Of a stretch of DNA of 64,000 nucleotides, positions 1-64,000 are shown piece after piece. Each line of letters opens with the position of its first letter. The first letter of the stretch is position 1. Source of the DNA: Algoriphagus iocasae (GTDB lineage Bacteria > Bacteroidota > Bacteroidia > Cytophagales > Cyclobacteriaceae). Location of the stretch: assembly GCF_014206875.1 (NCBI RefSeq), contig NZ_JACIJO010000003.1:474066-538065 (forward strand), in the 5' to 3' direction. A model generated the notes under the pieces. That model saw nothing but the letters and a program-made list of their open reading frames with translations. It was not told where the DNA came from and ran no database searches. Made by a program: the position numbers and the translations under genes.

Positions 1-1
1 C

Positions 2-454
2 GAAACTTGCGAATCAATCATTTCAGGCTACACCACCTGTCCGGATATTTTTCATGAAGGAGACGAGGCATTTTACAGCCCATCCAAAGATTTAATCAAT
101 ATGCCGGAAAAGGAATCCTTCAAAGGAGACGAGCAATATTATTCTGTTCTTTTTCATGAAATGATCCATAGCACAGGCCATTCGATCAGATTAGGAAGAT
201 TTGTCGAAAGACCGGCTTTGGTTGGTTTTGGTTCGGTGGAATATTCAAAAGAGGAATTGATTGCCGAAATGGGAGCCAGTTTTTTGAATGCTTTTGCCGG
301 AATCAAGGATGCCAATTTCAAAAACTCCTTGGCCTACCTGAAAGGATGGTTTAAACCACTTCAGGAAGATCCAAAAATGCTGATTTATGCAGCCCAAAAA
401 GCACATCAAGCAGCCAATTACATCCTTGGAATTGACCAAGAAGGGGAGGAGTAA
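2..454 (+). CDS. ArdC-like antirestriction protein, C-terminal part (5' end outside window)
   Basis: The reading frame is open from base 2, so this is the last 150 residues of a longer protein. It carries a zincin-type metallopeptidase signature, FHEMIH followed by a conserved STGH (bases about 152-181), preceded by a Y-x-P-x-x-D-x-I-x-M-P segment. This combination is typical of the C-terminal polyvalent metallopeptidase domain of ArdC/DUF1738 proteins, whose N-terminal domain binds single-stranded DNA and which protect incoming plasmids or integrative elements from restriction. The two His and the Glu needed for zinc binding and catalysis are present, so the enzyme looks intact at this end. 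Small unknown genes follow, which fits a mobile-element remnant. The family is well supported; antirestriction function is inferred. Confidence 0.85.
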   Translation, partial: ETCESIISGYTTCPDIFHEGDEAFYSPSKDLINMPEKESFKGDEQYYSVLFHEMIHSTGHSIRLGRFVERPALVGFGSVEYSKEELIAEMGASFLNAFAGIKDANFKNSLAYLKGWFKPLQEDPKMLIYAAQKAHQAANYILGIDQEGEE

Positions 455-580
455 TTCTCCTTTTTTTTGTCAATTTTTTCTTTCCATCCACCAAAAAAAA
501 TCGACCCCCTTCGGTGGTACTTCTGAATAGGAGAGAAATTCTTGCAGGAAGTTTATCGCTCCACTAAATCAAAAAAGACC

Positions 581-796
581 ATGAATGATGGAGCTAAAAA
601 ACGGAAGAAATCAGGTTGCAGAATCCCTACTATAGATCAAATCAGGGATTATTTCTTAACCAACAGGTTTGGAATAGAAGAAGGGGAGCTTTTCTTTTTC
701 TTCCACCGATCAACTTATTGGCGTTCGCAGTCTGGGGATCCAATTGGAGATTGGATGAAAGCAGCAGACAGGTGGATGTGGAATTTGGAAAACTGA
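581..796 (+). CDS. Small protein with a replisome-organiser-like C-terminal motif
   Basis: This encodes 71 residues from the ATG at 581. A longer TTG start at 542 is possible but less likely. The N-terminus is lysine-rich. The rest follows a P-T-x-x-x-I-x-x-Y-F pattern, an acidic stretch, an aromatic run (FFFF), and a closing W-x-x-x-x-G-x-x-I-x-D-W-x-x-A-x-x-x-W arrangement. I recognise this spacing from the C-terminal segment of phage and mobile-element replisome organiser (DnaD/DnaT-like) proteins, where it is normally fused to a winged helix. Here it stands alone. It follows the ArdC-like gene by about 130 bases on the same strand, so a mobile-element origin is plausible. Function is unproven. 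Confidence 0.6.
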   Translation: MNDGAKKRKKSGCRIPTIDQIRDYFLTNRFGIEEGELFFFFHRSTYWRSQSGDPIGDWMKAADRWMWNLEN

Positions 797-907
797 CAGG
801 TTTTTGGATTAGTTAGGAATCTTCAATCTTCTAATCTTGGAGAAATAGGCATTATCAAAAAGTGATTGGTTCTTGCAAGATTTTTTTCTAGTGTTTAAAA
901 TGTTGAC

Positions 908-1159
908 ATGGATTTGTCAAGAAAATTAACACTCGAAGAGGAAAGTCTCCGGGAAGAATTGGTGACCTTGGAGGAGCGTATCAGATTGAAGATTCGAAGG
1001 ATCTGTGAAACCAATTTGAAGTTGCCTTATGAGCGACTCGCAGCGGGTCGGCACCTAAAGGAATTGTGCTTGTTGGCGATTGCATCAATAGACAATGGAG
1101 ATGAAATCACGTTAGCGGCCAGTTTGAGGGAATTAAGAGAAAAGGGGATAAATATTTGA
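908..1159 (+). CDS. Small helical protein of unknown function
   Basis: This encodes 83 residues and starts at an ATG. The protein is strongly charged and predicted all-helical: an E/L-rich N-terminal helix with a heptad-like pattern (residues about 7-35), then two shorter amphipathic helices. It has no signal peptide, no membrane segment and only two cysteines. It lies in the same orientation as the two preceding accessory genes and converges on the small membrane-protein gene that ends 14 bases downstream. I recognise no family. Codon use is compatible with a real gene, but the short length keeps confidence moderate. Confidence 0.5.
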   Translation: MDLSRKLTLEEESLREELVTLEERIRLKIRRICETNLKLPYERLAAGRHLKELCLLAIASIDNGDEITLAASLRELREKGINI

Positions 1160-1173
1160 AATTTCGGATACGT

Positions 1174-1374
1174 TTAAAGCTTATCCAAAATTTCCCGAAT
1201 CAACCGCTCCCTGTCCAGTTCCTTTTTTCTTTTTGTCCGTAGGCTTAAGATGTAAAGTATCCAAATCCCCCACGCAACTGCAAAAAGCAGAAAAGGATTT
1301 TCTGCTCCCAATGCTCCAATCATTGCAATGAAGCTGATGAAAATAGTTCCTAAAAATTTGATGGTTGGCCACAT
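1174..1374 (-). CDS. Small inner-membrane protein, unknown function
   Basis: This encodes 66 residues with ATG at the right end. Two hydrophobic segments are obvious, residues about 5-22 and 27-45, followed by a highly basic and then acidic cytoplasmic tail (RTKRKKELDRERLIREILDKL region). By the positive-inside rule the C-terminus should be cytoplasmic. It is convergent with the preceding small gene, with 14 bases between their stops, and no neighbour suggests a role. The coding potential rests on the clean two-helix topology. No family is recognised. Confidence 0.55.
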   Translation of the reverse strand: MWPTIKFLGTIFISFIAMIGALGAENPFLLFAVAWGIWILYILSLRTKRKKELDRERLIREILDKL

Positions 1375-1703
1375 GATTGAACGGTTTGATAATCAATATA
1401 CTATTTTACGGTTTTGGATCAAAGCGTGTTGGGTTTTACATATAAATAAATAAAAAAGTATTTATATAAATATGTGTTCAAATCTGTTTCGAATTTTCAA
1501 AGTCTGATCAATCGAGACGTGAACGCAAAAGCTGGTATTAGAATGGTACTAATAAAGGCCTTGGATAAAGTTTTGGTTAGTAGGGAATTAGTGGCTGTGT
1601 TTATGATTACACTTCTGAATGAAATACTCTGGACTGTGCCTTGTTTGGAAAACTAGTTTCAAAAATAATGACATGCCCATAACTATCCTTTAATCTCGAC
1701 CAA
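1375..1703. other. Intergenic stretch without a convincing gene
   Basis: These 329 bases are very A+T rich around 1441-1475. A 60-codon frame begins at a GTG at 1474, but its product shows no family pattern and I do not accept it. Bases 1640-1703 are the leader of the metallophosphoesterase gene. No hairpin terminator, tRNA or repeat stands out. Confidence 0.5.
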
Positions 1704-2381
1704 ATGGAAAATAACTTAATCATTGCCTTCGGAGACATCCACGGCTGCTATCAAGCCGCTGCCAAAGCCGTCAGGCTCAGCGAAGAATTGGATGCAAAAG
1801 CAATATTCCTCGGTGATTATGTAGATCGAGGTCCATCGGCAGTCAAAACACTTCAGATCCTAATCGAAGCCCAAAAGAAACATCCTGATTGGATCTTTAT
1901 CAGGGGAAATCATGATCAGATGCTTTTGGACTTGATTGAGGAAAAAGCGAGTCCCATGGATATCGGTACCGTTCTCAATGGTGAATTTGACTATTGGCAA
2001 GCAGCTAAGTCTTTCTTCGAGTGGAAGGAATTAGATGCTGAGGGAAGGAAAGCAATTTATGATTTCTTAAATGGAACCATCCTATTTCACGAAACCCGAG
2101 ATTTTATCTTTTGCCATGCTGTCTTGCGAGATACGGGTGAGGAACTTGGAAAAAAGTCAATGGATGAATTGATGTGGAATTATGATTATGAGCCACATTG
2201 GACCGGGAAGCGCTTTATTCATGGCCACTTACCGATAAGGAGTGTAAGTGAAACAGGGCAGGGCATCAATATCAATACCTGCTGTGGATATGGTGGGCTG
2301 CTTACTGGGTTGATATTTGATGAAATCAATCCAACCGATTATTCCACGATTCAAATCTCTGAAAATGGGGGTTTAGCTTAG
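1704..2381 (+). CDS. Serine/threonine-phosphatase-type metallophosphoesterase
   Basis: This encodes 225 residues. All three signature blocks of the PPP/calcineurin-like superfamily are in order: GDIHG at residues 10-14, GDYVDRG at 37-43 and GNHD at 68-71, with the later metal-ligand histidines in FCHAV and FIHGHLP. These residues bind a dinuclear metal centre that hydrolyses phosphoesters. The size matches bacterial PrpA/PrpB and diadenosine-tetraphosphatase-like enzymes. The natural substrate (phosphoprotein, Ap4A or another nucleotide) cannot be read from the sequence. There is no signal peptide, so it is cytoplasmic. It is transcribed alone. Confidence 0.93.
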   Translation: MENNLIIAFGDIHGCYQAAAKAVRLSEELDAKAIFLGDYVDRGPSAVKTLQILIEAQKKHPDWIFIRGNHDQMLLDLIEEKASPMDIGTVLNGEFDYWQAAKSFFEWKELDAEGRKAIYDFLNGTILFHETRDFIFCHAVLRDTGEELGKKSMDELMWNYDYEPHWTGKRFIHGHLPIRSVSETGQGININTCCGYGGLLTGLIFDEINPTDYSTIQISENGGLA

Positions 2382-2587
2382 GCCTAATTGGAAAAATCAA
2401 AAAAATGGAATCTCATAGTAAAGCAGCAATGTTTATATTTGAAAAATAGTCACCTACATATTTGGCCCAGAAAAAAGTGTGATCCAATTTCACATTTCGC
2501 CACTAGCTGGAATGCAAGAGATTGAAGTTCTTTATTGGGATTAGTTTTTCGTAAGTTCAATCCAAACTAATCCATTTATCTGAATTC

Positions 2588-2773
2588 ATGCTGGAGCCAC
2601 TCCTTATCGTCACGTTATTTCTCGGATCTGGATTTGTACTTTCCTTGGTCCAAGATTCACATTTGAAGAGGCCATTCCTTTCGAAGGTGGGATTTAGGCT
2701 AGTTAGCTTTGGTTCCTTCAGCTTTTTCATTTTGGGATCTTTTGCGGCATTGAAGTTTCTTTTTGGTTTCTAA
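2588..2773 (+). CDS. Small two-helix membrane protein, unknown
   Basis: This encodes 61 residues from an ATG. Hydrophobic segments at residues about 3-20 and 37-60 flank a short polar, basic loop (DSHLKRPFLSK), giving a hairpin with both termini on the same side. No family is recognised. It lies 206 bases beyond the metallophosphoesterase and has no visible operon partner. The composition is that of a genuine small membrane protein, but no independent support is available. Confidence 0.45.
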   Translation: MLEPLLIVTLFLGSGFVLSLVQDSHLKRPFLSKVGFRLVSFGSFSFFILGSFAALKFLFGF

Positions 2774-2785
2774 AATTTTTTGCAA

Positions 2786-2827
2786 TTCGTACAGCTCGTA
2801 CGCATCGTACACCTCGCACCGTACGAA
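2786..2827. repeat. GTAC-rich short repeat cluster
   Basis: The stretch contains four GTAC cores in 42 bases, three of them in the context TCGTAC. It opens with TTCGTAC and closes with GTACGAA, so the outer arms are inverted. It is distinctly richer in G+C than its surroundings. It could form alternative hairpins. No function is known to me. Confidence 0.5.
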
Positions 2828-3044
2828 GTGTTCGAGGATCGATATTTGAAAAGATTCAATTGAAGTTCCAGGTAGATAGATCCCAGGATTTGATCAATTA
2901 CAGGTTGAAGGGAAGTCCCTGAAAACTTTTCAAAAAAACAGCGGACAAGTTCTATTGGGGAAACGTTGGGACGAAACGTGGAAGTATCAATTCAAAAATC
3001 AGACAGATTCGCTACTGAATTAGCTACTGACTCCAAAAAATAAA

Positions 3045-3075
3045 CCCTAACTACCAATATTTCAGGCAGTTAGGG
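3045..3075 (-). terminator. Hairpin terminator of tRNA-Ser
   Basis: The 8-bp arms CCCTAACT and AGTTAGGG are separated by 15 bases. Read on the minus strand, the hairpin is followed by a T-rich run (TTTATTTTTT). It lies just downstream of the tRNA-Ser 3' end. Confidence 0.65.
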
Positions 3076-3085
3076 TGTTTGTTTG

Positions 3086-3174
3086 CAGAGAGTGGGGGAT
3101 TCGAACCCCCGGTACGGTTTGACCCGTACGACAGTTTAGCAAACTGCTGGTTTAAGCCACTCACCCAACTCTCT
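3086..3174 (-). tRNA. tRNA-Ser(GCU)
   Basis: This is an 89-base class II tRNA. The acceptor stem AGAGAGT pairs with ACTCTCT, with discriminator G at 3086. The T arm is GGGGG-TTCGAAT-CCCCC. The anticodon loop TTGCTAA has anticodon GCT at plus-strand bases 3138-3140, and the long variable arm (GTACGGGTCAAACCGTAC region) is typical of serine tRNAs. It decodes AGC/AGU. CCA is not encoded. Its 3' end points left, towards the accessory region with the ArdC-like gene, which is the usual geometry for integrative elements at tRNA genes. Confidence 0.96.
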
Positions 3175-3360
3175 CTGTCACCTTTCTGTAGATTTGGAAG
3201 GAATAAATACCCTTCCTTCTCCTAAGGCGTTGCAAATATAAATCAATTGATAAGATTATAACAAAAATATAGGAGATAGAAATTAATTCTAAATTACTTT
3301 TTCGATAAAATACTGACTATCAAAAGAAATAATTTTATGACAATTGATGCTAAAGTTTAA

Positions 3361-3382
3361 AAATACCCAGTACTGGGTATTT
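3361..3382 (+). promoter_or_regulatory. 22-bp perfect palindrome, probable operator
   Basis: The 22 bases read identically on both strands, with core TACCCAGTACTGGGTA. The centre lies about 43 bases upstream of the transcription start expected from the -7 box at 3402-3409, the usual position for an activator site. It covers the place where a -33 box would be, and none is evident there. A T-run follows it, so a terminator hairpin is an alternative, but no upstream gene is available for it to end. Confidence 0.5.
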
Positions 3383-3401
3383 TTTTTGAGAAATGGTTTT
3401 C

Positions 3402-3409
3402 TAAATTTG
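3402..3409 (+). promoter_or_regulatory. Bacteroidota -7 promoter box
   Basis: TAAATTTG matches the TAnnTTTG consensus exactly. It lies about 20 bases before the ATG of the small gene at 3430. No TTG at proper -33 distance is seen, which suggests activator dependence. Confidence 0.5.
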
Positions 3410-3429
3410 ATCTTTAACCAATTATTAAT

Positions 3430-3681
3430 ATGCTAATACAGACGAATAAGGGTAATTTTTTGATTGAAAGAAATCAACCTAAGTCGGATTTTGTCAGAAT
3501 TAAAACTAATTCTAAAGAAGAACTGGAAAGATTTTTTGGCTCCCTCCAAATTGACTTTTCTCAGAATTCTGAATTTCCCTATCAGGTGTGTGCCTGCAAA
3601 CAGGAATTTGCAAATGCACTAATCTTGATGGTGAAAGAAATTGAATATTCTGATTTTCAACAAAATGATCTGGTTAATTAA
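3430..3681 (+). CDS. Small soluble protein of unknown function behind a palindromic operator
   Basis: This encodes 83 residues from an ATG. The protein looks like a small alpha/beta domain: beta strand MLIQTNKGNFLIE, a polar turn, strand FVRIKT, then helix KEELERFFGSL, with two cysteines in a V-C-A-C-K motif near residue 58. It has no signal peptide or membrane segment. The gene is monocistronic. It has its own -7 box and palindrome upstream and a strong hairpin terminator downstream (3712-3742). This self-contained, tightly controlled layout suggests a regulatory or stress-linked product. I recognise no family. Confidence 0.6.
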   Translation: MLIQTNKGNFLIERNQPKSDFVRIKTNSKEELERFFGSLQIDFSQNSEFPYQVCACKQEFANALILMVKEIEYSDFQQNDLVN

Positions 3682-3711
3682 ACTTATCTAAAAATAATTC
3701 TATTTATTTTT

Positions 3712-3742
3712 AAAATGCTTTTCAGTGATGAAAAGCATTTTT
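3712..3742 (+). terminator. Intrinsic terminator after the small gene at 3430
   Basis: AAAATGCTTTTC pairs with GAAAAGCATTTT around a 6-base loop and runs into T residues. It lies 30 bases after the stop codon. Confidence 0.85.
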
Positions 3743-3904
3743 TGTTTACCTACTTACTTTTTAATGACAGTTAAAGAATAATCATTGGATATATCTGTTT
3801 TTCAAGTATTTAATTCTAAAAAACCTCCTTTTTTTTATTGAATATTTTTATCAATATTTCGCATTGAATATTAAGGAAGTTATCACCTACCACTTCTTTC
3901 TATC

Positions 3905-5197
3905 GTGATTAGTGCAGAAAAAATAGAGGAACTCAAACCTGAGGTATTAATGGACTCTGACCATTTTTACTGGGTCATCTTGGATGTAGAAGGTTGTATC
4001 ATGAATGCAAATAGAATCTTTTTTGATTCTATGGTTGGATCATTGAATTCGGACTTTAAAGAAATTTTAAACGCTGAATCCAAGCTGAAATTTTCCAATT
4101 CCTTGGATGATTTATTTTCTTCACCGCAAGAAAAGCAACATCTACTTTTGGATTTATCTCTGGGAGATAAAGCTTCTAATTTTTGTTGGGAGTTTTCTAT
4201 AATCACTGATCCAAATATGGATTTGCTTGGGGTTGTGGGGATAGGAATTAATTTGAGTGATCTGGACCGTGGATTTTCATGGGATAAACTCAAAAATGTT
4301 CTTGAATTTTCAAGTCTCCGACTTGATCCCGATTTCAATGTGATCGATGTAGAAGAGAATGTTTGCAAATGGTTAGGTGCAAGTCCTGAAAAAATCATTG
4401 GTCAAAATCCATTTAATACCTTCCTCACTCCAGTAGAGGATAGGAAGATGGAAAAATTAAAACGCTTAGATAGTCTTTCTTCAACTTGCTTATTACTTAA
4501 AAGGACAACTGATGATTGTCAATATTCCGGCCTTATATTGGCCGCTAAAGATGGGTTTCAACTTTTTTTATTACCAAAAATGAAAGAGCATTTTCCATCC
4601 AATATCATCAAACCCTTTGATGAAAACCTGCTGATGGCTATTCCAGGATCCGTTTGGATAGTGGATTCAGAAATGAGGATTTTACAACAGAATAAATCTG
4701 GAAAGAACCTCTCCAGGTCCTGGAAAGGAAAGTCATTTTCTGAAGGTTCCTTGTTTCATTTTGACGTTAAAAATTCTGTGTTCGGTGGTTTGGTGGAAAA
4801 AGTGAAATCCTGCCAGGATTCCGGTCAAGCCGAAGAGCTTGAGCTCAGATTGAAGTTTCACCCAAATGATTATGGTCATTGGAAAATCTCAATAAAACCT
4901 CTTAATAATAATTTTGGTGAAAGAATCGCGGTATTAATCCAAGTCATTGATATTTCTTCTTTTGGAAATAAAATTCGCAAAGTGGAATTTGAAAACCAGA
5001 AACTTAAGGAATTGGCTTTGAAGCCTTCCCATATTCTGAGATCGCCCCTTTCTTCCATGCTGGGATTATTGGATTTAATAGATCCGAATCAGCTGGATAT
5101 AGAAAATCAAAAATACTTCTCGTATTTGAAGCCTTTGGCCAAAGAGCTTGATAGTGTAATTCGGTCCAATGCTAAAAAAATGAGCGTTTTTGATTAA
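3905..5197 (+). CDS. Multi-PAS protein ending in a histidine-kinase dimerisation domain without ATPase
   Basis: This encodes 430 residues from a GTG start at 3905; the next in-frame ATG at 3950 would remove part of the first domain. Three PAS-like modules can be seen, at about residues 17-120, 130-235 and 238-350, each with the aromatic and glycine pattern of a ligand-sensing fold. A short coiled linker follows, then SHILRSPLSSMLGLL at about residues 374-388. This matches the H-box of HisKA domains (F-S-H-E-L-R-T-P-L), including the phospho-accepting His. The protein ends about 50 residues later, so the whole ATP-binding CA domain is absent. There is no membrane segment, so it is cytoplasmic. 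It may be phosphorylated in trans or act as a sensory dimer. The domain assignment is good and the role is open. Confidence 0.8.
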   Translation: MISAEKIEELKPEVLMDSDHFYWVILDVEGCIMNANRIFFDSMVGSLNSDFKEILNAESKLKFSNSLDDLFSSPQEKQHLLLDLSLGDKASNFCWEFSIITDPNMDLLGVVGIGINLSDLDRGFSWDKLKNVLEFSSLRLDPDFNVIDVEENVCKWLGASPEKIIGQNPFNTFLTPVEDRKMEKLKRLDSLSSTCLLLKRTTDDCQYSGLILAAKDGFQLFLLPKMKEHFPSNIIKPFDENLLMAIPGSVWIVDSEMRILQQNKSGKNLSRSWKGKSFSEGSLFHFDVKNSVFGGLVEKVKSCQDSGQAEELELRLKFHPNDYGHWKISIKPLNNNFGERIAVLIQVIDISSFGNKIRKVEFENQKLKELALKPSHILRSPLSSMLGLLDLIDPNQLDIENQKYFSYLKPLAKELDSVIRSNAKKMSVFD

Positions 5198-6732
5198 AAT
5201 AATCCTTTAACATCCATTTCTGAAAGCTGAGCGGGGATAACTAATCCTCCCAGAGGAATTCTTTCTCCAGAAATATAGATTTCTGATTTTTCTTTGAATA
5301 CGATTCCTTCAGTTTGGGAGGTAATAGAAAGACTTCCTAAAATTGTTTTTCTTTTTGTCCCTGAAAAGAAATCAGTCCCCGAAAAGCTGGAAAGTAGCCA
5401 GATAAATGATTGGGAATTTAACCCTGAATTATCGTATCCAAGTAGAATTATCTCCTCTCCATTTTCGCTGATATCAGCTCCCGTAATTAATCCCTTAGAG
5501 TCAAATTCTTCTTTAGAGGATAAAACTTGGGCCTGATTGAGATCATCAAGAATATAGTGTCTTGTCTTATTGTTTTCCCAGTTTTTCGTAAACAAGTGAA
5601 GTTTGCCATTGAGGTAGAAAAAGCTTTCACAGTCGTAATTATTGGCATTCGGTTTACTGGAAAAGTCTACTTGGTCTTGATAGGAAAATGGAATTGTTTC
5701 TGCTGAAACTTCGGTGGAATTGAGTAAATCTGAAATTGGGATTTTTAAGACGTTTAGATCTTTTCTGTTGCCATAGTTATTGCCAAAATCCCCTATGAAC
5801 AAGTGAGTAGAACTTGTAGTCAAATCTTCCCAATCTTTATTAGTAGCATTGATCACTGTAATCTCCCTGATCAGCTCACCTGTTAGTGGATTTAATTCTT
5901 GGATTTTAGGATCATTCCCTCCGTCATTGATGGAAAAATATCGGTCTCCAATTTTTGCCAAACCTGAACTTTCTCCCATTTGTTGGGCTAAGGAAATATC
6001 AGTCAAAGGCTTTATGAAAGTAGGCTTGTTTTCACTGTCCAAAAGAATGTCATCCATTTTTATATCAAAATCATTTTCATCAAAATCAAACAGGGTAGTT
6101 TCTCCCTCTTTTAAAATGAACTTGTTGTTATGCTGAAAGGAAACACTCTTATTTACTATTCTGAATTTATTTTCTGGTGGTACGGTGGTTAATTCTGTAC
6201 TCGTTTTTATGCCTCCTTTAATATAACAATAGTAAAAATCACCACTCTCAAAAAATGAGATGTCAGTAGGAGAGCTGAAAACTGGGTTAGTTGATAGATT
6301 TGTTTTTCTAATAGTTAAGAGTCCGAAATCAGAGCTGGCCAAAAGTGTTAAATTTTGCTGCTCTTGATTTAATTGCACCTCTCCACTAAGGTTAATTGGT
6401 AAATATTTTGAAAAATCACCCAGCTGCTGCATTCCAGAATACCTGAGTTTTCCCAGAGGTAATTCGATAGTGTAGGGCTTGTTGAAATCGTTTGGATCTA
6501 TCGTGATCTGGAAAGTCTCTCCATTCTCATGTTCAAATAAAACCACCAGATTTTCATCAAATTTATGGACCCAATTTTCATCGCTGGAAGGATTTTGACT
6601 GATGGGCATTCCATCTGCTCGTAAGCTTAAGCCTGTGATCGAAAGAATTCCATATCCAGACCTTGGCTTCTCATCTTCTTTGCAGGAAAATAGCAGGACA
6701 ATTGAAAAAATTAGAATCAGGTTTTTTGCCAT
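5194..6732 (-). CDS. Exported lipoprotein with beta-propeller-like C-terminal half
   Basis: I take the ATG at 6732, which gives MAKNLILIFSIVLLFSC, a clean lipoprotein signal with the acylated Cys at residue 17. An upstream start at 6756 only adds a non-signal extension. The mature protein has 512 codons in total. A roughly 200-residue N-terminal region shows alternating beta strands. From about residue 240 come repeated blade-like units (SSGLAKIGDRYFSINDGG, THLFIGDFGNN, YDCESFFYLNGKLHLFTKNW) typical of a propeller with SdiA-regulated or phytase-like resemblance. It is probably anchored in the outer membrane. The stop overlaps the end of the convergent PAS gene by 4 bases. Substrate unknown. 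Confidence 0.75.
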   Translation of the reverse strand: MAKNLILIFSIVLLFSCKEDEKPRSGYGILSITGLSLRADGMPISQNPSSDENWVHKFDENLVVLFEHENGETFQITIDPNDFNKPYTIELPLGKLRYSGMQQLGDFSKYLPINLSGEVQLNQEQQNLTLLASSDFGLLTIRKTNLSTNPVFSSPTDISFFESGDFYYCYIKGGIKTSTELTTVPPENKFRIVNKSVSFQHNNKFILKEGETTLFDFDENDFDIKMDDILLDSENKPTFIKPLTDISLAQQMGESSGLAKIGDRYFSINDGGNDPKIQELNPLTGELIREITVINATNKDWEDLTTSSTHLFIGDFGNNYGNRKDLNVLKIPISDLLNSTEVSAETIPFSYQDQVDFSSKPNANNYDCESFFYLNGKLHLFTKNWENNKTRHYILDDLNQAQVLSSKEEFDSKGLITGADISENGEEIILLGYDNSGLNSQSFIWLLSSFSGTDFFSGTKRKTILGSLSITSQTEGIVFKEKSEIYISGERIPLGGLVIPAQLSEMDVKGLF

Positions 6733-6758
6733 GTTTAAAAATAGAAAATATTTCAAAT

Positions 6759-6815
6759 GATTATCCGCGATGGAGACAGGAATTAAGTATTGAGTTTAGA
6801 AAGTCGCGGATAATC
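6759..6815. repeat. 12-bp inverted repeat upstream of the lipoprotein gene
   Basis: GATTATCCGCGA (6759-6770) and TCGCGGATAATC (6804-6815) are perfect inverse copies 33 bases apart. They lie in the leader of the lipoprotein gene that starts at 6732. They could be paired operators or a leader RNA stem. Confidence 0.5.
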
Positions 6816-6937
6816 TCGTCCATCGATAACAGTCCACTGTCCACATCACGTTGAAATATACTTCAACCACTTTTTTTTGGCTACTGGTAAGAAAGCGGAT
6901 ATAAATAATATTTAAAATTAAATGCTTGGCAACTGGT

Positions 6938-8152
6938 CTAGGATTCAATCCACAATAAACTGCTGTCTCCGTAGCTAAGGAATCTGTATCCATTTTCCAA
7001 TGCTTCTTGATAAACTTCCTTCCATCTGTCTCCCAGAATAGATGCAATCAATAGAATTAAGGTCGAGCCAGGCTGATGAAAATTAGTAATCAATCCTTGA
7101 ACTACTTTAAATTGATATCCAGGGAAAATGAAAATTTCTGTGGTTCCGACCAGCATTTCCATTCCTTTACTTTCCATATGTTGAATGATTGCTGAGAATG
7201 AAGTTTTAAAATCAGGTAATTCTCCTTCGAAAAGGTAGGGGTAAAGCTTTGAGATTTGGAACTCTTCTCCATGCTTTTGGATCAGCTTAACACCATACCA
7301 ATACAGGCTTTCCAATGTTCTTACCGAAGTCGTTCCTACAGCGATAACTTTTCCCTTATGAGAAAGTAAGTTTCTAATAGATTCGATTTCAACATGAATC
7401 TGCTCACTGTGCATGGGATGCTCAGTTACTGTTTCCGATTTAATGGGCTGAAAAGTCCCAGCACTGACATGTAAAGTCACCTGCTCCGTTCGAACACCTT
7501 TTCTCTTAAGCGTATCAAGAATTTCATCCGTAAAATGTAGCCCAGCTGTTGGTGCAGCTACAGCACCTTCTTTTTTTGAATAAACAGTTTGATACCTGGA
7601 TTTATCATCCTCTACCGGTTTACGATTCAAATAAGGTGGCAAAGGAACTTCACCACTTGCTTCCACAACATCTACAAAAGCCACATTGGGATTATCCCAT
7701 GAAAACTCAACTTGTCGCTGTTCCCTGTCAATTAACTTTGCGGAAAGTATGATTTCATTTTCTCCAAATTGAACCTTTCCCTTGAGTATTTCTCCTTCCT
7801 TCCATTTTTTTAGGTTACCGATCATGGTTTCCCAAGTCACTGGCTTTTTGGCAAGCATTACCTCAGGGATAACTGTGGTCGGTGCGATCGGTTGTAAAAG
7901 GAAAATTTCAATTTTTGCACCAGTTTCTCGCTGGAAAATCAACCTTGCAGGAATTACCTTGGTGTTGTTATAGACCAGGAGACTGTCGGAAGGCAATAAA
8001 TTCGGGATATCAAAAAAATGAAGGTGCTCAATTTTTTGATCCTTGAAATGAAGAAGTTTGGATGAATCCCGTTTTTCAAGAGGAAATTTAGCAATTCTCT
8101 CTTCGGGTAATGTATATTCGTAAGCCTTTAAATCGATCTGGGAGATATTCAT
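6938..8152 (-). CDS. queA: S-adenosylmethionine:tRNA ribosyltransferase-isomerase
   Basis: This encodes 404 residues with ATG at 8152. QueA transfers and isomerises the ribosyl part of AdoMet onto 7-aminomethyl-7-deazaguanine at tRNA position 34, giving epoxyqueuosine. The family pattern is unmistakable: the N-terminal YTLPEERIAKFPLEKRDSSKLL segment, LLVYNNTKVIPARL, the PTAGLHFT motif, and the C-terminal TNFHQPGSTLILL block. The length is somewhat above the roughly 350 residues common in proteobacteria, as usual in Bacteroidota. It is cytoplasmic. It is divergent from menC, with 72 bases between the starts, and has its own -7 box in that gap. Confidence 0.97.
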   Translation of the reverse strand: MNISQIDLKAYEYTLPEERIAKFPLEKRDSSKLLHFKDQKIEHLHFFDIPNLLPSDSLLVYNNTKVIPARLIFQRETGAKIEIFLLQPIAPTTVIPEVMLAKKPVTWETMIGNLKKWKEGEILKGKVQFGENEIILSAKLIDREQRQVEFSWDNPNVAFVDVVEASGEVPLPPYLNRKPVEDDKSRYQTVYSKKEGAVAAPTAGLHFTDEILDTLKRKGVRTEQVTLHVSAGTFQPIKSETVTEHPMHSEQIHVEIESIRNLLSHKGKVIAVGTTSVRTLESLYWYGVKLIQKHGEEFQISKLYPYLFEGELPDFKTSFSAIIQHMESKGMEMLVGTTEIFIFPGYQFKVVQGLITNFHQPGSTLILLIASILGDRWKEVYQEALENGYRFLSYGDSSLLWIES

Positions 8153-8174
8153 GAATTGTTTCCTGATTCGGGTG

Positions 8175-8182
8175 CAAATATA
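8175..8182 (-). promoter_or_regulatory. -7 box of queA
   Basis: On the minus strand this reads TATATTTG, an exact TAnnTTTG match, about 23 bases before the queA ATG. No clear -33 TTG is present. Confidence 0.45.
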
Positions 8183-8224
8183 GCCCTTGAATATAGATTT
8201 TTCGATCAGAACCGACCTTTAACT

Positions 8225-9307
8225 ATGCCTTCTCTTAAAAACATTCGTTTCGAATATGTAAAAAGAAATTTGGTTTTTCGCTTTGATGCAGGGACTTCCA
8301 GAGGAGTTTTGAAAACTAAAACAGTGTATTGGATCAAAGCTTTTGAAACCCAAAATGATTCGATAATTGGTTGGGGAGAAGCTGCTCCACTGGTGAAACT
8401 AAGCCCAGATGATAGGCCTGATTTCGAACAAGTGTTGGAAGAGATGCTTTCAAAACTGGAAATGGAAACCTGGGAAATAGAAGAGAATTCCATTTTAGAT
8501 AAGGTTTCCGATTTGATACCATTTCAGTTGCCAAGCATTCGTTTTGGGGTTGAAACAGCTTTATTGGACCTGTTAAATGGTGGAAAGAAAAAGATTGTTC
8601 AAAATGACTTTTACGATCTGAAAAGATCCATTCCCATCAATGGCTTGATCTGGATGGGGGATGAGGGGTTTATGAAAGAACAGATTGATCAAAAGCTGGA
8701 AGAAGGTTTTGATTGTATTAAAATGAAAATCGGGGCAATTGATTTTCGAAAAGAACTTGATTTGCTTGCCTACATCCGATCCAATTATCCTCCTTCCAAA
8801 ATCACCTTAAGAGTCGATGCAAATGGCGCATTTACTCTGGCAGAGGCTTTGAGTAAATTGAAAGCATTAGATGAATTTTCTCTTCATAGCATTGAACAGC
8901 CAATTTCTGCCGGTCAAAATCATGAAATGAGAAAACTTTGTGAGACCAGTCCTTTGCCAATTGCTTTGGATGAAGAGTTGATTGGGATTGAAAGAAAAGG
9001 AGACCTACTGGATGGGATCATGCCTCCATTCATTATTTTGAAACCAAGTCTTCTTGGTGGAATTAAAGAGACAAGAGAATGGATTGCTGAAGCTGAAAAA
9101 CGATCCATTGGATGGTGGATGACATCAGCTTTGGAGAGCAATATTGGTTTAAATGCCATCAGCCAACTGACAAGTCAATATAGCCCTGAAATGCCACAGG
9201 GCTTAGGTACTGGCAAGCTTTTTCACAATAATCTAGAATCTCCACTTGTTGTGGAAAAAGGGAATATTCTTTACAAATCTGGAATTGATTGGGAAGAACC
9301 GTCTTAG
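8225..9307 (+). CDS. menC: o-Succinylbenzoate synthase (enolase superfamily)
   Basis: I place the start at the ATG at 8225 (MPSLKNIRF), because the 23 residues encoded upstream from a TTG are not family-like. The product has 360 residues. It has the enolase-superfamily capping domain and barrel with every expected active-site block: KMK (acid/base lysine), LRVDANGAF (Asp), SIEQPI (Glu), IALDEEL (Asp) and LKPSLLGG (second Lys). The enzyme dehydrates SHCHC to o-succinylbenzoate in menaquinone synthesis. Close relatives are dipeptide epimerases and N-succinyl amino acid racemases. The LKPSLLGG block and the length favour MenC. The other men genes are not in the window. Confidence 0.85.
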   Translation: MPSLKNIRFEYVKRNLVFRFDAGTSRGVLKTKTVYWIKAFETQNDSIIGWGEAAPLVKLSPDDRPDFEQVLEEMLSKLEMETWEIEENSILDKVSDLIPFQLPSIRFGVETALLDLLNGGKKKIVQNDFYDLKRSIPINGLIWMGDEGFMKEQIDQKLEEGFDCIKMKIGAIDFRKELDLLAYIRSNYPPSKITLRVDANGAFTLAEALSKLKALDEFSLHSIEQPISAGQNHEMRKLCETSPLPIALDEELIGIERKGDLLDGIMPPFIILKPSLLGGIKETREWIAEAEKRSIGWWMTSALESNIGLNAISQLTSQYSPEMPQGLGTGKLFHNNLESPLVVEKGNILYKSGIDWEEPS

Positions 9308-10443
9308 TTTGGAAGCTGAAATAAATAGACAGGTTTATTTAATTCCACTTTCCAATCTGTCAAAGTTAAGGTTCCGTCTTCTGGATTTCGTTCGAAAACT
9401 ACGATGTCATTACTGGCTTGATGAGCTGCCAATAAATACTTTCCGTCTTTGGTTAAATTGAAATTTCTAGGCATCAATCCCCCTGAACTAATATTCTGGA
9501 TTCTTGAATAATCGCCATTTTCACCTTTTTTGAAAACTGAAATCGTGTTGGCATCACCTCTATTGGAGACATAAACATTTTCATCATTTTCAGATAGCCT
9601 AACTTCAGCCGCTCCAACAGCCCCATTAAAACCTTCATCCAAAAGGGAAAGTCTTTGTTTGAGGCTCAGTGAATCATTTTTGAAATCATAAATTTCCAAC
9701 ATAGCTGACATCTCCTGAACCAAGAATACGGTATTTCCATCTTTTGAAAATTTCAAATGACGCGGACCATCTCCGGGAGTCAAAGCCAATTCTGATTTCA
9801 ATTCCAAAGGCTCTTCGTTTTCTGAGTTGATGGCATAATTATAAATTTTATCCGTACCTAAATCTGCCACCAAAAGACGATTTCCCTCAGGGTTAAAAAC
9901 CGTGCTATGTACATGTGGGCTTTCCTGTCTCTCTGGATTTACACTATTTCCGGTATGCTGAATGGTCTGCTTGTGAATTAGTTTTCCATCAGGCTGAATT
10001 TCAAAAATACTCAGGCTTCCTCCGGTATAATTTCCAGCTGTTATCAATTTCTCATCAGGCGAAAGTCCCAAATAACATGGATGGTCGCCATAAGAAGTAA
10101 CTTTATCTAATAGTTGTAGGGAGTTAGTCTCCTTATTTAAATTAAAGCTTAGCAAGTCACCACCTTTGACGCCCGCAGATTCTTCGAGAGCATAAACTCT
10201 TTTGCCATCATTTCCAGCTAGAACAAAGGAGGGATTTTGGACATCGGGTGATAACAAATTGACTTCCAATAGGTTTTTAGAAGGATTGAAATGCAAGATG
10301 TTGATTCCTTGACCTGGTGAATCTGTGTACGTTCCAACAAGGAATGTGTACTCACCGCTTTCTTGGCTCATAGTAGTTGTTGTAGGGTTTTTGCAGGAAA
10401 TGCTGAGGAGCAGGACAAGTGCAAATGCGACGATTGATTTCAT
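9304..10443 (-). CDS. Lactonase-family (6-phosphogluconolactonase-like) seven-bladed propeller lipoprotein
   Basis: This encodes 379 residues. The N-terminus MKSIVAFALVLLLSISC is a lipoprotein signal with Cys17, so the protein is exported and membrane-anchored. The mature part follows the lactonase/YbhE propeller family: FLVGTYTDSPGQGI at the start, ESPHVHSTVFNPEG with the conserved histidines, DLGTDKIYNY, TPGDGPRHLKFS, and VSNRGDANTISVF near the end. Cytoplasmic members hydrolyse 6-phosphogluconolactone. A lipid-anchored version more likely acts on another lactone or binds a ligand. Its stop codon overlaps that of the convergent menC by 4 bases. Family certain, reaction inferred. Confidence 0.88.
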   Translation of the reverse strand: MKSIVAFALVLLLSISCKNPTTTTMSQESGEYTFLVGTYTDSPGQGINILHFNPSKNLLEVNLLSPDVQNPSFVLAGNDGKRVYALEESAGVKGGDLLSFNLNKETNSLQLLDKVTSYGDHPCYLGLSPDEKLITAGNYTGGSLSIFEIQPDGKLIHKQTIQHTGNSVNPERQESPHVHSTVFNPEGNRLLVADLGTDKIYNYAINSENEEPLELKSELALTPGDGPRHLKFSKDGNTVFLVQEMSAMLEIYDFKNDSLSLKQRLSLLDEGFNGAVGAAEVRLSENDENVYVSNRGDANTISVFKKGENGDYSRIQNISSGGLMPRNFNLTKDGKYLLAAHQASNDIVVFERNPEDGTLTLTDWKVELNKPVYLFQLPN

Positions 10444-10614
10444 ATTGGAAAGATAGAAAAATAATGAAATGCTTCTAATTTCTTTAAATATCGAAAACTT
10501 CTTATTTACCTGTTAAAAATTAAATGAATTGGGTTTTTTATTAATGATTAGGTAAATAATTGGGTAAAACATAGAATTTTAATTAATTTAGAAGGCTTAT
10601 TAAACCAGACCCTG

Positions 10615-13149
10615 ATGTATAAAACCTATGACACCGAAGTCGCGAAGCGATTTACGATTTACAACAGTTTATTTTTAGATCTACCATTTGACGATATCTA
10701 TCGGACCGGTACACTTCTTCCTATTTTGGGTACTGCCTGTCAAAAAGGATTTCAATCCGGCTTGACTCCAAAAGGAATCATTCAAGGATTTTTTAAGGAG
10801 ATGATGTCGGGAAATACCACGGAGGAGCAGAACAACCTCTTGTTTAAAATGATCCAGTATGTGGAAAGACAAGTGGTTTTGTTTGATTCTATCGAAGATG
10901 CAGCCTATGAGAAAATCAATGACTTGAATGGGAAAGGATCCATCAAGGCATTGATCAATAGGGCAGATAACGATCATAAAAGGGAAGCTTTAATAGAAAA
11001 ACTGAAGAACTTTTCAGTCAGATTGACCCTAACAGCTCACCCAACTCAATTTTACCCGGGTAGTGTTTTGGGTATCATCACTGACCTAGAAAATGCAATC
11101 AGATCTGACGATATCGGACAGATTAATCAATTATTAAAACAGCTCGGAAAAACAGGTTTTATCAACCGTGAAAAACCTAGTCCTTACGAGGAAGCAGTGA
11201 GTTTGATTTGGTATTTGGAAAACGTCTTTTATCAGACAATTCCGGATATCATGTTCAGATTGCTTTCCACCTTAGAAATCCCACTTCATAGCTGGGAAAA
11301 TCCAGGTTTATTGAAAATTGGTTTTTGGCCTGGAGGAGATAGAGATGGAAATCCATTTGTGACACACGAGACTACTGTTAAGGTAGCAGAGAGGCTTCAG
11401 AAATGGATCTTAAGATGTTATTATAGAGATTTAAGGAAGCTTAAAAGAAGATTGACATTTAAGCATGTCGAGGATAAAGTTCTTAAAATTGAGCGCTCTA
11501 TTTTCTCAACTCTTTTTGAGGATAAAGCAATTTATACCTCCAAAGATCAATTATTGGATGATTTGTTTGAGGTAAGAGGGTCTTTGATCGAGCATCACAA
11601 AGGAATGTTTTTGGATCTTCTGGATCAGTTTATCCTTAAAGTAAAAATCTTCGGATTCCATTTTGCCCATATGGATGCAAGACAGGATAGTAGAAAGCAT
11701 GATAGCTTGTGGGATGAGGCATTCGAGATCGAAGGAATCAAGTGGAAGGAAACTGAAGATGCACAGATTGAACAGATCATGAATCTCAGCCAACTTCCTG
11801 ATTTGGGTAAATTCAAGGATGATTTTCACAAGGAAATGCTTCAGACTTTTGGAGTGATTAGGGAAGTTCAGAATTCAAATGGAGAAGAAGCCCTTCATAG
11901 ATATATCATTTCCAATTGTCAATCCAGAAAGCATTTACTTGAAGTATATAAGCTGGCAAAATTGACTGTCGGTAAAGAAGAAGAGAAATTGCCATTGGAT
12001 ATTGTTCCATTGTTTGAAACAATCGACGATTTGGCTGAAGCTCCTGAAATCATGGCAAGCTTATATCATATGCCGGAATATAGAAACCATCTGGCTAGCC
12101 GTGGAAATAAGCAAACCATTATGTTAGGTTTCTCAGATGGTACCAAAGACGGTGGTTACCTTCAGGCCAACTGGTCTATTTTGAGAGCAAAAGAGGAATT
12201 GACGCGTGTATCCAGAGAGAATGATATTCAAGTCGTCTTTTTTGACGGTAGAGGAGGGCCTCCAGCAAGAGGAGGAGGAAATATGCATAACTTCTATGCA
12301 TCTCTAGGTGAAAAAGTTGAGAATTCTGAAATCCAGGTAACAATCCAAGGACAGACGATTTCTGCCAACTATGGAAAGATAGCTTCTTGTACTTATAACT
12401 TTGAACAGCTTCTAAGTGCTGGTTTGGAAAACCATCTGTACTCTGATTCTGAGAATAACCTGAATGAAAAGCAACGGGCACTTATTGAGGAACTTGCCGG
12501 AGAAGCATACGAATCTTATAAAGAGTTTAAAAGCCATCCGAAATTCGTTCCGTATTTGGAGCATGTCACTCCTTTGAAATATTTTGGAATGACGAATATC
12601 GGTTCCAGACCATTGAAAAGAGGAAAAGGTGGAGGTCTTAAATTTGAAGATTTGAGAGCGATCCCTTTTGTGGGAAGCTGGGCTCAGATGAAACAAAATA
12701 TCCCTGGATTTTATGGAGTTGGTACTGCCATCGAAAAATTGAAGCAGGAGGGTAGAATCGGAGAAGTTCAGGAGCTTTATAAAAACAGCTTATTCTTCAG
12801 AACGCTCCTCGGCAATTCAATGCAATCCTTAAATAAATGTTTTTATCCAGCAACGTCCTATTTGAAGGATGATAAATCGTATGGACAGTTTTGGGAAATT
12901 ATGTTTAAGGAGTACAATAAATCCATTGAGAAACTGAAAGAAGTTGCAGAAATGGATGAGTTGATGGGAGATAATCAGGTTAGCAAAAGATCAATTGCAA
13001 TCCGTGAAAAAATCGTACTTCCTTTGATAACAATCCAGCAATATGCAATTCAGACCATGTTGGAAACTGGAGAGAATTCAGAGCTACTTCAAAAGCTGAT
13101 TTTGCGAAGTATGTTTGGAATAATAAACGCAGCTAGAAACGCTGCCTAA
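10615..13149 (+). CDS. ppc: Phosphoenolpyruvate carboxylase
   Basis: This encodes 844 residues, slightly shorter than the 883 of E. coli. The enzyme carboxylates PEP with bicarbonate to oxaloacetate, replenishing the TCA cycle. Conserved catalytic elements are present: LTAHPTQ with His142, the FWPGGDRDGNP phosphate/bicarbonate loop, HFAHMDARQDS, GFSDGTKDGGY, the FDGRGG-PPARGGG glycine loop, and GSRPLKRG near the C-terminus with the PFVGSWAQ segment. It is cytoplasmic, a tetramer in known members. It is transcribed alone, after a 170-base leader, and is closed by a strong terminator at 13161-13189. It functionally complements gltA at 33.4 kb. Confidence 0.98.
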   Translation: MYKTYDTEVAKRFTIYNSLFLDLPFDDIYRTGTLLPILGTACQKGFQSGLTPKGIIQGFFKEMMSGNTTEEQNNLLFKMIQYVERQVVLFDSIEDAAYEKINDLNGKGSIKALINRADNDHKREALIEKLKNFSVRLTLTAHPTQFYPGSVLGIITDLENAIRSDDIGQINQLLKQLGKTGFINREKPSPYEEAVSLIWYLENVFYQTIPDIMFRLLSTLEIPLHSWENPGLLKIGFWPGGDRDGNPFVTHETTVKVAERLQKWILRCYYRDLRKLKRRLTFKHVEDKVLKIERSIFSTLFEDKAIYTSKDQLLDDLFEVRGSLIEHHKGMFLDLLDQFILKVKIFGFHFAHMDARQDSRKHDSLWDEAFEIEGIKWKETEDAQIEQIMNLSQLPDLGKFKDDFHKEMLQTFGVIREVQNSNGEEALHRYIISNCQSRKHLLEVYKLAKLTVGKEEEKLPLDIVPLFETIDDLAEAPEIMASLYHMPEYRNHLASRGNKQTIMLGFSDGTKDGGYLQANWSILRAKEELTRVSRENDIQVVFFDGRGGPPARGGGNMHNFYASLGEKVENSEIQVTIQGQTISANYGKIASCTYNFEQLLSAGLENHLYSDSENNLNEKQRALIEELAGEAYESYKEFKSHPKFVPYLEHVTPLKYFGMTNIGSRPLKRGKGGGLKFEDLRAIPFVGSWAQMKQNIPGFYGVGTAIEKLKQEGRIGEVQELYKNSLFFRTLLGNSMQSLNKCFYPATSYLKDDKSYGQFWEIMFKEYNKSIEKLKEVAEMDELMGDNQVSKRSIAIREKIVLPLITIQQYAIQTMLETGENSELLQKLILRSMFGIINAARNAA

Positions 13150-13160
13150 ATAACAAAAAA

Positions 13161-13189
13161 AAGCCCCGACTCAGTCGGGGTTTTTTTTT
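13161..13189. terminator. Strong terminator between ppc and the convergent lipoprotein gene
   Basis: The arms CCCCGAC and GTCGGGG flank a 3-base loop (TCA). There is an A-run on the left and nine Ts on the right, so it can work in both directions. It lies 11 bases after the ppc stop. Confidence 0.92.
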
Positions 13190-13197
13190 GACTTTTC

Positions 13198-13839
13198 TTA
13201 TTTACCGGAAATTAATCCGTCTTTGATCAACTGTGTAACTACTAATTCAGAGAAAGTCTTTGAAAACGTTTCTACTGAGCTTGGATTGGTAGTTTCTGAT
13301 TGAGAAGACCAAACCAACTCTTCAGAATTGGCATCGTATAAGTTGATTTCCAGGTAATATTTCTTGTCTGTTGCATAATATCCCGGATCATACATCACTG
13401 GATTATAATAGGAATAGTATCCATAGAATCTGCCGTAATAACCTCCATAAGCCATAGGAGAATACATGGTAGTTCCAGGTACATATCTGGTTTCAGAGGT
13501 TTGATCCAATAAAGCCACTGTCAAAATCGCATCACTTCCACCTTCTCTGATAGCTTGAAGGGTAGCGTCTTTGTTTTGTTCTGTGGCTTTGAAGCCAGGA
13601 GGAATGATGTCAAAGCTACTAGTCGCTACGATACCTCTACTTTTTAGCTGGGTATCGATGTCATTTTCGATTGTTTGTCTTGCTACAAGATTGTCTGATA
13701 TACCTGTTACAAAAATGCTATTGTAAGGCTCTGAAGGGGTGTTTGGCCCAGTCCACGAACCAAGAATTTTTGTGCTTGGCGAGCATGCAGCTGCTAACAC
13801 CAAAATCAAAAGTGTAAATAATAAATTAATTTTTTTCAT
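13198..13839 (-). CDS. Exported lipoprotein, DUF4136-like
   Basis: I choose the ATG at 13839 (MKKINLLFTLLILVLAAAC), which yields a standard lipoprotein signal with Cys19. The longer frame to 13875 overlaps the upstream gene. The product has 213 residues. The mature region has the alternating pattern of DUF4136-type domains: an early strand block, IENDIDTQLKSRG helix, GSDAILTVALLDQ, a Gly/Tyr-rich insert (YGGYYGRFYGYYSYYNP) and a closing YLEINLYDANSEELVWSS with a C-terminal helix. It is the last gene of a five-gene minus-strand run starting at 17343. The partner role with the barrels upstream is inferred; biochemical function unknown. Confidence 0.75.
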   Translation of the reverse strand: MKKINLLFTLLILVLAAACSPSTKILGSWTGPNTPSEPYNSIFVTGISDNLVARQTIENDIDTQLKSRGIVATSSFDIIPPGFKATEQNKDATLQAIREGGSDAILTVALLDQTSETRYVPGTTMYSPMAYGGYYGRFYGYYSYYNPVMYDPGYYATDKKYYLEINLYDANSEELVWSSQSETTNPSSVETFSKTFSELVVTQLIKDGLISGK

Positions 13840-13861
13840 GATTAGTAAAGGGTTGAAATAG

Positions 13862-14404
13862 TTAGTTTTGATCAATATTGTTAAATAGTTCTTCTACTGC
13901 AAATTTTATAGCCTCAGCTTTCTTCTCTTCTTTTTTAGGTACGACTCTATCAATAGATCCTACCCAAACGGCTTCATTGTTTTTTGAATCCACGAGATGT
14001 AAAGTCACACTTCCTTCTTTGTAAGTGTTTACTGGGACTTCTTGACTCTGCCAGGTATAATTTCTCTGACCGGTATACATAAAGGGATCCGTCGCAAGAC
14101 TTGTCGTTCTGGTTTGTACTTTTTCTTCTACTACTAGTCCCAGATTTATTTTTAAGTCTGGATTTTCAGATTTACTCAGACCTCTTGCTTCCATTCCTTC
14201 AGCAACTTCCTGCTTCAATAAATCGATGGCTTTTTCAAATTCTGGATTTGATGGATTTGTGTTTTCTATATCCATAAAACCAAAGCTTTTATAGGCTGTC
14301 AAATCGAAATTTTTATACGAATCATCTTCAACGGTGACCAAAGAAGATGTACAGGCAAAACATAAAAAGACAACCAAAATGGCAAGCGTTCTACTGTTTT
14401 TCAT
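13862..14404 (-). CDS. DUF4136 domain lipoprotein
   Basis: This encodes 180 residues. The signal MKNSRTLAILVVFLCFAC gives an acylated Cys18. The domain order is characteristic of DUF4136: YKNFDLTAYKSFGFMD at the start, a helix ending in MEARGLSKSENPDLKINLGL, a basic and Thr-rich strand, then GSVTLHLVDSKNNEAVWVGSIDRVV and a final helix of KKEEKKAEAIKFAVEELF type. It is probably tethered to the outer membrane facing the periplasm. It sits 22 bases before the related lipoprotein gene and 60 bases after the barrel gene, all on one strand. The molecular role of this widespread family is not established. Confidence 0.85.
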   Translation of the reverse strand: MKNSRTLAILVVFLCFACTSSLVTVEDDSYKNFDLTAYKSFGFMDIENTNPSNPEFEKAIDLLKQEVAEGMEARGLSKSENPDLKINLGLVVEEKVQTRTTSLATDPFMYTGQRNYTWQSQEVPVNTYKEGSVTLHLVDSKNNEAVWVGSIDRVVPKKEEKKAEAIKFAVEELFNNIDQN

Positions 14405-14464
14405 TTCAATTCAGTTTTTTGATTAGATATTTAAAATAATGTTTTTTAATCAATTAGTAATCAC

Positions 14465-15604
14465 TTATCGGAGCCAGTTACTTCCAAAAATGATATAATA
14501 TCCCCAATCATCTGGACCAAATGCCACATCCATCCCCATTCTCAAGCCGAATTTACGGGCAATTAAATACCTGTATCCAGTGCCAATGTTATATGCAAGA
14601 TCTGATTCTCCAAAATCATCAAATCCATTAAAAGCTTTTGCTAGGCCTCCAAAAGCCATAATGCTCCACCGGCTACTAATGTCAATTCTGTTTTCCAATT
14701 CTGTTAAGGCAGTTTGTAAGCCTTGATACCGTGCAGCTGGCACACCTCTCAGATTGATCCCAGGCAATAAATAAAATGGGGGAGAATTAAATACTTGTTG
14801 GTATTCCGCTCTTAATCCCAAAATCCAATTTTTGCTAACTGGCCAATAGGAATAGTTAGCAATATTTAATCTGGAATAATTGTAATCACTTCCAGTCCAG
14901 TTTTGACTGATTGTATATGAAAAATCAACTTTGGTACCCTTATTAGGAGTGAAGACATTGTCTCTGCTATCATATTGAATAACAGGTCCAATCATGGAAA
15001 TATGAGAATTGATTTCCTTTGCCGGTACAAAATAAGGTAGTTCTCCATTGTAGCCAACACGGTTCCAAAGAAACGTATAATTAAAACCTGCTCTCCATTT
15101 ACTATCCCCAAGTTGCTTGGTCCCTTCAAAAAACACCGGAAGCATTTTAAAATTGAATTTGAATTCCTGTTCTCCGACAACTGGTATTTCCCGATAGAGA
15201 GAAATATTCACATTTGCATAGACTGTTCCATAACGATATTTGATTCCTTTTTCAGGAATGTTCTTGGTATGGATGCCTCCAATAAACCAGGTTTTGTTTG
15301 CTGTGTAGCCAGCTAGAACGGTTGTAATATTTGGCGGACTTCCTGGAACTGGGTTTAAGAATGCTAATCCCAAAGCACCTCCAAAGCCACCAAGAGCAGG
15401 TTCGGTAATCAGTAATGGAATTGGTACAAACCCATTAGCGTCAATGATCCAATCACTTAAATCAAATTTACCATCCTCTTCATCCCTAAATGAGGGTTCG
15501 GCTTTCTTCTGAGAAAAAGTTGTAAAAGAAATACAATAAAAAAAGCCTGTTAGGACTATGGAGATCCATAATCTTAACAGGCTTATATGATAGGAAATCC
15601 TCAC
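14465..15604 (-). CDS. Omp85-superfamily (BamA/TamA-like) outer-membrane barrel without POTRA domains
   Basis: This encodes 379 residues. A long hydrophobic N-terminus ending around TTFSQ is a signal peptide. The remainder is just sufficient for a 16-strand barrel, with no room for periplasmic POTRA repeats. The family signature is the loop-6 motif LRGVPAARYQG followed by E-N-R-I-D-I, equivalent to the conserved R-G-[FY] of BamA/D15 proteins. The last residue region (YYIIFGSNWLR) is a terminal amphipathic strand. It lies 4 bases from the small barrel gene upstream and before the DUF4136 gene, so co-expression is likely. It may translocate or assemble a substrate; no substrate is known. Confidence 0.82.
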   Translation of the reverse strand: MRISYHISLLRLWISIVLTGFFYCISFTTFSQKKAEPSFRDEEDGKFDLSDWIIDANGFVPIPLLITEPALGGFGGALGLAFLNPVPGSPPNITTVLAGYTANKTWFIGGIHTKNIPEKGIKYRYGTVYANVNISLYREIPVVGEQEFKFNFKMLPVFFEGTKQLGDSKWRAGFNYTFLWNRVGYNGELPYFVPAKEINSHISMIGPVIQYDSRDNVFTPNKGTKVDFSYTISQNWTGSDYNYSRLNIANYSYWPVSKNWILGLRAEYQQVFNSPPFYLLPGINLRGVPAARYQGLQTALTELENRIDISSRWSIMAFGGLAKAFNGFDDFGESDLAYNIGTGYRYLIARKFGLRMGMDVAFGPDDWGYYIIFGSNWLR

Positions 15605-15608
15605 TTGT

Positions 15609-16199
15609 CTAGTTGATGAAAACTATACCAAAATTGAAGTTAAGATTTGATTGACCATCAAGGTCACCGCTCTTAAATCCTGTCAAATATTTTGCGCCAA
15701 CTCTAAAAGCCATATTCGCGTTTGGCTGAATCAATGCTCCGATTTCAGGTTTAATTGCAAATTGCCAGTGAGTTTTATCAGAGGTATAAATTCCCATGTC
15801 AATTTTTCTTTGGCTTGCCATTGTTCCAACCCCCAAACCTGCATATGGTCTAAATACTCCAGTTCTCAAAGCATAATAATTGGCTGTAGCCAATATTGGA
15901 TAACTGTATTGGTATCTATATTGAATACCTGATAGAGATGCTGTTCCTTCTGTATAAACCTTTTCTTCTTCTCTCTTATATAGAGTGGTATGACCAGCTT
16001 CAATCCCTACTGCTGTGTGTGGATTGATGAATTTTTGATATTCGAAAACAAAGCCTCTTCCTGATACTTGATCTATGAAATCGGATGTGTTACCCAAAGG
16101 TACTGTAACCGCATAGTTGAAAGAGAAAAGTGAGTTCTGTGCTTTTGAAACAGCTGAAAGAGATACAATCAGCAGAAGCGTTACTAATATATTTTTCAT
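15609..16199 (-). CDS. Small outer-membrane beta-barrel protein
   Basis: This encodes 196 residues. The N-terminus MKNILVTLLLIVSLSAVSKA-Q is a signal peptide cleaved after Ala. The rest is a chain of amphipathic strands (FEYQKFINPHTAVGIEAGHT, YRYQYSYPILATANYY, PYAGLGVGTMAS, WQFAIKPEIGALI, AFRVGAKYL) ending in an aromatic-terminated strand (FNFGIVFIN), matching the 8-stranded OMP_b-brl/OmpW-like fold. It lies 3 bases before the DUF4136-type lipoprotein stop and 4 bases after the Omp85-like gene, so it belongs to the same operon. Function unknown. Confidence 0.8.
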   Translation of the reverse strand: MKNILVTLLLIVSLSAVSKAQNSLFSFNYAVTVPLGNTSDFIDQVSGRGFVFEYQKFINPHTAVGIEAGHTTLYKREEEKVYTEGTASLSGIQYRYQYSYPILATANYYALRTGVFRPYAGLGVGTMASQRKIDMGIYTSDKTHWQFAIKPEIGALIQPNANMAFRVGAKYLTGFKSGDLDGQSNLNFNFGIVFIN

Positions 16200-16202
16200 G
16201 AC

Positions 16203-16850
16203 TTATTTAGCTAGGTATGGTGACTGTTCGAAAGCTTGGTTAATGCTTTCATTGACACGACTATTGATACTGTTTGCGGATCCTTCTAGAAGACCATTTA
16301 CCACTCCAGTCCAAACCACAGGGATTTTATCTGCATCACCTTGGGTTTCTAAAGTTGTCATTTGCATCATCAAGGTACCTGTTCTGACACGGTTTACTTG
16401 CGGAGGATAATAGCCTGGATACCACCAGCCCCATCCTGGTCCCCATCCTGGATAAAACCAGTTCCAATACCACCAGTCGTAATAGAAAAACAGTTGATCT
16501 GTTTGAGAAACAGATGGTAAAATGATCAAATCCGGATTGGAGTTTTCTGAAACCTCTGTAAATCCGGCAGCATCCATATTACTCTTAATAGAAGCTAAAA
16601 TAGCAGCTGCGTAAACTGGATCTAAATACTCTGGCTCATCACCCGGATTCCCATCGATAAACTGATCGGTGATTTTAATGACTTTGCTTGGAAGGGCATA
16701 TGTGCCAGCTGAGCCAAAATCAAAACTTGCATCATAGTTTGTATAAACTATATCTAGCTCATCCACATATTCTGCACCATCTGGTTTACAGGATATGGCA
16801 GAAAATAGTAATGTAGAGAAAATTAGGAGTTGGTAAAGTTTTTTGTTCAT
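16203..16850 (-). CDS. DUF4136 domain lipoprotein with aromatic-rich insert
   Basis: This encodes 215 residues. The signal MNKKLYQLLIFSTLLFSAISC gives Cys21. The domain follows the DUF4136 order: DIVYTNYDASFDFGSAGTYALP, a helix IKSNMDAAGFTEVSENSNPDLIILP, then a striking Trp/Tyr/Gly/Pro-rich stretch of roughly 30 residues (residues about 121-150), then TGTLMMQMTTL and a C-terminal helix. The aromatic insert resembles the Tyr-rich insert in the lipoprotein at 13198, which suggests that the two are diverged copies. It is probably at the inner face of the outer membrane. It is second in the operon, 13 bases after the helical periplasmic protein gene. Confidence 0.82.
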   Translation of the reverse strand: MNKKLYQLLIFSTLLFSAISCKPDGAEYVDELDIVYTNYDASFDFGSAGTYALPSKVIKITDQFIDGNPGDEPEYLDPVYAAAILASIKSNMDAAGFTEVSENSNPDLIILPSVSQTDQLFFYYDWWYWNWFYPGWGPGWGWWYPGYYPPQVNRVRTGTLMMQMTTLETQGDADKIPVVWTGVVNGLLEGSANSINSRVNESINQAFEQSPYLAK

Positions 16851-16863
16851 ATGATTAATTTAT

Positions 16864-17343
16864 TTAAATCTCTTCCCCAATAAACGGAAGTTCTTGCTGC
16901 ATTAAATTTCTGATAGTATTGTGGATGTAGGTATCCACTTGCAGAAATTTGGCTGCGTCTAAAGCAGAACTCACTTTTTTGAATTTTTTGTAATATCTAG
17001 CATGCAGATTGGCTAGCTTTTGATCATTCTTGATTGTTCTTTTAGCCAAATCATCTGCCTCTGCTTCGCCGATTGATTCAAACTCATTTAAATAATCGTT
17101 GATGATTTTCATTCGCTCTCTAGAAAGCTCCTTTCTTGCATCTTCGTATTCTTGGTAAACAGTCCAAAATCCCTGAGCTACTGATTCAGGCAAATCCATG
17201 TAGGCATCTACTAGCATTTTTTTGTCTTTTCCGAATTCAGCCTGAATAAGCGTGATTTCGTCATCGACGGACATAGTTTGGGCGTTGGCCTTAATAGAGA
17301 TGAAAGCTATACTTAAGGATAAAAACAAAATCCACTTTTTCAT
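16864..17343 (-). CDS. Helical periplasmic protein, Spy/CpxP-like in general character
   Basis: This encodes 159 residues. A signal peptide MKKWILFLSLSIAFISIKANA-Q is clear. The mature part is nearly all helix with many charged residues and repeated aromatic/leucine positions (YQEYEDARKELSRERMKIINDYLNEF, LHARYYKKFKKVSSAL). This resembles periplasmic helical chaperone-like proteins of the Spy/CpxP type, although no LTxxQ motif is seen. It heads the minus-strand run to 13198, with a consensus -7 box about 36 bases upstream. A chaperone or scaffold role for the operon's barrel proteins would fit but is speculative. Confidence 0.7.
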   Translation of the reverse strand: MKKWILFLSLSIAFISIKANAQTMSVDDEITLIQAEFGKDKKMLVDAYMDLPESVAQGFWTVYQEYEDARKELSRERMKIINDYLNEFESIGEAEADDLAKRTIKNDQKLANLHARYYKKFKKVSSALDAAKFLQVDTYIHNTIRNLMQQELPFIGEEI

Positions 17344-17378
17344 AACCTAATAATTTAAAAGTCTCACTTATTAAATAT

Positions 17379-17386
17379 CAAAAATA
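17379..17386 (-). promoter_or_regulatory. -7 box of the lipoprotein/barrel operon
   Basis: On the minus strand this reads TATTTTTG, an exact TAnnTTTG match, about 36 bases before the ATG at 17343. No TTG is found at normal -33 spacing. Confidence 0.45.
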
Positions 17387-17468
17387 ATAGCTTTGTGCTT
17401 TTCTGTTTAATTATTACTCAATATTATTCAAGAGCTAGTGAGAAATGATGGTTACATCCGAAATTTCC

Positions 17469-18668
17469 TTAAAAAGACTCATTTACGTTCAGGTAAAAGC
17501 CTGAGTTCCCTTTTCTTCCAAATCCGTAATCAGCGGAGATAGTAGTTCTGTTTTCTTTATTAATCATCACCCTTAACCCAACTCCATAAGCAGCATTGAT
17601 TTTTTCAAAAAGCCTTTCATCCGTCAATTTGCTTCCATAAGATGAGCTGTTGAAAAATAAGGTGCCTCCAAAAGTTTCTTTATTCTTTTGGAGTGGGAAT
17701 CGATATTCAACCTCAGAATAAACCATGGATTCACCTCTGAATCTACCTTGAGCATATCCTCGTCCGGATCTGCCAAACATATCATATCCTATAGAAGGCA
17801 AACTCATATAAGGCAGATCTCCTGACACTAGAAAATTAGCCAATCCCCAAACTCCGATTAAATGTCTTTTTCTTTTTTCACTTAAATTAAAATAATGTCT
17901 GTAATCCAACAAAAGGGTGGAGGAAGACTTATCAGAACCTAAAAAGGAAGGATTTATTTTATATGATAAAAGGGCGAAATTTTTCTCGTAAGGAGAGACT
18001 GCAACATCTCTGTTTTCCATCACTCCATTAATAGTTATACCTGAAAGAGTATACTTATCAAGGTCAAAGCCAAATTGCTGGTTGTAGTAATCGTGGGAGA
18101 AATTTAACTCAGATGGAGAATTTTCATCTTCTAAAAAGTTTTCAATTTTCGAAAAAACATCCAAATGGTAACCCATTCCTAAGTAAAACTTTGAAGTTCC
18201 TATTCTTTTCAAAACTGTTTCGTAGAATCTTACCCATGAAAAATCCATTTGCTGCTCACCCCATAAAACACCTAATTGATTGGGATTTTCTGATGGCATG
18301 TTAGGAGTCGAGCTGCCTAATCCAAATGTCGGTTGGGAGGTGATGAAATACCTCCAATCACCCACCAGAATCCATTTATCCTCAGAAAGGAAAATATTGG
18401 ATCTGGAACTGAATATCCATTGTTTCTTTGTGGTATAAAGAAAGTTGCCAACCAAATTGGATAAATGTGTCGTTTCAGGAGTTCCCATTCTCCACGTAGC
18501 GGAAGGAGCAAGTCCGAAAAGCCATCCATTGGCAGGATTTGATCCAATGGCAGGAAGTGGCACAAGTTTAAATTCCCGTATTTGGTTTGGTTTATATTGA
18601 ATACTGTCCTGAGCTAGTAACTGGCCTATGAATAGGAAAAAGGTTAAGAATGTCAGGAGTTTTTTCAT
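17469..18668 (-). CDS. Second POTRA-less Omp85-superfamily barrel
   Basis: This encodes 399 residues with signal MKKLLTFLTFFLFIGQLLA-Q. The protein is all beta barrel. The loop-6 region reads GRSGRGYAQGRFRGESM followed by EVEYRFPL, which matches the R-G-x-x-x-G-R-x-x-G and E-x-R pattern of BamA/D15-type barrels. The C-terminal strand ends in Phe (GFYLNVNESF), as expected for Bam-dependent insertion. POTRA domains are absent. Its start codon overlaps the stop of the porin gene, so the two are translationally coupled. It is not closely similar to the barrel at 14465 outside the signature. Substrate unknown. Confidence 0.82.
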   Translation of the reverse strand: MKKLLTFLTFFLFIGQLLAQDSIQYKPNQIREFKLVPLPAIGSNPANGWLFGLAPSATWRMGTPETTHLSNLVGNFLYTTKKQWIFSSRSNIFLSEDKWILVGDWRYFITSQPTFGLGSSTPNMPSENPNQLGVLWGEQQMDFSWVRFYETVLKRIGTSKFYLGMGYHLDVFSKIENFLEDENSPSELNFSHDYYNQQFGFDLDKYTLSGITINGVMENRDVAVSPYEKNFALLSYKINPSFLGSDKSSSTLLLDYRHYFNLSEKRKRHLIGVWGLANFLVSGDLPYMSLPSIGYDMFGRSGRGYAQGRFRGESMVYSEVEYRFPLQKNKETFGGTLFFNSSSYGSKLTDERLFEKINAAYGVGLRVMINKENRTTISADYGFGRKGNSGFYLNVNESF

Positions 18669-19909
18669 TAGAAAGATACGTCGTATTGAAGCCTAAATCT
18701 CAATTCATCGCTTTGAGGTAATGATTGATCCTCAAAAGTAAATTTGGTCAATTCTGTCGTTAATTTATTCTTATGTCCCGCAAAAAACCAGTTAAATCCT
18801 AATGCAACCTCTTTTTGTCTATTTTGCGAAATGGATAAGTCTGGTCTTATCTCAGCTATTCGAACAGCAATTTCTAAAGGTTTTGGCCAAAAGTTTAAAA
18901 CTTGATAAGGGAAATACCCTGCGGTAAAATAAAAGCCTCCTAAAGTAGTGCTTCCTCCGTCTTCAAAATTGTCAACAATATTTTTTCTATGGAATTCACT
19001 GGCCCAAGAGAATCCTTTGTAAACAAAAGCTGTTTCTAAATTATACTGTTTTACAGAATACTGTCCATCATTCGTCCCTTCAAAACCACTTAAGTTCCCA
19101 CCTCCAGAAGAGGAAAATCTGGTATAAGGGCTGGTATTTGTGATGCCTGCTAATGCTATTAAAGCGGCAGGTTTTTGAGAAATATTAACGTCGCCTCCGG
19201 AAAATGGAACTTCACGACCCAATGGATTCCATTGGAACCTACCGAAATACATCATTTTAGAGTCATCATTGACTCGGGTACCTCTGCCAGTTCCAGTAAA
19301 TACACCCAACCAATAATTAAAGTTTGCCGCACCACCTCCATTAAGATTTCCATACACAGAAATACCTTGCTGTCTATCCACTGTAAATGTTCTATTCAAT
19401 AGTGACCGGTCTACCAATTGTTGCTCCCCACTACTTATGAAACGTTCTCTGGTATATTCCACTTTCCATTGCCCTGCCTTAAATTTCAACCAAGGCCATT
19501 TTTCTACCATAATTCTGAAATCCAGTAAAATGCTCTGGCCTAATTCATATTCAAAATAATATTTGAACCAAGGTTGGTAGGCATGACCACCAATTTTCAG
19601 TCTAGCTCTGTTTATCTTAAAAAGTTTGACATCCTGATTTTTGAAGTCATTAAATGAAATAGGATCCTGATCATCTGGTACCGCAAATCTAAATTGAAAT
19701 CTACTAGCAAACTGAAGTTCAAATTTTTCGTCAGCAGTAGTAAAAACAAACCCTTTTGAGGTATGTGTAAAAGGTTTTTCTTTAACAACTGGGGCTAAGG
19801 AAGTTGTGTCTTTTTCCTGTGCAAAAGCATTTTGGTATAGACTTGGGAATAGTAAACTGACAGTTAAGAATGAGAAATAAAGAAGGTCTTTCTTCCAGGA
19901 AAACTTCAT
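18668..19909 (-). CDS. Phosphate-selective porin O/P-type outer-membrane porin
   Basis: This encodes 413 residues. After a signal peptide (LFPSLYQNAFA-Q) comes the conserved OprO/OprP-like order: GFVFTTADEKFELQFASRFQFRF, RARLKIGGHAYQPWFKYYFEYEL, FKAGQWKVEYTRERFISSGEQQLVDRSLL and DRQQGISVYG, and a terminal strand ending in Phe. These features define a 16-strand trimeric porin for anions or small solutes. The named phosphate selectivity is not demonstrable from sequence. It is the first gene of a two-gene unit with the Omp85-like barrel, overlapping it by 1 base. Confidence 0.88.
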   Translation of the reverse strand: MKFSWKKDLLYFSFLTVSLLFPSLYQNAFAQEKDTTSLAPVVKEKPFTHTSKGFVFTTADEKFELQFASRFQFRFAVPDDQDPISFNDFKNQDVKLFKINRARLKIGGHAYQPWFKYYFEYELGQSILLDFRIMVEKWPWLKFKAGQWKVEYTRERFISSGEQQLVDRSLLNRTFTVDRQQGISVYGNLNGGGAANFNYWLGVFTGTGRGTRVNDDSKMMYFGRFQWNPLGREVPFSGGDVNISQKPAALIALAGITNTSPYTRFSSSGGGNLSGFEGTNDGQYSVKQYNLETAFVYKGFSWASEFHRKNIVDNFEDGGSTTLGGFYFTAGYFPYQVLNFWPKPLEIAVRIAEIRPDLSISQNRQKEVALGFNWFFAGHKNKLTTELTKFTFEDQSLPQSDELRFRLQYDVSF

Positions 19910-19947
19910 CGGAATGGCTTTGTAGATTTTCAGAGGGCAAAGAACGC

Positions 19948-19989
19948 AAAAAGCACCGAGAATAATTAGAATTTTCCCGATGCTTTTTT
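19948..19989 (-). terminator. Terminator of the small barrel gene at 20008
   Basis: The arms AAAAAGCA-CCGAG and CCCGATGCTTTTT (one internal mismatch) are separated by 15 bases. The T-run is on the minus strand. It lies about 20 bases beyond the stop codon at 20008 and separates that gene from the porin unit. Confidence 0.7.
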
Positions 19990-20007
19990 ATAAATATTTC
20001 TGGATTA

Positions 20008-20670
20008 TTACTTAGATGCTTGAGGCAATCTGAAAACTAGGCCTCCTTCCAATCCAAACTGGTAAAGACTACTGTAGCTGGAAAGTCCGCCTCCTAATCC
20101 ACCTGTACCAAAATATAATCCTCCTCCTATAACCTGAGTTGCAGAGAATAAAGTGGCCTGTGCCCGAAATGCAATGTTATCTGTCAACCAAAAGTTTGAC
20201 CCGCCTCGGATGTTATAAGAAAATTTTGTTGCTGAGTTCTCATTTCCGTTATCTGGATTAGCTACGCTGAAAATCCCCATTCCAAATCCAGCCCCTACAA
20301 ATGGCTCTACGACTTCATTCACTGGAAAATATCGGGTGCCATTCAGCATTACCCAGTTTATAGCCATATCAAAATTTGTGTTTTGCAAAGCTCCACCGAG
20401 AAATCCTCCATCCTGATAGATTGTAGGTGCATTGGTATCTTGTCTCAAATATTGAATTTCTATAGCCCCTCTATTAGGAATGTGGTATTCTATACCTGCC
20501 CCCCATCTTAAGCCGTCTTGAATTTGACCTTCAAAATAGGAAGTGCTAGAATAGTAGGAATCAACTTTATCTTTGAATATATACCCAGCATAGGTATTGA
20601 TTCTTAATTCTTGTGACATGGCAATCCCTGACACAAGAAGCAATGCGAAAAGAGGGAGAAGTTTTTTCAT
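20008..20670 (-). CDS. Outer-membrane beta-barrel protein
   Basis: This encodes 220 residues. The signal is MKKLLPLFALLLVSGIAMS-Q. Typical small-barrel strands follow: RINTYAGYIF, GLRWGAGIEYHI, AIEIQYLRQD, MAINWVMLNGTRYF, VEPFVGAGFGMGIFSV, FSYNIRGGSNFWLTDNIAFRAQATL and a last strand YQFGLEGGLVFRL. This is the outer-membrane beta-barrel (OMP_b-brl) fold with the F-V-G-A-G-x-G central motif. It is a monocistronic gene with its own terminator at 19948-19989. It is similar in size to, but not an obvious duplicate of, the barrel at 15609. Confidence 0.82.
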   Translation of the reverse strand: MKKLLPLFALLLVSGIAMSQELRINTYAGYIFKDKVDSYYSSTSYFEGQIQDGLRWGAGIEYHIPNRGAIEIQYLRQDTNAPTIYQDGGFLGGALQNTNFDMAINWVMLNGTRYFPVNEVVEPFVGAGFGMGIFSVANPDNGNENSATKFSYNIRGGSNFWLTDNIAFRAQATLFSATQVIGGGLYFGTGGLGGGLSSYSSLYQFGLEGGLVFRLPQASK

Positions 20671-20697
20671 TGTATTTCAGTTGTTTAAAATTTAAAT

Positions 20698-22230
20698 CTA
20701 ATTGAATTTTTTAAAATTAAAGGAATATCCTATCAGCAATCCAATATTGGAATACTTGGCTTTGGTAATCACCAAGGCACCCTCTAAAGGTGTGCTGACA
20801 TTGGTTTCGTTAAAGCTGTTATCCTGGTAAAATTGATCGGTGTTTCCAAAACTATAGACCAAACCTAGGGTAAGACTACTTCTTTGTTTTTCTATGATAG
20901 CTCCAAAAGAAATATGATAGATGTCCCATTGGGTTATTTCTGTTACCAATTGGTTTGAATAAATTAAGTCCGGATTGTAGTAAGAAAAATCTGTTCTGAA
21001 ACTCCCCAGCAGAGATAGGTTTTCCTTCAATTTGTTTTCGTATCCCAAAGCAAAATTTGTCACTGACTTCATGGACGATTCCACATTTAAAAATTGATCA
21101 CTTCCTATTCCTAATTCATCACCACCTGGCCTGATAAAGGAACCTGGTTCAGCATTGATTATATTATAGGGATCAATTCCTGCGAAATAACTGACATTTA
21201 AACTAAGCTGAGACTGGTTGAAACTTTTGTGGATCCCTGCAGCTATTTCGAGTGGAGATTTGAATTTTGCTTTCAATTTTTCCTGCCTATCCGATGCATA
21301 AGCAGATGCTCTTGTATCAGATCCTGGTAATTTAAGGTTGGTTAAAGTGAGGTCTTCGGCTACTGTACCTGTTCCTAAAATTGGAATCCCAGGACTTGTT
21401 ACCGTAAATCCATAGCCCAAACTTCCTTTTTGGTAATTGATTCCTGCTTTCAAAGCAGTTCTCACTGCAAAGTAATTGACATATTCATTCTGCACTCTGG
21501 AAAGCAAAATGTAATCGTCAGAATTGGTAAGGGTTTTTGAATTGAAGCGGTAATTGAAATTGACAGATCGAAGAGTATTTAATAAGCTGATTCCAAAACC
21601 AAGGTTTTTACCTATTTTTTTTCCTAAACCCAATGTTACCATTGTTTCTTGGACCTGGGAGTTCAATCCAGATTCTGCAACTAACTCTTCTGGGCCAGGA
21701 CTTTCACTTTCTTCTACCAAATCAAAATAGTCATTGATTCGTGCAATTCCGCTAAACTTAAAGCTAACCGGAGTGAGAAGTCCGTAGCTAATATTCCAAT
21801 TGGATTTGCTTTTGATCGACCCACTGATCAATAAGGGTACCGTGTTGAATTGGAGACCCTTAAAATCTGCTCTTTGTCCAAGTGCATTTTCAATTTTAAT
21901 ATTTTCCAATCCATAAAGATTGGCATTGATTGATAGGGTAGTGGTATCTAAAAAGGCTAGATTTCCAGGATTATAATAAACTCCAGCATTGTCTATAGTA
22001 TCAGTCAAAACTGCACCGCCAAGTAAAGCCGCTCTTGTACCAAATTGATTATTCCAATGATGTGTGTCTTGTGCATAAGAATCTGTACAAGCAAAAAATA
22101 TGATGACAATAAGCCCAAGATGAATTCTAGAAAAATAATCCCTCAAGAGTAGAAGATCGAGTAGTTGACAATGCTTTCTCCTCGAAAAATGTAATCGGAA
22201 ACCAGTGACTTTCAATAATCCTAAATCCAT
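20698..22230 (-). CDS. FadL/OmpP1-like outer-membrane transport protein
   Basis: This frame has 510 codons from the ATG at 22230, but the signal peptide (IHLGLIVIIFFACTDSYA-Q) begins about 36 residues in. The true start may therefore be a TTG near 22129, which would give RDYFSRIHLG as the basic n-region. The mature N-terminus HHWNNQFGTRAALLGGAVLTDTIDNAGVYYNPGNLAFLD is the classic FadL/PorV-type hatch with its N-P-G/A-x-L motif. About fourteen amphipathic strands follow, ending IGLLIGYSFNFKKFN. FadL proteins take up hydrophobic compounds. The Bacteroidota relatives also include T9SS-linked PorV, which is shorter. It follows ompA-type and unknown genes on the same strand. Confidence 0.75.
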   Translation of the reverse strand: MDLGLLKVTGFRLHFSRRKHCQLLDLLLLRDYFSRIHLGLIVIIFFACTDSYAQDTHHWNNQFGTRAALLGGAVLTDTIDNAGVYYNPGNLAFLDTTTLSINANLYGLENIKIENALGQRADFKGLQFNTVPLLISGSIKSKSNWNISYGLLTPVSFKFSGIARINDYFDLVEESESPGPEELVAESGLNSQVQETMVTLGLGKKIGKNLGFGISLLNTLRSVNFNYRFNSKTLTNSDDYILLSRVQNEYVNYFAVRTALKAGINYQKGSLGYGFTVTSPGIPILGTGTVAEDLTLTNLKLPGSDTRASAYASDRQEKLKAKFKSPLEIAAGIHKSFNQSQLSLNVSYFAGIDPYNIINAEPGSFIRPGGDELGIGSDQFLNVESSMKSVTNFALGYENKLKENLSLLGSFRTDFSYYNPDLIYSNQLVTEITQWDIYHISFGAIIEKQRSSLTLGLVYSFGNTDQFYQDNSFNETNVSTPLEGALVITKAKYSNIGLLIGYSFNFKKFN

Positions 22231-22339
22231 TCCAAAATAGTTTTCTAATGAACAACTCTATAGCCAGACCTGTCCTTTTGTTTATTCTTGAAAAATAAAA
22301 TATACCACAGGCAATTATCAAAATCACCTGTGGCTGAAT

Positions 22340-24652
22340 TTAATTCATAATTCGAATTTCTACTTTCCTGTCCTTATCTTCTGAACCTTTTTCAGAACCG
22401 CGAATGATTAAGCCTCCATTATTTTTATCAATCCGGTCACTTGAAATCTGATAATCTTCTACCAGAATTCTTGCCACCTCATCCACACGTTTTTCAGAAA
22501 TGGCAAGATTATAACTTACCGAGCCAGTATTATCAGCAAAACCGATTAATTCAACCTTACTGCTAGGATTATTTCGCAAATGCTCTACTACAGGCATTAA
22601 TTTTTGAATCTCCTGATCGGTTAGCGTCGTTTTGTTGATTTCGAAATAAACTTCAATTTTGCTTTCATTAAAGAATGAAGGAATTGTTTTTTCTACTTCC
22701 ACTGTGTCTACTATTCTTGGAATATTGCTGAGACTATCGATTAAAACTGAGTCTAAAGCAATTCTGGCTAGGAGTGTGGAGTCATAGGCAGCTTGTTCTG
22801 CCGCCGCTTTTTTATCTCCACTATTAGCAATTGCTGCAGTAGTGGCTGCAGTTCCACCTACCAGTAATGCATCTTTAAGCAACTCATTATTCTTTTTCTC
22901 AAGCTTCTCCTGTTTCTTTCGATTCTTTTCAATTTTTTTGGCGGTTTTGTCATCCATCGCTTCCGTATTGACTGTCAATTCCTGGGGCTCTGCCTCTGCC
23001 ACTCTAGTATCATCTACTTCTGGGATTTTGGAAGCAAAAGCCATCATCATCGCAGAGTCTCTGGTGGCCTGTGACTGAAGCATCTCTGACCTAAAATTCT
23101 CCATTTCCTCATCGAATTGTTCTCTCGTCATCATTCCATTCTGGGATGCACTTTTCATGGCAGCACTTTGCTGAGCAGAATCTAATTGCAAGACTGTTGG
23201 ATTTCCTGCCGAATATAAAATTCTACTCACTTGTCCCGGGTAAATGATTAATTCTCTCATCATGGCAGCCGAGTCAAGTGCTATTTGCTCCGGTGAACTG
23301 CTGGACTGAATCGCTTTTAAAGAATCCAGTTTAAACTGATTTTGATTTGCAACACTATTTAAACTTGTCAATTTCCCTACAGCGACAGATTTCTCATTTT
23401 CAAAATTAGTCACTCTGATTTCTCTGATATTGGCCGAAACAGTACTGTCTCTTTCTGCCAAGGCGATTGCCTGATCGAAACCTGAAATTTCATTTTGGGC
23501 AGAGTCCAATTCGAAATTGAGCTGTTCTTGAATGCTTTGTAGCGAATCGATTTCATTTTGAATCTCCATTAACTGAACAGAGTCAGCAACAAAGCCGCTT
23601 TTTTGATCTGATCCATTGGAAGGCAGTTGAATGACAGTGAAATAATTATTGGTGGTACCTGCTGCTTTCAAATTCATTTCCTGCTCTTTCTCAGTCAACT
23701 GTTTTTGGGAAAGTTCAGTCGGAACGTACGTATATCTCTGGGTGATTACAGGAGGTCTAAATGCTTCCTTATTTGCTCCAAAGCTGAATTTAATCCCAAT
23801 ACCATGATAGATGTACCAATCTTTTCTGCCGTTTTCAAAGCCTCTATATGGATTGTCAACAGTAACAGTATTGGTTCCAGGTTTTGCTGCATAGGCTTGA
23901 AAATAATTCTCGTAAGATGTTCTATAAACACCTGATACATCATCTAAATAATCCGTAGCTGCTCTTTTGAAATCAGACTGGGCAAAAATCTCCAATGATT
24001 TAGTGATACGGAATCTAAATCCCAATCCTACATTGGCATAAAGAGTTGCGGATTTATAACCATTAGGGTTTTCTGTATTCAGATCTGATAACTTCGTCTC
24101 AAAGGTGCCGTCAGGAATGGTGTTGACATTCGTGTAATCATACCTGTTTCCATTTGCATCAAGCAAATCTCCATAGACATTGAATGTTTGAACTCCAAGT
24201 CCTAAAGTCAGATAGGGAGCGAAAAATGATTTTCCAGATAGTAACCAATTATTATCGGGCTTGAAGACAAAAGAAAATCCTGCATCATAAAGGTCCGTTT
24301 GGAAATTTAATGCTCTGTCAAATGTCGGGCTTTCTGTATATAAGCTTCCATCATTTTTTACAAATCGATCACCTGCGCCGAATTGATAACTTCCTGCTGA
24401 TAGCATCAGACCTACCGAATTACCTAAGGCATATTCTAGCGAAAACTGAAAGGAAAGTTGCTCGGAATAGTTTTCATATCTCTTGTAAAGCTTCGTGAAA
24501 TTCTGAAAATTATTCACATTTAATGGTTTAATATCTCCCAAGTAGTTGGTAGTACCGGCGCTGAATCCAACTCTCCATTTATTGCCATGCAATTGAGCCT
24601 GAGCAGTAGAGACGAGAGAAATCAAGAATAAAATCGTGAGTAGCTTCTTCAT
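22340..24652 (-). CDS. OmpA-family protein with N-terminal barrel and long helical linker
   Basis: This encodes 770 residues with signal MKKLLTILFLISLVSTAQA-Q. Residues about 22-300 form a barrel-like region (RVGFSAGTTNYLGDIKP start; IGIKFSFG end), as in DUF6089-type proteins. Residues about 315-590 are mainly coiled-coil, Gln/Ser/Glu rich. A curious Ala/Gly/Thr hydrophobic patch (LLVGGTAATTAAIA, near 595-610) precedes the OmpA peptidoglycan-binding domain, residues about 660-770, with VYFEINKTTLTDQEIQKL, VELIGFADNTGSVSYNLAISEKRV and DRKVEIRI. The protein should bridge the outer membrane and the cell wall. Its start lies 4 bases after the stop of the unknown exported protein gene, so they form an operon. 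Confidence 0.88.
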   Translation of the reverse strand: MKKLLTILFLISLVSTAQAQLHGNKWRVGFSAGTTNYLGDIKPLNVNNFQNFTKLYKRYENYSEQLSFQFSLEYALGNSVGLMLSAGSYQFGAGDRFVKNDGSLYTESPTFDRALNFQTDLYDAGFSFVFKPDNNWLLSGKSFFAPYLTLGLGVQTFNVYGDLLDANGNRYDYTNVNTIPDGTFETKLSDLNTENPNGYKSATLYANVGLGFRFRITKSLEIFAQSDFKRAATDYLDDVSGVYRTSYENYFQAYAAKPGTNTVTVDNPYRGFENGRKDWYIYHGIGIKFSFGANKEAFRPPVITQRYTYVPTELSQKQLTEKEQEMNLKAAGTTNNYFTVIQLPSNGSDQKSGFVADSVQLMEIQNEIDSLQSIQEQLNFELDSAQNEISGFDQAIALAERDSTVSANIREIRVTNFENEKSVAVGKLTSLNSVANQNQFKLDSLKAIQSSSSPEQIALDSAAMMRELIIYPGQVSRILYSAGNPTVLQLDSAQQSAAMKSASQNGMMTREQFDEEMENFRSEMLQSQATRDSAMMMAFASKIPEVDDTRVAEAEPQELTVNTEAMDDKTAKKIEKNRKKQEKLEKKNNELLKDALLVGGTAATTAAIANSGDKKAAAEQAAYDSTLLARIALDSVLIDSLSNIPRIVDTVEVEKTIPSFFNESKIEVYFEINKTTLTDQEIQKLMPVVEHLRNNPSSKVELIGFADNTGSVSYNLAISEKRVDEVARILVEDYQISSDRIDKNNGGLIIRGSEKGSEDKDRKVEIRIMN

Positions 24653-24656
24653 GTCC

Positions 24657-25820
24657 TTACTTTTTATTTCCGAAACCTAACCACAATTTAAACTCTGCAC
24701 TGACCCCTATAAAAGGTTGGAAGCTATTCACATTATTACCAGAAAGTTTTTCTGTTGTAATAAATGTACCGCCGGCATTTAGTCGGATAACCCTGAAAAA
24801 GTTATAGCCTAGTCCTACATAAACAGGTCTTTCGATCACAGGTCCTGAGATTCGTTCATTCAGGCTGTTTTCCATTTTACCGGAAATGAAAGCTCCTGCA
24901 GAAATGGACATGTTATTCATGAACCTTGCAAAAGTTCTATTTCCTAAAGGAAATGAAACGCCTACATATGGACCATGTACAAACTCCTGATTTGGCAATC
25001 CTTCACTTAATGATATTCCTCCATAACCAATATTGATAGGGAGAGCATTTGAAGTTTTTTCTGTGGGATAATTATCAAAAATCTTTTCATCCACTCTCAC
25101 GAGCATATTTGGACTTAAATATTGGCTGATTTCAGAGGAAATGATCGCATTGAGTTCTTCTAAGTATTGTGCGGCGTAAACAGCTCTTGCATTGTCATTT
25201 TCTCCAACTCCGGTAGCGTTATATTTGGCTTTACCCATTTTCAGCTTTTCTCGCTGCTCTAATTTGGATTGGGTGATATCGCTGAATCCCGGGAATTGCT
25301 CGCCATTTGGAAGTTCAAAATAGTAGGCTCCTTGTTCTACTATTTTTTTCATATTGTTCAGGATGACGATGTCGGATTCTGAAAAATGTATACCTCCTTT
25401 TTTGATGCTCGTAATTGTGCTGAGGTAGGTTTTGATGTTTTGACTGATCAGTGCCCGAACTTCTTCAATCTGCTCGGAACCAGCTCTCTGATAAAAGCCG
25501 ATTTCCAAATAATAATCCTCATTTGATCTTAAAGGATCAGAAACCAGTACTTGGTAAGAAATGTCCTTGTATCCAAAAGGAGACTTCCAGAAATAGGAGT
25601 ATCCAGCCTTCTCAGTTTTTTTGGAGGGATATATCTTGAGAGTCACCATTTCTATCTTTTCGGGAATTGCCCCGCGGATGTAGAAAGCCTGTTCGGCAGG
25701 GAGTGGTTTTCCTCCATTGATTTTGTTTTGGAGCAAATCCAGGTCAACGGTGGTAACTTGTCCCAAGAGGCTGAGTGTAGATAGAAATACACCCAAAATA
25801 GTTAGTACAAATCTGTTCAT
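24657..25820 (-). CDS. Exported protein of unknown function with barrel-like C-terminus
   Basis: I choose the ATG at 25820 (MNRFVLTILGVFLSTLSLLG-Q), three codons inside the longest frame, giving a good signal peptide. The product has 387 residues. The N-terminal 150 residues look like a beta-sandwich with RGAIPEKIEMVTLKIYPSKK and a Y-F-W-K motif. A helical middle follows (YAAQYLEELNAIISSEISQYL). The last 130 residues show paired strands of outer-membrane barrel type (IGYGGISLSEGLPNQEF, YVGVSFPL, YVGLGYNFFRVIRLNAGGTF, FIGVSAEFKLWLGFG). It is co-directional with the OmpA-family gene, with 4 bases between them, so it is probably a partner in cell-envelope architecture. No named family recognised. 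Confidence 0.72.
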   Translation of the reverse strand: MNRFVLTILGVFLSTLSLLGQVTTVDLDLLQNKINGGKPLPAEQAFYIRGAIPEKIEMVTLKIYPSKKTEKAGYSYFWKSPFGYKDISYQVLVSDPLRSNEDYYLEIGFYQRAGSEQIEEVRALISQNIKTYLSTITSIKKGGIHFSESDIVILNNMKKIVEQGAYYFELPNGEQFPGFSDITQSKLEQREKLKMGKAKYNATGVGENDNARAVYAAQYLEELNAIISSEISQYLSPNMLVRVDEKIFDNYPTEKTSNALPINIGYGGISLSEGLPNQEFVHGPYVGVSFPLGNRTFARFMNNMSISAGAFISGKMENSLNERISGPVIERPVYVGLGYNFFRVIRLNAGGTFITTEKLSGNNVNSFQPFIGVSAEFKLWLGFGNKK

Positions 25821-25915
25821 ATAAATCAAATGATATGTTAAAAATTGATTTGAAACCTATTAAAATGTTTAATCAGGTAGGTATTAAATATATGGCTTAG
25901 TTGATGTTTGAAATT

Positions 25916-26200
25916 TTAGTAAGTAAGAAATTTATTGAATTGGGAACAGATTCCCGATGTTTTTTTGATTGGATACTTTTTGGCGGTAGACATATGTTCT
26001 GCCTTTATAACCTTCAAAGGATCTAAGTGTTGAGTTTTTTTTATTGCTTTTGGATACCAAAGCATTGAATTTATTAATTCAGTAAAAAATACCCCTGCAT
26101 TAGAATCTTTACCTATATGGAAAAGGGAAGATGATACGCTGGCTATATCAGCATAGGAAAATCGAATGGGAAATTGCTCTATTTGAAGCTGACTATTCAT
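25916..26200 (-). CDS. Possible small gene, unknown product
   Basis: This is a 94-codon ATG frame in the 530-base gap between the exported-protein gene and the PAP2 gene. The product is soluble, with no signal peptide, and has two helical segments (AGVFFTELINSMLWYPKAIKKTQ and the C-terminal NKFLTY). It has a single cysteine near the end and no motif I know. The surrounding DNA is very A+T rich (26201-26340) with nothing else visible. The frame could be genuine, a decayed gene, or chance; composition alone cannot settle this. Confidence 0.35.
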   Translation of the reverse strand: MNSQLQIEQFPIRFSYADIASVSSSLFHIGKDSNAGVFFTELINSMLWYPKAIKKTQHLDPLKVIKAEHMSTAKKYPIKKTSGICSQFNKFLTY

Positions 26201-26352
26201 TCTTTTAAAAGTATAATTAAACAGTAATGTATTTTGAATTTACAAATTCAATTCATCAAAATTCAATTTTTTAAAAAATATTCCTCCTAAATTTTTACAA
26301 TAAAAATGTAAAAAATTCAATTATTGGGAACAGGATTGCAAAAGGAGAAAAC

Positions 26353-26928
26353 CTACTTTAGGATAGATTTGAGTATTTCTCTTTTGATAAAAACAATCAA
26401 GAACCAACTCAAAACCCCAGCTAAGAAACCAATAAAAGCTCCTGTAAATACATCCACAGGATAGTGAACTCCTAAATAAATTCGGGTATAGGAAATGATG
26501 GCTGCCCAAAGGAAAAGCCATTTTAGGAACTTGATTTTTTTGCCAAGCTTTAGATTTAAAAAAGTTGCAATGGCGAATGTATTTGCAGCATGCGAGGAAG
26601 CAAATCCATATAAGCCGCCACATCTTCCATAATTGTGAATTATGCCTTCCCATCTCTCATCATGGCAGGGTCTTAATCTCTCAAAAAAAGGCTTCATTAA
26701 ACCAGATGTGGTTTGATCGGAAATCAGAATTGCCAAGGCGATCCCTCCAAACACCCACCAGCTTGATTTTGGATCAGCTTTGTAGATGAAATATGCCAAA
26801 ACTATATAGAAAGGAATCCAAGTTATCGTTTGAGATACTTGAAACATGATTGGGTCCAACCATTCCGCATGCATGGAATTGATAAAAAGGAATAAATCCT
26901 CGTCCCATTTTTTGATATTTTCAATCAT
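26353..26928 (-). CDS. PAP2-superfamily membrane phosphatase
   Basis: This encodes 191 residues. All three PAP2 catalytic motifs are present: KPFFERLRP (residues 79-87), FASSH (nucleophile-assisting His113) and Y-T-R-I-Y-L-G-V-H-Y-P-V-D with Arg149, His155 and Asp159. Five to six hydrophobic segments surround them, so the active site should face the periplasm at the inner membrane. Members dephosphorylate undecaprenyl diphosphate, phosphatidylglycerophosphate or lipid A. Undecaprenyl-PP recycling is the commonest role for this size. Its start is 2 bases from the hemF stop, so translation is probably coupled to hemF. Confidence 0.92.
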   Translation of the reverse strand: MIENIKKWDEDLFLFINSMHAEWLDPIMFQVSQTITWIPFYIVLAYFIYKADPKSSWWVFGGIALAILISDQTTSGLMKPFFERLRPCHDERWEGIIHNYGRCGGLYGFASSHAANTFAIATFLNLKLGKKIKFLKWLFLWAAIISYTRIYLGVHYPVDVFTGAFIGFLAGVLSWFLIVFIKREILKSILK

Positions 26929-26930
26929 AA

Positions 26931-27836
26931 TTAACTATTAATCCAGTCAATTCCTTTCTTAAGGTAATCTAAAGTAGCCTTTTCTTTGCTGCCTATTTCA
27001 GGTTCATTCATATATTCCCAACTAGCTTCAGGAGGCATACTCATTAAAATGCTTTCAGTTCTCCCATTGGTATCAAGACCAAATTTGGTCCCTGCATCCC
27101 ACACGAGATTAAATTCCACATACCTTCCTCTCCTTAGTTTCTGCCAATTTACTTCCTGTTCACCATATGTAAGCTGGCTGTTTTTCTGCATGAAATGGGA
27201 ATATACCTTCGGGAATAATTTCCCAATGTCTAAACTGAAATTTAAGATGCTTTCAAAATGTTCATCTGATTCAGCTTTAAGATGATCGTAGAAGATCCCT
27301 CCTATACCTCTGGTTTCATTTCTATGTTTGATATAGAAATAATCATCGGCCCAGGTTTTAAACTTTTGATAAGCTTCCGGATCAAAGTCATCACATACTT
27401 CTTTGACCCTTTCATGAAAATATCTGGCATCTTTTAAATCAATGTAATGGGGGGTAAGATCCACTCCGCCACCAAACCAATGAACACCGTTATCCATTTC
27501 AAAATACCTGATATTCATGTGAATGATCGGCACCATTGGGGATTTTGGATGAAGCACGATTGATACACCCGTTGCAAAAAAGTCTGCGGGCTCTAACTTT
27601 AACCGATCTAGAATTTTCTGTGGAGTAGGACCATGTACAGCAGAAAATGCAACACCACCTTTTTCAATAATATTTCCATTCTTGAAAATTCTGGTTCTAC
27701 CACCGCCACCACCTGGTCTTTCCCATTTGTCCTCGATAAATTTCCCAAATCCATCGCTGATTTCCAGCTCAGTACAAATATGGTCCTGAATTCCTTGATA
27801 TATTTTAGCGATTTCTTCTTTACTTTTTCTTGGCAT
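26931..27836 (-). CDS. hemF: Oxygen-dependent coproporphyrinogen III oxidase
   Basis: I take the ATG at 27836 (MPRKSKEEIAKIY), since the longer frame to 27899 runs back into the tamL coding end. The product then has 301 residues, matching the 299 of E. coli HemF. Family hallmarks are WERPGGGGGRTRI, GVAFSAVHG, the MNIRYFE-x4-HWFGGGVDLTPHY active-site region, HRNETRGIGGIFYD and RRGRYVEFNLVWDAGTKFGL. It performs the two oxidative decarboxylations that turn coproporphyrinogen III into protoporphyrinogen IX using O2, indicating aerobic haem synthesis. It is cytoplasmic. It lies 13 bases after tamL and immediately before the PAP2 gene. Confidence 0.97.
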   Translation of the reverse strand: MPRKSKEEIAKIYQGIQDHICTELEISDGFGKFIEDKWERPGGGGGRTRIFKNGNIIEKGGVAFSAVHGPTPQKILDRLKLEPADFFATGVSIVLHPKSPMVPIIHMNIRYFEMDNGVHWFGGGVDLTPHYIDLKDARYFHERVKEVCDDFDPEAYQKFKTWADDYFYIKHRNETRGIGGIFYDHLKAESDEHFESILNFSLDIGKLFPKVYSHFMQKNSQLTYGEQEVNWQKLRRGRYVEFNLVWDAGTKFGLDTNGRTESILMSMPPEASWEYMNEPEIGSKEKATLDYLKKGIDWINS

Positions 27837-27849
27837 TTCCTGGTAATTA

Positions 27850-30270
27850 TTAAAATGGGTACCCGATCCCAAAGTTAAATACTGTTTGACCTTTTTCACC
27901 TAAAGGCCTTTTAAAACTCAATTTATCTAAAATCCAACGCTCTCCTTCCGGTCTGGCAGGGTCAATGGCTTTCGTGGCCATATCCAAACGGATGATCAAA
28001 AAATCAAAATCCATTCGTAACCCTATCCCTGTTCCTACAGCAATTTCTTTATAAAATCGATCAAAGCGAAAATCAGAGCCCGGTCTTGATGGTTCTACTC
28101 CAATATTCCATGCATTTCCGGCATCAATAAACACTGCCATATCAAAGTACCCAACTAGGTTTCTTCGGTACTCAAGCATGGTTTCCAAAAGCATTTCAGC
28201 TGGCTGCTCAAATCGATAATCAAAGTAACCTTGATCATTTACTGGAGGTGTATAGCTACCTGGACCCAATCGTCTTGCTTGCCAGGCACGAATACTCGTT
28301 CCACCTCCGGCAAAAAAGTATTTTTCATAAGGAAGAATTCCGCTACTCAAGCCATAAGGTTGGGCAATGCCAAAATTTAATCGATAGGCGATAGTTTGTT
28401 TTTTATCTATCGGTAAATAACGTCTGAAATCGGCTTGAAATTTTAACCATTGGAACCTCGCAAAATCTGTAGTCTCATCAATTGAGGGGGCTTTGAAAAA
28501 ATTTAAAGTCGTCCCGCCACTTTCCACAAATAACTTCAATAAAGAAGACCTGTTAGTTTCAAAGTTCCCATACTTATTGAAATTGATGATAGTTTGTCCT
28601 GATACACTACTTATAATGGAAGGCAAGAAAGACCAGATTAAGTTATTTCCTTGCTCTGCCAAATCCGTCAAAACCTGCAGAAATTCCGTCGTCATCTTTG
28701 GCGTACGTATGTAGTTGATATCAGCAAGATTAAAAGTAAATTGTTGCCGATTACTTCGCGTCGCCCAGCTATAGGACAATAAGCCATTTAAGCCAGATCT
28801 TGTGTATTCTGGTCTATTCGTATAGTTAAATCCGATCAAAGTCCTTGTGTTAGGATTATATCGGCCATATTTCTCCAAACTTCTCGGAAAAAAAGGAATC
28901 AGGAATCTTGGAAAGATTACTGAAGCCGAAGTTCCCAGCTCTCTACTTTGGTAGACACCTTGATCTGTAGCAGAGGCAACTCCCTCTAATCCTGCTCTGA
29001 AATTAAACTCCAAAATTTCACCAGCTCTAAAGAAGTTTCTGTTTCTCAATGAAGCAGAGAAAAATGGACCAGGAAGCTGTTCAGTGACACTTAAACCCAA
29101 TTGATTGGTCAATTGGTACTTTTGATTGGGTTGGGTAATGACCTTTGCCGTGAGGGAAGTCCCTACCGTATCAAAAGAAATATTTACAAACCGGAATAAG
29201 TCCAGGTTATTTAATTGTTTTTGAGATTCCAATACATCAGATCGGTTGTATTTATTCCCTGTATTGAAGAATATCCTGGATGCAAAAATCTTTTCGGAGT
29301 ATCGATCCTTGTAAAATGAAAAATCAATATCTCTGTATTCTCTGGTTATTTTTTGATCGATAAAATCATTGGTGGGTGGGTTTACCCTAAAATAAATGGA
29401 ATCGATAGAGTAGACTTCATGCTTTTCTGTGAATGTAGGTTTCCTTATTAACTCTTCAATTACCACAGTTTTTTTACTGGTATCCTGAAAGACATTGTAT
29501 TCAATAAAGGACTTTGAAAACATGAAAAAGCCATTGTTTTTTAAAAGCTCTTCCACACGGTTTCTCTCGGCTACAATTCGGTCCTGATCGTAATTCTGAT
29601 TTCTCTTTAATTGACTTTCAGCTTTGGTTCGCTTTAAAAGACTCAGGATTTCTGCGTTATCAGATCTCACTGAAATGGAGTCAATGATGTAGGGCTGTTT
29701 CTCATTAATTTGGTAGGTAACAAAGGCTTTGTTTTTCTTTGTTTCTACCTGATAATCTACCTCAGCATCCATATATCCTTTGTTATATAGATAACTGTTG
29801 ATTTCAGTAACTGAAATTTTTGTATCGGCACTGTCCAGAATTGTGGCGGGATTTCCGGTTCTCATGACCAAATTTCCAAACTCCTCCTTTTTCTCGAGAC
29901 TTTTTACTTTGCTTTCCAGCTTATCCTGCCTCTTGATTAATTTTCTATCGTCTGGATTTTGGCCTCTTAATGTTCCTACGGAGTCTAGTTCTTGTCTTTT
30001 CAGTTCGAGTTTTTCAGAAACAGCGGCACTATCATAAAATTGCTTTCCAAATCGATAGATGTTGACTCCTAAGGAATAATTCAAAAGTGGAATCCTTGTA
30101 TTCGGTTCTTGTAAAATCAAAGGGTAGATGTCCTCCTTGCTTACTTCTTCCAATCCTTCAAGTTCGTTTTCAAAAAGTACATATTTCCCCTCAGGTACAT
30201 TTTTAGTCACAGAACAGCCCAGTAGGCCTCCAAGGACACAGATAAAAAGTATATATTTGATGAATTTCAA
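27850..30270 (-). CDS. tamL: TamL-type Omp85 lipoprotein barrel with POTRA domains
   Basis: The frame extends to a TTG at 30300, but no ATG exists near the N-terminus. The TTG at 30270 gives MKFIKYILFICVLGGLLGC, an excellent lipoprotein signal with Cys19, so I use it (806 residues). After NVPEGKYVLFENELEG come a charged helical insert (residues about 90-130), at least three POTRA-like modules, and a 16-strand barrel from about residue 400. Loop 6 reads GTSIRAWQARRLGPG, then LETMLEYRRNL, and the last strand ends in GIGYPF. This is the Bacteroidota TamA counterpart that inserts outer-membrane proteins or moves lipids with TamB. TamB is not adjacent here. Confidence 0.88.
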   Translation of the reverse strand: MKFIKYILFICVLGGLLGCSVTKNVPEGKYVLFENELEGLEEVSKEDIYPLILQEPNTRIPLLNYSLGVNIYRFGKQFYDSAAVSEKLELKRQELDSVGTLRGQNPDDRKLIKRQDKLESKVKSLEKKEEFGNLVMRTGNPATILDSADTKISVTEINSYLYNKGYMDAEVDYQVETKKNKAFVTYQINEKQPYIIDSISVRSDNAEILSLLKRTKAESQLKRNQNYDQDRIVAERNRVEELLKNNGFFMFSKSFIEYNVFQDTSKKTVVIEELIRKPTFTEKHEVYSIDSIYFRVNPPTNDFIDQKITREYRDIDFSFYKDRYSEKIFASRIFFNTGNKYNRSDVLESQKQLNNLDLFRFVNISFDTVGTSLTAKVITQPNQKYQLTNQLGLSVTEQLPGPFFSASLRNRNFFRAGEILEFNFRAGLEGVASATDQGVYQSRELGTSASVIFPRFLIPFFPRSLEKYGRYNPNTRTLIGFNYTNRPEYTRSGLNGLLSYSWATRSNRQQFTFNLADINYIRTPKMTTEFLQVLTDLAEQGNNLIWSFLPSIISSVSGQTIINFNKYGNFETNRSSLLKLFVESGGTTLNFFKAPSIDETTDFARFQWLKFQADFRRYLPIDKKQTIAYRLNFGIAQPYGLSSGILPYEKYFFAGGGTSIRAWQARRLGPGSYTPPVNDQGYFDYRFEQPAEMLLETMLEYRRNLVGYFDMAVFIDAGNAWNIGVEPSRPGSDFRFDRFYKEIAVGTGIGLRMDFDFLIIRLDMATKAIDPARPEGERWILDKLSFKRPLGEKGQTVFNFGIGYPF

Positions 30271-30289
30271 AATGGGAGAATAAATCGGA

Positions 30290-31039
30290 ATGCTTAGCAA
30301 AAATACGGTTAAGTTTATAAAAACCTTACATCAAAAGAAATACCGAAATCTGGAACAAAAATTCTTTGTAGAAGGAGAGAAGTCAGTATTAGAGTTATTA
30401 AACTCTGATTTTGAAGTAGAGTTACTTTTGGTGACAGAAAGATTTTTTGAACAGCACCAAAAACAATTAAATCACCTTCGGGCAGAATTACTTATTGTTA
30501 CACAAAAGCAACTGGAAAGCGTTGGTCAGTTTCAAAGCAATGATAGTGCTTTGGCAGTAGCCAAAATGAAATCCAACCAATATTTTGAAAACACCCAAGA
30601 GGACTTGGTAATTGCTTTGGATGATGTGAGAGACCCCGGGAACTTGGGGACGATTATCAGAATTGCTGATTGGTATGGAATTAAACATTTGCTTTTCTCT
30701 TCTCAGACTGCGGAATTTTATAATCCGAAAGTAATTCAGGCCAGTATGGGTTCTTTTACGAGGGTCAAATTTTATTATGGAGATCTCAAAGAGATTTTCA
30801 AGAAATGGGATTGTCCTATTTATGGTGCCTATCTGGGAGGATCCAATATTCATCAACTTAACAAGCCAAAGCCAGGAATTCTCCTGATGGGGAATGAGTC
30901 AAATGGCATTTCAGAGGAATTAGCGGGCTTTGTTACTAATAAAATTACAATCCCGGGTTTTGGCAGTGCTGAGTCTTTGAATGTCGCAATTGCAACCGCC
31001 ATTCTTTGTGATAATTTCAAAAGGTTGGCAGGAGAATGA
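30290..31039 (+). CDS. SpoU/TrmH-family RNA 2'-O-methyltransferase
   Basis: This encodes 249 residues from ATG at 30290. The N-terminal substrate-binding domain (KFIKTLHQKKYRNLEQKFFVEGEKSVLELL) resembles RlmB/TrmH-like enzymes. The SPOUT catalytic domain has its three motifs: LDDVRDPGNLGTIIRIADWYG, LLMGNESNGISEEL and IPGFGSAESLNVAIATAI, which form the AdoMet-binding trefoil knot. It methylates a ribose in rRNA or tRNA; the exact nucleotide cannot be told. It is divergent from tamL with starts about 20 bases apart, and its stop overlaps the next gene's ATG (ATGA), so the two are coupled. Confidence 0.93.
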   Translation: MLSKNTVKFIKTLHQKKYRNLEQKFFVEGEKSVLELLNSDFEVELLLVTERFFEQHQKQLNHLRAELLIVTQKQLESVGQFQSNDSALAVAKMKSNQYFENTQEDLVIALDDVRDPGNLGTIIRIADWYGIKHLLFSSQTAEFYNPKVIQASMGSFTRVKFYYGDLKEIFKKWDCPIYGAYLGGSNIHQLNKPKPGILLMGNESNGISEELAGFVTNKITIPGFGSAESLNVAIATAILCDNFKRLAGE

Positions 31040-32019
31040 TTAGTAAACTACTCAAGACGCTCAATAAAGTAGGAATAAACGGGTTTTTATTGGGGATCTT
31101 TGCCGCGGTATTTTTAGGTTTTCTATTTCCTGAGTTCGGTTCATCCGAATCAAATGTCCCTTGGAAACCAATCATTAATATGGGAATAGGGCTGGTTTTC
31201 TTTTTTTATGGAGTAAAACTGGATCCTGCTCAATTAAAAGCTGGCCTAAAAAACTGGAAACTCCACGTTCTTATACAAGCAGCTACTTTCTTGATTTTTC
31301 CTCTTTTGGTTCAATTGCTTCAAATGTTACTTCCTTCTTTCAATGAGGATTTTAACTTGGGCATAACCTATTTATCTGTTTTGCCATCTACGGTGAGCGC
31401 ATCAATTGTAATGGTATCTTTGGCAAATGGAAATATTCCGGGAGCCATTTTCAATGCAAGTATTTCGAGCCTACTTGGCGTTGTGATTACTCCTGCCTGG
31501 ATGGGGATTCTTGGAGATACCTCTGAATTTGAAATTGAGTTTTTGCCTACACTTGGAGAACTTTCGGTCAAAGTTTTATTACCGGTAATACTAGGTGTTT
31601 TTCTTCATAGCTGGATTTTCCCTAAAATCTCAAAGCAAATAGGTAAAGTAAAATACCTAGATCAGACAGTGATCATGATTATTGTGTTTACCTCTTTTGC
31701 CCAGTCTTTCTCTCAACATGTTTTCGCGCCATATAAGCTTTCCACATTGATGCAGGTCAGCTTCACAATGCTGGCAATTTTCTTTCTAGTCTGGGGAATA
31801 TTGGAATTGCTGTGTAGAATGCTTCATTTCTCAAGAGAAGACAGGATCACTGCGCTTTTTTGTGGTTCAAAAAAATCATTGGTACAAGGAGTGGTTATAG
31901 GTAAAGTGATTTTTCCAGATCCTGCCATGTTGGCTTTAGTTTTATTACCGGTAATGCTCTATCATATTCAACAATTAATAGCAGGATCAATTATAGCATC
32001 AAGCCTAGCAAAAAAATAA
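31036..32019 (+). CDS. SBF-like (bile acid:sodium symporter family) transporter
   Basis: This encodes 327 residues with about ten hydrophobic segments, two inverted repeats of five helices. Signature stretches of the PF13593-type SBF-like branch are GIGLVFFFYGVKLDPAQLKAG near residue 55, YLSVLPSTVSASIVMVSLANGN near 115-136, and FCGSKKSLVQGVVIGKVIF near 280. The family exchanges organic acids with sodium across the inner membrane; yeast Rch1 belongs to the same branch. Substrate unknown. The ATG overlaps the methyltransferase stop by 4 bases, so they are co-translated. The pairing with an RNA methyltransferase has no obvious functional reason. Confidence 0.9.
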   Translation: MISKLLKTLNKVGINGFLLGIFAAVFLGFLFPEFGSSESNVPWKPIINMGIGLVFFFYGVKLDPAQLKAGLKNWKLHVLIQAATFLIFPLLVQLLQMLLPSFNEDFNLGITYLSVLPSTVSASIVMVSLANGNIPGAIFNASISSLLGVVITPAWMGILGDTSEFEIEFLPTLGELSVKVLLPVILGVFLHSWIFPKISKQIGKVKYLDQTVIMIIVFTSFAQSFSQHVFAPYKLSTLMQVSFTMLAIFFLVWGILELLCRMLHFSREDRITALFCGSKKSLVQGVVIGKVIFPDPAMLALVLLPVMLYHIQQLIAGSIIASSLAKK

Positions 32020-32096
32020 TTGTTGAAAAGCTAAGTAGTGTTTTTTTAATAGTCTCAAGCATTTTGTATTTTTAAATGATTCAATATTTAATAATG

Positions 32097-32975
32097 ATGA
32101 AAAATTTAAAAATCTTATTTTCTGTTTTATTCTTATTGACAGTCATCTTCGCCTCAAATGTTGATGTAATGGCTCAGGATAAAACAGATATTATATTCCT
32201 AAAAACAGGGGAAAAGAAAGAAGGGAAAGTGACAGGTATAACCGAATCCCATGTGAAATTCAGATATACTGGAGAAGAATTCGATTATGAAATACCAAAG
32301 ACTGATCTGGCTAAGATACAGTTTGCAAGTGGAAGAGAGGAAGTATTTGGTACGGTGGACACAGGCGGAACTGTCAGCACAACTCCTGCTCCTGCAAATG
32401 CGGAAGATGCCCATAATAAGATAGCAGTTTTACCATTTCAGTTTAGTAGCAATGATCCTTCCATGGATCCAAAGGCAATGAGTAGTTTGGCTCAGAATAC
32501 TACTGCAAATTCCATTAGACAACAATATGGGAACTTGATGCTACAAGACCCTATGACGACAAATGCATTATTGGCGAAGAATAATATTGACTATTCCAAT
32601 ATTACTACGATGCTTCCTGCGGAGGTCGCAAAATTATTGGGAGTAGAATATGTTGTTTATGGAACTGTTAACCTTACTAATAAAGGAGCGACTACAATTG
32701 GATCAACTGGAACAAACTATAGCGAGAGAGAAAAATCAGATTATACAAAAGGAAAATCAGACGACCGAACTAAAGGATCTGCATATACATCAACAAGTTC
32801 TACTACCAAAATAGATTATGATACTTCGGTTGATTTCAGACTTTTCAATAATAAGGGGACCAATATGTATTCAGATTCCAGACATGTTTTTGGAAGTGAA
32901 GTAGACTCCTACGAGAGCGGGATTGATTACATGATAAAAAGAACACCCTTTGGTTCAAAATACGGTAAAAAGTAA
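32097..32975 (+). CDS. Exported protein: small beta domain plus CsgG/TolB-N-like domain
   Basis: I choose the second of two adjacent ATGs (32094/32097), giving MKNLKILFSVLFLL and a signal peptide cut after MA-Q (292 residues). Residues about 28-85 form a small beta domain of the type D-I-I-x-L-K-x-G-x-K-x-x-G-K-V-x-x-I, repeated in many Bacteroidota exported proteins. Residues about 108-220 follow the CsgG/TolB N-terminal pattern: NKIAVLPFQF, a helix, LMLQDPMTTNALL, then AEVAKLLGVEYVVYGTVNL. A Ser/Thr/Lys-rich loop comes next, then a final strand block with FRLFNNKGTNMYSDSRH. It is probably periplasmic. A perfect 32-bp palindromic terminator follows. Role unknown. Confidence 0.75.
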   Translation: MKNLKILFSVLFLLTVIFASNVDVMAQDKTDIIFLKTGEKKEGKVTGITESHVKFRYTGEEFDYEIPKTDLAKIQFASGREEVFGTVDTGGTVSTTPAPANAEDAHNKIAVLPFQFSSNDPSMDPKAMSSLAQNTTANSIRQQYGNLMLQDPMTTNALLAKNNIDYSNITTMLPAEVAKLLGVEYVVYGTVNLTNKGATTIGSTGTNYSEREKSDYTKGKSDDRTKGSAYTSTSSTTKIDYDTSVDFRLFNNKGTNMYSDSRHVFGSEVDSYESGIDYMIKRTPFGSKYGKK

Positions 32976-32994
32976 TTTTGTAGCTCTGCTTACT

Positions 32995-33028
32995 AAAAAG
33001 GCCTGAATTTAAATTCAGGCCTTTTTTT
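32995..33028. terminator. Perfect palindromic bidirectional terminator
   Basis: Sixteen bases, AAAAAGGCCTGAATTT, are followed directly by their inverse. The T-runs on either strand allow termination of both the exported-protein gene and the convergent acyl-CoA-binding protein gene, which ends at 33027. Confidence 0.9.
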
Positions 33029-33287
33029 ATAAATGAGTTTGGGAAAGCTTTTCAACAAGCTGGATATATTCTTCTTCAGCTTCCTCTTTAGATTTTCCTT
33101 TGTACTGAAGCCAGCTATTGTATTTTGCTGCGGATTTGAAGTCAAATCCCCCTGGTCTTTCATTTTCATTATCACCTTCTGTAGCTTGCTTATAAAGGCC
33201 ATATAACTTCAACAAGTCCTCGTTTGAAGGTTTGCTTGTGAATTGTTTAGTAAGCCTTACTGCTTCTTCTAATGTTTGAGTTTTCAT
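33027..33287 (-). CDS. Acyl-CoA-binding protein (ACBP)
   Basis: This encodes 86 residues, exactly the size of eukaryotic ACBP. The four-helix family signature is clear: LLKLYGLYKQATEGDNENERPGGFDFKSAAKYNSW, corresponding to the Y-G-L-Y-K-Q-A-T-x-G-D ... R-P-G ... K-x-x-x-K-x-x-x-W ligand-binding residues. ACBP binds long-chain acyl-CoA thioesters in the cytosol and buffers or delivers them to lipid enzymes. It is a single gene between the palindromic terminator and the gltA terminator. Bacterial ACBPs are patchily distributed but recurrent in Bacteroidota. Assignment is secure; physiological role inferred. Confidence 0.95.
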   Translation of the reverse strand: MKTQTLEEAVRLTKQFTSKPSNEDLLKLYGLYKQATEGDNENERPGGFDFKSAAKYNSWLQYKGKSKEEAEEEYIQLVEKLSQTHL

Positions 33288-33358
33288 AATAAATTGGTTT
33301 GGGTAATAATGTCCATCAAAATTGAAGCTAATTAATGGGATAAACGACTTGGGATATC

Positions 33359-33386
33359 AAAAAAGCCAACTGAATCAGCTGGCTTT
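33359..33386 (-). terminator. gltA terminator
   Basis: On the minus strand GCCAGCTG-ATT-CAGTTGGC (one G-T wobble) is followed by TTTTTTG. It lies about 25 bases after the gltA stop. Confidence 0.85.
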
Positions 33387-33411
33387 CTCACTATTTGATC
33401 TGGATCAAATT

Positions 33412-34698
33412 TTATCGTTTGTTCATCGAAACGTAATCTCTTTCATTAGCCCCAACATATACTTGTCTAGGTCTTCCGATAGGTTCTCCATTTTCTCGCA
33501 TTTCTTTCCATTGAGCGATCCAACCTGGAAGTCTTCCCAATGCAAACATCACTGTGAACATGTCTGTAGGGATGCCTAGGGCTCTGTAGATGATGCCAGA
33601 ATAGAAATCCACGTTTGGATAAAGTTTTCTATCAATGAAGTATTGATCATTCAATGCTGCATGCTCTAGCTCTTTTGCTATATCCAAAACAGGGTCATTT
33701 ACACCCAATTTGGCTAAAACATCATCAGCAGCTTTTTTGATGATTCTAGCTCTAGGGTCAAAGTTTTTATAAACTCTGTGACCAAAGCCCATCAATCTGA
33801 ATGGATCGTTTTTGTCTTTTGCTTTGTCCAAATATTTCTTGGCATCTCCACCATCTGCCTTGATAGCTTCCAGCATTTCAATTACAGATTGGTTAGCTCC
33901 ACCATGAAGTGGACCCCAAAGGGCATTGATGCCAGCAGAAATAGAAGCGTAAATGCTTGCCTGAGAAGAACCTACAATTCTTACTGTTGATGTAGAGCAG
34001 TTTTGCTCGTGATCTGCATGAAGAATCAATAACTTGTCAAGGGCTGCAGCTACCACTGGATCTACGTCATATTTCTCAGCTGGAAGCGCAAACATCATTT
34101 TTAGGAAGTTTGAGCAATAGTCTAGTGAATTATCAGGATAATTCACCGGATGTCCTACTTCATTTTTATAAGCCCAAGCAGCGAAAGTTGGCATTTTAGC
34201 CAATAGTCGGATGATGCTCATATTTACTTCTTCATCTGATCTATTTGGATTCAATGAATCTGGATAGAATGCTGTCAGAGAACAGATCAAAGAAGAGAGC
34301 ACGCCCATTGGATGCGCATTGGAAGGGAAACCTTCTAGAATCTTCTTGATATCCTCATGAACCAAAGTGTGATGCGTGATTTCTTTTGAGAAATTTTCGT
34401 ATTCAGCTTGGCTAGGAAGTTCACCATAAATCAATAGATAAGCCACTTCAAGGAAAGAGGACTTTTCTGCAAGATCTTCGATTCTATAACCTCTATAGCG
34501 AAGAATTCCTTCTTCACCATCTAAAAATGTAATGGCACTGGTAGTAGAACCAGTATTTTTAAATCCCGGATCAAGGGTGATTAAACCGGACGCTCCTCTG
34601 AGCTTTGCAATGTCAATTGCGGATTCATTTTCTGTGCCGGTGATTACCGGGAATTCATACTCTTGTCCATTGAAGGACAACTTAGCGGATTCAGACAT
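33412..34698 (-). CDS. gltA: Citrate synthase
   Basis: This encodes 428 residues, the length of the type II hexameric bacterial enzyme. It condenses oxaloacetate and acetyl-CoA to citrate. The small N-terminal beta domain (KLSFNGQEYEFPVITGTENESAIDI) is followed by GILRYRGYRIEDLAE. The three catalytic positions lie in GPLHGGANQS (His), MGFGHRVYKNFDPRA (His) and NVDFYSGIIYRALG (Asp). The NADH-allosteric type is likely by length. It is transcribed alone, with a 245-base leader containing an 8-bp stem (34875-34903), and ends at its own terminator. Cytoplasmic. Confidence 0.98.
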   Translation of the reverse strand: MSESAKLSFNGQEYEFPVITGTENESAIDIAKLRGASGLITLDPGFKNTGSTTSAITFLDGEEGILRYRGYRIEDLAEKSSFLEVAYLLIYGELPSQAEYENFSKEITHHTLVHEDIKKILEGFPSNAHPMGVLSSLICSLTAFYPDSLNPNRSDEEVNMSIIRLLAKMPTFAAWAYKNEVGHPVNYPDNSLDYCSNFLKMMFALPAEKYDVDPVVAAALDKLLILHADHEQNCSTSTVRIVGSSQASIYASISAGINALWGPLHGGANQSVIEMLEAIKADGGDAKKYLDKAKDKNDPFRLMGFGHRVYKNFDPRARIIKKAADDVLAKLGVNDPVLDIAKELEHAALNDQYFIDRKLYPNVDFYSGIIYRALGIPTDMFTVMFALGRLPGWIAQWKEMRENGEPIGRPRQVYVGANERDYVSMNKR

Positions 34699-34915
34699 AT
34701 AACAGGTTTGTTTGGATTGCTCTTAAGAAAAAACTTAGAATTTCGGGCTTAAGTTAATAAAAGCAGCTTATTTTTTGGATGATAATTCTATTAAGGGAGA
34801 TATAATTCTTCTATTTATTGATAAACAGTCTTTGATAGAGAGTTGTTTTAGAACAATTCTAATAAAAAACTGACTTTTGCTTAACCAATCAAGTCAAGCA
34901 AAATCATTAAGGAAT

Positions 34916-34941
34916 AAAAAAAGCCCAATTGGGCTTTTTTT
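34916..34941 (-). terminator. Terminator of the suf operon
   Basis: The palindrome AAGCCCAATTGGGCTT is flanked by A- and T-runs, 26 bases in total. It starts 3 bases beyond the bacilliredoxin stop, so it closes the operon that runs from 41364. Confidence 0.88.
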
Positions 34942-34943
34942 AA

Positions 34944-35366
34944 TTATGCACAAAAGTGCTCAAATACTTCTACTAAATGATCGCCGATCATCTTGGCATT
35001 TCTACCTTCGATATGGTGACGCTCAATAAAGTGAACCAATTCGCCATCCTTAAACAATGCCATAGCAGGGGAGGATGGAGGGTAAGGTAGTACAAGCTCT
35101 CTGAATTTTGCTACTGCTTCTCTATCATTACCTGCGAATACAGTTCCTAGGACATCTGGTTTCACACTTGCATGATCCAATGCATATTTAACTCCTGGTC
35201 TTGCAGCTCCGGCAGCACAACCGCAAACAGAATTCACCACTACAAACGTGGTTCCTTTTTGATCTGGACCAAGTTTCTCAGCTACGATTTCTGCAGTTCT
35301 GAATTCTTCAAACCCTTCATTAGAAAGTTCTGCTCTCATTGGAGCAATTAATTCTTCTGGATACAT
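34944..35366 (-). CDS. BrxA/BrxB-family bacilliredoxin
   Basis: This encodes 140 residues. The family opening MYPEELIAPMRAELSN and the active-site SVCGCAAGAARP, with Cys48 and Cys50 as a C-x-C pair, identify it as a YphP/YqiW (DUF1094) member. In Firmicutes these thioredoxin-fold proteins remove bacillithiol from oxidised protein thiols. In Bacteroidota the same proteins occur with suf genes. It is the last gene of the suf operon, 24 bases after the DUF59 gene and just before the operon terminator, which suggests protection or repair of thiols used in Fe-S assembly. The bacillithiol link here is an inference. Confidence 0.93.
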   Translation of the reverse strand: MYPEELIAPMRAELSNEGFEEFRTAEIVAEKLGPDQKGTTFVVVNSVCGCAAGAARPGVKYALDHASVKPDVLGTVFAGNDREAVAKFRELVLPYPPSSPAMALFKDGELVHFIERHHIEGRNAKMIGDHLVEVFEHFCA

Positions 35367-35390
35367 ATATTTTCTACTTTTTATTTTTAC

Positions 35391-35729
35391 TTAAAGAAAT
35401 CCTAATTCCAATTTCGCTGCTTCTGACATCATATCCTGAGAATATGGTGGGTCAAAAGTAACTTCAACTTCTACATTGCTAATGCCCTGAATTTGCTGGA
35501 TTTTATCTTTCACTTCAGAAGGAATAAACTCTGCAGATGGACAATTTGGCGACGTCAAAGTCATCATTACATAAACATTGTTAACTGGGTATACGGTGAT
35601 TTCATAAATCAATCCCAGCTCATACACATCCACAGGGATTTCAGGGTCATATACCTGCTTGATAGCTGTTACAACTTTTTCCTTCAAATCTGTTATTTGT
35701 CCCACTGTGGTGTTGTTTTCAGTTTCCAT
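35391..35729 (-). CDS. DUF59/MIP18-family Fe-S assembly protein (SufT-like)
   Basis: This encodes 112 residues. Conserved blocks are VYDPEIPVDVYELGLIYEI, MTLTSPNCPSAEFIPSEV with the single reactive cysteine, and VEVTFDPPYSQDMMSEAAKLELGF. This matches the domain shared by SufT, PaaD and eukaryotic MIP18, which assists Fe-S cluster maturation or delivery. It is cytoplasmic. It begins 2 bases after the sufE stop and precedes the bacilliredoxin gene, so it is a true member of the suf operon. Its exact step in the pathway is not settled even in model organisms. Confidence 0.92.
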   Translation of the reverse strand: METENNTTVGQITDLKEKVVTAIKQVYDPEIPVDVYELGLIYEITVYPVNNVYVMMTLTSPNCPSAEFIPSEVKDKIQQIQGISNVEVEVTFDPPYSQDMMSEAAKLELGFL

Positions 35730-35731
35730 TT

Positions 35732-36163
35732 TCAGACACTTTGTTTTGCCTGCAAGGCCAAAGCATAAAGCTTCATTTGTTTGATCATCGCTGCCAATCC
35801 ATTGGATCGTTGGCTACCGATAATTCCTCCCATTCCGATTTTATGAATAAAATCAAGTTCCGCAGAAATAATTTCCTGTGGGGTTCTGTCATTTAAAACT
35901 CGAATCAATAATGAGATAAGACCTTTAGTTATATCTGTATTTGAGTCAGCTTGGTAGTGAACTTTCCCATCTTTGCTATCAGCCACCAACCACACTTTGG
36001 ATTGGCATCCTTTAATGATGTTTTCTTCTACCCGTTCATTTTCAGGAAAACTTTCGAGGTTTCCGCCAAGCTCCATGATGTAAAATATCGTGCTCTCTTT
36101 GTCATCCCCGAGGATTTCAAATTCACTGATGATTTCCTCTTGTACTTCCTGAATACTGCTCAT
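35732..36163 (-). CDS. sufE: SufE sulfur-acceptor protein
   Basis: This encodes 143 residues. The sulfur-accepting Cys53 lies in IIKGCQSKVWLVAD, the hallmark of SufE/CsdE. It is followed by the LISLLIRVLNDRTPQEI helix and the C-terminal GGIIGSQRSNGLAAMIKQMKLYA block, all canonical. SufE takes persulfide sulfur from SufS and passes it to the SufBCD scaffold. The ATG overlaps the sufS stop by 4 bases, so translation is coupled and the two partners are made in step. Cytoplasmic. Confidence 0.97.
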   Translation of the reverse strand: MSSIQEVQEEIISEFEILGDDKESTIFYIMELGGNLESFPENERVEENIIKGCQSKVWLVADSKDGKVHYQADSNTDITKGLISLLIRVLNDRTPQEIISAELDFIHKIGMGGIIGSQRSNGLAAMIKQMKLYALALQAKQSV

Positions 36164-37383
36164 TTATTTTTTATTCTGGCGATCTGGGCTACCCCTTCGG
36201 CCAATTTTTCAATTTCTGATTTGGAATTGTAAACAGCAAATGAAGCTCTAACAGTTCCCTCAAGTCCAAGTCTTTTCATCAAAGGTTGTGTACAGTGATG
36301 ACCAGTACGAACAGCGATTCCTTTGGCATCAAGCATGACACCTACATCAAAAGGATGCATTCCGTTGATATTAAAAGACAAAACGCTGACTTTTTCTTTT
36401 GCTGTTCCAACAGGAATAAAGCCTTTTATCGAACCAAGTAATTCATTGGCGTAACTCAATAAACCCTCTTCGTGTTCCTTAATAGCACTTTTACTGGTTT
36501 CGTTGATGAAATCAATCGCATATTTGAAAGCTATTACATCTCCAATATTTGGCGTTCCAGCTTCAAATTTAAAAGGGATTTCGTTGTAAGTGGTCTTTTC
36601 AAAAGTCACTTCTTTGATCATCTCACCACCACCTTGGAATGGAGGCATAGCTTCAAGAACTTCTCTTTTGCCATACAAAACACCAAGTCCCGTTGGTCCA
36701 TATAACTTGTGTGCAGACAGCGCCATAAAATCACAATCCAAGTCTTGAACATCAATTTCCAGATGACTCGTTGATTGGGCTCCATCCAAAAGAACTTTTG
36801 CGCCCACAGCATGCGCTGAGTAAATTATTTTCTTAACGGGATTGATAGTGCCAAGTGCATTAGATGCATGAACGACACTGACCAATTTTGTTTTAGGAGA
36901 AAGTAACTTTTCGAATTCCTCATAAATGATTTCACCAGCATCATTGATAGGAATCACTTTCAAAATGGCTCCTTTCTCTTCACATAGCATCTGCCATGGA
37001 ACGATGTTCGAATGGTGCTCCAAAGTGGAAATAATGATTTCATCTCCAGTTTGGATAAACTTCCTTCCAAAAGTATAAGCAACTAAATTGATGCTTTCTG
37101 TAGTTCCCTTTGTAAAGATGATCTCCGCCGATTCTTTGGCATTTAGGAACTTCTGAACAGTTTCTCGAGTATCCTCAAAATACCTCGTAGCACGATCTGC
37201 CAACGCATGTGCTCCTCGATGGATATTGGCATTATCATGTAGATAATACCCCTCCAAAGAATTGATGACTGATTGAGGTTTTTGAGTAGTTGCTGCGTTG
37301 TCAAAATAGATCAGAGGTTTTCCATGAACTTCTTGATGAAGAACCGGAAACATCTGTCTGATTTGCTCTATGGGGAAACTCAT
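36160..37383 (-). CDS. sufS: SufS cysteine desulfurase (group II)
   Basis: I take the ATG at 37383 (MSFPIEQIRQMFP). The frame continues to a TTG at 37407 inside sufD, which is unlikely. The product has 407 residues. The PLP-binding lysine is Lys226 (SAHKLYGPTG) and the persulfide-forming cysteine is Cys364 (RTGHHCTQP), the same numbering as in E. coli SufS. IYFDNAATTQKP and NIHRGAHALA are also typical. It extracts sulfur from cysteine for Fe-S synthesis, working with SufE. It starts 7 bases after sufD ends. Confidence 0.98.
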   Translation of the reverse strand: MSFPIEQIRQMFPVLHQEVHGKPLIYFDNAATTQKPQSVINSLEGYYLHDNANIHRGAHALADRATRYFEDTRETVQKFLNAKESAEIIFTKGTTESINLVAYTFGRKFIQTGDEIIISTLEHHSNIVPWQMLCEEKGAILKVIPINDAGEIIYEEFEKLLSPKTKLVSVVHASNALGTINPVKKIIYSAHAVGAKVLLDGAQSTSHLEIDVQDLDCDFMALSAHKLYGPTGLGVLYGKREVLEAMPPFQGGGEMIKEVTFEKTTYNEIPFKFEAGTPNIGDVIAFKYAIDFINETSKSAIKEHEEGLLSYANELLGSIKGFIPVGTAKEKVSVLSFNINGMHPFDVGVMLDAKGIAVRTGHHCTQPLMKRLGLEGTVRASFAVYNSKSEIEKLAEGVAQIARIKNK

Positions 37384-37390
37384 GTAAGAT

Positions 37391-38659
37391 TTAGAATTTG
37401 CTTCCAAGTCTTTCCTGTACTAGATCGATGCAATAATTTTTGAAACTCTCGTCTTGGATATGTTCCAAAACTTCTCCTGCAAAGGCAAACAAAAGAAGCC
37501 CTTTTGCTTGAGTCTTATCAATTCCTCTTGCCTGTAGGTAGAATAATGCTTCTTCGTCAAGCTGTCCAGTGGTACAGCCATGAGAACATTTTACATCATC
37601 AGCCCAAATTTCTAATTGAGGTTTTGTGTTGACGATCGCATCTTCAGAAAGAAGGATGTTGTTGTTTTGCTGGAAAGCATTTGTTTTTTGTGCGTCTTGT
37701 CTTACGAAGATTTTCCCATTGAAAACTCCTCTCGACTGATCTGCCAAAATGCCTTTATATAATTCATTGGATTCTGCATGTGGAATAGTATGGTCCACGT
37801 TGGTATGATTATCCACGTGAGTTTTTCCATTCAGAAGATAGATTCCATACATATTTCCTTCAGAATTGCTTCCGAGGAGATTTAAGCTCAAATTATTTCG
37901 AACCATTTCACCGGAAAGAGAAATGTTAACAGAAGTAAAGCGTGAATCCTGCAGTAAGTTGGTTTCAATATTACTTACTTCAATGGCATTTTTGCCTTCA
38001 TTCTGAACCCTATAATATCTGATCTGTGAGTTTACACCACCTTTGATTTCGACAACTTTGTTGACAAAATATGGTTCCTCACTTTTGTTGATATTGTGAG
38101 TAATGAAAGTTACTTCAGCGAAATCACCTGCTTCAATCCAAACTCTTGGTTGGATCAGTTGACCTTCGTTCGCCTTGTTGAAAGACAACAATAGAATTGG
38201 CTTTTCCACTACTTCCTTTTTAGGAATTTGAAGGAAAACTCCTTCGTCAAATGAAGATTGATTAAGCGCAGCAAATGGATCTTTATTTGCTTTCGCAATG
38301 CTTCCAATAGCAGTTTCTGGCTTCTCAGATAATTTTGAGAAAGCTAAGTTTTCTGCTTGTATAGCTAAATCAGGAATTAAATGTCCATTGGCGAAAACCA
38401 AGACAGTTCCATCAAATCCTTCTGGAATTCCAGCCTTTACCTCTTCAGCGTTCACCTCAAAAGGTTTTGCGTTTTGAAAAGAGGAGATGGATTGCTCCAG
38501 TTTCTTTGCGATTGCAGTGAATTTATATTCTTCTGATTTGAGGGTTGGAAGACCTTGTTTTAAGAAACTAGCCTTTCCTTCTTCTCTCGTTTTTTCAAAA
38601 CCGGCAAAAGAAGTTTCCAAAAATCCTTCAAATAGATTTTGCTTAGTCAGCGTACTCAT
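37391..38659 (-). CDS. sufD: SufD component of the SufBCD scaffold
   Basis: This encodes 422 residues. The helical N-terminus (LETSFAGFEKTREEGKASFLKQGLPTLKSEEYKFT) and the right-handed beta-helix core are as in SufD. Marker segments are GNMYGIYLLNGKTHVDNHTNVDH, RGVFNGKIFVRQDAQKTNAFQQNNNILLS, and the C-terminal DDVKCSHGCTTGQLDEEALFYLQARGI, which contains the cysteine/histidine set at the SufB-SufD interface. It forms a heterodimer with SufB and is essential for iron acquisition by the scaffold. It sits between sufC and sufS, 22 bases after sufC. Confidence 0.97.
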   Translation of the reverse strand: MSTLTKQNLFEGFLETSFAGFEKTREEGKASFLKQGLPTLKSEEYKFTAIAKKLEQSISSFQNAKPFEVNAEEVKAGIPEGFDGTVLVFANGHLIPDLAIQAENLAFSKLSEKPETAIGSIAKANKDPFAALNQSSFDEGVFLQIPKKEVVEKPILLLSFNKANEGQLIQPRVWIEAGDFAEVTFITHNINKSEEPYFVNKVVEIKGGVNSQIRYYRVQNEGKNAIEVSNIETNLLQDSRFTSVNISLSGEMVRNNLSLNLLGSNSEGNMYGIYLLNGKTHVDNHTNVDHTIPHAESNELYKGILADQSRGVFNGKIFVRQDAQKTNAFQQNNNILLSEDAIVNTKPQLEIWADDVKCSHGCTTGQLDEEALFYLQARGIDKTQAKGLLLFAFAGEVLEHIQDESFKNYCIDLVQERLGSKF

Positions 38660-38681
38660 GTTTTTGGGGTTGATGCGAAAA

Positions 38682-39446
38682 TCAGACAGTTGCCTCAGAA
38701 TCGATGGCTTCTTTAATCCAATCGTATCCTTTTTCTTCTAGTTCTAAAGCCAGTTCTTTAGTACCGGATTTTACGATTCTTCCTTTGTAAAGGACGTGAA
38801 CAAAATCGGGTACTATATAATCCAACAAACGCTGGTAGTGAGTAACCACGATTGTAGCATTGTCTTTTGATTTCAATTGGTTGACGCCATTAGAAACAAT
38901 TCTAAGTGCATCGATATCCAAACCAGAATCAGTTTCATCTAGGATTGAAAGGGTAGGCTCAAGCATGGCCATCTGGAAGATTTCATTTCTTTTCTTCTCT
39001 CCGCCAGAAAAACCTTCATTCAATGATCTGCTAAGAAGTTTTTGATCGATTTCAACCAACTTCATCTTCTCTTTCATCATGGTCAAGAATTTTACTGCGT
39101 CCAATGCCTCCAAACCTCTGTATTCTCTAACTTGATTGACAGCAGTTCTAAGGAAATTGGTGGAGCTAACTCCTGGAATTTCAACTGGATATTGGAAAGC
39201 TAGAAAAACACCTTCTCTCGCTCTGTCTTCAGGAGCAAGATCCAAAAGATCTTTGCCCTTAAAAGTCACTTCTCCTTCAGTAACCTCATACTCTTCTCTA
39301 CCAGCTAAAACTGAAGCCAAAGTAGATTTGCCGGAACCGTTTGGTCCCATGATCGCATGAACTTCACCAGCCTTAACTTCCAAATTAATACCTCTCAAAA
39401 TAGGTGTTCCTTCGATAGAGGCGTGCAGGTTTTTTATACTTAACAT
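38682..39446 (-). CDS. sufC: SufC ATPase
   Basis: This encodes 254 residues. It is an ABC-type ATPase with Walker A GPNGSGKS (residues 34-41), the Q-loop in FLAFQYPVEIPG, signature motif FSGGEKKRNEI, Walker B LSILDETDSGLD and the H-loop VVTHYQRLL. The QYPVEIPGV region is specific to SufC rather than transporter ATPases. It is soluble and drives conformational change of SufB-SufD during cluster assembly. In this operon it is separated from sufB by a four-helix-bundle gene, which is not the usual arrangement. Confidence 0.98.
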   Translation of the reverse strand: MLSIKNLHASIEGTPILRGINLEVKAGEVHAIMGPNGSGKSTLASVLAGREEYEVTEGEVTFKGKDLLDLAPEDRAREGVFLAFQYPVEIPGVSSTNFLRTAVNQVREYRGLEALDAVKFLTMMKEKMKLVEIDQKLLSRSLNEGFSGGEKKRNEIFQMAMLEPTLSILDETDSGLDIDALRIVSNGVNQLKSKDNATIVVTHYQRLLDYIVPDFVHVLYKGRIVKSGTKELALELEEKGYDWIKEAIDSEATV

Positions 39447-39489
39447 AATTCAAAATTTGACATTTGATATTTGAGATTCTTGGCTAATC
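39447..39489. repeat. Left flanking repeat of the inserted four-helix-bundle gene
   Basis: This holds the tandem units ATTTGAC-ATTTGAT-ATTTGAG followed by ATTCTT. The opposite flank (39883-39918) carries ATTTCAAATTAG-AAATTTCAAAT and AGAATCTTA, so the two flanks are imperfect inverse copies around the gene. Confidence 0.45.
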
Positions 39490-39882
39490 CTAAGTCTTAA
39501 ACTTATTGCCCCGAATCTCACTTTCTTTTAAATATTTAATAAACCCAGAAATAGATCTGCTTATATCCAGACTTCTTTCAATATTTATTTTTAATAAATC
39601 CTCACTTATATTATTCCTGTCAAAAGCTCTGTATAGCTGAGATCTTGACTCTCCTGCAGAGGCTTTTGCAATACTTAGGAATTGAATAAATTCTCGGTTT
39701 CCTTCACGTTCAAAGCCTTCTGCTATATTGTCCATGATGGATCCTGATGAGGAGTTGATTTGATTTTTTAAACTGAAATCATTTTTGAAACCTTCTTTTT
39801 GAGTTAGTTCAAAAATGCTTTTGCAAAAATCCCTCGATTTGATCCAGATATCTAAATCTTCAAATCGAGTAATTGTTGCCAT
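39490..39882 (-). CDS. Four-helix-bundle protein (23S rRNA intervening-sequence type, S23 family)
   Basis: This encodes 130 residues. The family pattern is clear: [80 protein letters not shown], with the conserved N-I-A-E-G and S-x-x-E-x-x-x-Q-L motifs of the IVP/four-helix-bundle proteins. Crystallised members form pentamers; their function is unknown. It lies on the same strand between sufB and sufC and must be transcribed with them. A+T-rich related repeats on both sides look like insertion scars. Nothing suggests a role in Fe-S assembly, so it is probably a hitchhiking cassette. Confidence 0.92.
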
Positions 39883-39918
39883 AATTTCAAATTAGAAATT
39901 TCAAATCTAGAATCTTAT
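39883..39918. repeat. Right flanking repeat of the inserted four-helix-bundle gene
   Basis: This contains two copies of AATTTCAAAT with slightly different spacing, followed by CTAGAATCTTA. It is the imperfect inverse of the left flank at 39447-39489, and lies exactly between the sufB stop and the inserted gene. Confidence 0.45.
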
Positions 39919-41364
39919 TTACCCTACAGATCCCTCAAGGGTTAAAGCCAAAAGTTTTTGAGCTTCAACAGCAAACTCCATTGGTAATTGATTCAATACT
40001 TCTTTTGCATAGCCATTGACAATCAAGGCTACTGCATCTTCAGTAGAAATACCTCTTTGGTTACAATAGAACAATTGGTCTTCACCAATTTTTGAGGTGG
40101 TTGCCTCATGCTCTACTTTTGCCGTGGAATTATTGATATCTATATATGGGAACGTGTGTGCACCACATCTATCACCCATTAACAAGGAATCACATTGAGA
40201 AAAGTTTCTTGCATTGTCAGCTCTTTTCATCACCTGAACTTGGCCACGATAAGAGTTTTGAGACTTTCCTGCAGAGATACCTTTAGAAACGATTCTTGAC
40301 TTGGTGTTTTTACCGATATGAATCATTTTTGTTCCTGTATCCGCTTGCTGGTAATTATTGGTTACAGCTACAGAGTAAAACTCTCCGATAGAATAATCAC
40401 CTTTTAAAATACAAGAAGGGTATTTCCAAGTTACGGCAGAACCAGTTTCTACTTGTGTCCAAGAAATCTTAGAATGATCACCGGCACAAATTCCTCTTTT
40501 GGTTACGAAGTTGTAAATCCCACCTTTACCGTTTTTATCTCCTGGAAACCAGTTTTGTACGGTTGAGTATTTCACCTCTGCGTTTTTCGCAGCATAAATT
40601 TCTACAACTGCGGCATGCAACTGGTTCTCGTCACGCTGAGGAGCTGTACATCCTTCCAAATAGGAAACGTAAGCTTCATTCTCTGCAACGATTAATGTCC
40701 TTTCGAACTGACCGGTATTTGCAGCATTGATTCTGAAATAAGTGGAAAGCTCCATCGGACATCTAACTCCTTTTGGGATAAAACAGAATGAACCATCGGA
40801 GAATACCGCTGAGTTTAATGCTGCATAATAGTTATCAGTCATTGGCACAACGGAACCCAAATATTTCTTTACTAACTCAGGATGCTCTTTTACTGCTTCA
40901 CTGAAGGAGCAAAAGATGATTCCTAGCTTAGATAAAGTGGCTTTAAAAGTTGTTCCGACAGAAACTGAATCCAAAACTGCATCGACTGCAATACCTTGAA
41001 GTTTCTTCTGTTCATTCAGATTGATTCCCAATCTTTCATAAATCTGAAGTAATTCAGGATCTACTTCGTCAAGAGACTTTGGCTTTTTATCTTGTTTAGG
41101 AGCTGAATAATATCTTAAGCTCTGAAGGTCAATTTTAGGATAGGTGACATTCGCCCATTCAGGCTCAGTCATATTTTGCCAGGTTTTGAAAGCCTTCAAT
41201 CTCCATTCAAGTAACCACTGAGGTTCCTCTTTTTTTGCAGAAATCCAATTAATGATTTCTTCATTGAGGCCGATAGGGGCTTCATCTGCTTCATAATTTA
41301 CAGACCAGCCGTGCTCGTACTCTTTGGAGGTTAATTCTTCTAAAATCTGATTGTCTTTGCTCAT
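39919..41364 (-). CDS. sufB: SufB scaffold protein
   Basis: This encodes 481 residues, the first gene of the suf operon. Family blocks are [90 protein letters not shown], the [13 protein letters not shown] segment, and [38 protein letters not shown] with the cysteine needed for cluster formation. SufB is the site of nascent Fe-S assembly in the SufBC2D complex. The 240-base upstream gap separates it from the Lrp/AsnC gene. No IscR/SufR-type regulator is present nearby. Confidence 0.98.
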
Positions 41365-41516
41365 ATTAGCTAAGTTATTTAGACTAATTACATTTTAACT
41401 GCGAAGGTACAACATATAATGAAAAAAATATGTTCAGAACCATTCGAAAAATCTATGATTGATACAGAATTTCAATTCAAAGTCCGTTTCTGTTACAATT
41501 TCAATGGTTTTGAAGG

Positions 41517-41545
41517 AAAAAAAGTGCTGAATTTTCAGCACTTTA
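41517..41545 (-). terminator. Terminator of the Lrp/AsnC gene
   Basis: AAAGTGCTGA-ATTT-TCAGCACTTT forms a 10-bp stem, followed on the minus strand by TTTTCC. It separates the regulator gene from sufB. Confidence 0.85.
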
Positions 41546-41604
41546 ATTTTTATGGTTTGTGGAAAAACCTCGATTTTATTTATTTGGATTTAATCCAAAT
41601 AGAG

Positions 41605-42078
41605 TTATTTCTCTTTGTCGAAAAACTGAATCGGTCTATTGATGCTCTCTTCCAAGACAATCAAAGTCTCTGTTCTATCAATTCCGTCCACTTTTTGGAT
41701 GTTATCCAATACCAATCTCAAATGATTAGTGTCGCGGCAAATTATTTTAGCGAAAATGGAATAATTACCTGTCGTGTAGTAAGCGCTTACTACCTCAGAA
41801 ATCGTCTTTAATTTTTCAATAACATTATCATAAAGTGAACTTTTCTCTAGGTAGATTCCCAGAAAAGCAGATATGTCATATCCAAGTTTTGAAAAGTCAA
41901 TATTCAAGGTGGCACTTTTTACGATTCCCATGTCCTCCAGTTTTTTCATTCGGACGTGAACGGTGCCTGAGGATACGAATACCTTTTTCGCAATTTCGGT
42001 GTAAGGTGTCTTCGCATCTTCGTTCAAAAGTGAGATGATTTTCAGGTCTATGTTGTCGATATCTAAAATTTTATCCAT
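41605..42078 (-). CDS. Lrp/AsnC-family transcriptional regulator
   Basis: This encodes 157 residues. The N-terminal winged helix-turn-helix (residues about 8-60: DNIDLKIISLLNEDAKTPYTEIAKKVFVSSGTVHVRMKKLEDMGIVKSATLNI) is followed by the RAM effector domain (residues about 68-145) with AFLGIYLE, VVSAYYTTGNYSIFAKIIC and VDGIDRTETLIVLEE. Members bind amino acids and assemble into octamers on DNA. Target genes cannot be inferred here. It is divergent from the secreted-protein gene at 42452, with a 370-base shared upstream region, and its own terminator lies at 41517-41545. sufB starts downstream on the same strand but behind that terminator. Confidence 0.95.
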   Translation of the reverse strand: MDKILDIDNIDLKIISLLNEDAKTPYTEIAKKVFVSSGTVHVRMKKLEDMGIVKSATLNIDFSKLGYDISAFLGIYLEKSSLYDNVIEKLKTISEVVSAYYTTGNYSIFAKIICRDTNHLRLVLDNIQKVDGIDRTETLIVLEESINRPIQFFDKEK

Positions 42079-42451
42079 TTTCCTTTGTTGGATTTAGATG
42101 ATTGTTAATGAATGTGCCTGTAAATTAGAGGTTCTTCAAAAAATACCAAAATTTTTTTTCAATTTGTAATTAACTTTAAAATCTATTTACTTTGGAGCGA
42201 AGATAAAACGCAGAAAAAAAATTTGGCATTTATCTTGATCGCTTAAATATTAATTGGTGGATTTTAATATCTCCAAATTATTAAGCATTTTAACGTAGAA
42301 ACTTTTAATCTCTAAAGTTATATTTGGGTTTATATTCTGAAAAGGGTCTTGCTGATGGCAGGACTTTTTTATTGCCTTTTTTAAATTTAAAATACAAAAA
42401 ATTGCATTTGAAACTTTTATTAATGTATTTTTGTGTAACATCGGACGAAAT
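42079..42451. other. Divergent regulatory region between the Lrp/AsnC gene and an exported-protein gene
   Basis: These 373 bases are A+T rich and carry no acceptable gene; a minus-strand frame at 42250-42579 overlaps the exported-protein gene and has no family pattern. The right end contains a full promoter (42402-42433). Towards the left a TATTTTTTG near 42140 on the minus strand could serve the regulator gene. Autoregulation by the Lrp-type protein from this region would be typical. Confidence 0.5.
42402..42433 (+). promoter_or_regulatory. Bacteroidota promoter of the exported-protein gene
   Basis: A -33 TTG at 42402 and a -7 TATTTTTG at 42426-42433 are 21 bases apart, a full match to the TTG-N17-23-TAnnTTTG consensus. 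The ATG follows 18 bases later at 42452. This is the clearest promoter in the window. Confidence 0.65.
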
Positions 42452-42988
42452 ATGAAAGCCACAATAATTTTCAAATCATTAGTTTTTTTAATAGTGTTTG
42501 CTTTAGCAGACATGTTCCCACTGACTGTAGGAGAGGCAAAGGCCCAGATTTCAGGTGATTTCCCTGATAGCAGAATCAATTCTATTCAATATAATAAGCT
42601 CAGTATTCGCCATTTGGAGGAAGATGTTAATTCAGCCGAAAAGATGGAGGCAGAGGAATTTGATATTACTCCTTTGACTGTGGTTGAAGAAAATGTCGCT
42701 AGAAATCTAAATTCCCAATGGGCTTGGGCAGAATATACTCTGGATATGATAGACAGCTATTCTCCTTTTTTATTCCGTACCAAAAAATCAGCTGCTCTAG
42801 ATGAAGTGAAAGTTCTCCTTCAAATTAATGCAAAGGGTAGGTTAAGTGGTTTCGAAGTTGTGGGCGATGTCGATAATGGACTTAAAGAAAGATTAGATCA
42901 TATGCTTCGAAAATTACCCGATTGTAAAGCGGTTCCTGGCTATCAGGTCTATAGCCCCGAGGTTTTTGAACTGACGATTAGAAAATAA
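42452..42988 (+). CDS. Exported protein with TonB C-terminal-like domain
   Basis: I choose the ATG at 42452 (MKATIIFKSLVFLIVFALADMFPLTVGEAKA-Q), which gives a long signal peptide; the 7 codons upstream are outside the promoter-to-start distance. The product has 178 residues. The last 85 residues (ALDEVKVLLQINAKGRLSGFEVVGDVDNGLKERLDHMLRKLPDC and VFELTIRK) have the strand-strand-helix-strand layout of TonB C-terminal domains, with the V-x-V-x-F-x-I-x-x-x-G-x-x pattern. It has no membrane anchor after cleavage, so it would be periplasmic and cannot be a normal TonB. It is monocistronic and ends at a terminator. Function unknown. Confidence 0.7.
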   Translation: MKATIIFKSLVFLIVFALADMFPLTVGEAKAQISGDFPDSRINSIQYNKLSIRHLEEDVNSAEKMEAEEFDITPLTVVEENVARNLNSQWAWAEYTLDMIDSYSPFLFRTKKSAALDEVKVLLQINAKGRLSGFEVVGDVDNGLKERLDHMLRKLPDCKAVPGYQVYSPEVFELTIRK

Positions 42989-42992
42989 TTTT

Positions 42993-43019
42993 ATAAGCCG
43001 GATTTTCCGGCTTTTTTTT
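42993..43019 (+). terminator. Terminator after the exported-protein gene
   Basis: AAGCCGGA-TT-TTCCGGCTT (42995-43012) runs into eight Ts. It lies 7 bases after the stop codon. Confidence 0.9.
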
Positions 43020-43025
43020 GAGCGG

Positions 43026-43057
43026 TTGGGCGGTTTCGTTTCCCTCTAGTTATTTTG
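43026..43057 (+). promoter_or_regulatory. Probable promoter of the peptidase operon
   Basis: TTG at 43026 and TATTTTG at 43051-43057 are separated by 22 bases. The -7 box is one base short of the TAnnTTTG consensus. The M14 gene ATG follows at 43079, giving a short leader. Confidence 0.4.
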
Positions 43058-43078
43058 AGAAAAACAACCACGCAACCT

Positions 43079-44995
43079 ATGAGAAAATCACTACTCGTAA
43101 CAATTTTAACCATTTGTGCCAGTCCTGGTTTTTCCCAAGTCAGGTCATTGGCAGATGGTAAAGTCTTCCCGGAAGACAATGCTAAAGCTAAATTTTATAC
43201 AGTTTCTGGAGAAAGACACGGACCTTCCTTTTTTAAGAAGTTTAATTTCCCGGAAGTTGAATATTCTCATGGGGCGACATTGACTTTTGATCAATACCAT
43301 ACAGTGGAGGTAATGTACCATTGGTACAAAGTCTGGGCTGAAAAATATTCTGAAATTGTAGATGTCTATGAAGTGGCAAAAACCTTTGAAGGAAGGCCTA
43401 TTCTTCAAATGACCATTACCAATAAAAAGACTGGTAAAGACACCGATAAACCTGCCGCGTATTTTGAAGGAGGTCGTCATTCAGGAGAGATCACTTCAAG
43501 TGAATCTATTTTATGGTTGACTCAGCATATCCTTGAAAATTATGGGAAAGATCCTGAAATAACGGCTTTGGTGGATACCAAGGCTATTTATCTCCGCCCA
43601 CAAAATAATCCAGATGGGTCAAACCTTTATTTAAGGACAGAGCAAAGAAATAGAAGTACTGTCAAACCTCATGATAATGATAGAGATGGCCTTTTAGATG
43701 AAGATCCCGAAGAAGACTTGGATGGAGATGGAATTATCTATCAAATGAGAAAAAAGGCAGTCACAGCCGAGGAAAAAGAAAAAGCCAATTTTATTATCGA
43801 TCCAGAAGATCCTAGTCAAAAGTTGATGAAAAGGACTTTTCCTGGGCAAGGGGAATACCTTGTTTATACCGAAGGCTATGATAATGATGGTGACGGTTCC
43901 TACAATGAAGATGGAATAGGTGGGTTGGATCTGCATAGAAATTATCCGGAAAACTGGAGGCCTGATACTGGAGGAGATTTGACAGGTAGGGGCTATACTC
44001 AAAATGGAGCTGGGGAGTTTCCTATGAGTGAGGTAGAATCCAGAGCAACAGTCATGTGGATGTTAACTCATCCGAATATTTCTGTAGTAAACTCCATGGA
44101 TACCCGAGTTCCTATGCATTTGAGAGCTCCATCTACTTCTAAGGCGGAAGAAAGAATGTATCCTAAAGATTTGGCGATTTATAAGAAAATGGATGAATTG
44201 GGTTTGTCCTTTACAGCATATCCCTGGGCTGGAGATGTCTATGAAACTTATGCCACTCGATATAAAGTAAATCGTATGACTGGAGATCCTCTAAAGCCAA
44301 GTCCTCTCTTTGGGCATGGACCTGATTTTGGATATTTCTATTATGGCAGTATCTGGTATGGAGATGAGCTTTGGAATAACGGTGCCATGAAAGATTACAA
44401 CGGAGATGGGATTTATGATGACTTTGATGGTTTAAGATGGGATGAAGAGGCAAATGGTGGAAAAGGGTTTAAATCTTGGACTGCGTTTGACCACCCGGTA
44501 CTTGGAGAAGTAGAAATAGGTGGATTCCATCCTAAGTTTTTTGGCCAGAATGGCCCTACATGGCAATTGGAAAATTGGGCGAAAAAGCAGGCTTTGTTTA
44601 ACCTAGCTATGGCCAAGCAACTTCCACAAATCACCATTTCTAATGTTAATGTGAACAAGCTAGAAGATGGTCTGTTTGAAATAACATTGGATTGGACAAA
44701 TTCCGGAGGTTTACCTGTGGCTTTGGAGCAGGCGAAATTGGTGAAGATCGTTCAAGAGGACCGGGTTTCTCTAAATTTTGATAAAGAGCTTACCAAAGGT
44801 TATGAAGATGCAAAAGTTCAAATCGTAAGTCCAGAGTTATATGATAAAACCATTTATGCTGGATATACAGAAGTAGGTGAGAAAAAATCAGCTTCCTTTA
44901 AAGTTAAGGTGAATACCTCTGAGGAAGTCAAAGGGAAAATTCGTCTTTCCTCTACCAGAGGTGGATATTTTGAAAAAGAATTTACATTAAAATAA
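43079..44995 (+). CDS. M14-family zinc carboxypeptidase, exported, with calcium-loop inserts
   Basis: I use the ATG at 43079 (MRKSLLVTILTICASPGFS-Q), a good signal peptide. The product has 638 residues. Zinc ligands appear in GGRHSGE (H-x-x-E), with the substrate-binding element GLDLHRNYPENW corresponding to the D-x-N-R-N of carboxypeptidase A. An unusual feature is three Asp-rich loops of the D-x-D-x-D-G type inside the catalytic domain: DNDRDGLLDEDPEEDLDGDG (about residues 200-220), YDNDGDGSYNEDG (about 266-278) and DYNGDGIYDDFDG (about 439-451). These resemble EF-hand-like calcium sites. A beta-sandwich tail starts near residue 530. It is exported and probably digests peptides. The next gene's ATG follows the stop without a gap. 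Confidence 0.9.
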   Translation: MRKSLLVTILTICASPGFSQVRSLADGKVFPEDNAKAKFYTVSGERHGPSFFKKFNFPEVEYSHGATLTFDQYHTVEVMYHWYKVWAEKYSEIVDVYEVAKTFEGRPILQMTITNKKTGKDTDKPAAYFEGGRHSGEITSSESILWLTQHILENYGKDPEITALVDTKAIYLRPQNNPDGSNLYLRTEQRNRSTVKPHDNDRDGLLDEDPEEDLDGDGIIYQMRKKAVTAEEKEKANFIIDPEDPSQKLMKRTFPGQGEYLVYTEGYDNDGDGSYNEDGIGGLDLHRNYPENWRPDTGGDLTGRGYTQNGAGEFPMSEVESRATVMWMLTHPNISVVNSMDTRVPMHLRAPSTSKAEERMYPKDLAIYKKMDELGLSFTAYPWAGDVYETYATRYKVNRMTGDPLKPSPLFGHGPDFGYFYYGSIWYGDELWNNGAMKDYNGDGIYDDFDGLRWDEEANGGKGFKSWTAFDHPVLGEVEIGGFHPKFFGQNGPTWQLENWAKKQALFNLAMAKQLPQITISNVNVNKLEDGLFEITLDWTNSGGLPVALEQAKLVKIVQEDRVSLNFDKELTKGYEDAKVQIVSPELYDKTIYAGYTEVGEKKSASFKVKVNTSEEVKGKIRLSSTRGGYFEKEFTLK

Positions 44996-47818
44996 ATGAT
45001 CATGCTTAGAAAAATAGCAACAGCGTATTTGCTTTTGTTTGTTTTGCTGTCTTCGGTGGTAGAAGCGCAACAGAAAAGATCGCTTACTCATGATGATTAT
45101 GATGGTTGGGAAAGTCTCAGATCCGGAAAAATCACGAAAGATGGCCTTTGGGTAGGCTACCAAATCTCTCCACAAGAAGGAGATGGAAGATTGGAATTAT
45201 TCCCTTATAAAAATCCTGAAAACAAATTTGTGATTCCTAGAGGATCCGGTTATGAATTTACCGCTGATGATGCTTTTGCGGTAGGGAAAATTGTGCCTCA
45301 GGAAGACTCAGTGCACTTGCTCAAAGTGAAAAAGACCAAGAAGGATGACATGCCAAAAGACAGTCTTTTCATTTACCAATTGAGCACGGGAAAATTGGAA
45401 AAGTTTCCAAATGTGAAATCATTTGATACTCCATCTGAAAAAGGGAGTTGGGTAGCTATTCTTTTTGAAAAGGAGAAGCCTGCAAAGAAAGATCCTGCAG
45501 ATTCTACCTCAAAAGCAGAAAAACCAAAGAAAACTGATGGCACCAAATTGCTTGTCCGGTCTTTGGATGGTTCAAAATCCTATGAATTCGAGCGAGTGAA
45601 ATCCTATGGGTTCGCTCCAAATGGGGATTACCTACATTTTGAACTGGACAAAGAAGATACCTTGGATAATGCAGCCATTCATATTTTGGATTTAGCATCT
45701 GGAGAAAGTAAAGCAATCCACGAAGGAATGACCTCATATACGATGAATCGCTTTTCTCCCCAGTCCAAATACCTGGCGTTTTTAAGTTCTGATGACTCCA
45801 CGAAAGCAAAGAAGCCTCACTATCAATTACAACTGTTTGATGTAAAAGCTGGCAATTTGAAGCAATTAGCAGATGAATCTGCTGCAGGAATTTTAGAGAA
45901 TGGAAGGATCAGCGAAAATGGTTCTTTGAGATTTTCTGAAGATGAAAATAGATTGTTCTTTGGTACGGCTCCTGAATATGTTGATTACCCTTATGAAGAT
46001 GATAGTACCATTTTAGATGATGAAAGACCAAGATTGGATATTTGGGGATGGCAGGATTCTCAGATTCAGCCCATGCAGCTGAGACAAAAGTCCCGAGAAG
46101 AAAGAAGATCTTATTTGGCAACAATGGATTTGGGCTCAGGGAAAATTGTTCAGTTAGAAACTCCAAACCTAGCTGATGTAAGATTAGAGAATAAAATCAC
46201 TAGAGATTTTGGCTTGGGGACAACCAACGCTCCTTATGAAAGAAGTTATAGCTGGGATATACAAATAGGAAGAGATGTCTATTTGGTTGACTTCAACGAC
46301 GGTTCCAGAAAACTGATTGAAAAAGAAATGTCTGGATTCCCAAGTATCTCCCCGGGAGGAAAGTATGTTTACTGGTATGCCAGCACTGACAGCACTTGGT
46401 ATGCTTATGACATAGCCACAGAGAAAAAGATTGATTTAACAGCAGGTATCGATGTGCCTTTCTATGAGGAATTACATGATTCTCCTTCTCTTCCTGGAAG
46501 TTATGGAACTAGCGGTTGGTTGGATAATGATGCAGCGATCTTGATCAATGACCGATTTGATATTTGGAAAATTGACCCAAAAAATCCGGGCTCGGCAAGC
46601 AATCTGACCCTGGGAGAGGGCAGAAAAAACAATATGGTTTATCGAGTTGAAAACTTGGACAGAGATGTCTTAAGTATTGATCCGAAATCGACTTTGATTT
46701 TAAGTGCATTTAATGAAATGAGTAAGGAATCTGGTTATTACAAAACTATGGTTGATGCGAAATCTGCTCCTCAGAAATTAATTTTTACTCCTAATAGATA
46801 TTATGGATTGACAAAAGCTAAGAACACGGATGATGTGTTTCTTCAAAGATCTACTTATGTAGAAAATCCGGATATGTATTTGACTGATTTGACATTTAAG
46901 AACTTGAAAAAGGTCTCTGATTTGAATCCTCAACAAGCCAACGTTAATTGGGGTACTTCAGAATTGGTTTCTTACATGGCAAATGACGGTACTCCATTAC
47001 AAGGAATCCTTTTCAAGCCAGAAAATTTTGATCCAAACAAGAAATATCCGATGATGGTTTATTTCTACGAAAGAAGTAGCGATGGTCTGTATTCTTATAG
47101 ATCTCCAGCGCCAAGTGCTTCCACGATCAATATCCCATATTTTGTAAGTAATGAATACTTGGTTTTTGTTCCGGATATCAAGTATGATTTGGGATTACCA
47201 GGACCAAGTGCTTATAACTGTATCATTCCTGGAGTTCAGTCAATTGTAGCCAAAGGTTTTGTTGATGCAGATAATATGGCAATTCAAGGACAAAGCTGGG
47301 GTGGATATCAGGTTGCCTATCTGATCACTCAAACCAACTTATTCAAAGCTGCCGGAGCTGGTGCTCCAGTGGTGAATATGACTTCTGCTTATGGAGGTAT
47401 CCGATGGGGAACGGGTATGAGTCGTATGTTTCAATACGAGCAAACTCAATCCAGAATCGGGGGGACGCTTTGGCAAAAGCCTCTTTATTACATTGAGAAC
47501 TCACCTTTGTTCTTTATGGATCGAGTAGAGACTCCTGTTTTAATTATGCATAATGATGAAGATGGAGCTGTGCCATGGTATCAGGGAATCGAAATGTTTA
47601 TGGCTTTGAAAAGATTAAATAAGCCTGCTTGGTTACTTCAGTACAATGGTGAAGACCATAACTTGGTTCAAAGAAGAAATAGAAAGGACTTATCTATGCG
47701 ACTCAGTCAATTCTTCGATCATTATTTAAAAGGAGCTCCGGCACCACTTTGGATGACAGATGGACTTCCGGCAGTTGAAAAAGGAAAAACGCTCAAATAT
47801 GAGTTGAATAAAAATTAA
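44996..47818 (+). CDS. S9-family (prolyl oligopeptidase-type) exported peptidase
   Basis: This encodes 940 residues. An N-terminal hydrophobic signal (IATAYLLLFVLLSSVVEA-Q) sends it to the periplasm or surface. Residues about 40-640 form a propeller-like domain (repeated W-V-x-Y-x-x-x, Y-L-A-F-L-S-S-D units). The alpha/beta hydrolase domain follows, with nucleophile Ser767 in IQGQSWGGYQVAY, Asp in IMHNDEDGAVPW and His in NGEDHNLV. This is the S9 arrangement of dipeptidyl/acylaminoacyl peptidases, which cleave short peptides. It directly follows the M14 gene, so the two peptidases form one operon and likely digest peptides together. A strong terminator follows. Confidence 0.93.
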   Translation: MIMLRKIATAYLLLFVLLSSVVEAQQKRSLTHDDYDGWESLRSGKITKDGLWVGYQISPQEGDGRLELFPYKNPENKFVIPRGSGYEFTADDAFAVGKIVPQEDSVHLLKVKKTKKDDMPKDSLFIYQLSTGKLEKFPNVKSFDTPSEKGSWVAILFEKEKPAKKDPADSTSKAEKPKKTDGTKLLVRSLDGSKSYEFERVKSYGFAPNGDYLHFELDKEDTLDNAAIHILDLASGESKAIHEGMTSYTMNRFSPQSKYLAFLSSDDSTKAKKPHYQLQLFDVKAGNLKQLADESAAGILENGRISENGSLRFSEDENRLFFGTAPEYVDYPYEDDSTILDDERPRLDIWGWQDSQIQPMQLRQKSREERRSYLATMDLGSGKIVQLETPNLADVRLENKITRDFGLGTTNAPYERSYSWDIQIGRDVYLVDFNDGSRKLIEKEMSGFPSISPGGKYVYWYASTDSTWYAYDIATEKKIDLTAGIDVPFYEELHDSPSLPGSYGTSGWLDNDAAILINDRFDIWKIDPKNPGSASNLTLGEGRKNNMVYRVENLDRDVLSIDPKSTLILSAFNEMSKESGYYKTMVDAKSAPQKLIFTPNRYYGLTKAKNTDDVFLQRSTYVENPDMYLTDLTFKNLKKVSDLNPQQANVNWGTSELVSYMANDGTPLQGILFKPENFDPNKKYPMMVYFYERSSDGLYSYRSPAPSASTINIPYFVSNEYLVFVPDIKYDLGLPGPSAYNCIIPGVQSIVAKGFVDADNMAIQGQSWGGYQVAYLITQTNLFKAAGAGAPVVNMTSAYGGIRWGTGMSRMFQYEQTQSRIGGTLWQKPLYYIENSPLFFMDRVETPVLIMHNDEDGAVPWYQGIEMFMALKRLNKPAWLLQYNGEDHNLVQRRNRKDLSMRLSQFFDHYLKGAPAPLWMTDGLPAVEKGKTLKYELNKN

Positions 47819-47822
47819 TAAA

Positions 47823-47857
47823 AATGGCCTGGATTTAATTCCAGGCCATTTTTTTAT
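47823..47857 (+). terminator. Terminator of the peptidase operon
   Basis: AATGGCCTGG and CCAGGCCATT pair around an 8-base loop and run into seven Ts. It starts 4 bases after the stop. Confidence 0.92.
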
Positions 47858-47971
47858 TTATTTATTAATCAAATAGTTAATTTTTTTTAAATACATTTTA
47901 ATTTATGTAAAGGCTTTTTAATTGTATCTTTAGTCAAGTAATGTTTTTCTATCTCAATCCTATTTTTAAAA

Positions 47972-48535
47972 ATGTATCAAAAACTTAAAAACATCATCAG
48001 CGGACAAAAAATCAAAAAGCTCAAAGTTGGAAAAATTGAATTAAATATAGCTTATAATAAGAAGGTGTCATTTGTAGATCCTTTGTTACCATTGAAAGAA
48101 ATAAGAAATGATTTAAACCTTTTGCCAAGTATAGAATTGAAAGGTTCAGGTGAATGTGAACCAATATGGGAGACAAAAGTAAAAACGATTCAAAATCTAA
48201 ATCCTACACATTTTGCCAAATTTTCCAATTCAAACATCAATTATGTAATTAAAAGGTTTGTAACAAAAGAAGAAAAAAAGCCTGTAAGTATTTATGCATA
48301 TTGGGCCAATGACCATCTATTTGCAATATTCACTAGAAGGTATGATTATGGTAAATTTTATGTAGAGGTTGTGAATAATTTAACGGCAAATCATGAGTTG
48401 GAAAGAGATGAAAAAGGTGTTTTCTTAATTAAATGCGATAGCAATAAAGTCTTATTACGTCATTTTGGGCATTCACATTCGTTCATTTGGAACGATGAAA
48501 TTCAAATGGGAAAATTGATTTCGATCTTGACTTGA
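47972..48535 (+). CDS. Orphan protein of unknown function
   Basis: This encodes 187 residues, markedly A+T-rich and Lys/Asn/Ile-rich compared with its neighbours. There is no signal peptide or membrane segment. The pattern suggests an alpha/beta protein with an antiparallel sheet in the second half (VSIYAYWANDHLFAIFTRRYDYGKFYVEVV, GVFLIKCDSNKVLLRHFGHSHSF) and a paired His motif H-x-x-H-S. The gene sits alone between two strong terminators (47823-47857 and 48547-48594), an isolated module. Size and base composition would fit an immunity-type or recently acquired protein, but nothing demonstrates this. I recognise no family. Confidence 0.7.
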   Translation: MYQKLKNIISGQKIKKLKVGKIELNIAYNKKVSFVDPLLPLKEIRNDLNLLPSIELKGSGECEPIWETKVKTIQNLNPTHFAKFSNSNINYVIKRFVTKEEKKPVSIYAYWANDHLFAIFTRRYDYGKFYVEVVNNLTANHELERDEKGVFLIKCDSNKVLLRHFGHSHSFIWNDEIQMGKLISILT

Positions 48536-48546
48536 TAAAACCTGAT

Positions 48547-48594
48547 TTATAAAAAAGCCCTCAAATAGTTAACTATTTGAGGGCTTTTTTATAA
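48547..48594. terminator. 48-bp perfect palindrome, bidirectional terminator
   Basis: Twenty-four bases are followed immediately by their exact inverse (core GCCCTCAAATAGTTAACTATTTGAGGGC). A- and T-runs at the edges make it a strong bidirectional terminator between the orphan gene and thyA, which converge here. Confidence 0.92.
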
Positions 48595-48607
48595 TTGAAA
48601 TCTGAAA

Positions 48608-49402
48608 TTACACTGCTACAGCAGCCTTAATATGTGGATGTGGATCATAATCGACCAATTCAAAATCCTCAAGTTTAAATTCAAAAATATCTTTTACCTC
48701 AGGATTGATTTTCATTTTTGGTAAAGGTCTCAACTCTCTGCTCAACTGCAATTCCGACTGCTCGATATGATTGGAATATAAATGTGCATCTCCAAACGTG
48801 TGAACAAAATCTCCAAGCTCCAAATCACAAACCTGAGCAATCATCATAGTGAATAGGGCATAGGAGGCAATGTTAAATGGAACGCCCAAAAATACATCGG
48901 CACTTCTTTGATAGAGTTGACAGGAAAGCTTACCATCTGCAACATAAAACTGAAAAATCGTATGACACGGAGGCAAAGCCATTTGGTCTACATCGGCCAC
49001 GTTCCATGCGCTTACAATATGTCTTCTGCTGTCTGGCTTGGTTTTGATCTGGTGGATTAAGTTCTTAATCTGGTCAATTTCCCCGCCTTTCCCATCTGGC
49101 CAATGTCTCCATTGATAGCCATAAACAGGACCTAAATCACCATTTTCATCAGCCCATTCATCCCAAATGGAGACTTTGTTTTCCTTCAAATAGCCAATGT
49201 TTGAATCTCCTCTTAAAAACCATAAAAGTTCCACGATAATGGATCTTAAATGGAGCTTTTTGGTAGTAACCAATGGAAATCCTTCAGAAAGGTTGAATCG
49301 CATTTGATGACCAAAAATACTTCGTGTTCCAGTTCCTGTTCGATCTCCTTTTACTGCTCCTTCATCAAGGATTTTTCTCATTAAATCGTGATACTGCTTC
49401 AT
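48608..49402 (-). CDS. thyA: Thymidylate synthase
   Basis: This encodes 264 residues, the same length as the E. coli enzyme. It methylates dUMP to dTMP using methylenetetrahydrofolate. The catalytic cysteine is Cys146 in [10 protein letters not shown], and other markers match: [18 protein letters not shown] (phosphate binding), [37 protein letters not shown] and [16 protein letters not shown]. The dihydrofolate reductase gene that commonly follows thyA is absent. The gene ends at the 48-bp palindrome. It is cytoplasmic. Confidence 0.98.
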
Positions 49403-49539
49403 GGATTTTATTGGGTAAACTTTGCCTGCAATTTAGGCAGATAGACTAAGAAATGGAAAGGACAATTAACAAAGATGCTATTAATCTAGTATTATTGATT
49501 GAAAATTTATTCCACACAGAAAGAACCTTTTGACCTCGG

Positions 49540-51810
49540 ATGTTTCAAAAGACCAATGCATATTTTTTATTAATTCTAGCTATTCTATTTACTGCTGTTG
49601 TATTGGTTTTTCCACCAAAACCTCAATTTGATTACGATTTTGAGCAGTTTTTCCCTCAGGACAACGCAGATCTCGAGTTTTATGAACTGTATAAAAATAA
49701 ATTTGAGAATGATAACGATTACCTGCTGATCGCTCTTGAAAACCCAAAAGGGGGGCTGTTGGATAAAAATTTTTTGGATCAAGCACTTCTAATTCAAAAT
49801 GAAATCAATTCGATTGAAGGGGTAGACACTGTGATTTCAATTCTAAATTTTGAGAAGCCAATTATCGGCGTTTTTGGGATGAGATGGGAAAAGGTCTTTA
49901 AATGGGAAACAGAAAATGACAGGCAAAAATCTAAGCTGGAAATGGAGGCATTCCGGTCCCAGTTGATTTCTAAGGATGGAAAATCGCTTCTTTTTTGGAT
50001 TAAAAACAAGCAGAATATTTCAAAAGAGGAGGGAGACGAGCTATACCTCCAAATTAGATCTGTTTTTGATAAAAGTGATTTGTCTCCCAGAGCAGTGGCA
50101 GGAAAAATCCAAGCCCAAGGTGATTTTATCCAGCTCATGCAGAAAGAGTTTGGGCTGTTTTTTGGATTATCAATTCTCTTGATTCTCCTAATGTTGTTTC
50201 TGATTTTTAGGAGCTTTTGGGCAGTTTGGATTCCTGTTGTTACGCTTTTGATAGGAGTTTCATGGGCTTTTGCTTTCATGCTTTATTTTGGAAAATCACT
50301 GGATGTCATGTCGGTCATGCAGCCTACAATTTTTCTGATTGTGGGATTAAGTGCATTGGTCCACTTTATCACACATCTCAAAACAAAAATAGATTTGGGA
50401 TTTAATCAGCAAAATGCTATTGCTGAGGTGTTTAAAGATTTGTTTGTTCCCGTTGGATTGACATTTTTGACCACTTCTTTAGGCTTTATCTCCTTATATT
50501 TCACGACAATTCCAGCATTGAAATCATTTGGTATTACTACTGGAACAGGTGTCTTCATCATTTTTATAGTATGCATTCTTGTAGCTCCAGGATTACTACA
50601 TCTTGTAAAAATAAAAGGTAAGAATGTTACTGTTCAGTTAAAGTCAGAACGAGCTTTGAGATTATTATTTTCTTGGATTTTGAAGAGGAGGAAAACTGTG
50701 CTGATTACTTTTTTAGCAATCAGTATTTTGAGTATTTGGGCTGGATCAACTATTCATGTCAATGGATTTTTATTGGATAACCTTCCAAGTAACCACCCTA
50801 TCCAAAATGACCTGGATTATTTTGATGAACAATTTGGCGGATCAAATCCATTGGAATTATACCTGGAAGTTGGAGAAAAAGCAGGCTCTTTACTTGATTA
50901 TGAAGTACTACAAGAAATAGAAAAAGTGGAGGCCAAACTTCAAGAGCTTTTGGATACTGCAAGTCTAATCTCGCCGCTCACCTTAGTCAAAAGTCTCAAT
51001 CAAGCCCAAAATCAAGGAAGCTCTAAAGCTTTTGTTTTTCCTTCTAGAGGGCAATTTCAAAGAATGAATAGATTTCTTGACCGGGACTTGGGAGATTTTG
51101 GAATAAGAGTACTTGCTGATAATAATAAAATCGGTCGTATCAGTTCGAGAATTCCTGATTATGGTACTTTGAAAATGAACGCAATCCGAAGTCAATTGAA
51201 TGAGTTTGTTAAAGCGGAAATCGATCCAAAACTTCTGAAAGTTTCTTGGACTGGTACCGCTTATTTAATTGATTTAGGCCATCAATCAGTAACTTCCCAA
51301 ATGGCTAAAGGCCTTGGTTTTGCCTTCCTGATTGTAGGGATTATTGCAGGTGTGTTGTTTAGATCTTGGCGGATTTCTTTTATTCTTCTCATTCCAAATA
51401 TCATCCCTTTGATCTGGATGCTGGGTTTGATGTATGTCTTGGGAGTGGAGTTTAAACTGACTACCGCAATTTTATTTACGGTTGCATTTGGTATTGCTGT
51501 AGATGATAGCATTCACTTTATGACCAGACTTCGCTTTGAGTTAGCAAAGGGAATCAGTTTGGTATATGCGATCAAGAGGACTTTTTTAGAAACAGGAAAA
51601 GCCATTATTTTAACTTCGGTGATCTTGGTGAGTGGTTTTGGATTGTTGATTTTTAGTCAGTTTGGAGTGACACACTTTACCGGTTTGCTTATCGGAGCTT
51701 CTTTGATATTTGCGCTATTTGCAGATCTTTTTTTATTGCCGTTGCTGCTACTTCCCATGAAGCAAGTCTGGGAGGAAAAAAGCAAACGTTTAAAGCAAAA
51801 GATTACTTAA
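49540..51810 (+). CDS. RND-superfamily (MMPL-type) exporter
   Basis: This encodes 756 residues. It shows the RND repeat: one N-terminal helix (residues about 6-25), a large periplasmic domain (30-200), then five helices (about 207-370). A second copy has a helix at about 388-408, a second periplasmic domain (415-590) and five helices to the C-terminus. Key parts are FLIVGLSALVHFITHL and FTVAFGIAVDDSIHFMTRLRFEL, the latter with the Asp pair typical of helix 10 in proton-driven RND/MMPL proteins. At this size it resembles hopanoid/lipid exporters (HpnN-like) and other single-chain RNDs without an associated fusion protein. Substrate unknown. It overlaps the convergent gene by 8 bases. Confidence 0.88.
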   Translation: MFQKTNAYFLLILAILFTAVVLVFPPKPQFDYDFEQFFPQDNADLEFYELYKNKFENDNDYLLIALENPKGGLLDKNFLDQALLIQNEINSIEGVDTVISILNFEKPIIGVFGMRWEKVFKWETENDRQKSKLEMEAFRSQLISKDGKSLLFWIKNKQNISKEEGDELYLQIRSVFDKSDLSPRAVAGKIQAQGDFIQLMQKEFGLFFGLSILLILLMLFLIFRSFWAVWIPVVTLLIGVSWAFAFMLYFGKSLDVMSVMQPTIFLIVGLSALVHFITHLKTKIDLGFNQQNAIAEVFKDLFVPVGLTFLTTSLGFISLYFTTIPALKSFGITTGTGVFIIFIVCILVAPGLLHLVKIKGKNVTVQLKSERALRLLFSWILKRRKTVLITFLAISILSIWAGSTIHVNGFLLDNLPSNHPIQNDLDYFDEQFGGSNPLELYLEVGEKAGSLLDYEVLQEIEKVEAKLQELLDTASLISPLTLVKSLNQAQNQGSSKAFVFPSRGQFQRMNRFLDRDLGDFGIRVLADNNKIGRISSRIPDYGTLKMNAIRSQLNEFVKAEIDPKLLKVSWTGTAYLIDLGHQSVTSQMAKGLGFAFLIVGIIAGVLFRSWRISFILLIPNIIPLIWMLGLMYVLGVEFKLTTAILFTVAFGIAVDDSIHFMTRLRFELAKGISLVYAIKRTFLETGKAIILTSVILVSGFGLLIFSQFGVTHFTGLLIGASLIFALFADLFLLPLLLLPMKQVWEEKSKRLKQKIT

Positions 51811-52834
51811 AAGTAAATGTTGCAGAAATCGGATAATGATCTGAATAATCCACCTCCCTATGTGTTTTGAAGGCTACAGCCTCAAATTCTTTCGTGCTGA
51901 AAATGTGGTCTATTCTAAGGAAAAACAAGACTTTATTATAGGTAAACCCGAATCCATTCCCTGCTTTTTCGAAAGCATTTTCCATTGTTTCACTTAGCTT
52001 AAAATAGGTGTAGGAATAGGGCACTTCGTTTAAGTCGCCCATAAGGATAACCGGATGGGGACTATTTTGGAAATGCTCCACCAGGACATTTAACTGCTTG
52101 CTCCTCTCTAAGCTACCTCGGTGTAATTTCCCTAAAGTTTGTCTATAGTTTTCCCTAACTCCATCTAAATCCTCTAGTCCAGAAGAGTTGATTCTCATGG
52201 ATTCCAAATGGGCATTGTAGATTCGAATTGTATCACTATTGTAGAGAATGTCTGCAAAAATGGCCCCGTTGGTTCCTGATTTATCAAATACTTTTCCCTC
52301 ATGGATGATAGGATACCTACTGAATATTGCCAATCCATAAGATCGTTTTTCTGGATTCCCCTCAATGACTTGATAGGAAGTTTCAAAATCAGAGTCCTTG
52401 CCCAGTAGTTTCACGGCATTTCTCGAGGCCGAAGTATAGTCCTGATAGAATTCCTGAAAAACCTTGATATCCGCTGGATGTTCTTGCAGCCAGGTAAAGA
52501 CATTCGGGTCAAACTTTCCTTCTTCAGTTCTTTTATAATCAAATAGATGTGCATTGTAAGACAATACCTTTAAACCTTCAGCATTTTCCTTTTTAGGATG
52601 AATTTGGAATGTTATCAAGGCAAATTTATACCCAATAATCAATGCAGCTAAATGTAGAAGCGCTGTTCTTTTCCATGAAAGTGTTAAAATGAAAAGTAAG
52701 AAAAGGTTGATCAGCCAAATAACCGGGATAAAAAATGGTAATAAGCCGACGTAAGGAAAGTATTCAGGAGAAACATAAACACTAAAAAATAAAATCAGCG
52801 AACAACAAAATATAATTCCGGAGAGGTATTTCAT
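51803..52834 (-). CDS. Membrane-anchored endonuclease/exonuclease/phosphatase-fold protein
   Basis: This encodes 343 residues. Three hydrophobic segments fill the first 90 residues. The EEP catalytic domain follows: VLSYNAHLFDY, KVFQEFYQDY (metal-binding Glu), IRIYNAHLES, ILMGDLNEVPYS, RIDHIFST and the terminal SDHYPISATF with its Asp-His pair. All catalytic positions are intact. Because the domain is placed beyond the membrane segments, it may act outside the inner membrane, as in many Bacteroidota. Substrate could be nucleic acid or a phospholipid/inositol-type phosphodiester. The stop overlaps the RND gene. Confidence 0.9.
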   Translation of the reverse strand: MKYLSGIIFCCSLILFFSVYVSPEYFPYVGLLPFFIPVIWLINLFLLFILTLSWKRTALLHLAALIIGYKFALITFQIHPKKENAEGLKVLSYNAHLFDYKRTEEGKFDPNVFTWLQEHPADIKVFQEFYQDYTSASRNAVKLLGKDSDFETSYQVIEGNPEKRSYGLAIFSRYPIIHEGKVFDKSGTNGAIFADILYNSDTIRIYNAHLESMRINSSGLEDLDGVRENYRQTLGKLHRGSLERSKQLNVLVEHFQNSPHPVILMGDLNEVPYSYTYFKLSETMENAFEKAGNGFGFTYNKVLFFLRIDHIFSTKEFEAVAFKTHREVDYSDHYPISATFTFK

Positions 52835-53076
52835 GCGATAGATTTAGTGGCACTCAAAGTAAATGACTCAAAAGTAAATTATTAAACTTCCAGAGCATTT
52901 TATTTGGAGCAAACAAATTTCCGGCCGATTCCGTCTCTATTACGTTAAAAGGAAAAAACGGTTTGAATTTTATATTCTTGACTTTCTTTAGAATAGGCAC
53001 TTTTCCGAAATTTAGAAAGGCCGGAATTTTGTAGTACCTGAGTTTATTGTTTATTTGATATAGAAATCCCAACATC

Positions 53077-53649
53077 ATGAAAACACGATACCTACTATTT
53101 GGGGCAGCATTTGTTGCTTTGGTAAATATTTCTTGTGACCCTAAATCTTCTGAAACGATGGAGAAAACAGAGGTGAGTGAGACAGCGGAGGAGGCTTCAG
53201 AATCTGAAAATCGACCAAGTCCTCTGGAGGTGAAAGATGGTGAAATCTCCGGTAAGCCATTTAAGGTTCATTATAGCTCTCCAGCTGTAAAAGGAAGGGT
53301 TTTATGGGGTGATTTAGTGCCTTATAATGTGGTTTGGAGAACAGGAGCCAATGAGGCGACTTATGTAGAATTATCTCAAGATATGACTATAGAAGGTCAG
53401 AAATTGGCAGCTGGTAAATATTCTCTTTTTACCATTCCAAAAGAAGATTCTGACTGGACCGTGATCTTTAATTCTGATTGGGAGCTGGAACATGGGCATT
53501 TTCAATACGATGAGAAAAATGATGTATTAAGAGTGGATGTTTCCCCAGTTTGGGAAGAAAATTCTCAAGAGAGATTTTCCATTGATATCGAAAATCCGGG
53601 ATTGGTTGTGAGATGGGAAAAATTAAAATTGCCGATATCAATCAATTAA
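53077..53649 (+). CDS. DUF2911 lipoprotein
   Basis: This encodes 190 residues. The signal MKTRYLLFGAAFVALVNISC places the acylated Cys at residue 20. An acidic Glu/Ser-rich spacer (residues about 25-55) leads into the DUF2911 domain: FKVHYSSPAVKGRVLWGDLVPYNVVWRTGANEATYVELS, GQKLAAGKYSLFTIPKEDSDWTVIFNSDW and FSIDIENPGLVVRWEKLKLPI. The family is widespread in Bacteroidota and has no established function; the domain is all beta. It is monocistronic with a strong terminator. It is divergent from the EEP-fold gene across a 242-base region. Confidence 0.92.
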   Translation: MKTRYLLFGAAFVALVNISCDPKSSETMEKTEVSETAEEASESENRPSPLEVKDGEISGKPFKVHYSSPAVKGRVLWGDLVPYNVVWRTGANEATYVELSQDMTIEGQKLAAGKYSLFTIPKEDSDWTVIFNSDWELEHGHFQYDEKNDVLRVDVSPVWEENSQERFSIDIENPGLVVRWEKLKLPISIN

Positions 53650-53661
53650 AATAAAAAATTC

Positions 53662-53698
53662 AAAAAGCCCTCATTCTAATCGAATGAGGGCTTTTTTT
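53662..53698 (+). terminator. Terminator of the DUF2911 gene
   Basis: AAGCCCTCATTC-TAATC-GAATGAGGGCTT forms a 12-bp stem followed by a T-run, 13 bases after the stop. Confidence 0.92.
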
Positions 53699-53830
53699 GA
53701 TTGATGTCAAATCTATATTTCTTTGATGTGGAATCACAAAGAAAGGACTAAATTTACCCGGTTGAAATGAAATTATTGGGAAGTTAATTTTTCATTTCCT
53801 CTGATAATTTACCTCACTTGACATGATCGC

Positions 53831-56245
53831 ATGAAGTATATTTCTTTTCTACTCGTTTTAGCAATCACTATTACATTGGCTGTTTTGATCTCCCGACCAA
53901 TTGGCCCAGTACCACCAGTTGCTCCTTTGATTGATCCAAATCATGGTTTTTGGCAAAATATGTATAGTGAAGATGAGTTAATAGAAGAGGAATTATCTCT
54001 GCCAGATCTTAGTAACCCTGTGACTGTAGTTTACGATGAGAATCTGATCCCTCACATTTTTGCAGCTAATAAAAAGGATCTTTACATGGCTCAAGGTTAC
54101 ATCACGGCTAAGCACAGATTGTGGCAAATGGAATTTCAAACCAGAGCTGCAGCAGGAAGACTATCTGAAATTGTTGGCGATATCGCGCTGGATTTGGACC
54201 GGATGACCAGAAGAAAAGGGCTGGGATATGGTGCAGAACTTGGAATGGAGTTTTTGGAAAAGAATGATCCTGAAACCCTGGAATATTTAAAATCCTATGC
54301 GGCAGGAGTGAACCAATACATTTCTCAATTATCCCCCGGACAAACTCCTGTCGAATATAAAATCTTAAACTATCGTCCTGAAGAGTGGACACCTTACAAG
54401 TCTTTATTGCTATTAAAGTATATGTCGGATATGCTAGTTGGAGATAGAGATTTGGAATATACTAATCTGAGAAAAATCCTGGGAGCACAGATGCTTGATA
54501 AGTTGTATCCGGATCTACCCAATGAACCGGATCCTGTGATCGAGGCAGGTAAAGTCTGGGACTTTGATGCGATTCCTGTAACCAAGCCTGATAGCATCAA
54601 TTATCCAGATGAAACTTGGAAAATGGATCCTCTGCCGCAACCTGTTGAAGGAATCGGCTCGAACAACTGGGCGGTCGCACCTTCGAAAACTAAGAATGGA
54701 AATCCTATTTTGGCAAATGATCCGCACCTAGGATTGAACTTGCCTTCACTTTGGTATTCTTTACAACTAACCACGCCTGAATATTCTGTAAAAGGAGCAT
54801 CGCTTCCTGGAGCATTGGGAATCATTTCTGGCTTTAATCAAAACATAGCTTGGGGAGTGACTAATGCCACTAAAGATGCCAGAGATTGGTACAAAATTAC
54901 TTTCCAATCAGAAGATAGAAAGGCATATAAATATGGAGATGAATGGAGACCTACGACATTCAGAGTTGAGGAGATCAAAATAAAAGGGCAAGAGGCATTT
55001 CTAGATACTGTGGTTTATACCCATTATGGTCCAGTCGTTTATGATAAAAATTTCCGAGGCGATCGTCAGGATGTTAATTTTGCTTTGAAATGGACCGTTC
55101 ATATGGGCTCAAATGAACAAAAGACTTTTTTACTGCTGAATGAAGCCAAAGATCATAAGGATTACAATATAGCTTTGGATAACTTCACCGCTCCGGCACA
55201 AAACTTTGTTTTTGCCTCCAAATCAGGAGATATAGCAATGCGAATTCAAGGAAAGTTTGCCCTAAAATGGCCTGAACAAGGTAAATTCTTGATGGATGGA
55301 TCAGATCCAAAAATGGAATGGCAGACATACATCCCAAATGATCAAAACCCACAGACATTGAATCCGGAAAGAGGTTTTGTTGCATCTGCAAACCAGCATC
55401 CGGTTGATTCCAATTATCCATATTATGTTTTTGATAATAGCTATGAGCATTATAGAAACAGGAGGATCAATGGAAGATTGAGACAAATGGATCAAATCAC
55501 CATTGATGACATGAAAGCTCTGCAGTTTGATGATTACTATCAGCAAGCTTCAGAAATATTGCCTACTATGCTGTCGCTTTTGGGAGATGCATTCAAAGAA
55601 AATGACAAAGCACAAGAATATCTTTCACAATTAAAGGAATGGGATTTTTATGCCGACCCAAACCAAAAGGCTCCTACCCTCTATTATATATGGTGGAATG
55701 ACCTTTATGGCCAGATTTGGAAGAAGTGGGATGAGTTTGGGGTGCCAGTGGTAAAGCCTAACAGTTATCAAACCATTCAATTCTTGCTGAATGAACCTGA
55801 AGCTAAAATTTTTGATGTGGAGAATACTTCGGAAGTAGAAACTGCCAAAGACCATGTTCAAAAGTCATTTCAAATGATGTTGGATGAGATGGGAAAATGG
55901 GAAGAAGAAAATGGGGATTATGCCTGGGCAAATTATAAAAACACGACTATCCAGCACTTAGTACCTCAGTTTAAGGCCTTTTCAGTTTCTCATGTTTATA
56001 CAGGAGGTGGTGCTGGAATTGTCAATGCAACAAGTGGAAGACATGGTGCAAGCTGGAGAATGGTGGTCGAGCTAGGAGATAAGCCCACTGCATTTGGTGT
56101 TTATCCTGGGGGGCAATCGGGCAATCCTGGAAGTAAGTATTACAAGAATTTTATACCGGTTTGGGCCGAAGGCAAATACCTCAACTTTAATTTGAGGGAA
56201 GAGTCAGAAGCTGAGGGAGTATTGTTTCAAACCACATTAAAATAG
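53831..56245 (+). CDS. Penicillin acylase-family Ntn-hydrolase
   Basis: This encodes 804 residues. A single N-terminal hydrophobic segment (residues 5-25) exports or anchors it. The precursor is self-processed: the small subunit covers about residues 50-250, and the large subunit begins at the catalytic Ser277 in GIGSNNWAVAPS, the hallmark of this family. KNGNPILANDPHLGLNLPSLWY and GFNQNIAWGVTNATKDARDW are the conserved follow-ups, and GGQSGNPGSKYYKNFIPVWAEGKY lies near the C-terminus. Family members hydrolyse amides such as beta-lactam side chains or acyl-homoserine lactones. The substrate here is unknown. It is followed 4 bases later by a small membrane protein gene. Confidence 0.93.
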   Translation: MKYISFLLVLAITITLAVLISRPIGPVPPVAPLIDPNHGFWQNMYSEDELIEEELSLPDLSNPVTVVYDENLIPHIFAANKKDLYMAQGYITAKHRLWQMEFQTRAAAGRLSEIVGDIALDLDRMTRRKGLGYGAELGMEFLEKNDPETLEYLKSYAAGVNQYISQLSPGQTPVEYKILNYRPEEWTPYKSLLLLKYMSDMLVGDRDLEYTNLRKILGAQMLDKLYPDLPNEPDPVIEAGKVWDFDAIPVTKPDSINYPDETWKMDPLPQPVEGIGSNNWAVAPSKTKNGNPILANDPHLGLNLPSLWYSLQLTTPEYSVKGASLPGALGIISGFNQNIAWGVTNATKDARDWYKITFQSEDRKAYKYGDEWRPTTFRVEEIKIKGQEAFLDTVVYTHYGPVVYDKNFRGDRQDVNFALKWTVHMGSNEQKTFLLLNEAKDHKDYNIALDNFTAPAQNFVFASKSGDIAMRIQGKFALKWPEQGKFLMDGSDPKMEWQTYIPNDQNPQTLNPERGFVASANQHPVDSNYPYYVFDNSYEHYRNRRINGRLRQMDQITIDDMKALQFDDYYQQASEILPTMLSLLGDAFKENDKAQEYLSQLKEWDFYADPNQKAPTLYYIWWNDLYGQIWKKWDEFGVPVVKPNSYQTIQFLLNEPEAKIFDVENTSEVETAKDHVQKSFQMMLDEMGKWEEENGDYAWANYKNTTIQHLVPQFKAFSVSHVYTGGGAGIVNATSGRHGASWRMVVELGDKPTAFGVYPGGQSGNPGSKYYKNFIPVWAEGKYLNFNLREESEAEGVLFQTTLK

Positions 56246-56249
56246 AAAA

Positions 56250-56621
56250 ATGAAATTTATAGCATTGACCATATTAAGTGTGCTGGTAGTGGTATTTGTA
56301 AATCCATTTACCCCGTTTTGGATCGTCATGATCTGTATAGGAATGATTTCAGCACTTTTAGGAGCAAAGGGATTTTCTTCCTTTTTAGCTGGAGGGTTGG
56401 GAATGGGTTTGGCATGGTTAGGTCAAACAGTGTTTATCAGTTACCAAACTGGTAGCCCCCTGCCTGATCAAATGGCTGAGATAATGGGCTTGGGCTCTGG
56501 GGTTTTCCTTTCTATGATTACAGGGATACTGGGCTTTTTATTGGGAGGATTTAGTGCATATTCTGGTAGTCTGTTTAGAAGATTATTCAAAAAAAGACCT
56601 GACAATCTTTATCGAGGGTAG
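56250..56621 (+). CDS. Small integral membrane protein
   Basis: This encodes 123 residues. Four hydrophobic segments are apparent, residues about 4-18, 20-38, 42-60 and 78-105, with short loops and a basic C-terminus (FRRLFKKRPDNLYRG) that should lie in the cytoplasm. The glycine-rich helices (FLAGGLGMGLAWLG, GSGVFLSMITGILGFLLGGF) are typical of small membrane proteins. It begins 4 bases after the penicillin acylase gene, so it is co-transcribed. It could support localisation of that enzyme, but no family is recognised. Confidence 0.75.
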   Translation: MKFIALTILSVLVVVFVNPFTPFWIVMICIGMISALLGAKGFSSFLAGGLGMGLAWLGQTVFISYQTGSPLPDQMAEIMGLGSGVFLSMITGILGFLLGGFSAYSGSLFRRLFKKRPDNLYRG

Positions 56622-56695
56622 TAAAATGTTAAATAAATTATAGTTGATTCTTTATTCAAAATCCCAATTTTATTTTTTCAGTTCGCTCTAATGAG

Positions 56696-56703
56696 TACCT
56701 TTG
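56696..56703 (+). promoter_or_regulatory. -7 promoter box of the polysaccharide locus
   Basis: TACCTTTG matches TAnnTTTG exactly and lies 26 bases before the preferred ATG at 56730. This supports the shorter start, because the ATG at 56718 would leave almost no leader. No good -33 TTG is seen. Confidence 0.55.
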
Positions 56704-56729
56704 TTACTCACTCTTAAATGGGATTTTTT

Positions 56730-57248
56730 ATGCTTGAATCTTTAATTACTTCTAAAACCAGGTTAAGACTTTTGGTCAAGTTTTTTGTCAATTCAAAAAC
56801 TCATAGTCATTTACGCGGATTAGCTGATGAATTTGGGGAGTCTACCAATGCAATCAGAAAGGAATTAAATAATCTCACTCAAGCAGGAATCCTAGAAAGA
56901 CATACGGATAAAAACAAAATAGAATATCAGGCAAACATTCAGCATCCCTTCTTTAAAAATATCCAGGATATCATCCGAAAATATTTGGGCTTGGACAAGT
57001 TGCTTGAACAGATTCTCGAACGTATGGGTGAAGTGCATCAGGTGGTTCTTGTCGGAGATATTGCTGAAGGAATTGATTCCGGGAAAATTGATGTGTTGGT
57101 TTCAGGAGAAAGTTTAAACAGTGAATACATCAGCCATCTGACCACTCGGGTGGAAGATTTGATAGATAGAAAAGTGGTATTCACCTTGCTTGGAGAGAGG
57201 ATCACTACCTCCGGTCTGGTGTTATTTGATAAAGAAGCAGGGGTATAA
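56730..57248 (+). CDS. Winged-helix protein with degenerate nucleotidyltransferase-like domain
   Basis: I choose the ATG at 56730 (MLESLITSKTRLRLLVKFF), a start I know from related Bacteroidota proteins; an ATG 12 bases upstream is possible. The product has 172 residues. Residues about 1-65 are a winged helix (LRGLADEFGESTNAIRKELNNLTQAGILERHTDKNKIEYQAN). Residues 95-165 recall a minimal nucleotidyltransferase fold (VVLVGDIAEGIDSGKIDVLVSGE), but the usual catalytic G-S and D-x-D residues are weak or missing. Such proteins often head exopolysaccharide loci, so a regulatory role over the genes that follow is likely. This is context inference. Confidence 0.8.
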   Translation: MLESLITSKTRLRLLVKFFVNSKTHSHLRGLADEFGESTNAIRKELNNLTQAGILERHTDKNKIEYQANIQHPFFKNIQDIIRKYLGLDKLLEQILERMGEVHQVVLVGDIAEGIDSGKIDVLVSGESLNSEYISHLTTRVEDLIDRKVVFTLLGERITTSGLVLFDKEAGV

Positions 57249-57350
57249 AATTTCTTGAATTTTATGCTTTGCTAGGCACATAATGTGACTGAAAGGGCGA
57301 AGCTGTGTCCAGATGTCTCTGATTTTAAAAATTTTATTGCAAATTACTTT

Positions 57351-60008
57351 ATGGTTTATACTCAAAATCAAATCATAGCAAGTCCATTGAGAAACAACTA
57401 TCATCGAGGTATTATCAAGTCAGTATTTTTCTTTATTCTTTTTCTACTGTTAGCGGTAATTGTTCAGGCGCAAAGTTTGTCTGATATTCAAAATTTAAGA
57501 GTAGATGATCTTTCAAATGCACAGTTAGAGCAGTTGATAAAGAGAGCTGAGGCTAGTGGATTGACAGTGAATCAATTAGAAGCATTGGCAAGAGAAAGAG
57601 GCATGCCGGCTATAGAAGCTGCAAAACTCAGACAAAGGATTAACGAGCTTCAAATGTCTGTTAGTCCACAAGATCAATTAAATGACATTAGTTCAGGAAG
57701 ATCCGTAAATGGGATTGCTGGGCCTGATTTATTTGATTCTATAAGAAGGTCCGATCCATATTATGATCTTACTCCATTTCAGAAAAAGATCTTTGGTTAT
57801 AAGCTTTTTCATAACCGTGAACTGGATTTTAGTCCTAGTCTAAACCTTCCAACTCCCCAATCTTATGTAATTGGATCTGGTGATCAATTGCTTTTGGATG
57901 TTTATGGAGCATCCCAACAATCATTTGACCTAAATGTAAATCCAGAAGGAAGGGTTTTTCTGCCCAATGTTGGGCCAGTTCAGGTGGGAGGCTCTACAAT
58001 TGAAGCTGCCACAGCCAGAATTAAATCAGCACTTGGAAGAATATATTCTGGTCTGAATGGTTCAAATCCGAATACATTCATCCAGCTCAGACTAGGTAAC
58101 ATAAGATCTATTAAAGTTTCTATGGTGGGCGAATTGACCAAACCAGGGACCTACACATTGCCTTCATTTGCTACAGTATTCAATGGTCTGTATGCCGCAG
58201 GAGGTCCAAATGAAAATGGCGCTTTCAGAAATATCCAGGTTTACCGGGATAGTCGTTTGGTGGCCACTGTGGATATTTATGAATTCCTCTCTAAAGGTGA
58301 TCAAAGTTCTAATATCACCCTTCAGGATAATGATGTCATCCTTGTCCCTGCAGTGCAAGCAAGAGTAGAAGTGATTGGACCCGTCAGAAGAGAAGGATTT
58401 TTTGAAGTCAAGTCAGATGAGCATTTAAACGATATCTACGTCTATACAGGTGGCTTTGGAAGCTTGGCTTACAGAGACCGAGTAACAGTAAGAAGAATTG
58501 AAAATAATCAGCGAAAGGTGATTGATGTGCCAAGTGATCAATTTCAAAGTTTCTCATTAGAAGATGGGGATGAAATTTTGGTAGGAGAGGCATTAGAGAG
58601 ATTTGTAAACCGAGTGCAAGTAACTGGATCTGTCAATCGTCCTGGTGAATATTCTTTTGAAAATGGCACATTGACTGTTAAAGGGTTGATTGAAAAAGCA
58701 CAAGGATTGAAGCCTGAAGCTTTTGTGAATAGAGCGACACTTTACAGAACGAGTTCGGATTTAACCTTAGCTGCAGAATCTCTGGACTTGAAAGGGATTT
58801 TAGATGGCACGGAAGAGGATTTGAAATTAGAGAATGAGGATTTGTTGTTTATTCCAAGCCGATATGACATTCAGGAAGAATATTATGTAAAGATTTCTGG
58901 TGAGATTAATTCACCGGGGACTTATCCTTATGCATCTAACATGACAGTTGGGGATTTGATCCTTAGATCTGGAGGTTTGTTACAATCTGCTACCAACTCT
59001 TCCATTGAAATCGCAAGAAGAGTCAGAGATGCCAGTTCCGGAAAAATTGCTGAGATTAAAACCTTGACTATTGATCCAAATTTGGAATTGTCTCCAGAAG
59101 AAAAGAATGAACCTCTACAGCCATTTGATCATATATTCATTCGAAGAAGTCCAGGGTTTGAAAGGGAACAAATAATTTCTATTCAAGGAGAAGTGGTTTA
59201 CCCCGGACAGTTTGCGATAGCGAGTGCCAACGAAAGAATTTCAGATGTCATCAAGAGAGCAGGAGGTTTGACGCAATTTGCTTATCCAAAAGGAGCAACA
59301 TTGGTAAGACGAACTGTTTATTTCAAAGGTCCAACGGATGAGGAGTTGAAAGAGGCTTCGTTGAGGGAAATAAAAGAAAATCTAAATCCTGAGACAAATA
59401 GAAATATCAACGAAGCAGAAGAATTGCTTTATGAAAGAATTGATCAAAAATTAACTCAAAAGGAGCAGGAAAAATTAATCGAGGAAAGAGAGCAGGAGCG
59501 CATGAAGCTATTTGAGAGTAGTTACATGAATGATACACTTTTTAGAGATTCTACTTTGAATAAAGCGAGAATAAAGGAGCAGGATCTTGTAGGAATCGAT
59601 TTGGAAAAAATCATGAAAAATCCCGGCTCGGATGATGATTTGTTCCTTTTGGAAGGGGATGTGATCCAAATTCCAAAACAATTACAAACAGTTAGAATGG
59701 TGGGTGAAGTTTTACTTCCTACCACAAGTAGATTTGATAAAAAGAACAGTTTAAAAAATTATATCTCAAAAGCAGGTGGTTTTACTGAAGATGCCAGAAA
59801 GTCAAAAACCTATGTAGTTTATGCCAATGGTGACGCAAAGAGAACCCATAATTATCTAGGATTTAATATCTACCCGGAATTAGAACCTGGTGCAGAGATA
59901 GTTGTACCCAAAAAACCTCGAAGAAACAGGCTTAGTGCAGCTGGATGGATTGGTTTAGCTTCAAGCTTGGCAACTTTAGGGATCCTTTTGGATCGTTTAT
60001 TACAATAA
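57351..60008 (+). CDS. SLBB-domain polysaccharide export protein (Wza-like)
   Basis: I use the ATG at 57351 (MVYTQNQII); the frame starts earlier at a GTG (57285), with an unlikely leader. The product has 885 residues with a signal segment SVFFFILFLLLAVIVQA-Q. The polysaccharide export (Poly_export) domain (SYVIGSGDQLLLDVYGASQQSFDLNVNPEGRVFLPNVG) lies at about residues 165-265. At least four SLBB modules follow (IKVSMVGELTKPGTYTLPS, VQVTGSVNRPGEYSFEN, VKISGEINSPGTYPYAS, ISIQGEVVYPGQFAIAS). A charged coiled insert sits at about 690-740 and a last SLBB near 780 (VRMVGEVLLPTTSRFDK). A C-terminal helix, AAGWIGLASSLATLGILLDRLL, may span the outer membrane. It exports the glycan made by the genes downstream. 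Confidence 0.92.
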   Translation: MVYTQNQIIASPLRNNYHRGIIKSVFFFILFLLLAVIVQAQSLSDIQNLRVDDLSNAQLEQLIKRAEASGLTVNQLEALARERGMPAIEAAKLRQRINELQMSVSPQDQLNDISSGRSVNGIAGPDLFDSIRRSDPYYDLTPFQKKIFGYKLFHNRELDFSPSLNLPTPQSYVIGSGDQLLLDVYGASQQSFDLNVNPEGRVFLPNVGPVQVGGSTIEAATARIKSALGRIYSGLNGSNPNTFIQLRLGNIRSIKVSMVGELTKPGTYTLPSFATVFNGLYAAGGPNENGAFRNIQVYRDSRLVATVDIYEFLSKGDQSSNITLQDNDVILVPAVQARVEVIGPVRREGFFEVKSDEHLNDIYVYTGGFGSLAYRDRVTVRRIENNQRKVIDVPSDQFQSFSLEDGDEILVGEALERFVNRVQVTGSVNRPGEYSFENGTLTVKGLIEKAQGLKPEAFVNRATLYRTSSDLTLAAESLDLKGILDGTEEDLKLENEDLLFIPSRYDIQEEYYVKISGEINSPGTYPYASNMTVGDLILRSGGLLQSATNSSIEIARRVRDASSGKIAEIKTLTIDPNLELSPEEKNEPLQPFDHIFIRRSPGFEREQIISIQGEVVYPGQFAIASANERISDVIKRAGGLTQFAYPKGATLVRRTVYFKGPTDEELKEASLREIKENLNPETNRNINEAEELLYERIDQKLTQKEQEKLIEEREQERMKLFESSYMNDTLFRDSTLNKARIKEQDLVGIDLEKIMKNPGSDDDLFLLEGDVIQIPKQLQTVRMVGEVLLPTTSRFDKKNSLKNYISKAGGFTEDARKSKTYVVYANGDAKRTHNYLGFNIYPELEPGAEIVVPKKPRRNRLSAAGWIGLASSLATLGILLDRLLQ

Positions 60009-60026
60009 TATTTAACACCATATTTT

Positions 60027-61346
60027 ATGAAAATTGCAGTAGTTGGTACCGGCTATGTAGGCTTGGTTTCAGGCGCTTGTTTTGCTGATGTAGGAATCGA
60101 AGTTACCTGTGTTGACATCGACCAAAAGAAGATTGAAAAATTAAAAAATGGCATTATGCCAATTTACGAACCAGGATTGGAAGAGATCGTTGTTCGTAAT
60201 TACAAAAGTGGAAGACTTCATTTCTCCACTGATCTAGGTGAAGCGATTCAAGGTGCTTCCGTAGCATTTATTGCAGTAGGTACACCTCCAGGAGAAGATG
60301 GTTCTGCTGATTTGAAATATGTGTTAGCAGTAGCAGATGAAATTGGGCAGAAAATGACTGATTACATTGTTGTCGCTACAAAAAGTACAGTGCCAGTCAC
60401 CACAGGTGAAAAAGTGAGAGGGGCAATTAAATCTGCATTGGATAAAAGAGGTTCCGATTTACCTTTTGCAGTTGCTTCAAATCCAGAATTCTTGAAAGAA
60501 GGTGCAGCAGTAGAAGATTTCTTAAAACCAGATAGAATTGTCATCGGCATCGATGATACTAGAGCTGAAGAAATTATGAAACGCCTTTACAAGCCATTCC
60601 AATTGAGTGGAGAGCGAATCATTTACATGGACATTCCATCCGCAGAGATGACAAAATATGCTGCAAATGCCATGCTTGCTACTAAAATCTCTTTCATGAA
60701 TGATATCGCAAACCTATGTGAAAAGGTGGGTGCAGATGCCAATATGGTCAGAAAAGGGATTGGTTCTGATCCTAGAATTGGAAATAAATTTATTTATCCA
60801 GGTGTAGGATATGGAGGTTCTTGTTTTCCAAAGGATGTAAAAGCAATCATTAAAACTGCCAAGCAATACGGATATGACCTTCGCGTTCTTCAGGCTGTAG
60901 AAGATGTAAATGATGATCAAAAACACGTGCTCGCAAATAAAGTAAAAGCACACTTTGGTGAAGATCTATCAGGAATGACTTTCGCAATGTGGGGATTGAG
61001 TTTCAAACCTAATACCGATGATATGCGAGAAGCCCCAGCTGGTGTGATTATAGATGAGTTAAGAGCAGCTGGTGCCACAGTGAAAGCATATGATCCGGTT
61101 GCAATGGAAGAAGCTAAAGAGCACTATATCTTCGATAAAGTGACTTATTGCAAAGATGCTTATGATGCTTTGGTCGATGCAGATGCACTACTATTAGTAA
61201 CTGAATGGTCTGAGTTCAGAATCCCAAGTTGGGATGTGGTAGGTAAACTTTTGAAAAATAAAGTGATTTTCGACGGTAGAAATATATACGATAAGAAATA
61301 CCTAAGCACTTTAGGTTTTGAAGTATTCAATATCGGATCTAACTAA
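60027..61346 (+). CDS. ugd: UDP-glucose 6-dehydrogenase
   Basis: This encodes 439 residues. The N-terminal Rossmann motif is VVGTGYVGLVSGACFADVG. Other blocks are IMPIYEPGLEEIV, FIAVGTPPGEDGSADLKYV, KSTVPVTTG, SNPEFLKEGAAVEDFLKPDRIVIG, and the catalytic cysteine in VGYGGSCFPKDVKAI; the C-terminal domain has FAMWGLSFKPNTDDMREAPA. It oxidises UDP-glucose twice with NAD+ to UDP-glucuronate, a precursor of acidic polysaccharides. Related GDP-mannose or UDP-HexNAc dehydrogenases share the fold, but the YEPGLEE segment and the DIR/DD-x-R-E-A-P block favour UDP-glucose. It lies 18 bases after the export gene and is ended by a hairpin. Confidence 0.93.
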   Translation: MKIAVVGTGYVGLVSGACFADVGIEVTCVDIDQKKIEKLKNGIMPIYEPGLEEIVVRNYKSGRLHFSTDLGEAIQGASVAFIAVGTPPGEDGSADLKYVLAVADEIGQKMTDYIVVATKSTVPVTTGEKVRGAIKSALDKRGSDLPFAVASNPEFLKEGAAVEDFLKPDRIVIGIDDTRAEEIMKRLYKPFQLSGERIIYMDIPSAEMTKYAANAMLATKISFMNDIANLCEKVGADANMVRKGIGSDPRIGNKFIYPGVGYGGSCFPKDVKAIIKTAKQYGYDLRVLQAVEDVNDDQKHVLANKVKAHFGEDLSGMTFAMWGLSFKPNTDDMREAPAGVIIDELRAAGATVKAYDPVAMEEAKEHYIFDKVTYCKDAYDALVDADALLLVTEWSEFRIPSWDVVGKLLKNKVIFDGRNIYDKKYLSTLGFEVFNIGSN

Positions 61347-61352
61347 AAAAGA

Positions 61353-61388
61353 AAATGCCTCTATGGGATCCATGGAGGCATATTTTTG
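61353..61388 (+). terminator. Terminator after ugd
   Basis: ATGCCTC-T-ATGG and CCAT-G-GAGGCAT form an imperfect 12-bp stem around GAT, followed by ATTTTTG. It lies 8 bases after the ugd stop and could attenuate rather than fully end the operon. Confidence 0.65.
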
Positions 61389-61419
61389 ATTAAGCCAAAT
61401 TAAATTATCAGGAATTAAC

Positions 61420-62436
61420 ATGTTGCAAAAGACTTATATAATAGCTGAGGCAGGCGTAAATCACAACGGAGATATTTTGATAGCTAAGGAATTGATAAGA
61501 AAGGCAAAAGAAGCTGGTGCTGACTGTGTGAAATTCCAAACATTTAAAGCGGAACAAATTGTTACAAAGACATCACCTAAAGCTAAATACCAATTAGAAG
61601 TTACAGATAAAGAGGAAAGTCAATTTGAGATGTTGAAGAAACTCGAAATGGATTTTTCTGGATACTTAGAATTAGTATCCTATTGTGGGGAATTAGATAT
61701 TGACTTTATGTCAACTCCCTACAATAAAGAAGATGTAGATTTTTTAGAGGAGCTTGGCGTAAATGCCTATAAAATTGCTTCTGGTCAGTTGACAGAAATT
61801 CCTTTCTTGAAATATGTAGCCAGAAAAAATAAACAAATTTTTCTTTCAACTGGTATGGGAACTCTTGCTGATGTATATGATGCAGTGGAGGCTATAAAAG
61901 GAGAGGGCAATACAAATCTTACTGTTTTACAATGTACTACCAATTATCCTTCAAGAATTGAAGATGCCAATATTTTGGCTATGAATAGCATGAAGGAAGC
62001 ATGTGATGTAAAAGTAGGGTATTCCGATCATGTTACTAATAATTATGCATGTTTCGCAGCTGTGGCTTTAGGCGCTTCAGTAATAGAAAAGCATTTGACT
62101 ATTGATAAGTTAATGGAAGGGCCAGATCACAGTTGTTCTTTGACCCCTGCAGAATTTAAAGATCTTGTCGAAGGTATTCGCAACATAGAGCTTTCTCTTG
62201 GATCAAAGGTCAAAAAACCTTCTCCTATTGAAATAGAAAATAGTAAGGGAATGAAAAGAGGCTTGGTTGTTTTACAAGATTTAGAGGAAGGTACGGTTTT
62301 AAAAGAGGAGTTTATTGGTTTTAAACGGCCCTTAAATGGAATTCCCATTTCAATGTTAGATCAAATTCTCGGTAAGAAAATTTCCAAAGAAATGAAGTCA
62401 GATGAAGTCCTTGATTTTGATTGTATTATTTGGTAA
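61420..62436 (+). CDS. neuB: NeuB-family nonulosonic acid synthase
   Basis: This encodes 338 residues. The TIM-barrel condensing domain is defined by YIIAEAGVNHNGD, AGADCVKFQTFKAEQIVT, YNKEDVDFLEELGVNAYKIASGQLTEIPFL, STGMGTLADV, LQCTTNYPS, VGYSDHVTN and EKHLTIDKLMEGPDHSCSLTPAEF. The C-terminal antifreeze-like SAF domain follows (residues about 280-338). It condenses PEP with a six-carbon amino sugar to give Neu5Ac or a legionaminic-type acid. The accompanying GNAT, CBS-type and TIM-barrel genes suggest the legionaminic branch (LegI/PtmC), but this cannot be decided from sequence. The stop overlaps the ATG of the next gene. Confidence 0.93.
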   Translation: MLQKTYIIAEAGVNHNGDILIAKELIRKAKEAGADCVKFQTFKAEQIVTKTSPKAKYQLEVTDKEESQFEMLKKLEMDFSGYLELVSYCGELDIDFMSTPYNKEDVDFLEELGVNAYKIASGQLTEIPFLKYVARKNKQIFLSTGMGTLADVYDAVEAIKGEGNTNLTVLQCTTNYPSRIEDANILAMNSMKEACDVKVGYSDHVTNNYACFAAVALGASVIEKHLTIDKLMEGPDHSCSLTPAEFKDLVEGIRNIELSLGSKVKKPSPIEIENSKGMKRGLVVLQDLEEGTVLKEEFIGFKRPLNGIPISMLDQILGKKISKEMKSDEVLDFDCIIW

Positions 62437-62861
62437 TGGAATTTAAGGTCAGAAAAATTGATCTTCATAATATAGATGCACTAAGATCTTTTATTCAAAA
62501 TCTGGGGGAGTCCTCATTGAATTTTCGATACTTTGAAAGTAGACCTCTTAATATAATTGAAAACCACCTTGTCACAGTTTTAGCCAGTTCAGAATCAGGG
62601 GAGGAAATCGGTTATGGTCATTTAGACCAGGAAGCAAATGTAATATGGTTAGGAATAGCAGTAGCTGGTCATTTAAGGGGAAATGGAATCGGCACTTTAT
62701 TGATGAAGTATCTACTGGATTTTGCAGATAAAACAAAAGTAAAAGAGATCCGACTTGCTGTTGATAAATCGAACGATCAAGCATTTAAAATGTACAAAAG
62801 GCATGGGTTTGATGTTTTTGATGATTTGGGTAAGTCCTATCTAATGGTGAGATATGCGTGA
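62436..62861 (+). CDS. GNAT-family acetyltransferase
   Basis: I start at the ATG at 62436, which shares its first A with the neuB stop (TAATG), giving 141 residues; the longer frame is inside neuB. The GNAT acetyl-CoA-binding motif is IAVAGHLRGNGIGTLLMKYLLDFA, preceded by a V-I-W-L-G strand and followed by IRLAVDKSNDQAFKMYKRHGF. In nonulosonic acid loci such enzymes put acetyl groups on amino sugars. That reaction is inferred from context alone. It overlaps the TIM-barrel gene downstream by 8 bases, so neuB, this gene and the next are tightly coupled. Confidence 0.88.
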   Translation: MEFKVRKIDLHNIDALRSFIQNLGESSLNFRYFESRPLNIIENHLVTVLASSESGEEIGYGHLDQEANVIWLGIAVAGHLRGNGIGTLLMKYLLDFADKTKVKEIRLAVDKSNDQAFKMYKRHGFDVFDDLGKSYLMVRYA

Positions 62862-63702
62862 AAATTTCTATGTCAGCTCTTTGGCATTTTTAGGTGTCCC
62901 TATCAATGAAATAATTCAAATCTGTGAAAGGAATCAATTTAATTTGGAATTCAGTTCTGGGATTCCATATTTAAATAGAATGGAAGAAATTTATATAGAG
63001 GCCGATCTTCAGCGGATGCCTCATAATTATTTTCCAGCGCCAGAAATTCCTTTTGTTTTAAACCTAGCCAGTGGAAATGAAAAGATTAGAAATCTTTCAA
63101 TTGATCATTGCAAAAATGGTTTAAGAATATCTAAAATTTCCAATTCCCCATTTTTTGCAGCTCATGCTGGTTTTTGTATCGACCCAAACCCAGAGGAATT
63201 AGGTAGGAAGATAACTTTTTCTGATAATTTTGATAAAAGTTTTCACGAAAGCTTATTTGAAAGCTCTATAAAGGAAATTCTTGAATTTGCGGATTCACTT
63301 AACGTTAATTTTCTAATAGAAAACAATGTATTAGCACCGTTTAACTACAGTGGTGTAAATCCTTTGCTATGCTGTGATTCAGAAGGGATTAATAGTTTTT
63401 TCGAAAAAATTAACCATTCTAGAATAGGTTTACTTTTAGACACAGCTCATTTAAAAGTCAGTTGCAAAACATTAGATCTTGATAAAGAAATTGAACTTAG
63501 CAAGATCAAACATCATATCAGGGCAATACATCATAGTGATAACAATGGAGAGATGGATGACAATCAATCCTTGGATTTGGACTATTGGTTTTTAAAACAT
63601 ATGAATCAATTTAATACACTGGTTCATGTTTTAGAAGTAAAGAACTTGTCAGTAGAAGAAGTAAAGAGACAAATTTCATTATTAGAAGATTTTGGAAATT
63701 AA
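62854..63702 (+). CDS. Sugar phosphate isomerase/epimerase-like TIM-barrel protein
   Basis: This encodes 282 residues. It matches the xylose isomerase-like/AP endonuclease family 2 barrel in general outline: an N-terminal strand with N-L-E-F-S-S-G, NFLIENNVLAP (metal-ligand Glu), RIGLLLDTAHLKVS (Asp, His) and HHIRAIHHSDNNGEMDDNQSLD (His, Asp), and VHVLEVKNL near the end. These are the usual metal ligands of the family. Relatives occur in nonulosonic acid and LPS loci without a firmly known reaction. It begins 8 bases inside the GNAT gene and overlaps the next frame, so it belongs to the coupled unit. Confidence 0.78.
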   Translation: MRENFYVSSLAFLGVPINEIIQICERNQFNLEFSSGIPYLNRMEEIYIEADLQRMPHNYFPAPEIPFVLNLASGNEKIRNLSIDHCKNGLRISKISNSPFFAAHAGFCIDPNPEELGRKITFSDNFDKSFHESLFESSIKEILEFADSLNVNFLIENNVLAPFNYSGVNPLLCCDSEGINSFFEKINHSRIGLLLDTAHLKVSCKTLDLDKEIELSKIKHHIRAIHHSDNNGEMDDNQSLDLDYWFLKHMNQFNTLVHVLEVKNLSVEEVKRQISLLEDFGN

Positions 63703-64000
63703 TGAGTTGATAATAGGAGAAGATAATTCTCTACGGACCGCACTAAAATCATTGGATAAAGTAGGGACCGGTGTATTGTTCATAGAAAATAGCGCTTCAA
63801 TATTAGTTGGAGTTATCACAGACGGTGATATCAGAAGAGCTTTAATTCTGGATGTTCCTTTAGAAGAAAAGGTTTCTGCTATCATGAACAGAAATTTCAT
63901 TTCTTTACCTGTAGGTTCTTCTAATCAGACGATATTAGATACCCTAAATGAAAGAATTAAGTTCATTCCTCTTGTTTCAATTGAAGGTAAGGTTGTTGAT
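63692..64000 (+). CDS. CBS-domain protein, probably PtmE-like nucleotidyltransferase (3' end outside window)
   Basis: The frame is open from 63686 to the window end, with TTG at 63692 (MEINELIIGEDNSLRTALKSLDK) as the likely start, overlapping the previous gene by 11 bases; another TTG is at 63707. The 103 visible residues form a CBS pair: LRTALKSLDKVGTGVLFIENSASILVGVITDGDIRRALI and the second unit starting VSAIMNRNFISLPVGSSNQTILDTL. Nonulosonic acid operons commonly have a CBS-nucleotidyltransferase fusion (PtmE, GDP-glucosamine forming) at this place, and this is the expected identity. The catalytic domain lies outside the window, so I cannot confirm it. Confidence 0.7.
   Translation, partial: MEINELIIGEDNSLRTALKSLDKVGTGVLFIENSASILVGVITDGDIRRALILDVPLEEKVSAIMNRNFISLPVGSSNQTILDTLNERIKFIPLVSIEGKVVD

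Follow-up and report, generated by a model that had tools for sequence, protein, structure and literature searches.

The 64,000-nucleotide stretch of the Algoriphagus iocasae genome analyzed here (the window) carries a run of genes for DUF4136-type lipoproteins and outer-membrane barrels. Do their products form one machine, and if so, which of them belong together? An earlier note on this DNA had proposed a Bam-like device with a POTRA-less Omp85 barrel as the core and lipoproteins as its partners. It spoke of five genes with six products; the latter number is right, as positions 13198-17343 hold six minus-strand reading frames (H, D1, SB, O85a, D2, and D3), separated by short gaps of 13, 3, 4, 60, and 22 bases (Table 1).

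The run extends upstream past position 17343, where the gene of a second Omp85 barrel, O85b, lies on the same strand and ends 125 bases upstream of H. It overlaps by one base with the gene of an OprP-type porin, which is preceded by a terminator-like hairpin and is probably the first gene of the local transcript. At the other end, the cluster is closed by a two-way terminator. The TATTTTTG upstream of H matches the Bacteroidota -7 consensus, while no -33 TTG is present at the usual spacing from it. A search of Rfam yielded no match within 9000-26500. For D3, the most likely start is the ATG at 13839 and not the upstream TTG (13875), because a lipobox follows that ATG.

Table 1. Features of the cluster and its surroundings, in the order of transcription (positions in the window).
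Feature	Position	Strand	Evidence or remark
OprP-type porin	18668..19909	-	Porin_O_P 51.9 bits (Pfam)
O85b, second POTRA-less Omp85 barrel	17469..18668	-	Omp85 34.7 bits, cut-off 24
-7 element match, TATTTTTG	17379..17386	-	upstream of H
H, exported protein	16864..17343	-	no Pfam family above cut-off
D1, DUF4136 outer-membrane lipoprotein	16203..16850	-	DUF4136 (PF13590) 101.3 bits, cut-off 32.8
SB, small outer-membrane barrel	15609..16199	-	OMP_b-brl 41.0 bits, cut-off 28.7
O85a, POTRA-less Omp85 barrel	14465..15604	-	Omp85 (PF01103) 26.1 bits, cut-off 24
D2, DUF4136 lipoprotein without Trp-rich insert	13862..14404	-	Pfam 97.0 bits
D3, divergent DUF4136-like lipoprotein, Tyr-rich insert	13198..13839	-	32.1 bits, E 1.8e-7, cut-off 32.8
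Two-way terminator between D3 and ppc	about 13160..13190	both	z -4.73, strong

Most of the composition described in the earlier note was borne out. D1 is a DUF4136 lipoprotein (lipobox Cys21) with a Trp/Tyr-rich insert at mature residues about 101-132, D2 is a second member of the family, SB is a small barrel, and O85a is an Omp85 barrel. In the model, SB is a closed 8-stranded barrel, with OmpA, NspA, and OmpW at Z 17-19. The model of O85a has 16 strands with fewer than 45 mature residues ahead of the barrel, and the barrels of BamA and TamA are at Z 20.5-25.4 in the comparisons shown; this fold assignment rests on the model, since the best sequence match to solved structures has E 0.43. Neither O85a nor O85b has a Pfam match to POTRA, and both resemble the noNterm Omp85 proteins in the lack of a detected N-terminal domain (Heinz and Lithgow 2014; PMC4104836), although the available part of that paper describes a protein class and not this operon. 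The third lipoprotein, D3, agrees with the earlier description in its Tyr-rich insert, but its family score is just under the cut-off, so that it can be called a divergent DUF4136 relative at best. Its best match among solved structures has E 0.54. For H, described as helical in the earlier note, 16 relatives have no Pfam family in common, LTXXQ (Spy/CpxP) is not among the Pfam matches of these proteins at E 0.1, and the best match of H to solved structures has E 0.65. NCBIfam has no family for seven relatives of D1, SB, and H.

To see which of the genes stay together, we searched other genomes with profiles of D1 and SB. Each profile was built from seven pairs originally found beside H or O85a, and therefore more remote copies of D1 or SB that stand alone may have escaped detection. 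D1 was found at 17 places in 15 of 218 genomes of the phylum and at 32 places in 30 of 395 genomes of the class; the two samples overlap in 13 places, leaving 36 distinct ones. SB is directly downstream in all 36, being split over two reading frames in G200. Seen from the barrel, a DUF4136 gene is directly upstream in 143 of 149 SB loci (places returned or fetched among the matches listed, not every listed place being included). The six exceptions are L129 (broken SB), L157, and L316 without a nearby DUF4136 gene, L285 and L287 with a divergent DUF4136 gene upstream (D2-like in L287), and L304 with one downstream. The median gap is 7 bases in the 140 adjacent pairs with a recognized lipobox, the other three of the 143 having been dropped. 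All six named records that match SB also have the pair, while SB is downstream of none of the 30 best-scoring Pfam matches to DUF4136. Thus, in the Bacteroidota genomes where D1 was found, what stays constant is the pair of D1 with SB directly after it, and this pair persists while the remaining neighbors vary across families and classes. SB is present in 148 of 390 genomes of the family among the matches listed; both genes are patchy, and hence whatever device they form is dispensable. A natural fusion of D1 and SB, suggested for L120 by its list of reading frames, was rejected, as the sequence contains two genes in different frames.

We consider it somewhat more probable than the opposite that D1 and SB together make up one outer-membrane complex of a lipoprotein and a barrel. 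The Omp85 barrel that the earlier note had placed at the center behaves differently. Among the matches listed, O85a is found between SB and D2 in only 3 of the 29 SB-bearing genomes of the genus and is absent there in 26; of 16 strong O85a matches, three have SB or DUF4136 as an immediate same-strand neighbor. We take O85a for an optional part of the operon, inserted in a few species. The scattering in other genomes that the earlier note had named as evidence against its proposal is seen for O85a, but not for D1-SB, whose order persists. A Bam-like machine with lipoproteins around O85a could draw on the operon common to the window, Algoriphagus aestuarii, and two more genus genomes, and on the adjacency of O85a to SB-D1 in G068 and to a D2-like gene in G046. 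Against it, unlike the BAM complex, O85a and O85b have no POTRA match and the lipoproteins of this cluster are of the DUF4136 type, not BamD-type TPR proteins. Moreover, an AlphaFold2 model of O85a and D2 tethered in a single chain, our stand-in for co-folding, had pTM 0.65, compared to about 0.63 expected by our own arithmetic without an interface, so that the interface anticipated by the earlier note did not appear as a fixed orientation; the alignment had no paired rows, which makes this a weaker test than that of D1-SB below. On the gene order across genomes, we reject an O85a-centered machine as the core of the cluster, and we regard such a machine as highly improbable altogether.

The order in the genus is O85b-H-D1-SB-D2-D3. 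The 21 genus loci listed, those with the highest SB scores, all have H-D1-SB in this order; around a genus copy of SB that scores lower (G111, L207), 18 kb of sequence contain no H. Among the 21 loci, D2 is directly after SB in 17, after O85a in three, and not seen in one, and D2-D3 occur in 17 genus loci. A block of ten genes has the same order in A. aestuarii (L001). Because of this block and the 21 loci with H-D1-SB, the order of the cluster goes beyond chance. The idea of an envelope operon in which DUF4136-type lipoproteins recur alongside barrels of the outer membrane is upheld, and this operon is conserved in the genus. H is also a neighbor of D1-SB in some other genera, and it lies in the 1.5-kb flanks of 8 of 45 SB loci (L114-L158). 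SB, the constant partner, had been passed over in the earlier note, and the Omp85 barrel constant in the genus is O85b, just beyond the segment considered there: among the matches listed, 24 of 29 genus genomes have it upstream of SB, on the same strand and no more than 2 kb away.

The fold of D1 links it to a known export system. In a search of solved structures with the D1 profile, the closest was BT2437 of Bacteroides thetaiotaomicron (4f54, E 1e-28), a DUF4136 protein in which the Trp-rich insert is also present; comparison of the D1 model gave Z 15.6 for 4f54 and Z 10.1 for PelC (5t10; rmsd 4.2, 126 aligned). In this comparison, PelC is outranked by 4l8n, a Parabacteroides distasonis protein with a PDZ domain (Z 12.0, model residues 13-287). 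For D2 and D3, neither of which was folded alone, PelC is not listed. PelC, which works at an outer-membrane barrel in the Pseudomonas Pel exporter, forms a twelve-membered ring under the 16-stranded PelB, and a Trp at the membrane is required in PelBC (PMC12141448, available in part).

By analogy, a ring of DUF4136 lipoproteins under O85b (or O85a) could guide a polymer or lipid out of the cell, with SB as an accessory. The PelC fold of D1, the ring described for PelC, the adjoining O85b in most genus genomes, and the co-occurrence of H with an O85b-type barrel in some other genera are all compatible with such a channel. Still, we hold it to be improbable: Omp85 is present in the 1.5-kb flanks of only three of 45 SB loci (L114, L115, L135) and in the stretches around only two of 19 class-wide D1 places, no TPR, polysaccharide-synthase, or Pel-type domain was found by Pfam in the 20 scanned proteins of the window, and the tethered O85a-D2 chain had no confident orientation. 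D1 is constantly paired with an OmpA-like barrel of eight strands, whereas PelB is a 16-stranded barrel with TPRs.

The insert is conserved in paired D1: among 136 sequences, Trp111 is kept in 117, Gly121 in 121, Tyr124 in 118, and Pro125 in 130. The richest 30 residues contain a median of 16 aromatics (10-20) in 140 paired D1 and of 9 (7-14) in other DUF4136 proteins; these ranges overlap, the latter set is a non-random one of the 30 best-scoring Pfam matches, and the count covered the whole mature protein in the former and the matched domain in the latter.

The tethered D1-SB chain, judged by pTM without PAE or coordinates as was the O85a-D2 chain, reached 0.69, compared to about 0.47 expected by the same arithmetic without an interface and 0.78 with a fixed orientation; the D1 insert was modeled poorly (pLDDT about 50-60). 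In a direct coupling analysis of the 136 of 140 pairs within length limits, the top D1-SB pairs reached z 8.2, whereas the highest values in eight full shuffles were 3.8-5.0. When placed on the tree, the eight coupled pairs examined shared barely more changes than expected, or no more at all (z -0.5 to 1.6), although this test is low-powered, as the top within-protein pairs also had no excess. Branch permutation between the insert and SB yielded 11 pairs above z 3.5 with 5.9 expected, 10 of 300 nulls being as high and the mean z being below the nulls, so the excess of co-change is weak.

D1 and SB might be co-regulated without binding, the same amounts of both being needed under the same envelope condition. 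Tight spacing alone can reflect shared translation, the coevolution tests gave no clear D1-SB coupling, and some neighbors are of the stress type: a DegP-like protease is clear in L140 only and weak in L147, and an RND pump precedes SB2-H-D3 in L099 and L100. On the other hand, retention of the pair amid changing neighbors would be unusual for mere co-regulation, and the pTM of the tethered pair is well above the value without an interface. We view co-regulation as a serious competitor, but a less likely one.

If D1 and SB do form a complex, D1 would have its lipid anchor in the inner leaflet of the outer membrane, while its Trp-rich loop, predicted between two central strands and roughly at the place of the barrel-touching loop of PelC, would grip the membrane as well as the rim of SB on the periplasmic side. 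The complex, perhaps an OmpA-like barrel with the periplasmic part provided in trans, could serve envelope upkeep as a stay or a sensor at the outer membrane. Such an upkeep role may be proposed from a few neighbors only. In the Algoriphagus-like genus, the pair would work beside H, D2, D3, and O85b. A bolder version, which we consider rather doubtful, is that PelC-like lipoproteins, each with a Trp-rich belt, gather at the periplasmic face of a closed 8-stranded barrel and tie or sense the outer membrane with no export, D2 and D3 joining the ring; this would be the first example of its kind.

Alternatively, D1 could be an assembly factor specific to SB, comparable to LptE for LptD, which would help the barrel to fold and afterwards stay or depart. 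D1 is the first gene of the pair, and lipoproteins equal barrels in number in G299, which has three pairs with three of each. However, barrels of eight strands usually fold without a factor of their own and are too narrow for a lipoprotein plug, and we find this role hard to credit.

Among other known systems, PqiC, an octameric toroid for which PelC and LptE are named as structural relatives, is likewise a lipoprotein of the outer membrane with a related fold that forms rings, but its partner is an MCE tunnel and not a barrel (PMC10897342, available in part). The Flavobacterium johnsoniae BAM (BamADGHMP) is also a Bacteroidota machine of barrels and lipoproteins; it differs in that BamA has POTRA domains and BamG is FadL-like, and the term "DUF" is absent from the main text of that paper (PMC12611786). 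The literature searched yielded no description of this operon, in agreement with the earlier statement that no known machine has this set. No account of the D1-SB pair was found in the available portions of the literature mentioning DUF4136, and none of a Trp-rich lipoprotein combined with an 8-stranded barrel.

DUF4136 is a widespread lipoprotein family without an assigned function, and the pairing with SB provides a likely partner that can be tested. The near-invariant partner, the motif strongest in the paired subtype, and the link to PelC together make the role of DUF4136 testable. The complex, if it exists, would add a small and simple case to the outer-membrane machines made of lipoproteins and barrels. 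In the literature searched, seen in part, the only context in which BT2437 was met is its targeting by gut IgA (PMC6831775). The D1-SB pair is also present in human gut commensals (Bacteroides, including B. finegoldii, Parabacteroides, and Phocaeicola), in otherwise different gene surroundings.

The six genes that the earlier note described are all present on the minus strand, with intergenic gaps of 3 to 60 bases (see the table). The run they belong to is delimited by a long hairpin with a U tail, which a pattern scan overlooked, probably owing to its 11-base loop, and by a strong two-way terminator. A match to the Bacteroidota -7 element precedes H, and hence H to D3 could also form their own transcript. 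In the closest named relative found, Algoriphagus aestuarii, the same ten genes occur in identical order (locus L001), with O85a being 87% identical.

Features of the gene cluster and its boundaries
Feature	Position	Strand	Place	Description
H		minus	transcription order 1st	exported, no family
D1		minus	transcription order 2nd	DUF4136 lipoprotein
SB		minus	transcription order 3rd	small barrel
O85a		minus	transcription order 4th	Omp85 barrel
D2		minus	transcription order 5th	DUF4136-type lipoprotein
D3		minus	transcription order 6th	DUF4136-type lipoprotein, score slightly below Pfam cut-off
O85b	17469-18668	minus	upstream of H	second Omp85 gene without POTRA
OprP-type porin	18668-19909	minus	upstream of cluster	
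Terminator-like hairpin	19910-20007 (gap)		between SB2 barrel and OprP-type porin	z -3.2
Strong two-way terminator	13160-13190			z -4.7

The cluster had been read as a candidate undescribed envelope system with DUF4136 lipoproteins around O85a. We searched for its parts one by one and then compared their positions. An SB or DUF4136 gene was the immediate same-strand neighbour in three of sixteen strong O85a matches, namely the window itself, one copy in genome G068, and G046. Among 29 same-genus genomes with SB, only three (G000, G588, G599) have O85a in the slot between SB and D2, whereas 24 have O85b upstream of SB at a distance of at most 2 kb, the exceptions being G111, G540, G101, G584, and G106. 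The order H-D1-SB is kept in all 21 listed genus loci (best-scoring SB copies), and SB is followed directly by D2 in 17 of them, by an intervening O85a in three, and by nothing further that we could see in one; the SB copy of G111 (L207) has no H within 18 kb. Thus, O85a counts as an optional insert, and in the genus the operon typically reads O85b-H-D1-SB-D2-D3. The cluster itself is real, but the centre proposed for it is the wrong one, and the finding worth keeping is the pair of D1 and SB. In G225 (L206), the cluster without O85a adjoins an 844-residue ppc-like gene, as in the window. Relatives of O85a with 32-33% identity are encoded on two Sphingomonas contigs (L004, L005), and so this Omp85 type is not confined to Bacteroidota.

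The arrangement of D1 followed directly by SB is kept far more widely than the operon. Across 218 phylum genomes, the D1 profile matched 17 places (in 15 genomes), and across 395 class genomes it matched 32 (in 30 genomes); 13 places are common to both sets, which yields 36 distinct ones. A search of those phylum genomes for SB put it immediately behind D1 at 16 of the 17 places, and SB was downstream at all 19 further class places, although distant unpaired relatives could escape, as both profiles were built from paired members. At the 17th phylum place (G200:C17, L224), D1 is intact and the SB behind it is split over two reading frames. Conversely, a DUF4136 gene lies directly upstream of SB on the same strand in 143 of 149 SB loci examined, with a median D1-SB gap of 7 bases (140 pairs). 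No DUF4136 gene was seen near SB in L129, L157, and L316; the neighbour is a divergent DUF4136 gene in L285 and L287 (D2-like in the latter), and in L304 a DUF4136 gene stands directly downstream of SB. The SB copy in L129/L220 (G254:C25) has an internal stop and no D1; this broken copy and the split one in G200:C17 are decay or assembly errors. One contig, G409:C41 (L357, L358), carries several SB copies: one in a normal pair, one with no DUF4136 gene near, and one followed by a DUF4136 gene in reversed order.

The pair is patchy: SB occurs in 14 of the 218 genomes sampled from the phylum and in 148 of 390 from the family. Most DUF4136 genes seem to be of another kind, since SB was downstream of none of the 30 best-scoring Pfam DUF4136 matches in the phylum genomes. 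In the plasmid collection, six named records match SB (Bacteroides finegoldii, Phocaeicola massiliensis, Parabacteroides distasonis, two Persicobacter, and Aureibacter tunicatorum), and the profile places D1 upstream in all six, while a single-sequence D1 search recovered only two. Four annotated records list a "DUF4136 domain-containing protein" and then an "outer membrane beta-barrel protein", with varying genes around the pair; in Aureibacter, a BamA/TamA-family gene is four places beyond it.

The Trp-rich insert of D1 goes with the pair. In paired D1 proteins (n=140), the richest 30 residues contain a median of 16 aromatic residues (Trp, Tyr, or Phe; range 10-20), compared to a median of 9 (range 7-14) in the 30 best-scoring unpaired DUF4136 proteins and 7 (up to 14) in 69 other unpaired ones, so that the ranges overlap. 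The same count is 6 in D2 and 13 in D3, the latter being rich in Tyr and having a single Trp. Conserved positions of the D1 insert are Trp111 (117/136), Gly121 (121/136), Tyr124 (118/136), and Pro125 (130/136), and a solved relative of D1, BT2437 (4f54), has a similar insert.

Other neighbours are tied to the pair less generally. H was found within the 1.5-kb flanks of SB in 8 of 45 loci and Omp85 in 3 of 45, which makes both neighbours of SB chiefly in this genus and in a few more; H, D2, D3, and O85b accompany the pair within the genus and in some other genera, but not at most places. L099 (G021) and L100 (G018) contain an RND pump (65% identity to an ACR_tran protein), a TolC-sized gene, an SB2-type barrel, and then H and D3, that is, the same parts in a different arrangement. 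In L101 (G026) and L102 (G064), the order is D1-SB-H-FGE-O85b, with an FGE-sulfatase-type protein between H and O85b; H and FGE are also adjacent in L097. In L217 (G076:C25), D1-SB is followed by D3 and, 4 bases further, an SB2-type barrel, and these two may be a second lipoprotein-barrel pair.

We folded D1 and SB as a single chain, reading through the D1 stop into SB, which is in frame in 31 of 143 adjacent loci (the window and 30 others); the alignment comprised 26 readthrough chains, 31 D1 rows, and 31 SB rows. The tethered model had pLDDT 85.7 and pTM 0.69, where our own TM arithmetic predicts ∼0.47 without and ∼0.78 with a fixed orientation. The O85a-D2 chain gave pTM 0.65 against ∼0.63 expected without and 0.84 with an interface, an unbalanced comparison, as the query was the only paired row of its alignment. 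The tethered pTM thus lends modest support to a predicted D1-SB contact. Coevolution tests of D1 against SB yielded nothing firm. Structural matches of the D1 model include 4f54 at Z 15.6 and PelC at Z 10.1 (rmsd 4.2, 126 residues). The SB model matches OmpA, NspA, and OmpW (Z 17-19), and a Legionella porin scores highest (20.8). The O85a model is a BamA/TamA barrel of 16 strands (Z 20.5-25.4 among the rows shown) and leaves no room for a POTRA domain.

In the D1 model, the insert lies between two central strands (residues about 101-132). Judging by the order of elements rather than an alignment, this would be the same place as that of the PelC D-loop. That loop contacts the barrel, and Trp149 of PelC dips into the membrane and is required for assembly (PMC12141448). 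PqiC, which is structurally related to PelC, assembles into a ring of eight (PMC10897342). On the best reading, D1 and SB would form a complex on the inner side of the outer membrane, which the lipid anchor and the Trp-rich loop would hold in place. Its predicted role is most likely envelope upkeep, because an eight-stranded barrel offers no channel; a DegP-like protease encoded immediately behind the pair in L140, a weak match to one in L147, and the RND pumps in L099 and L100 give this thin support. The vesicle-proteome section of a paper on Chlorobaculum (PMC12285230) also mentions DUF4136 proteins, as does a list for vesicles from macrophages infected with Pseudomonas (PMC12893005). The novelty of the pair was judged on the literature searched, and work beyond it is possible.

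Elsewhere in the window, an OmpA-domain protein with a DUF6089-like start (22340-24652) is followed by a 390-residue frame (24657-25829) matching no Pfam family at E 0.01. Separate from the cluster, an 816-residue Omp85 protein with a POTRA domain (27850-30300; Pfam 71.9 and 36.5 bits) is encoded beside the genes for coproporphyrinogen oxidase and a PAP2 phosphatase.
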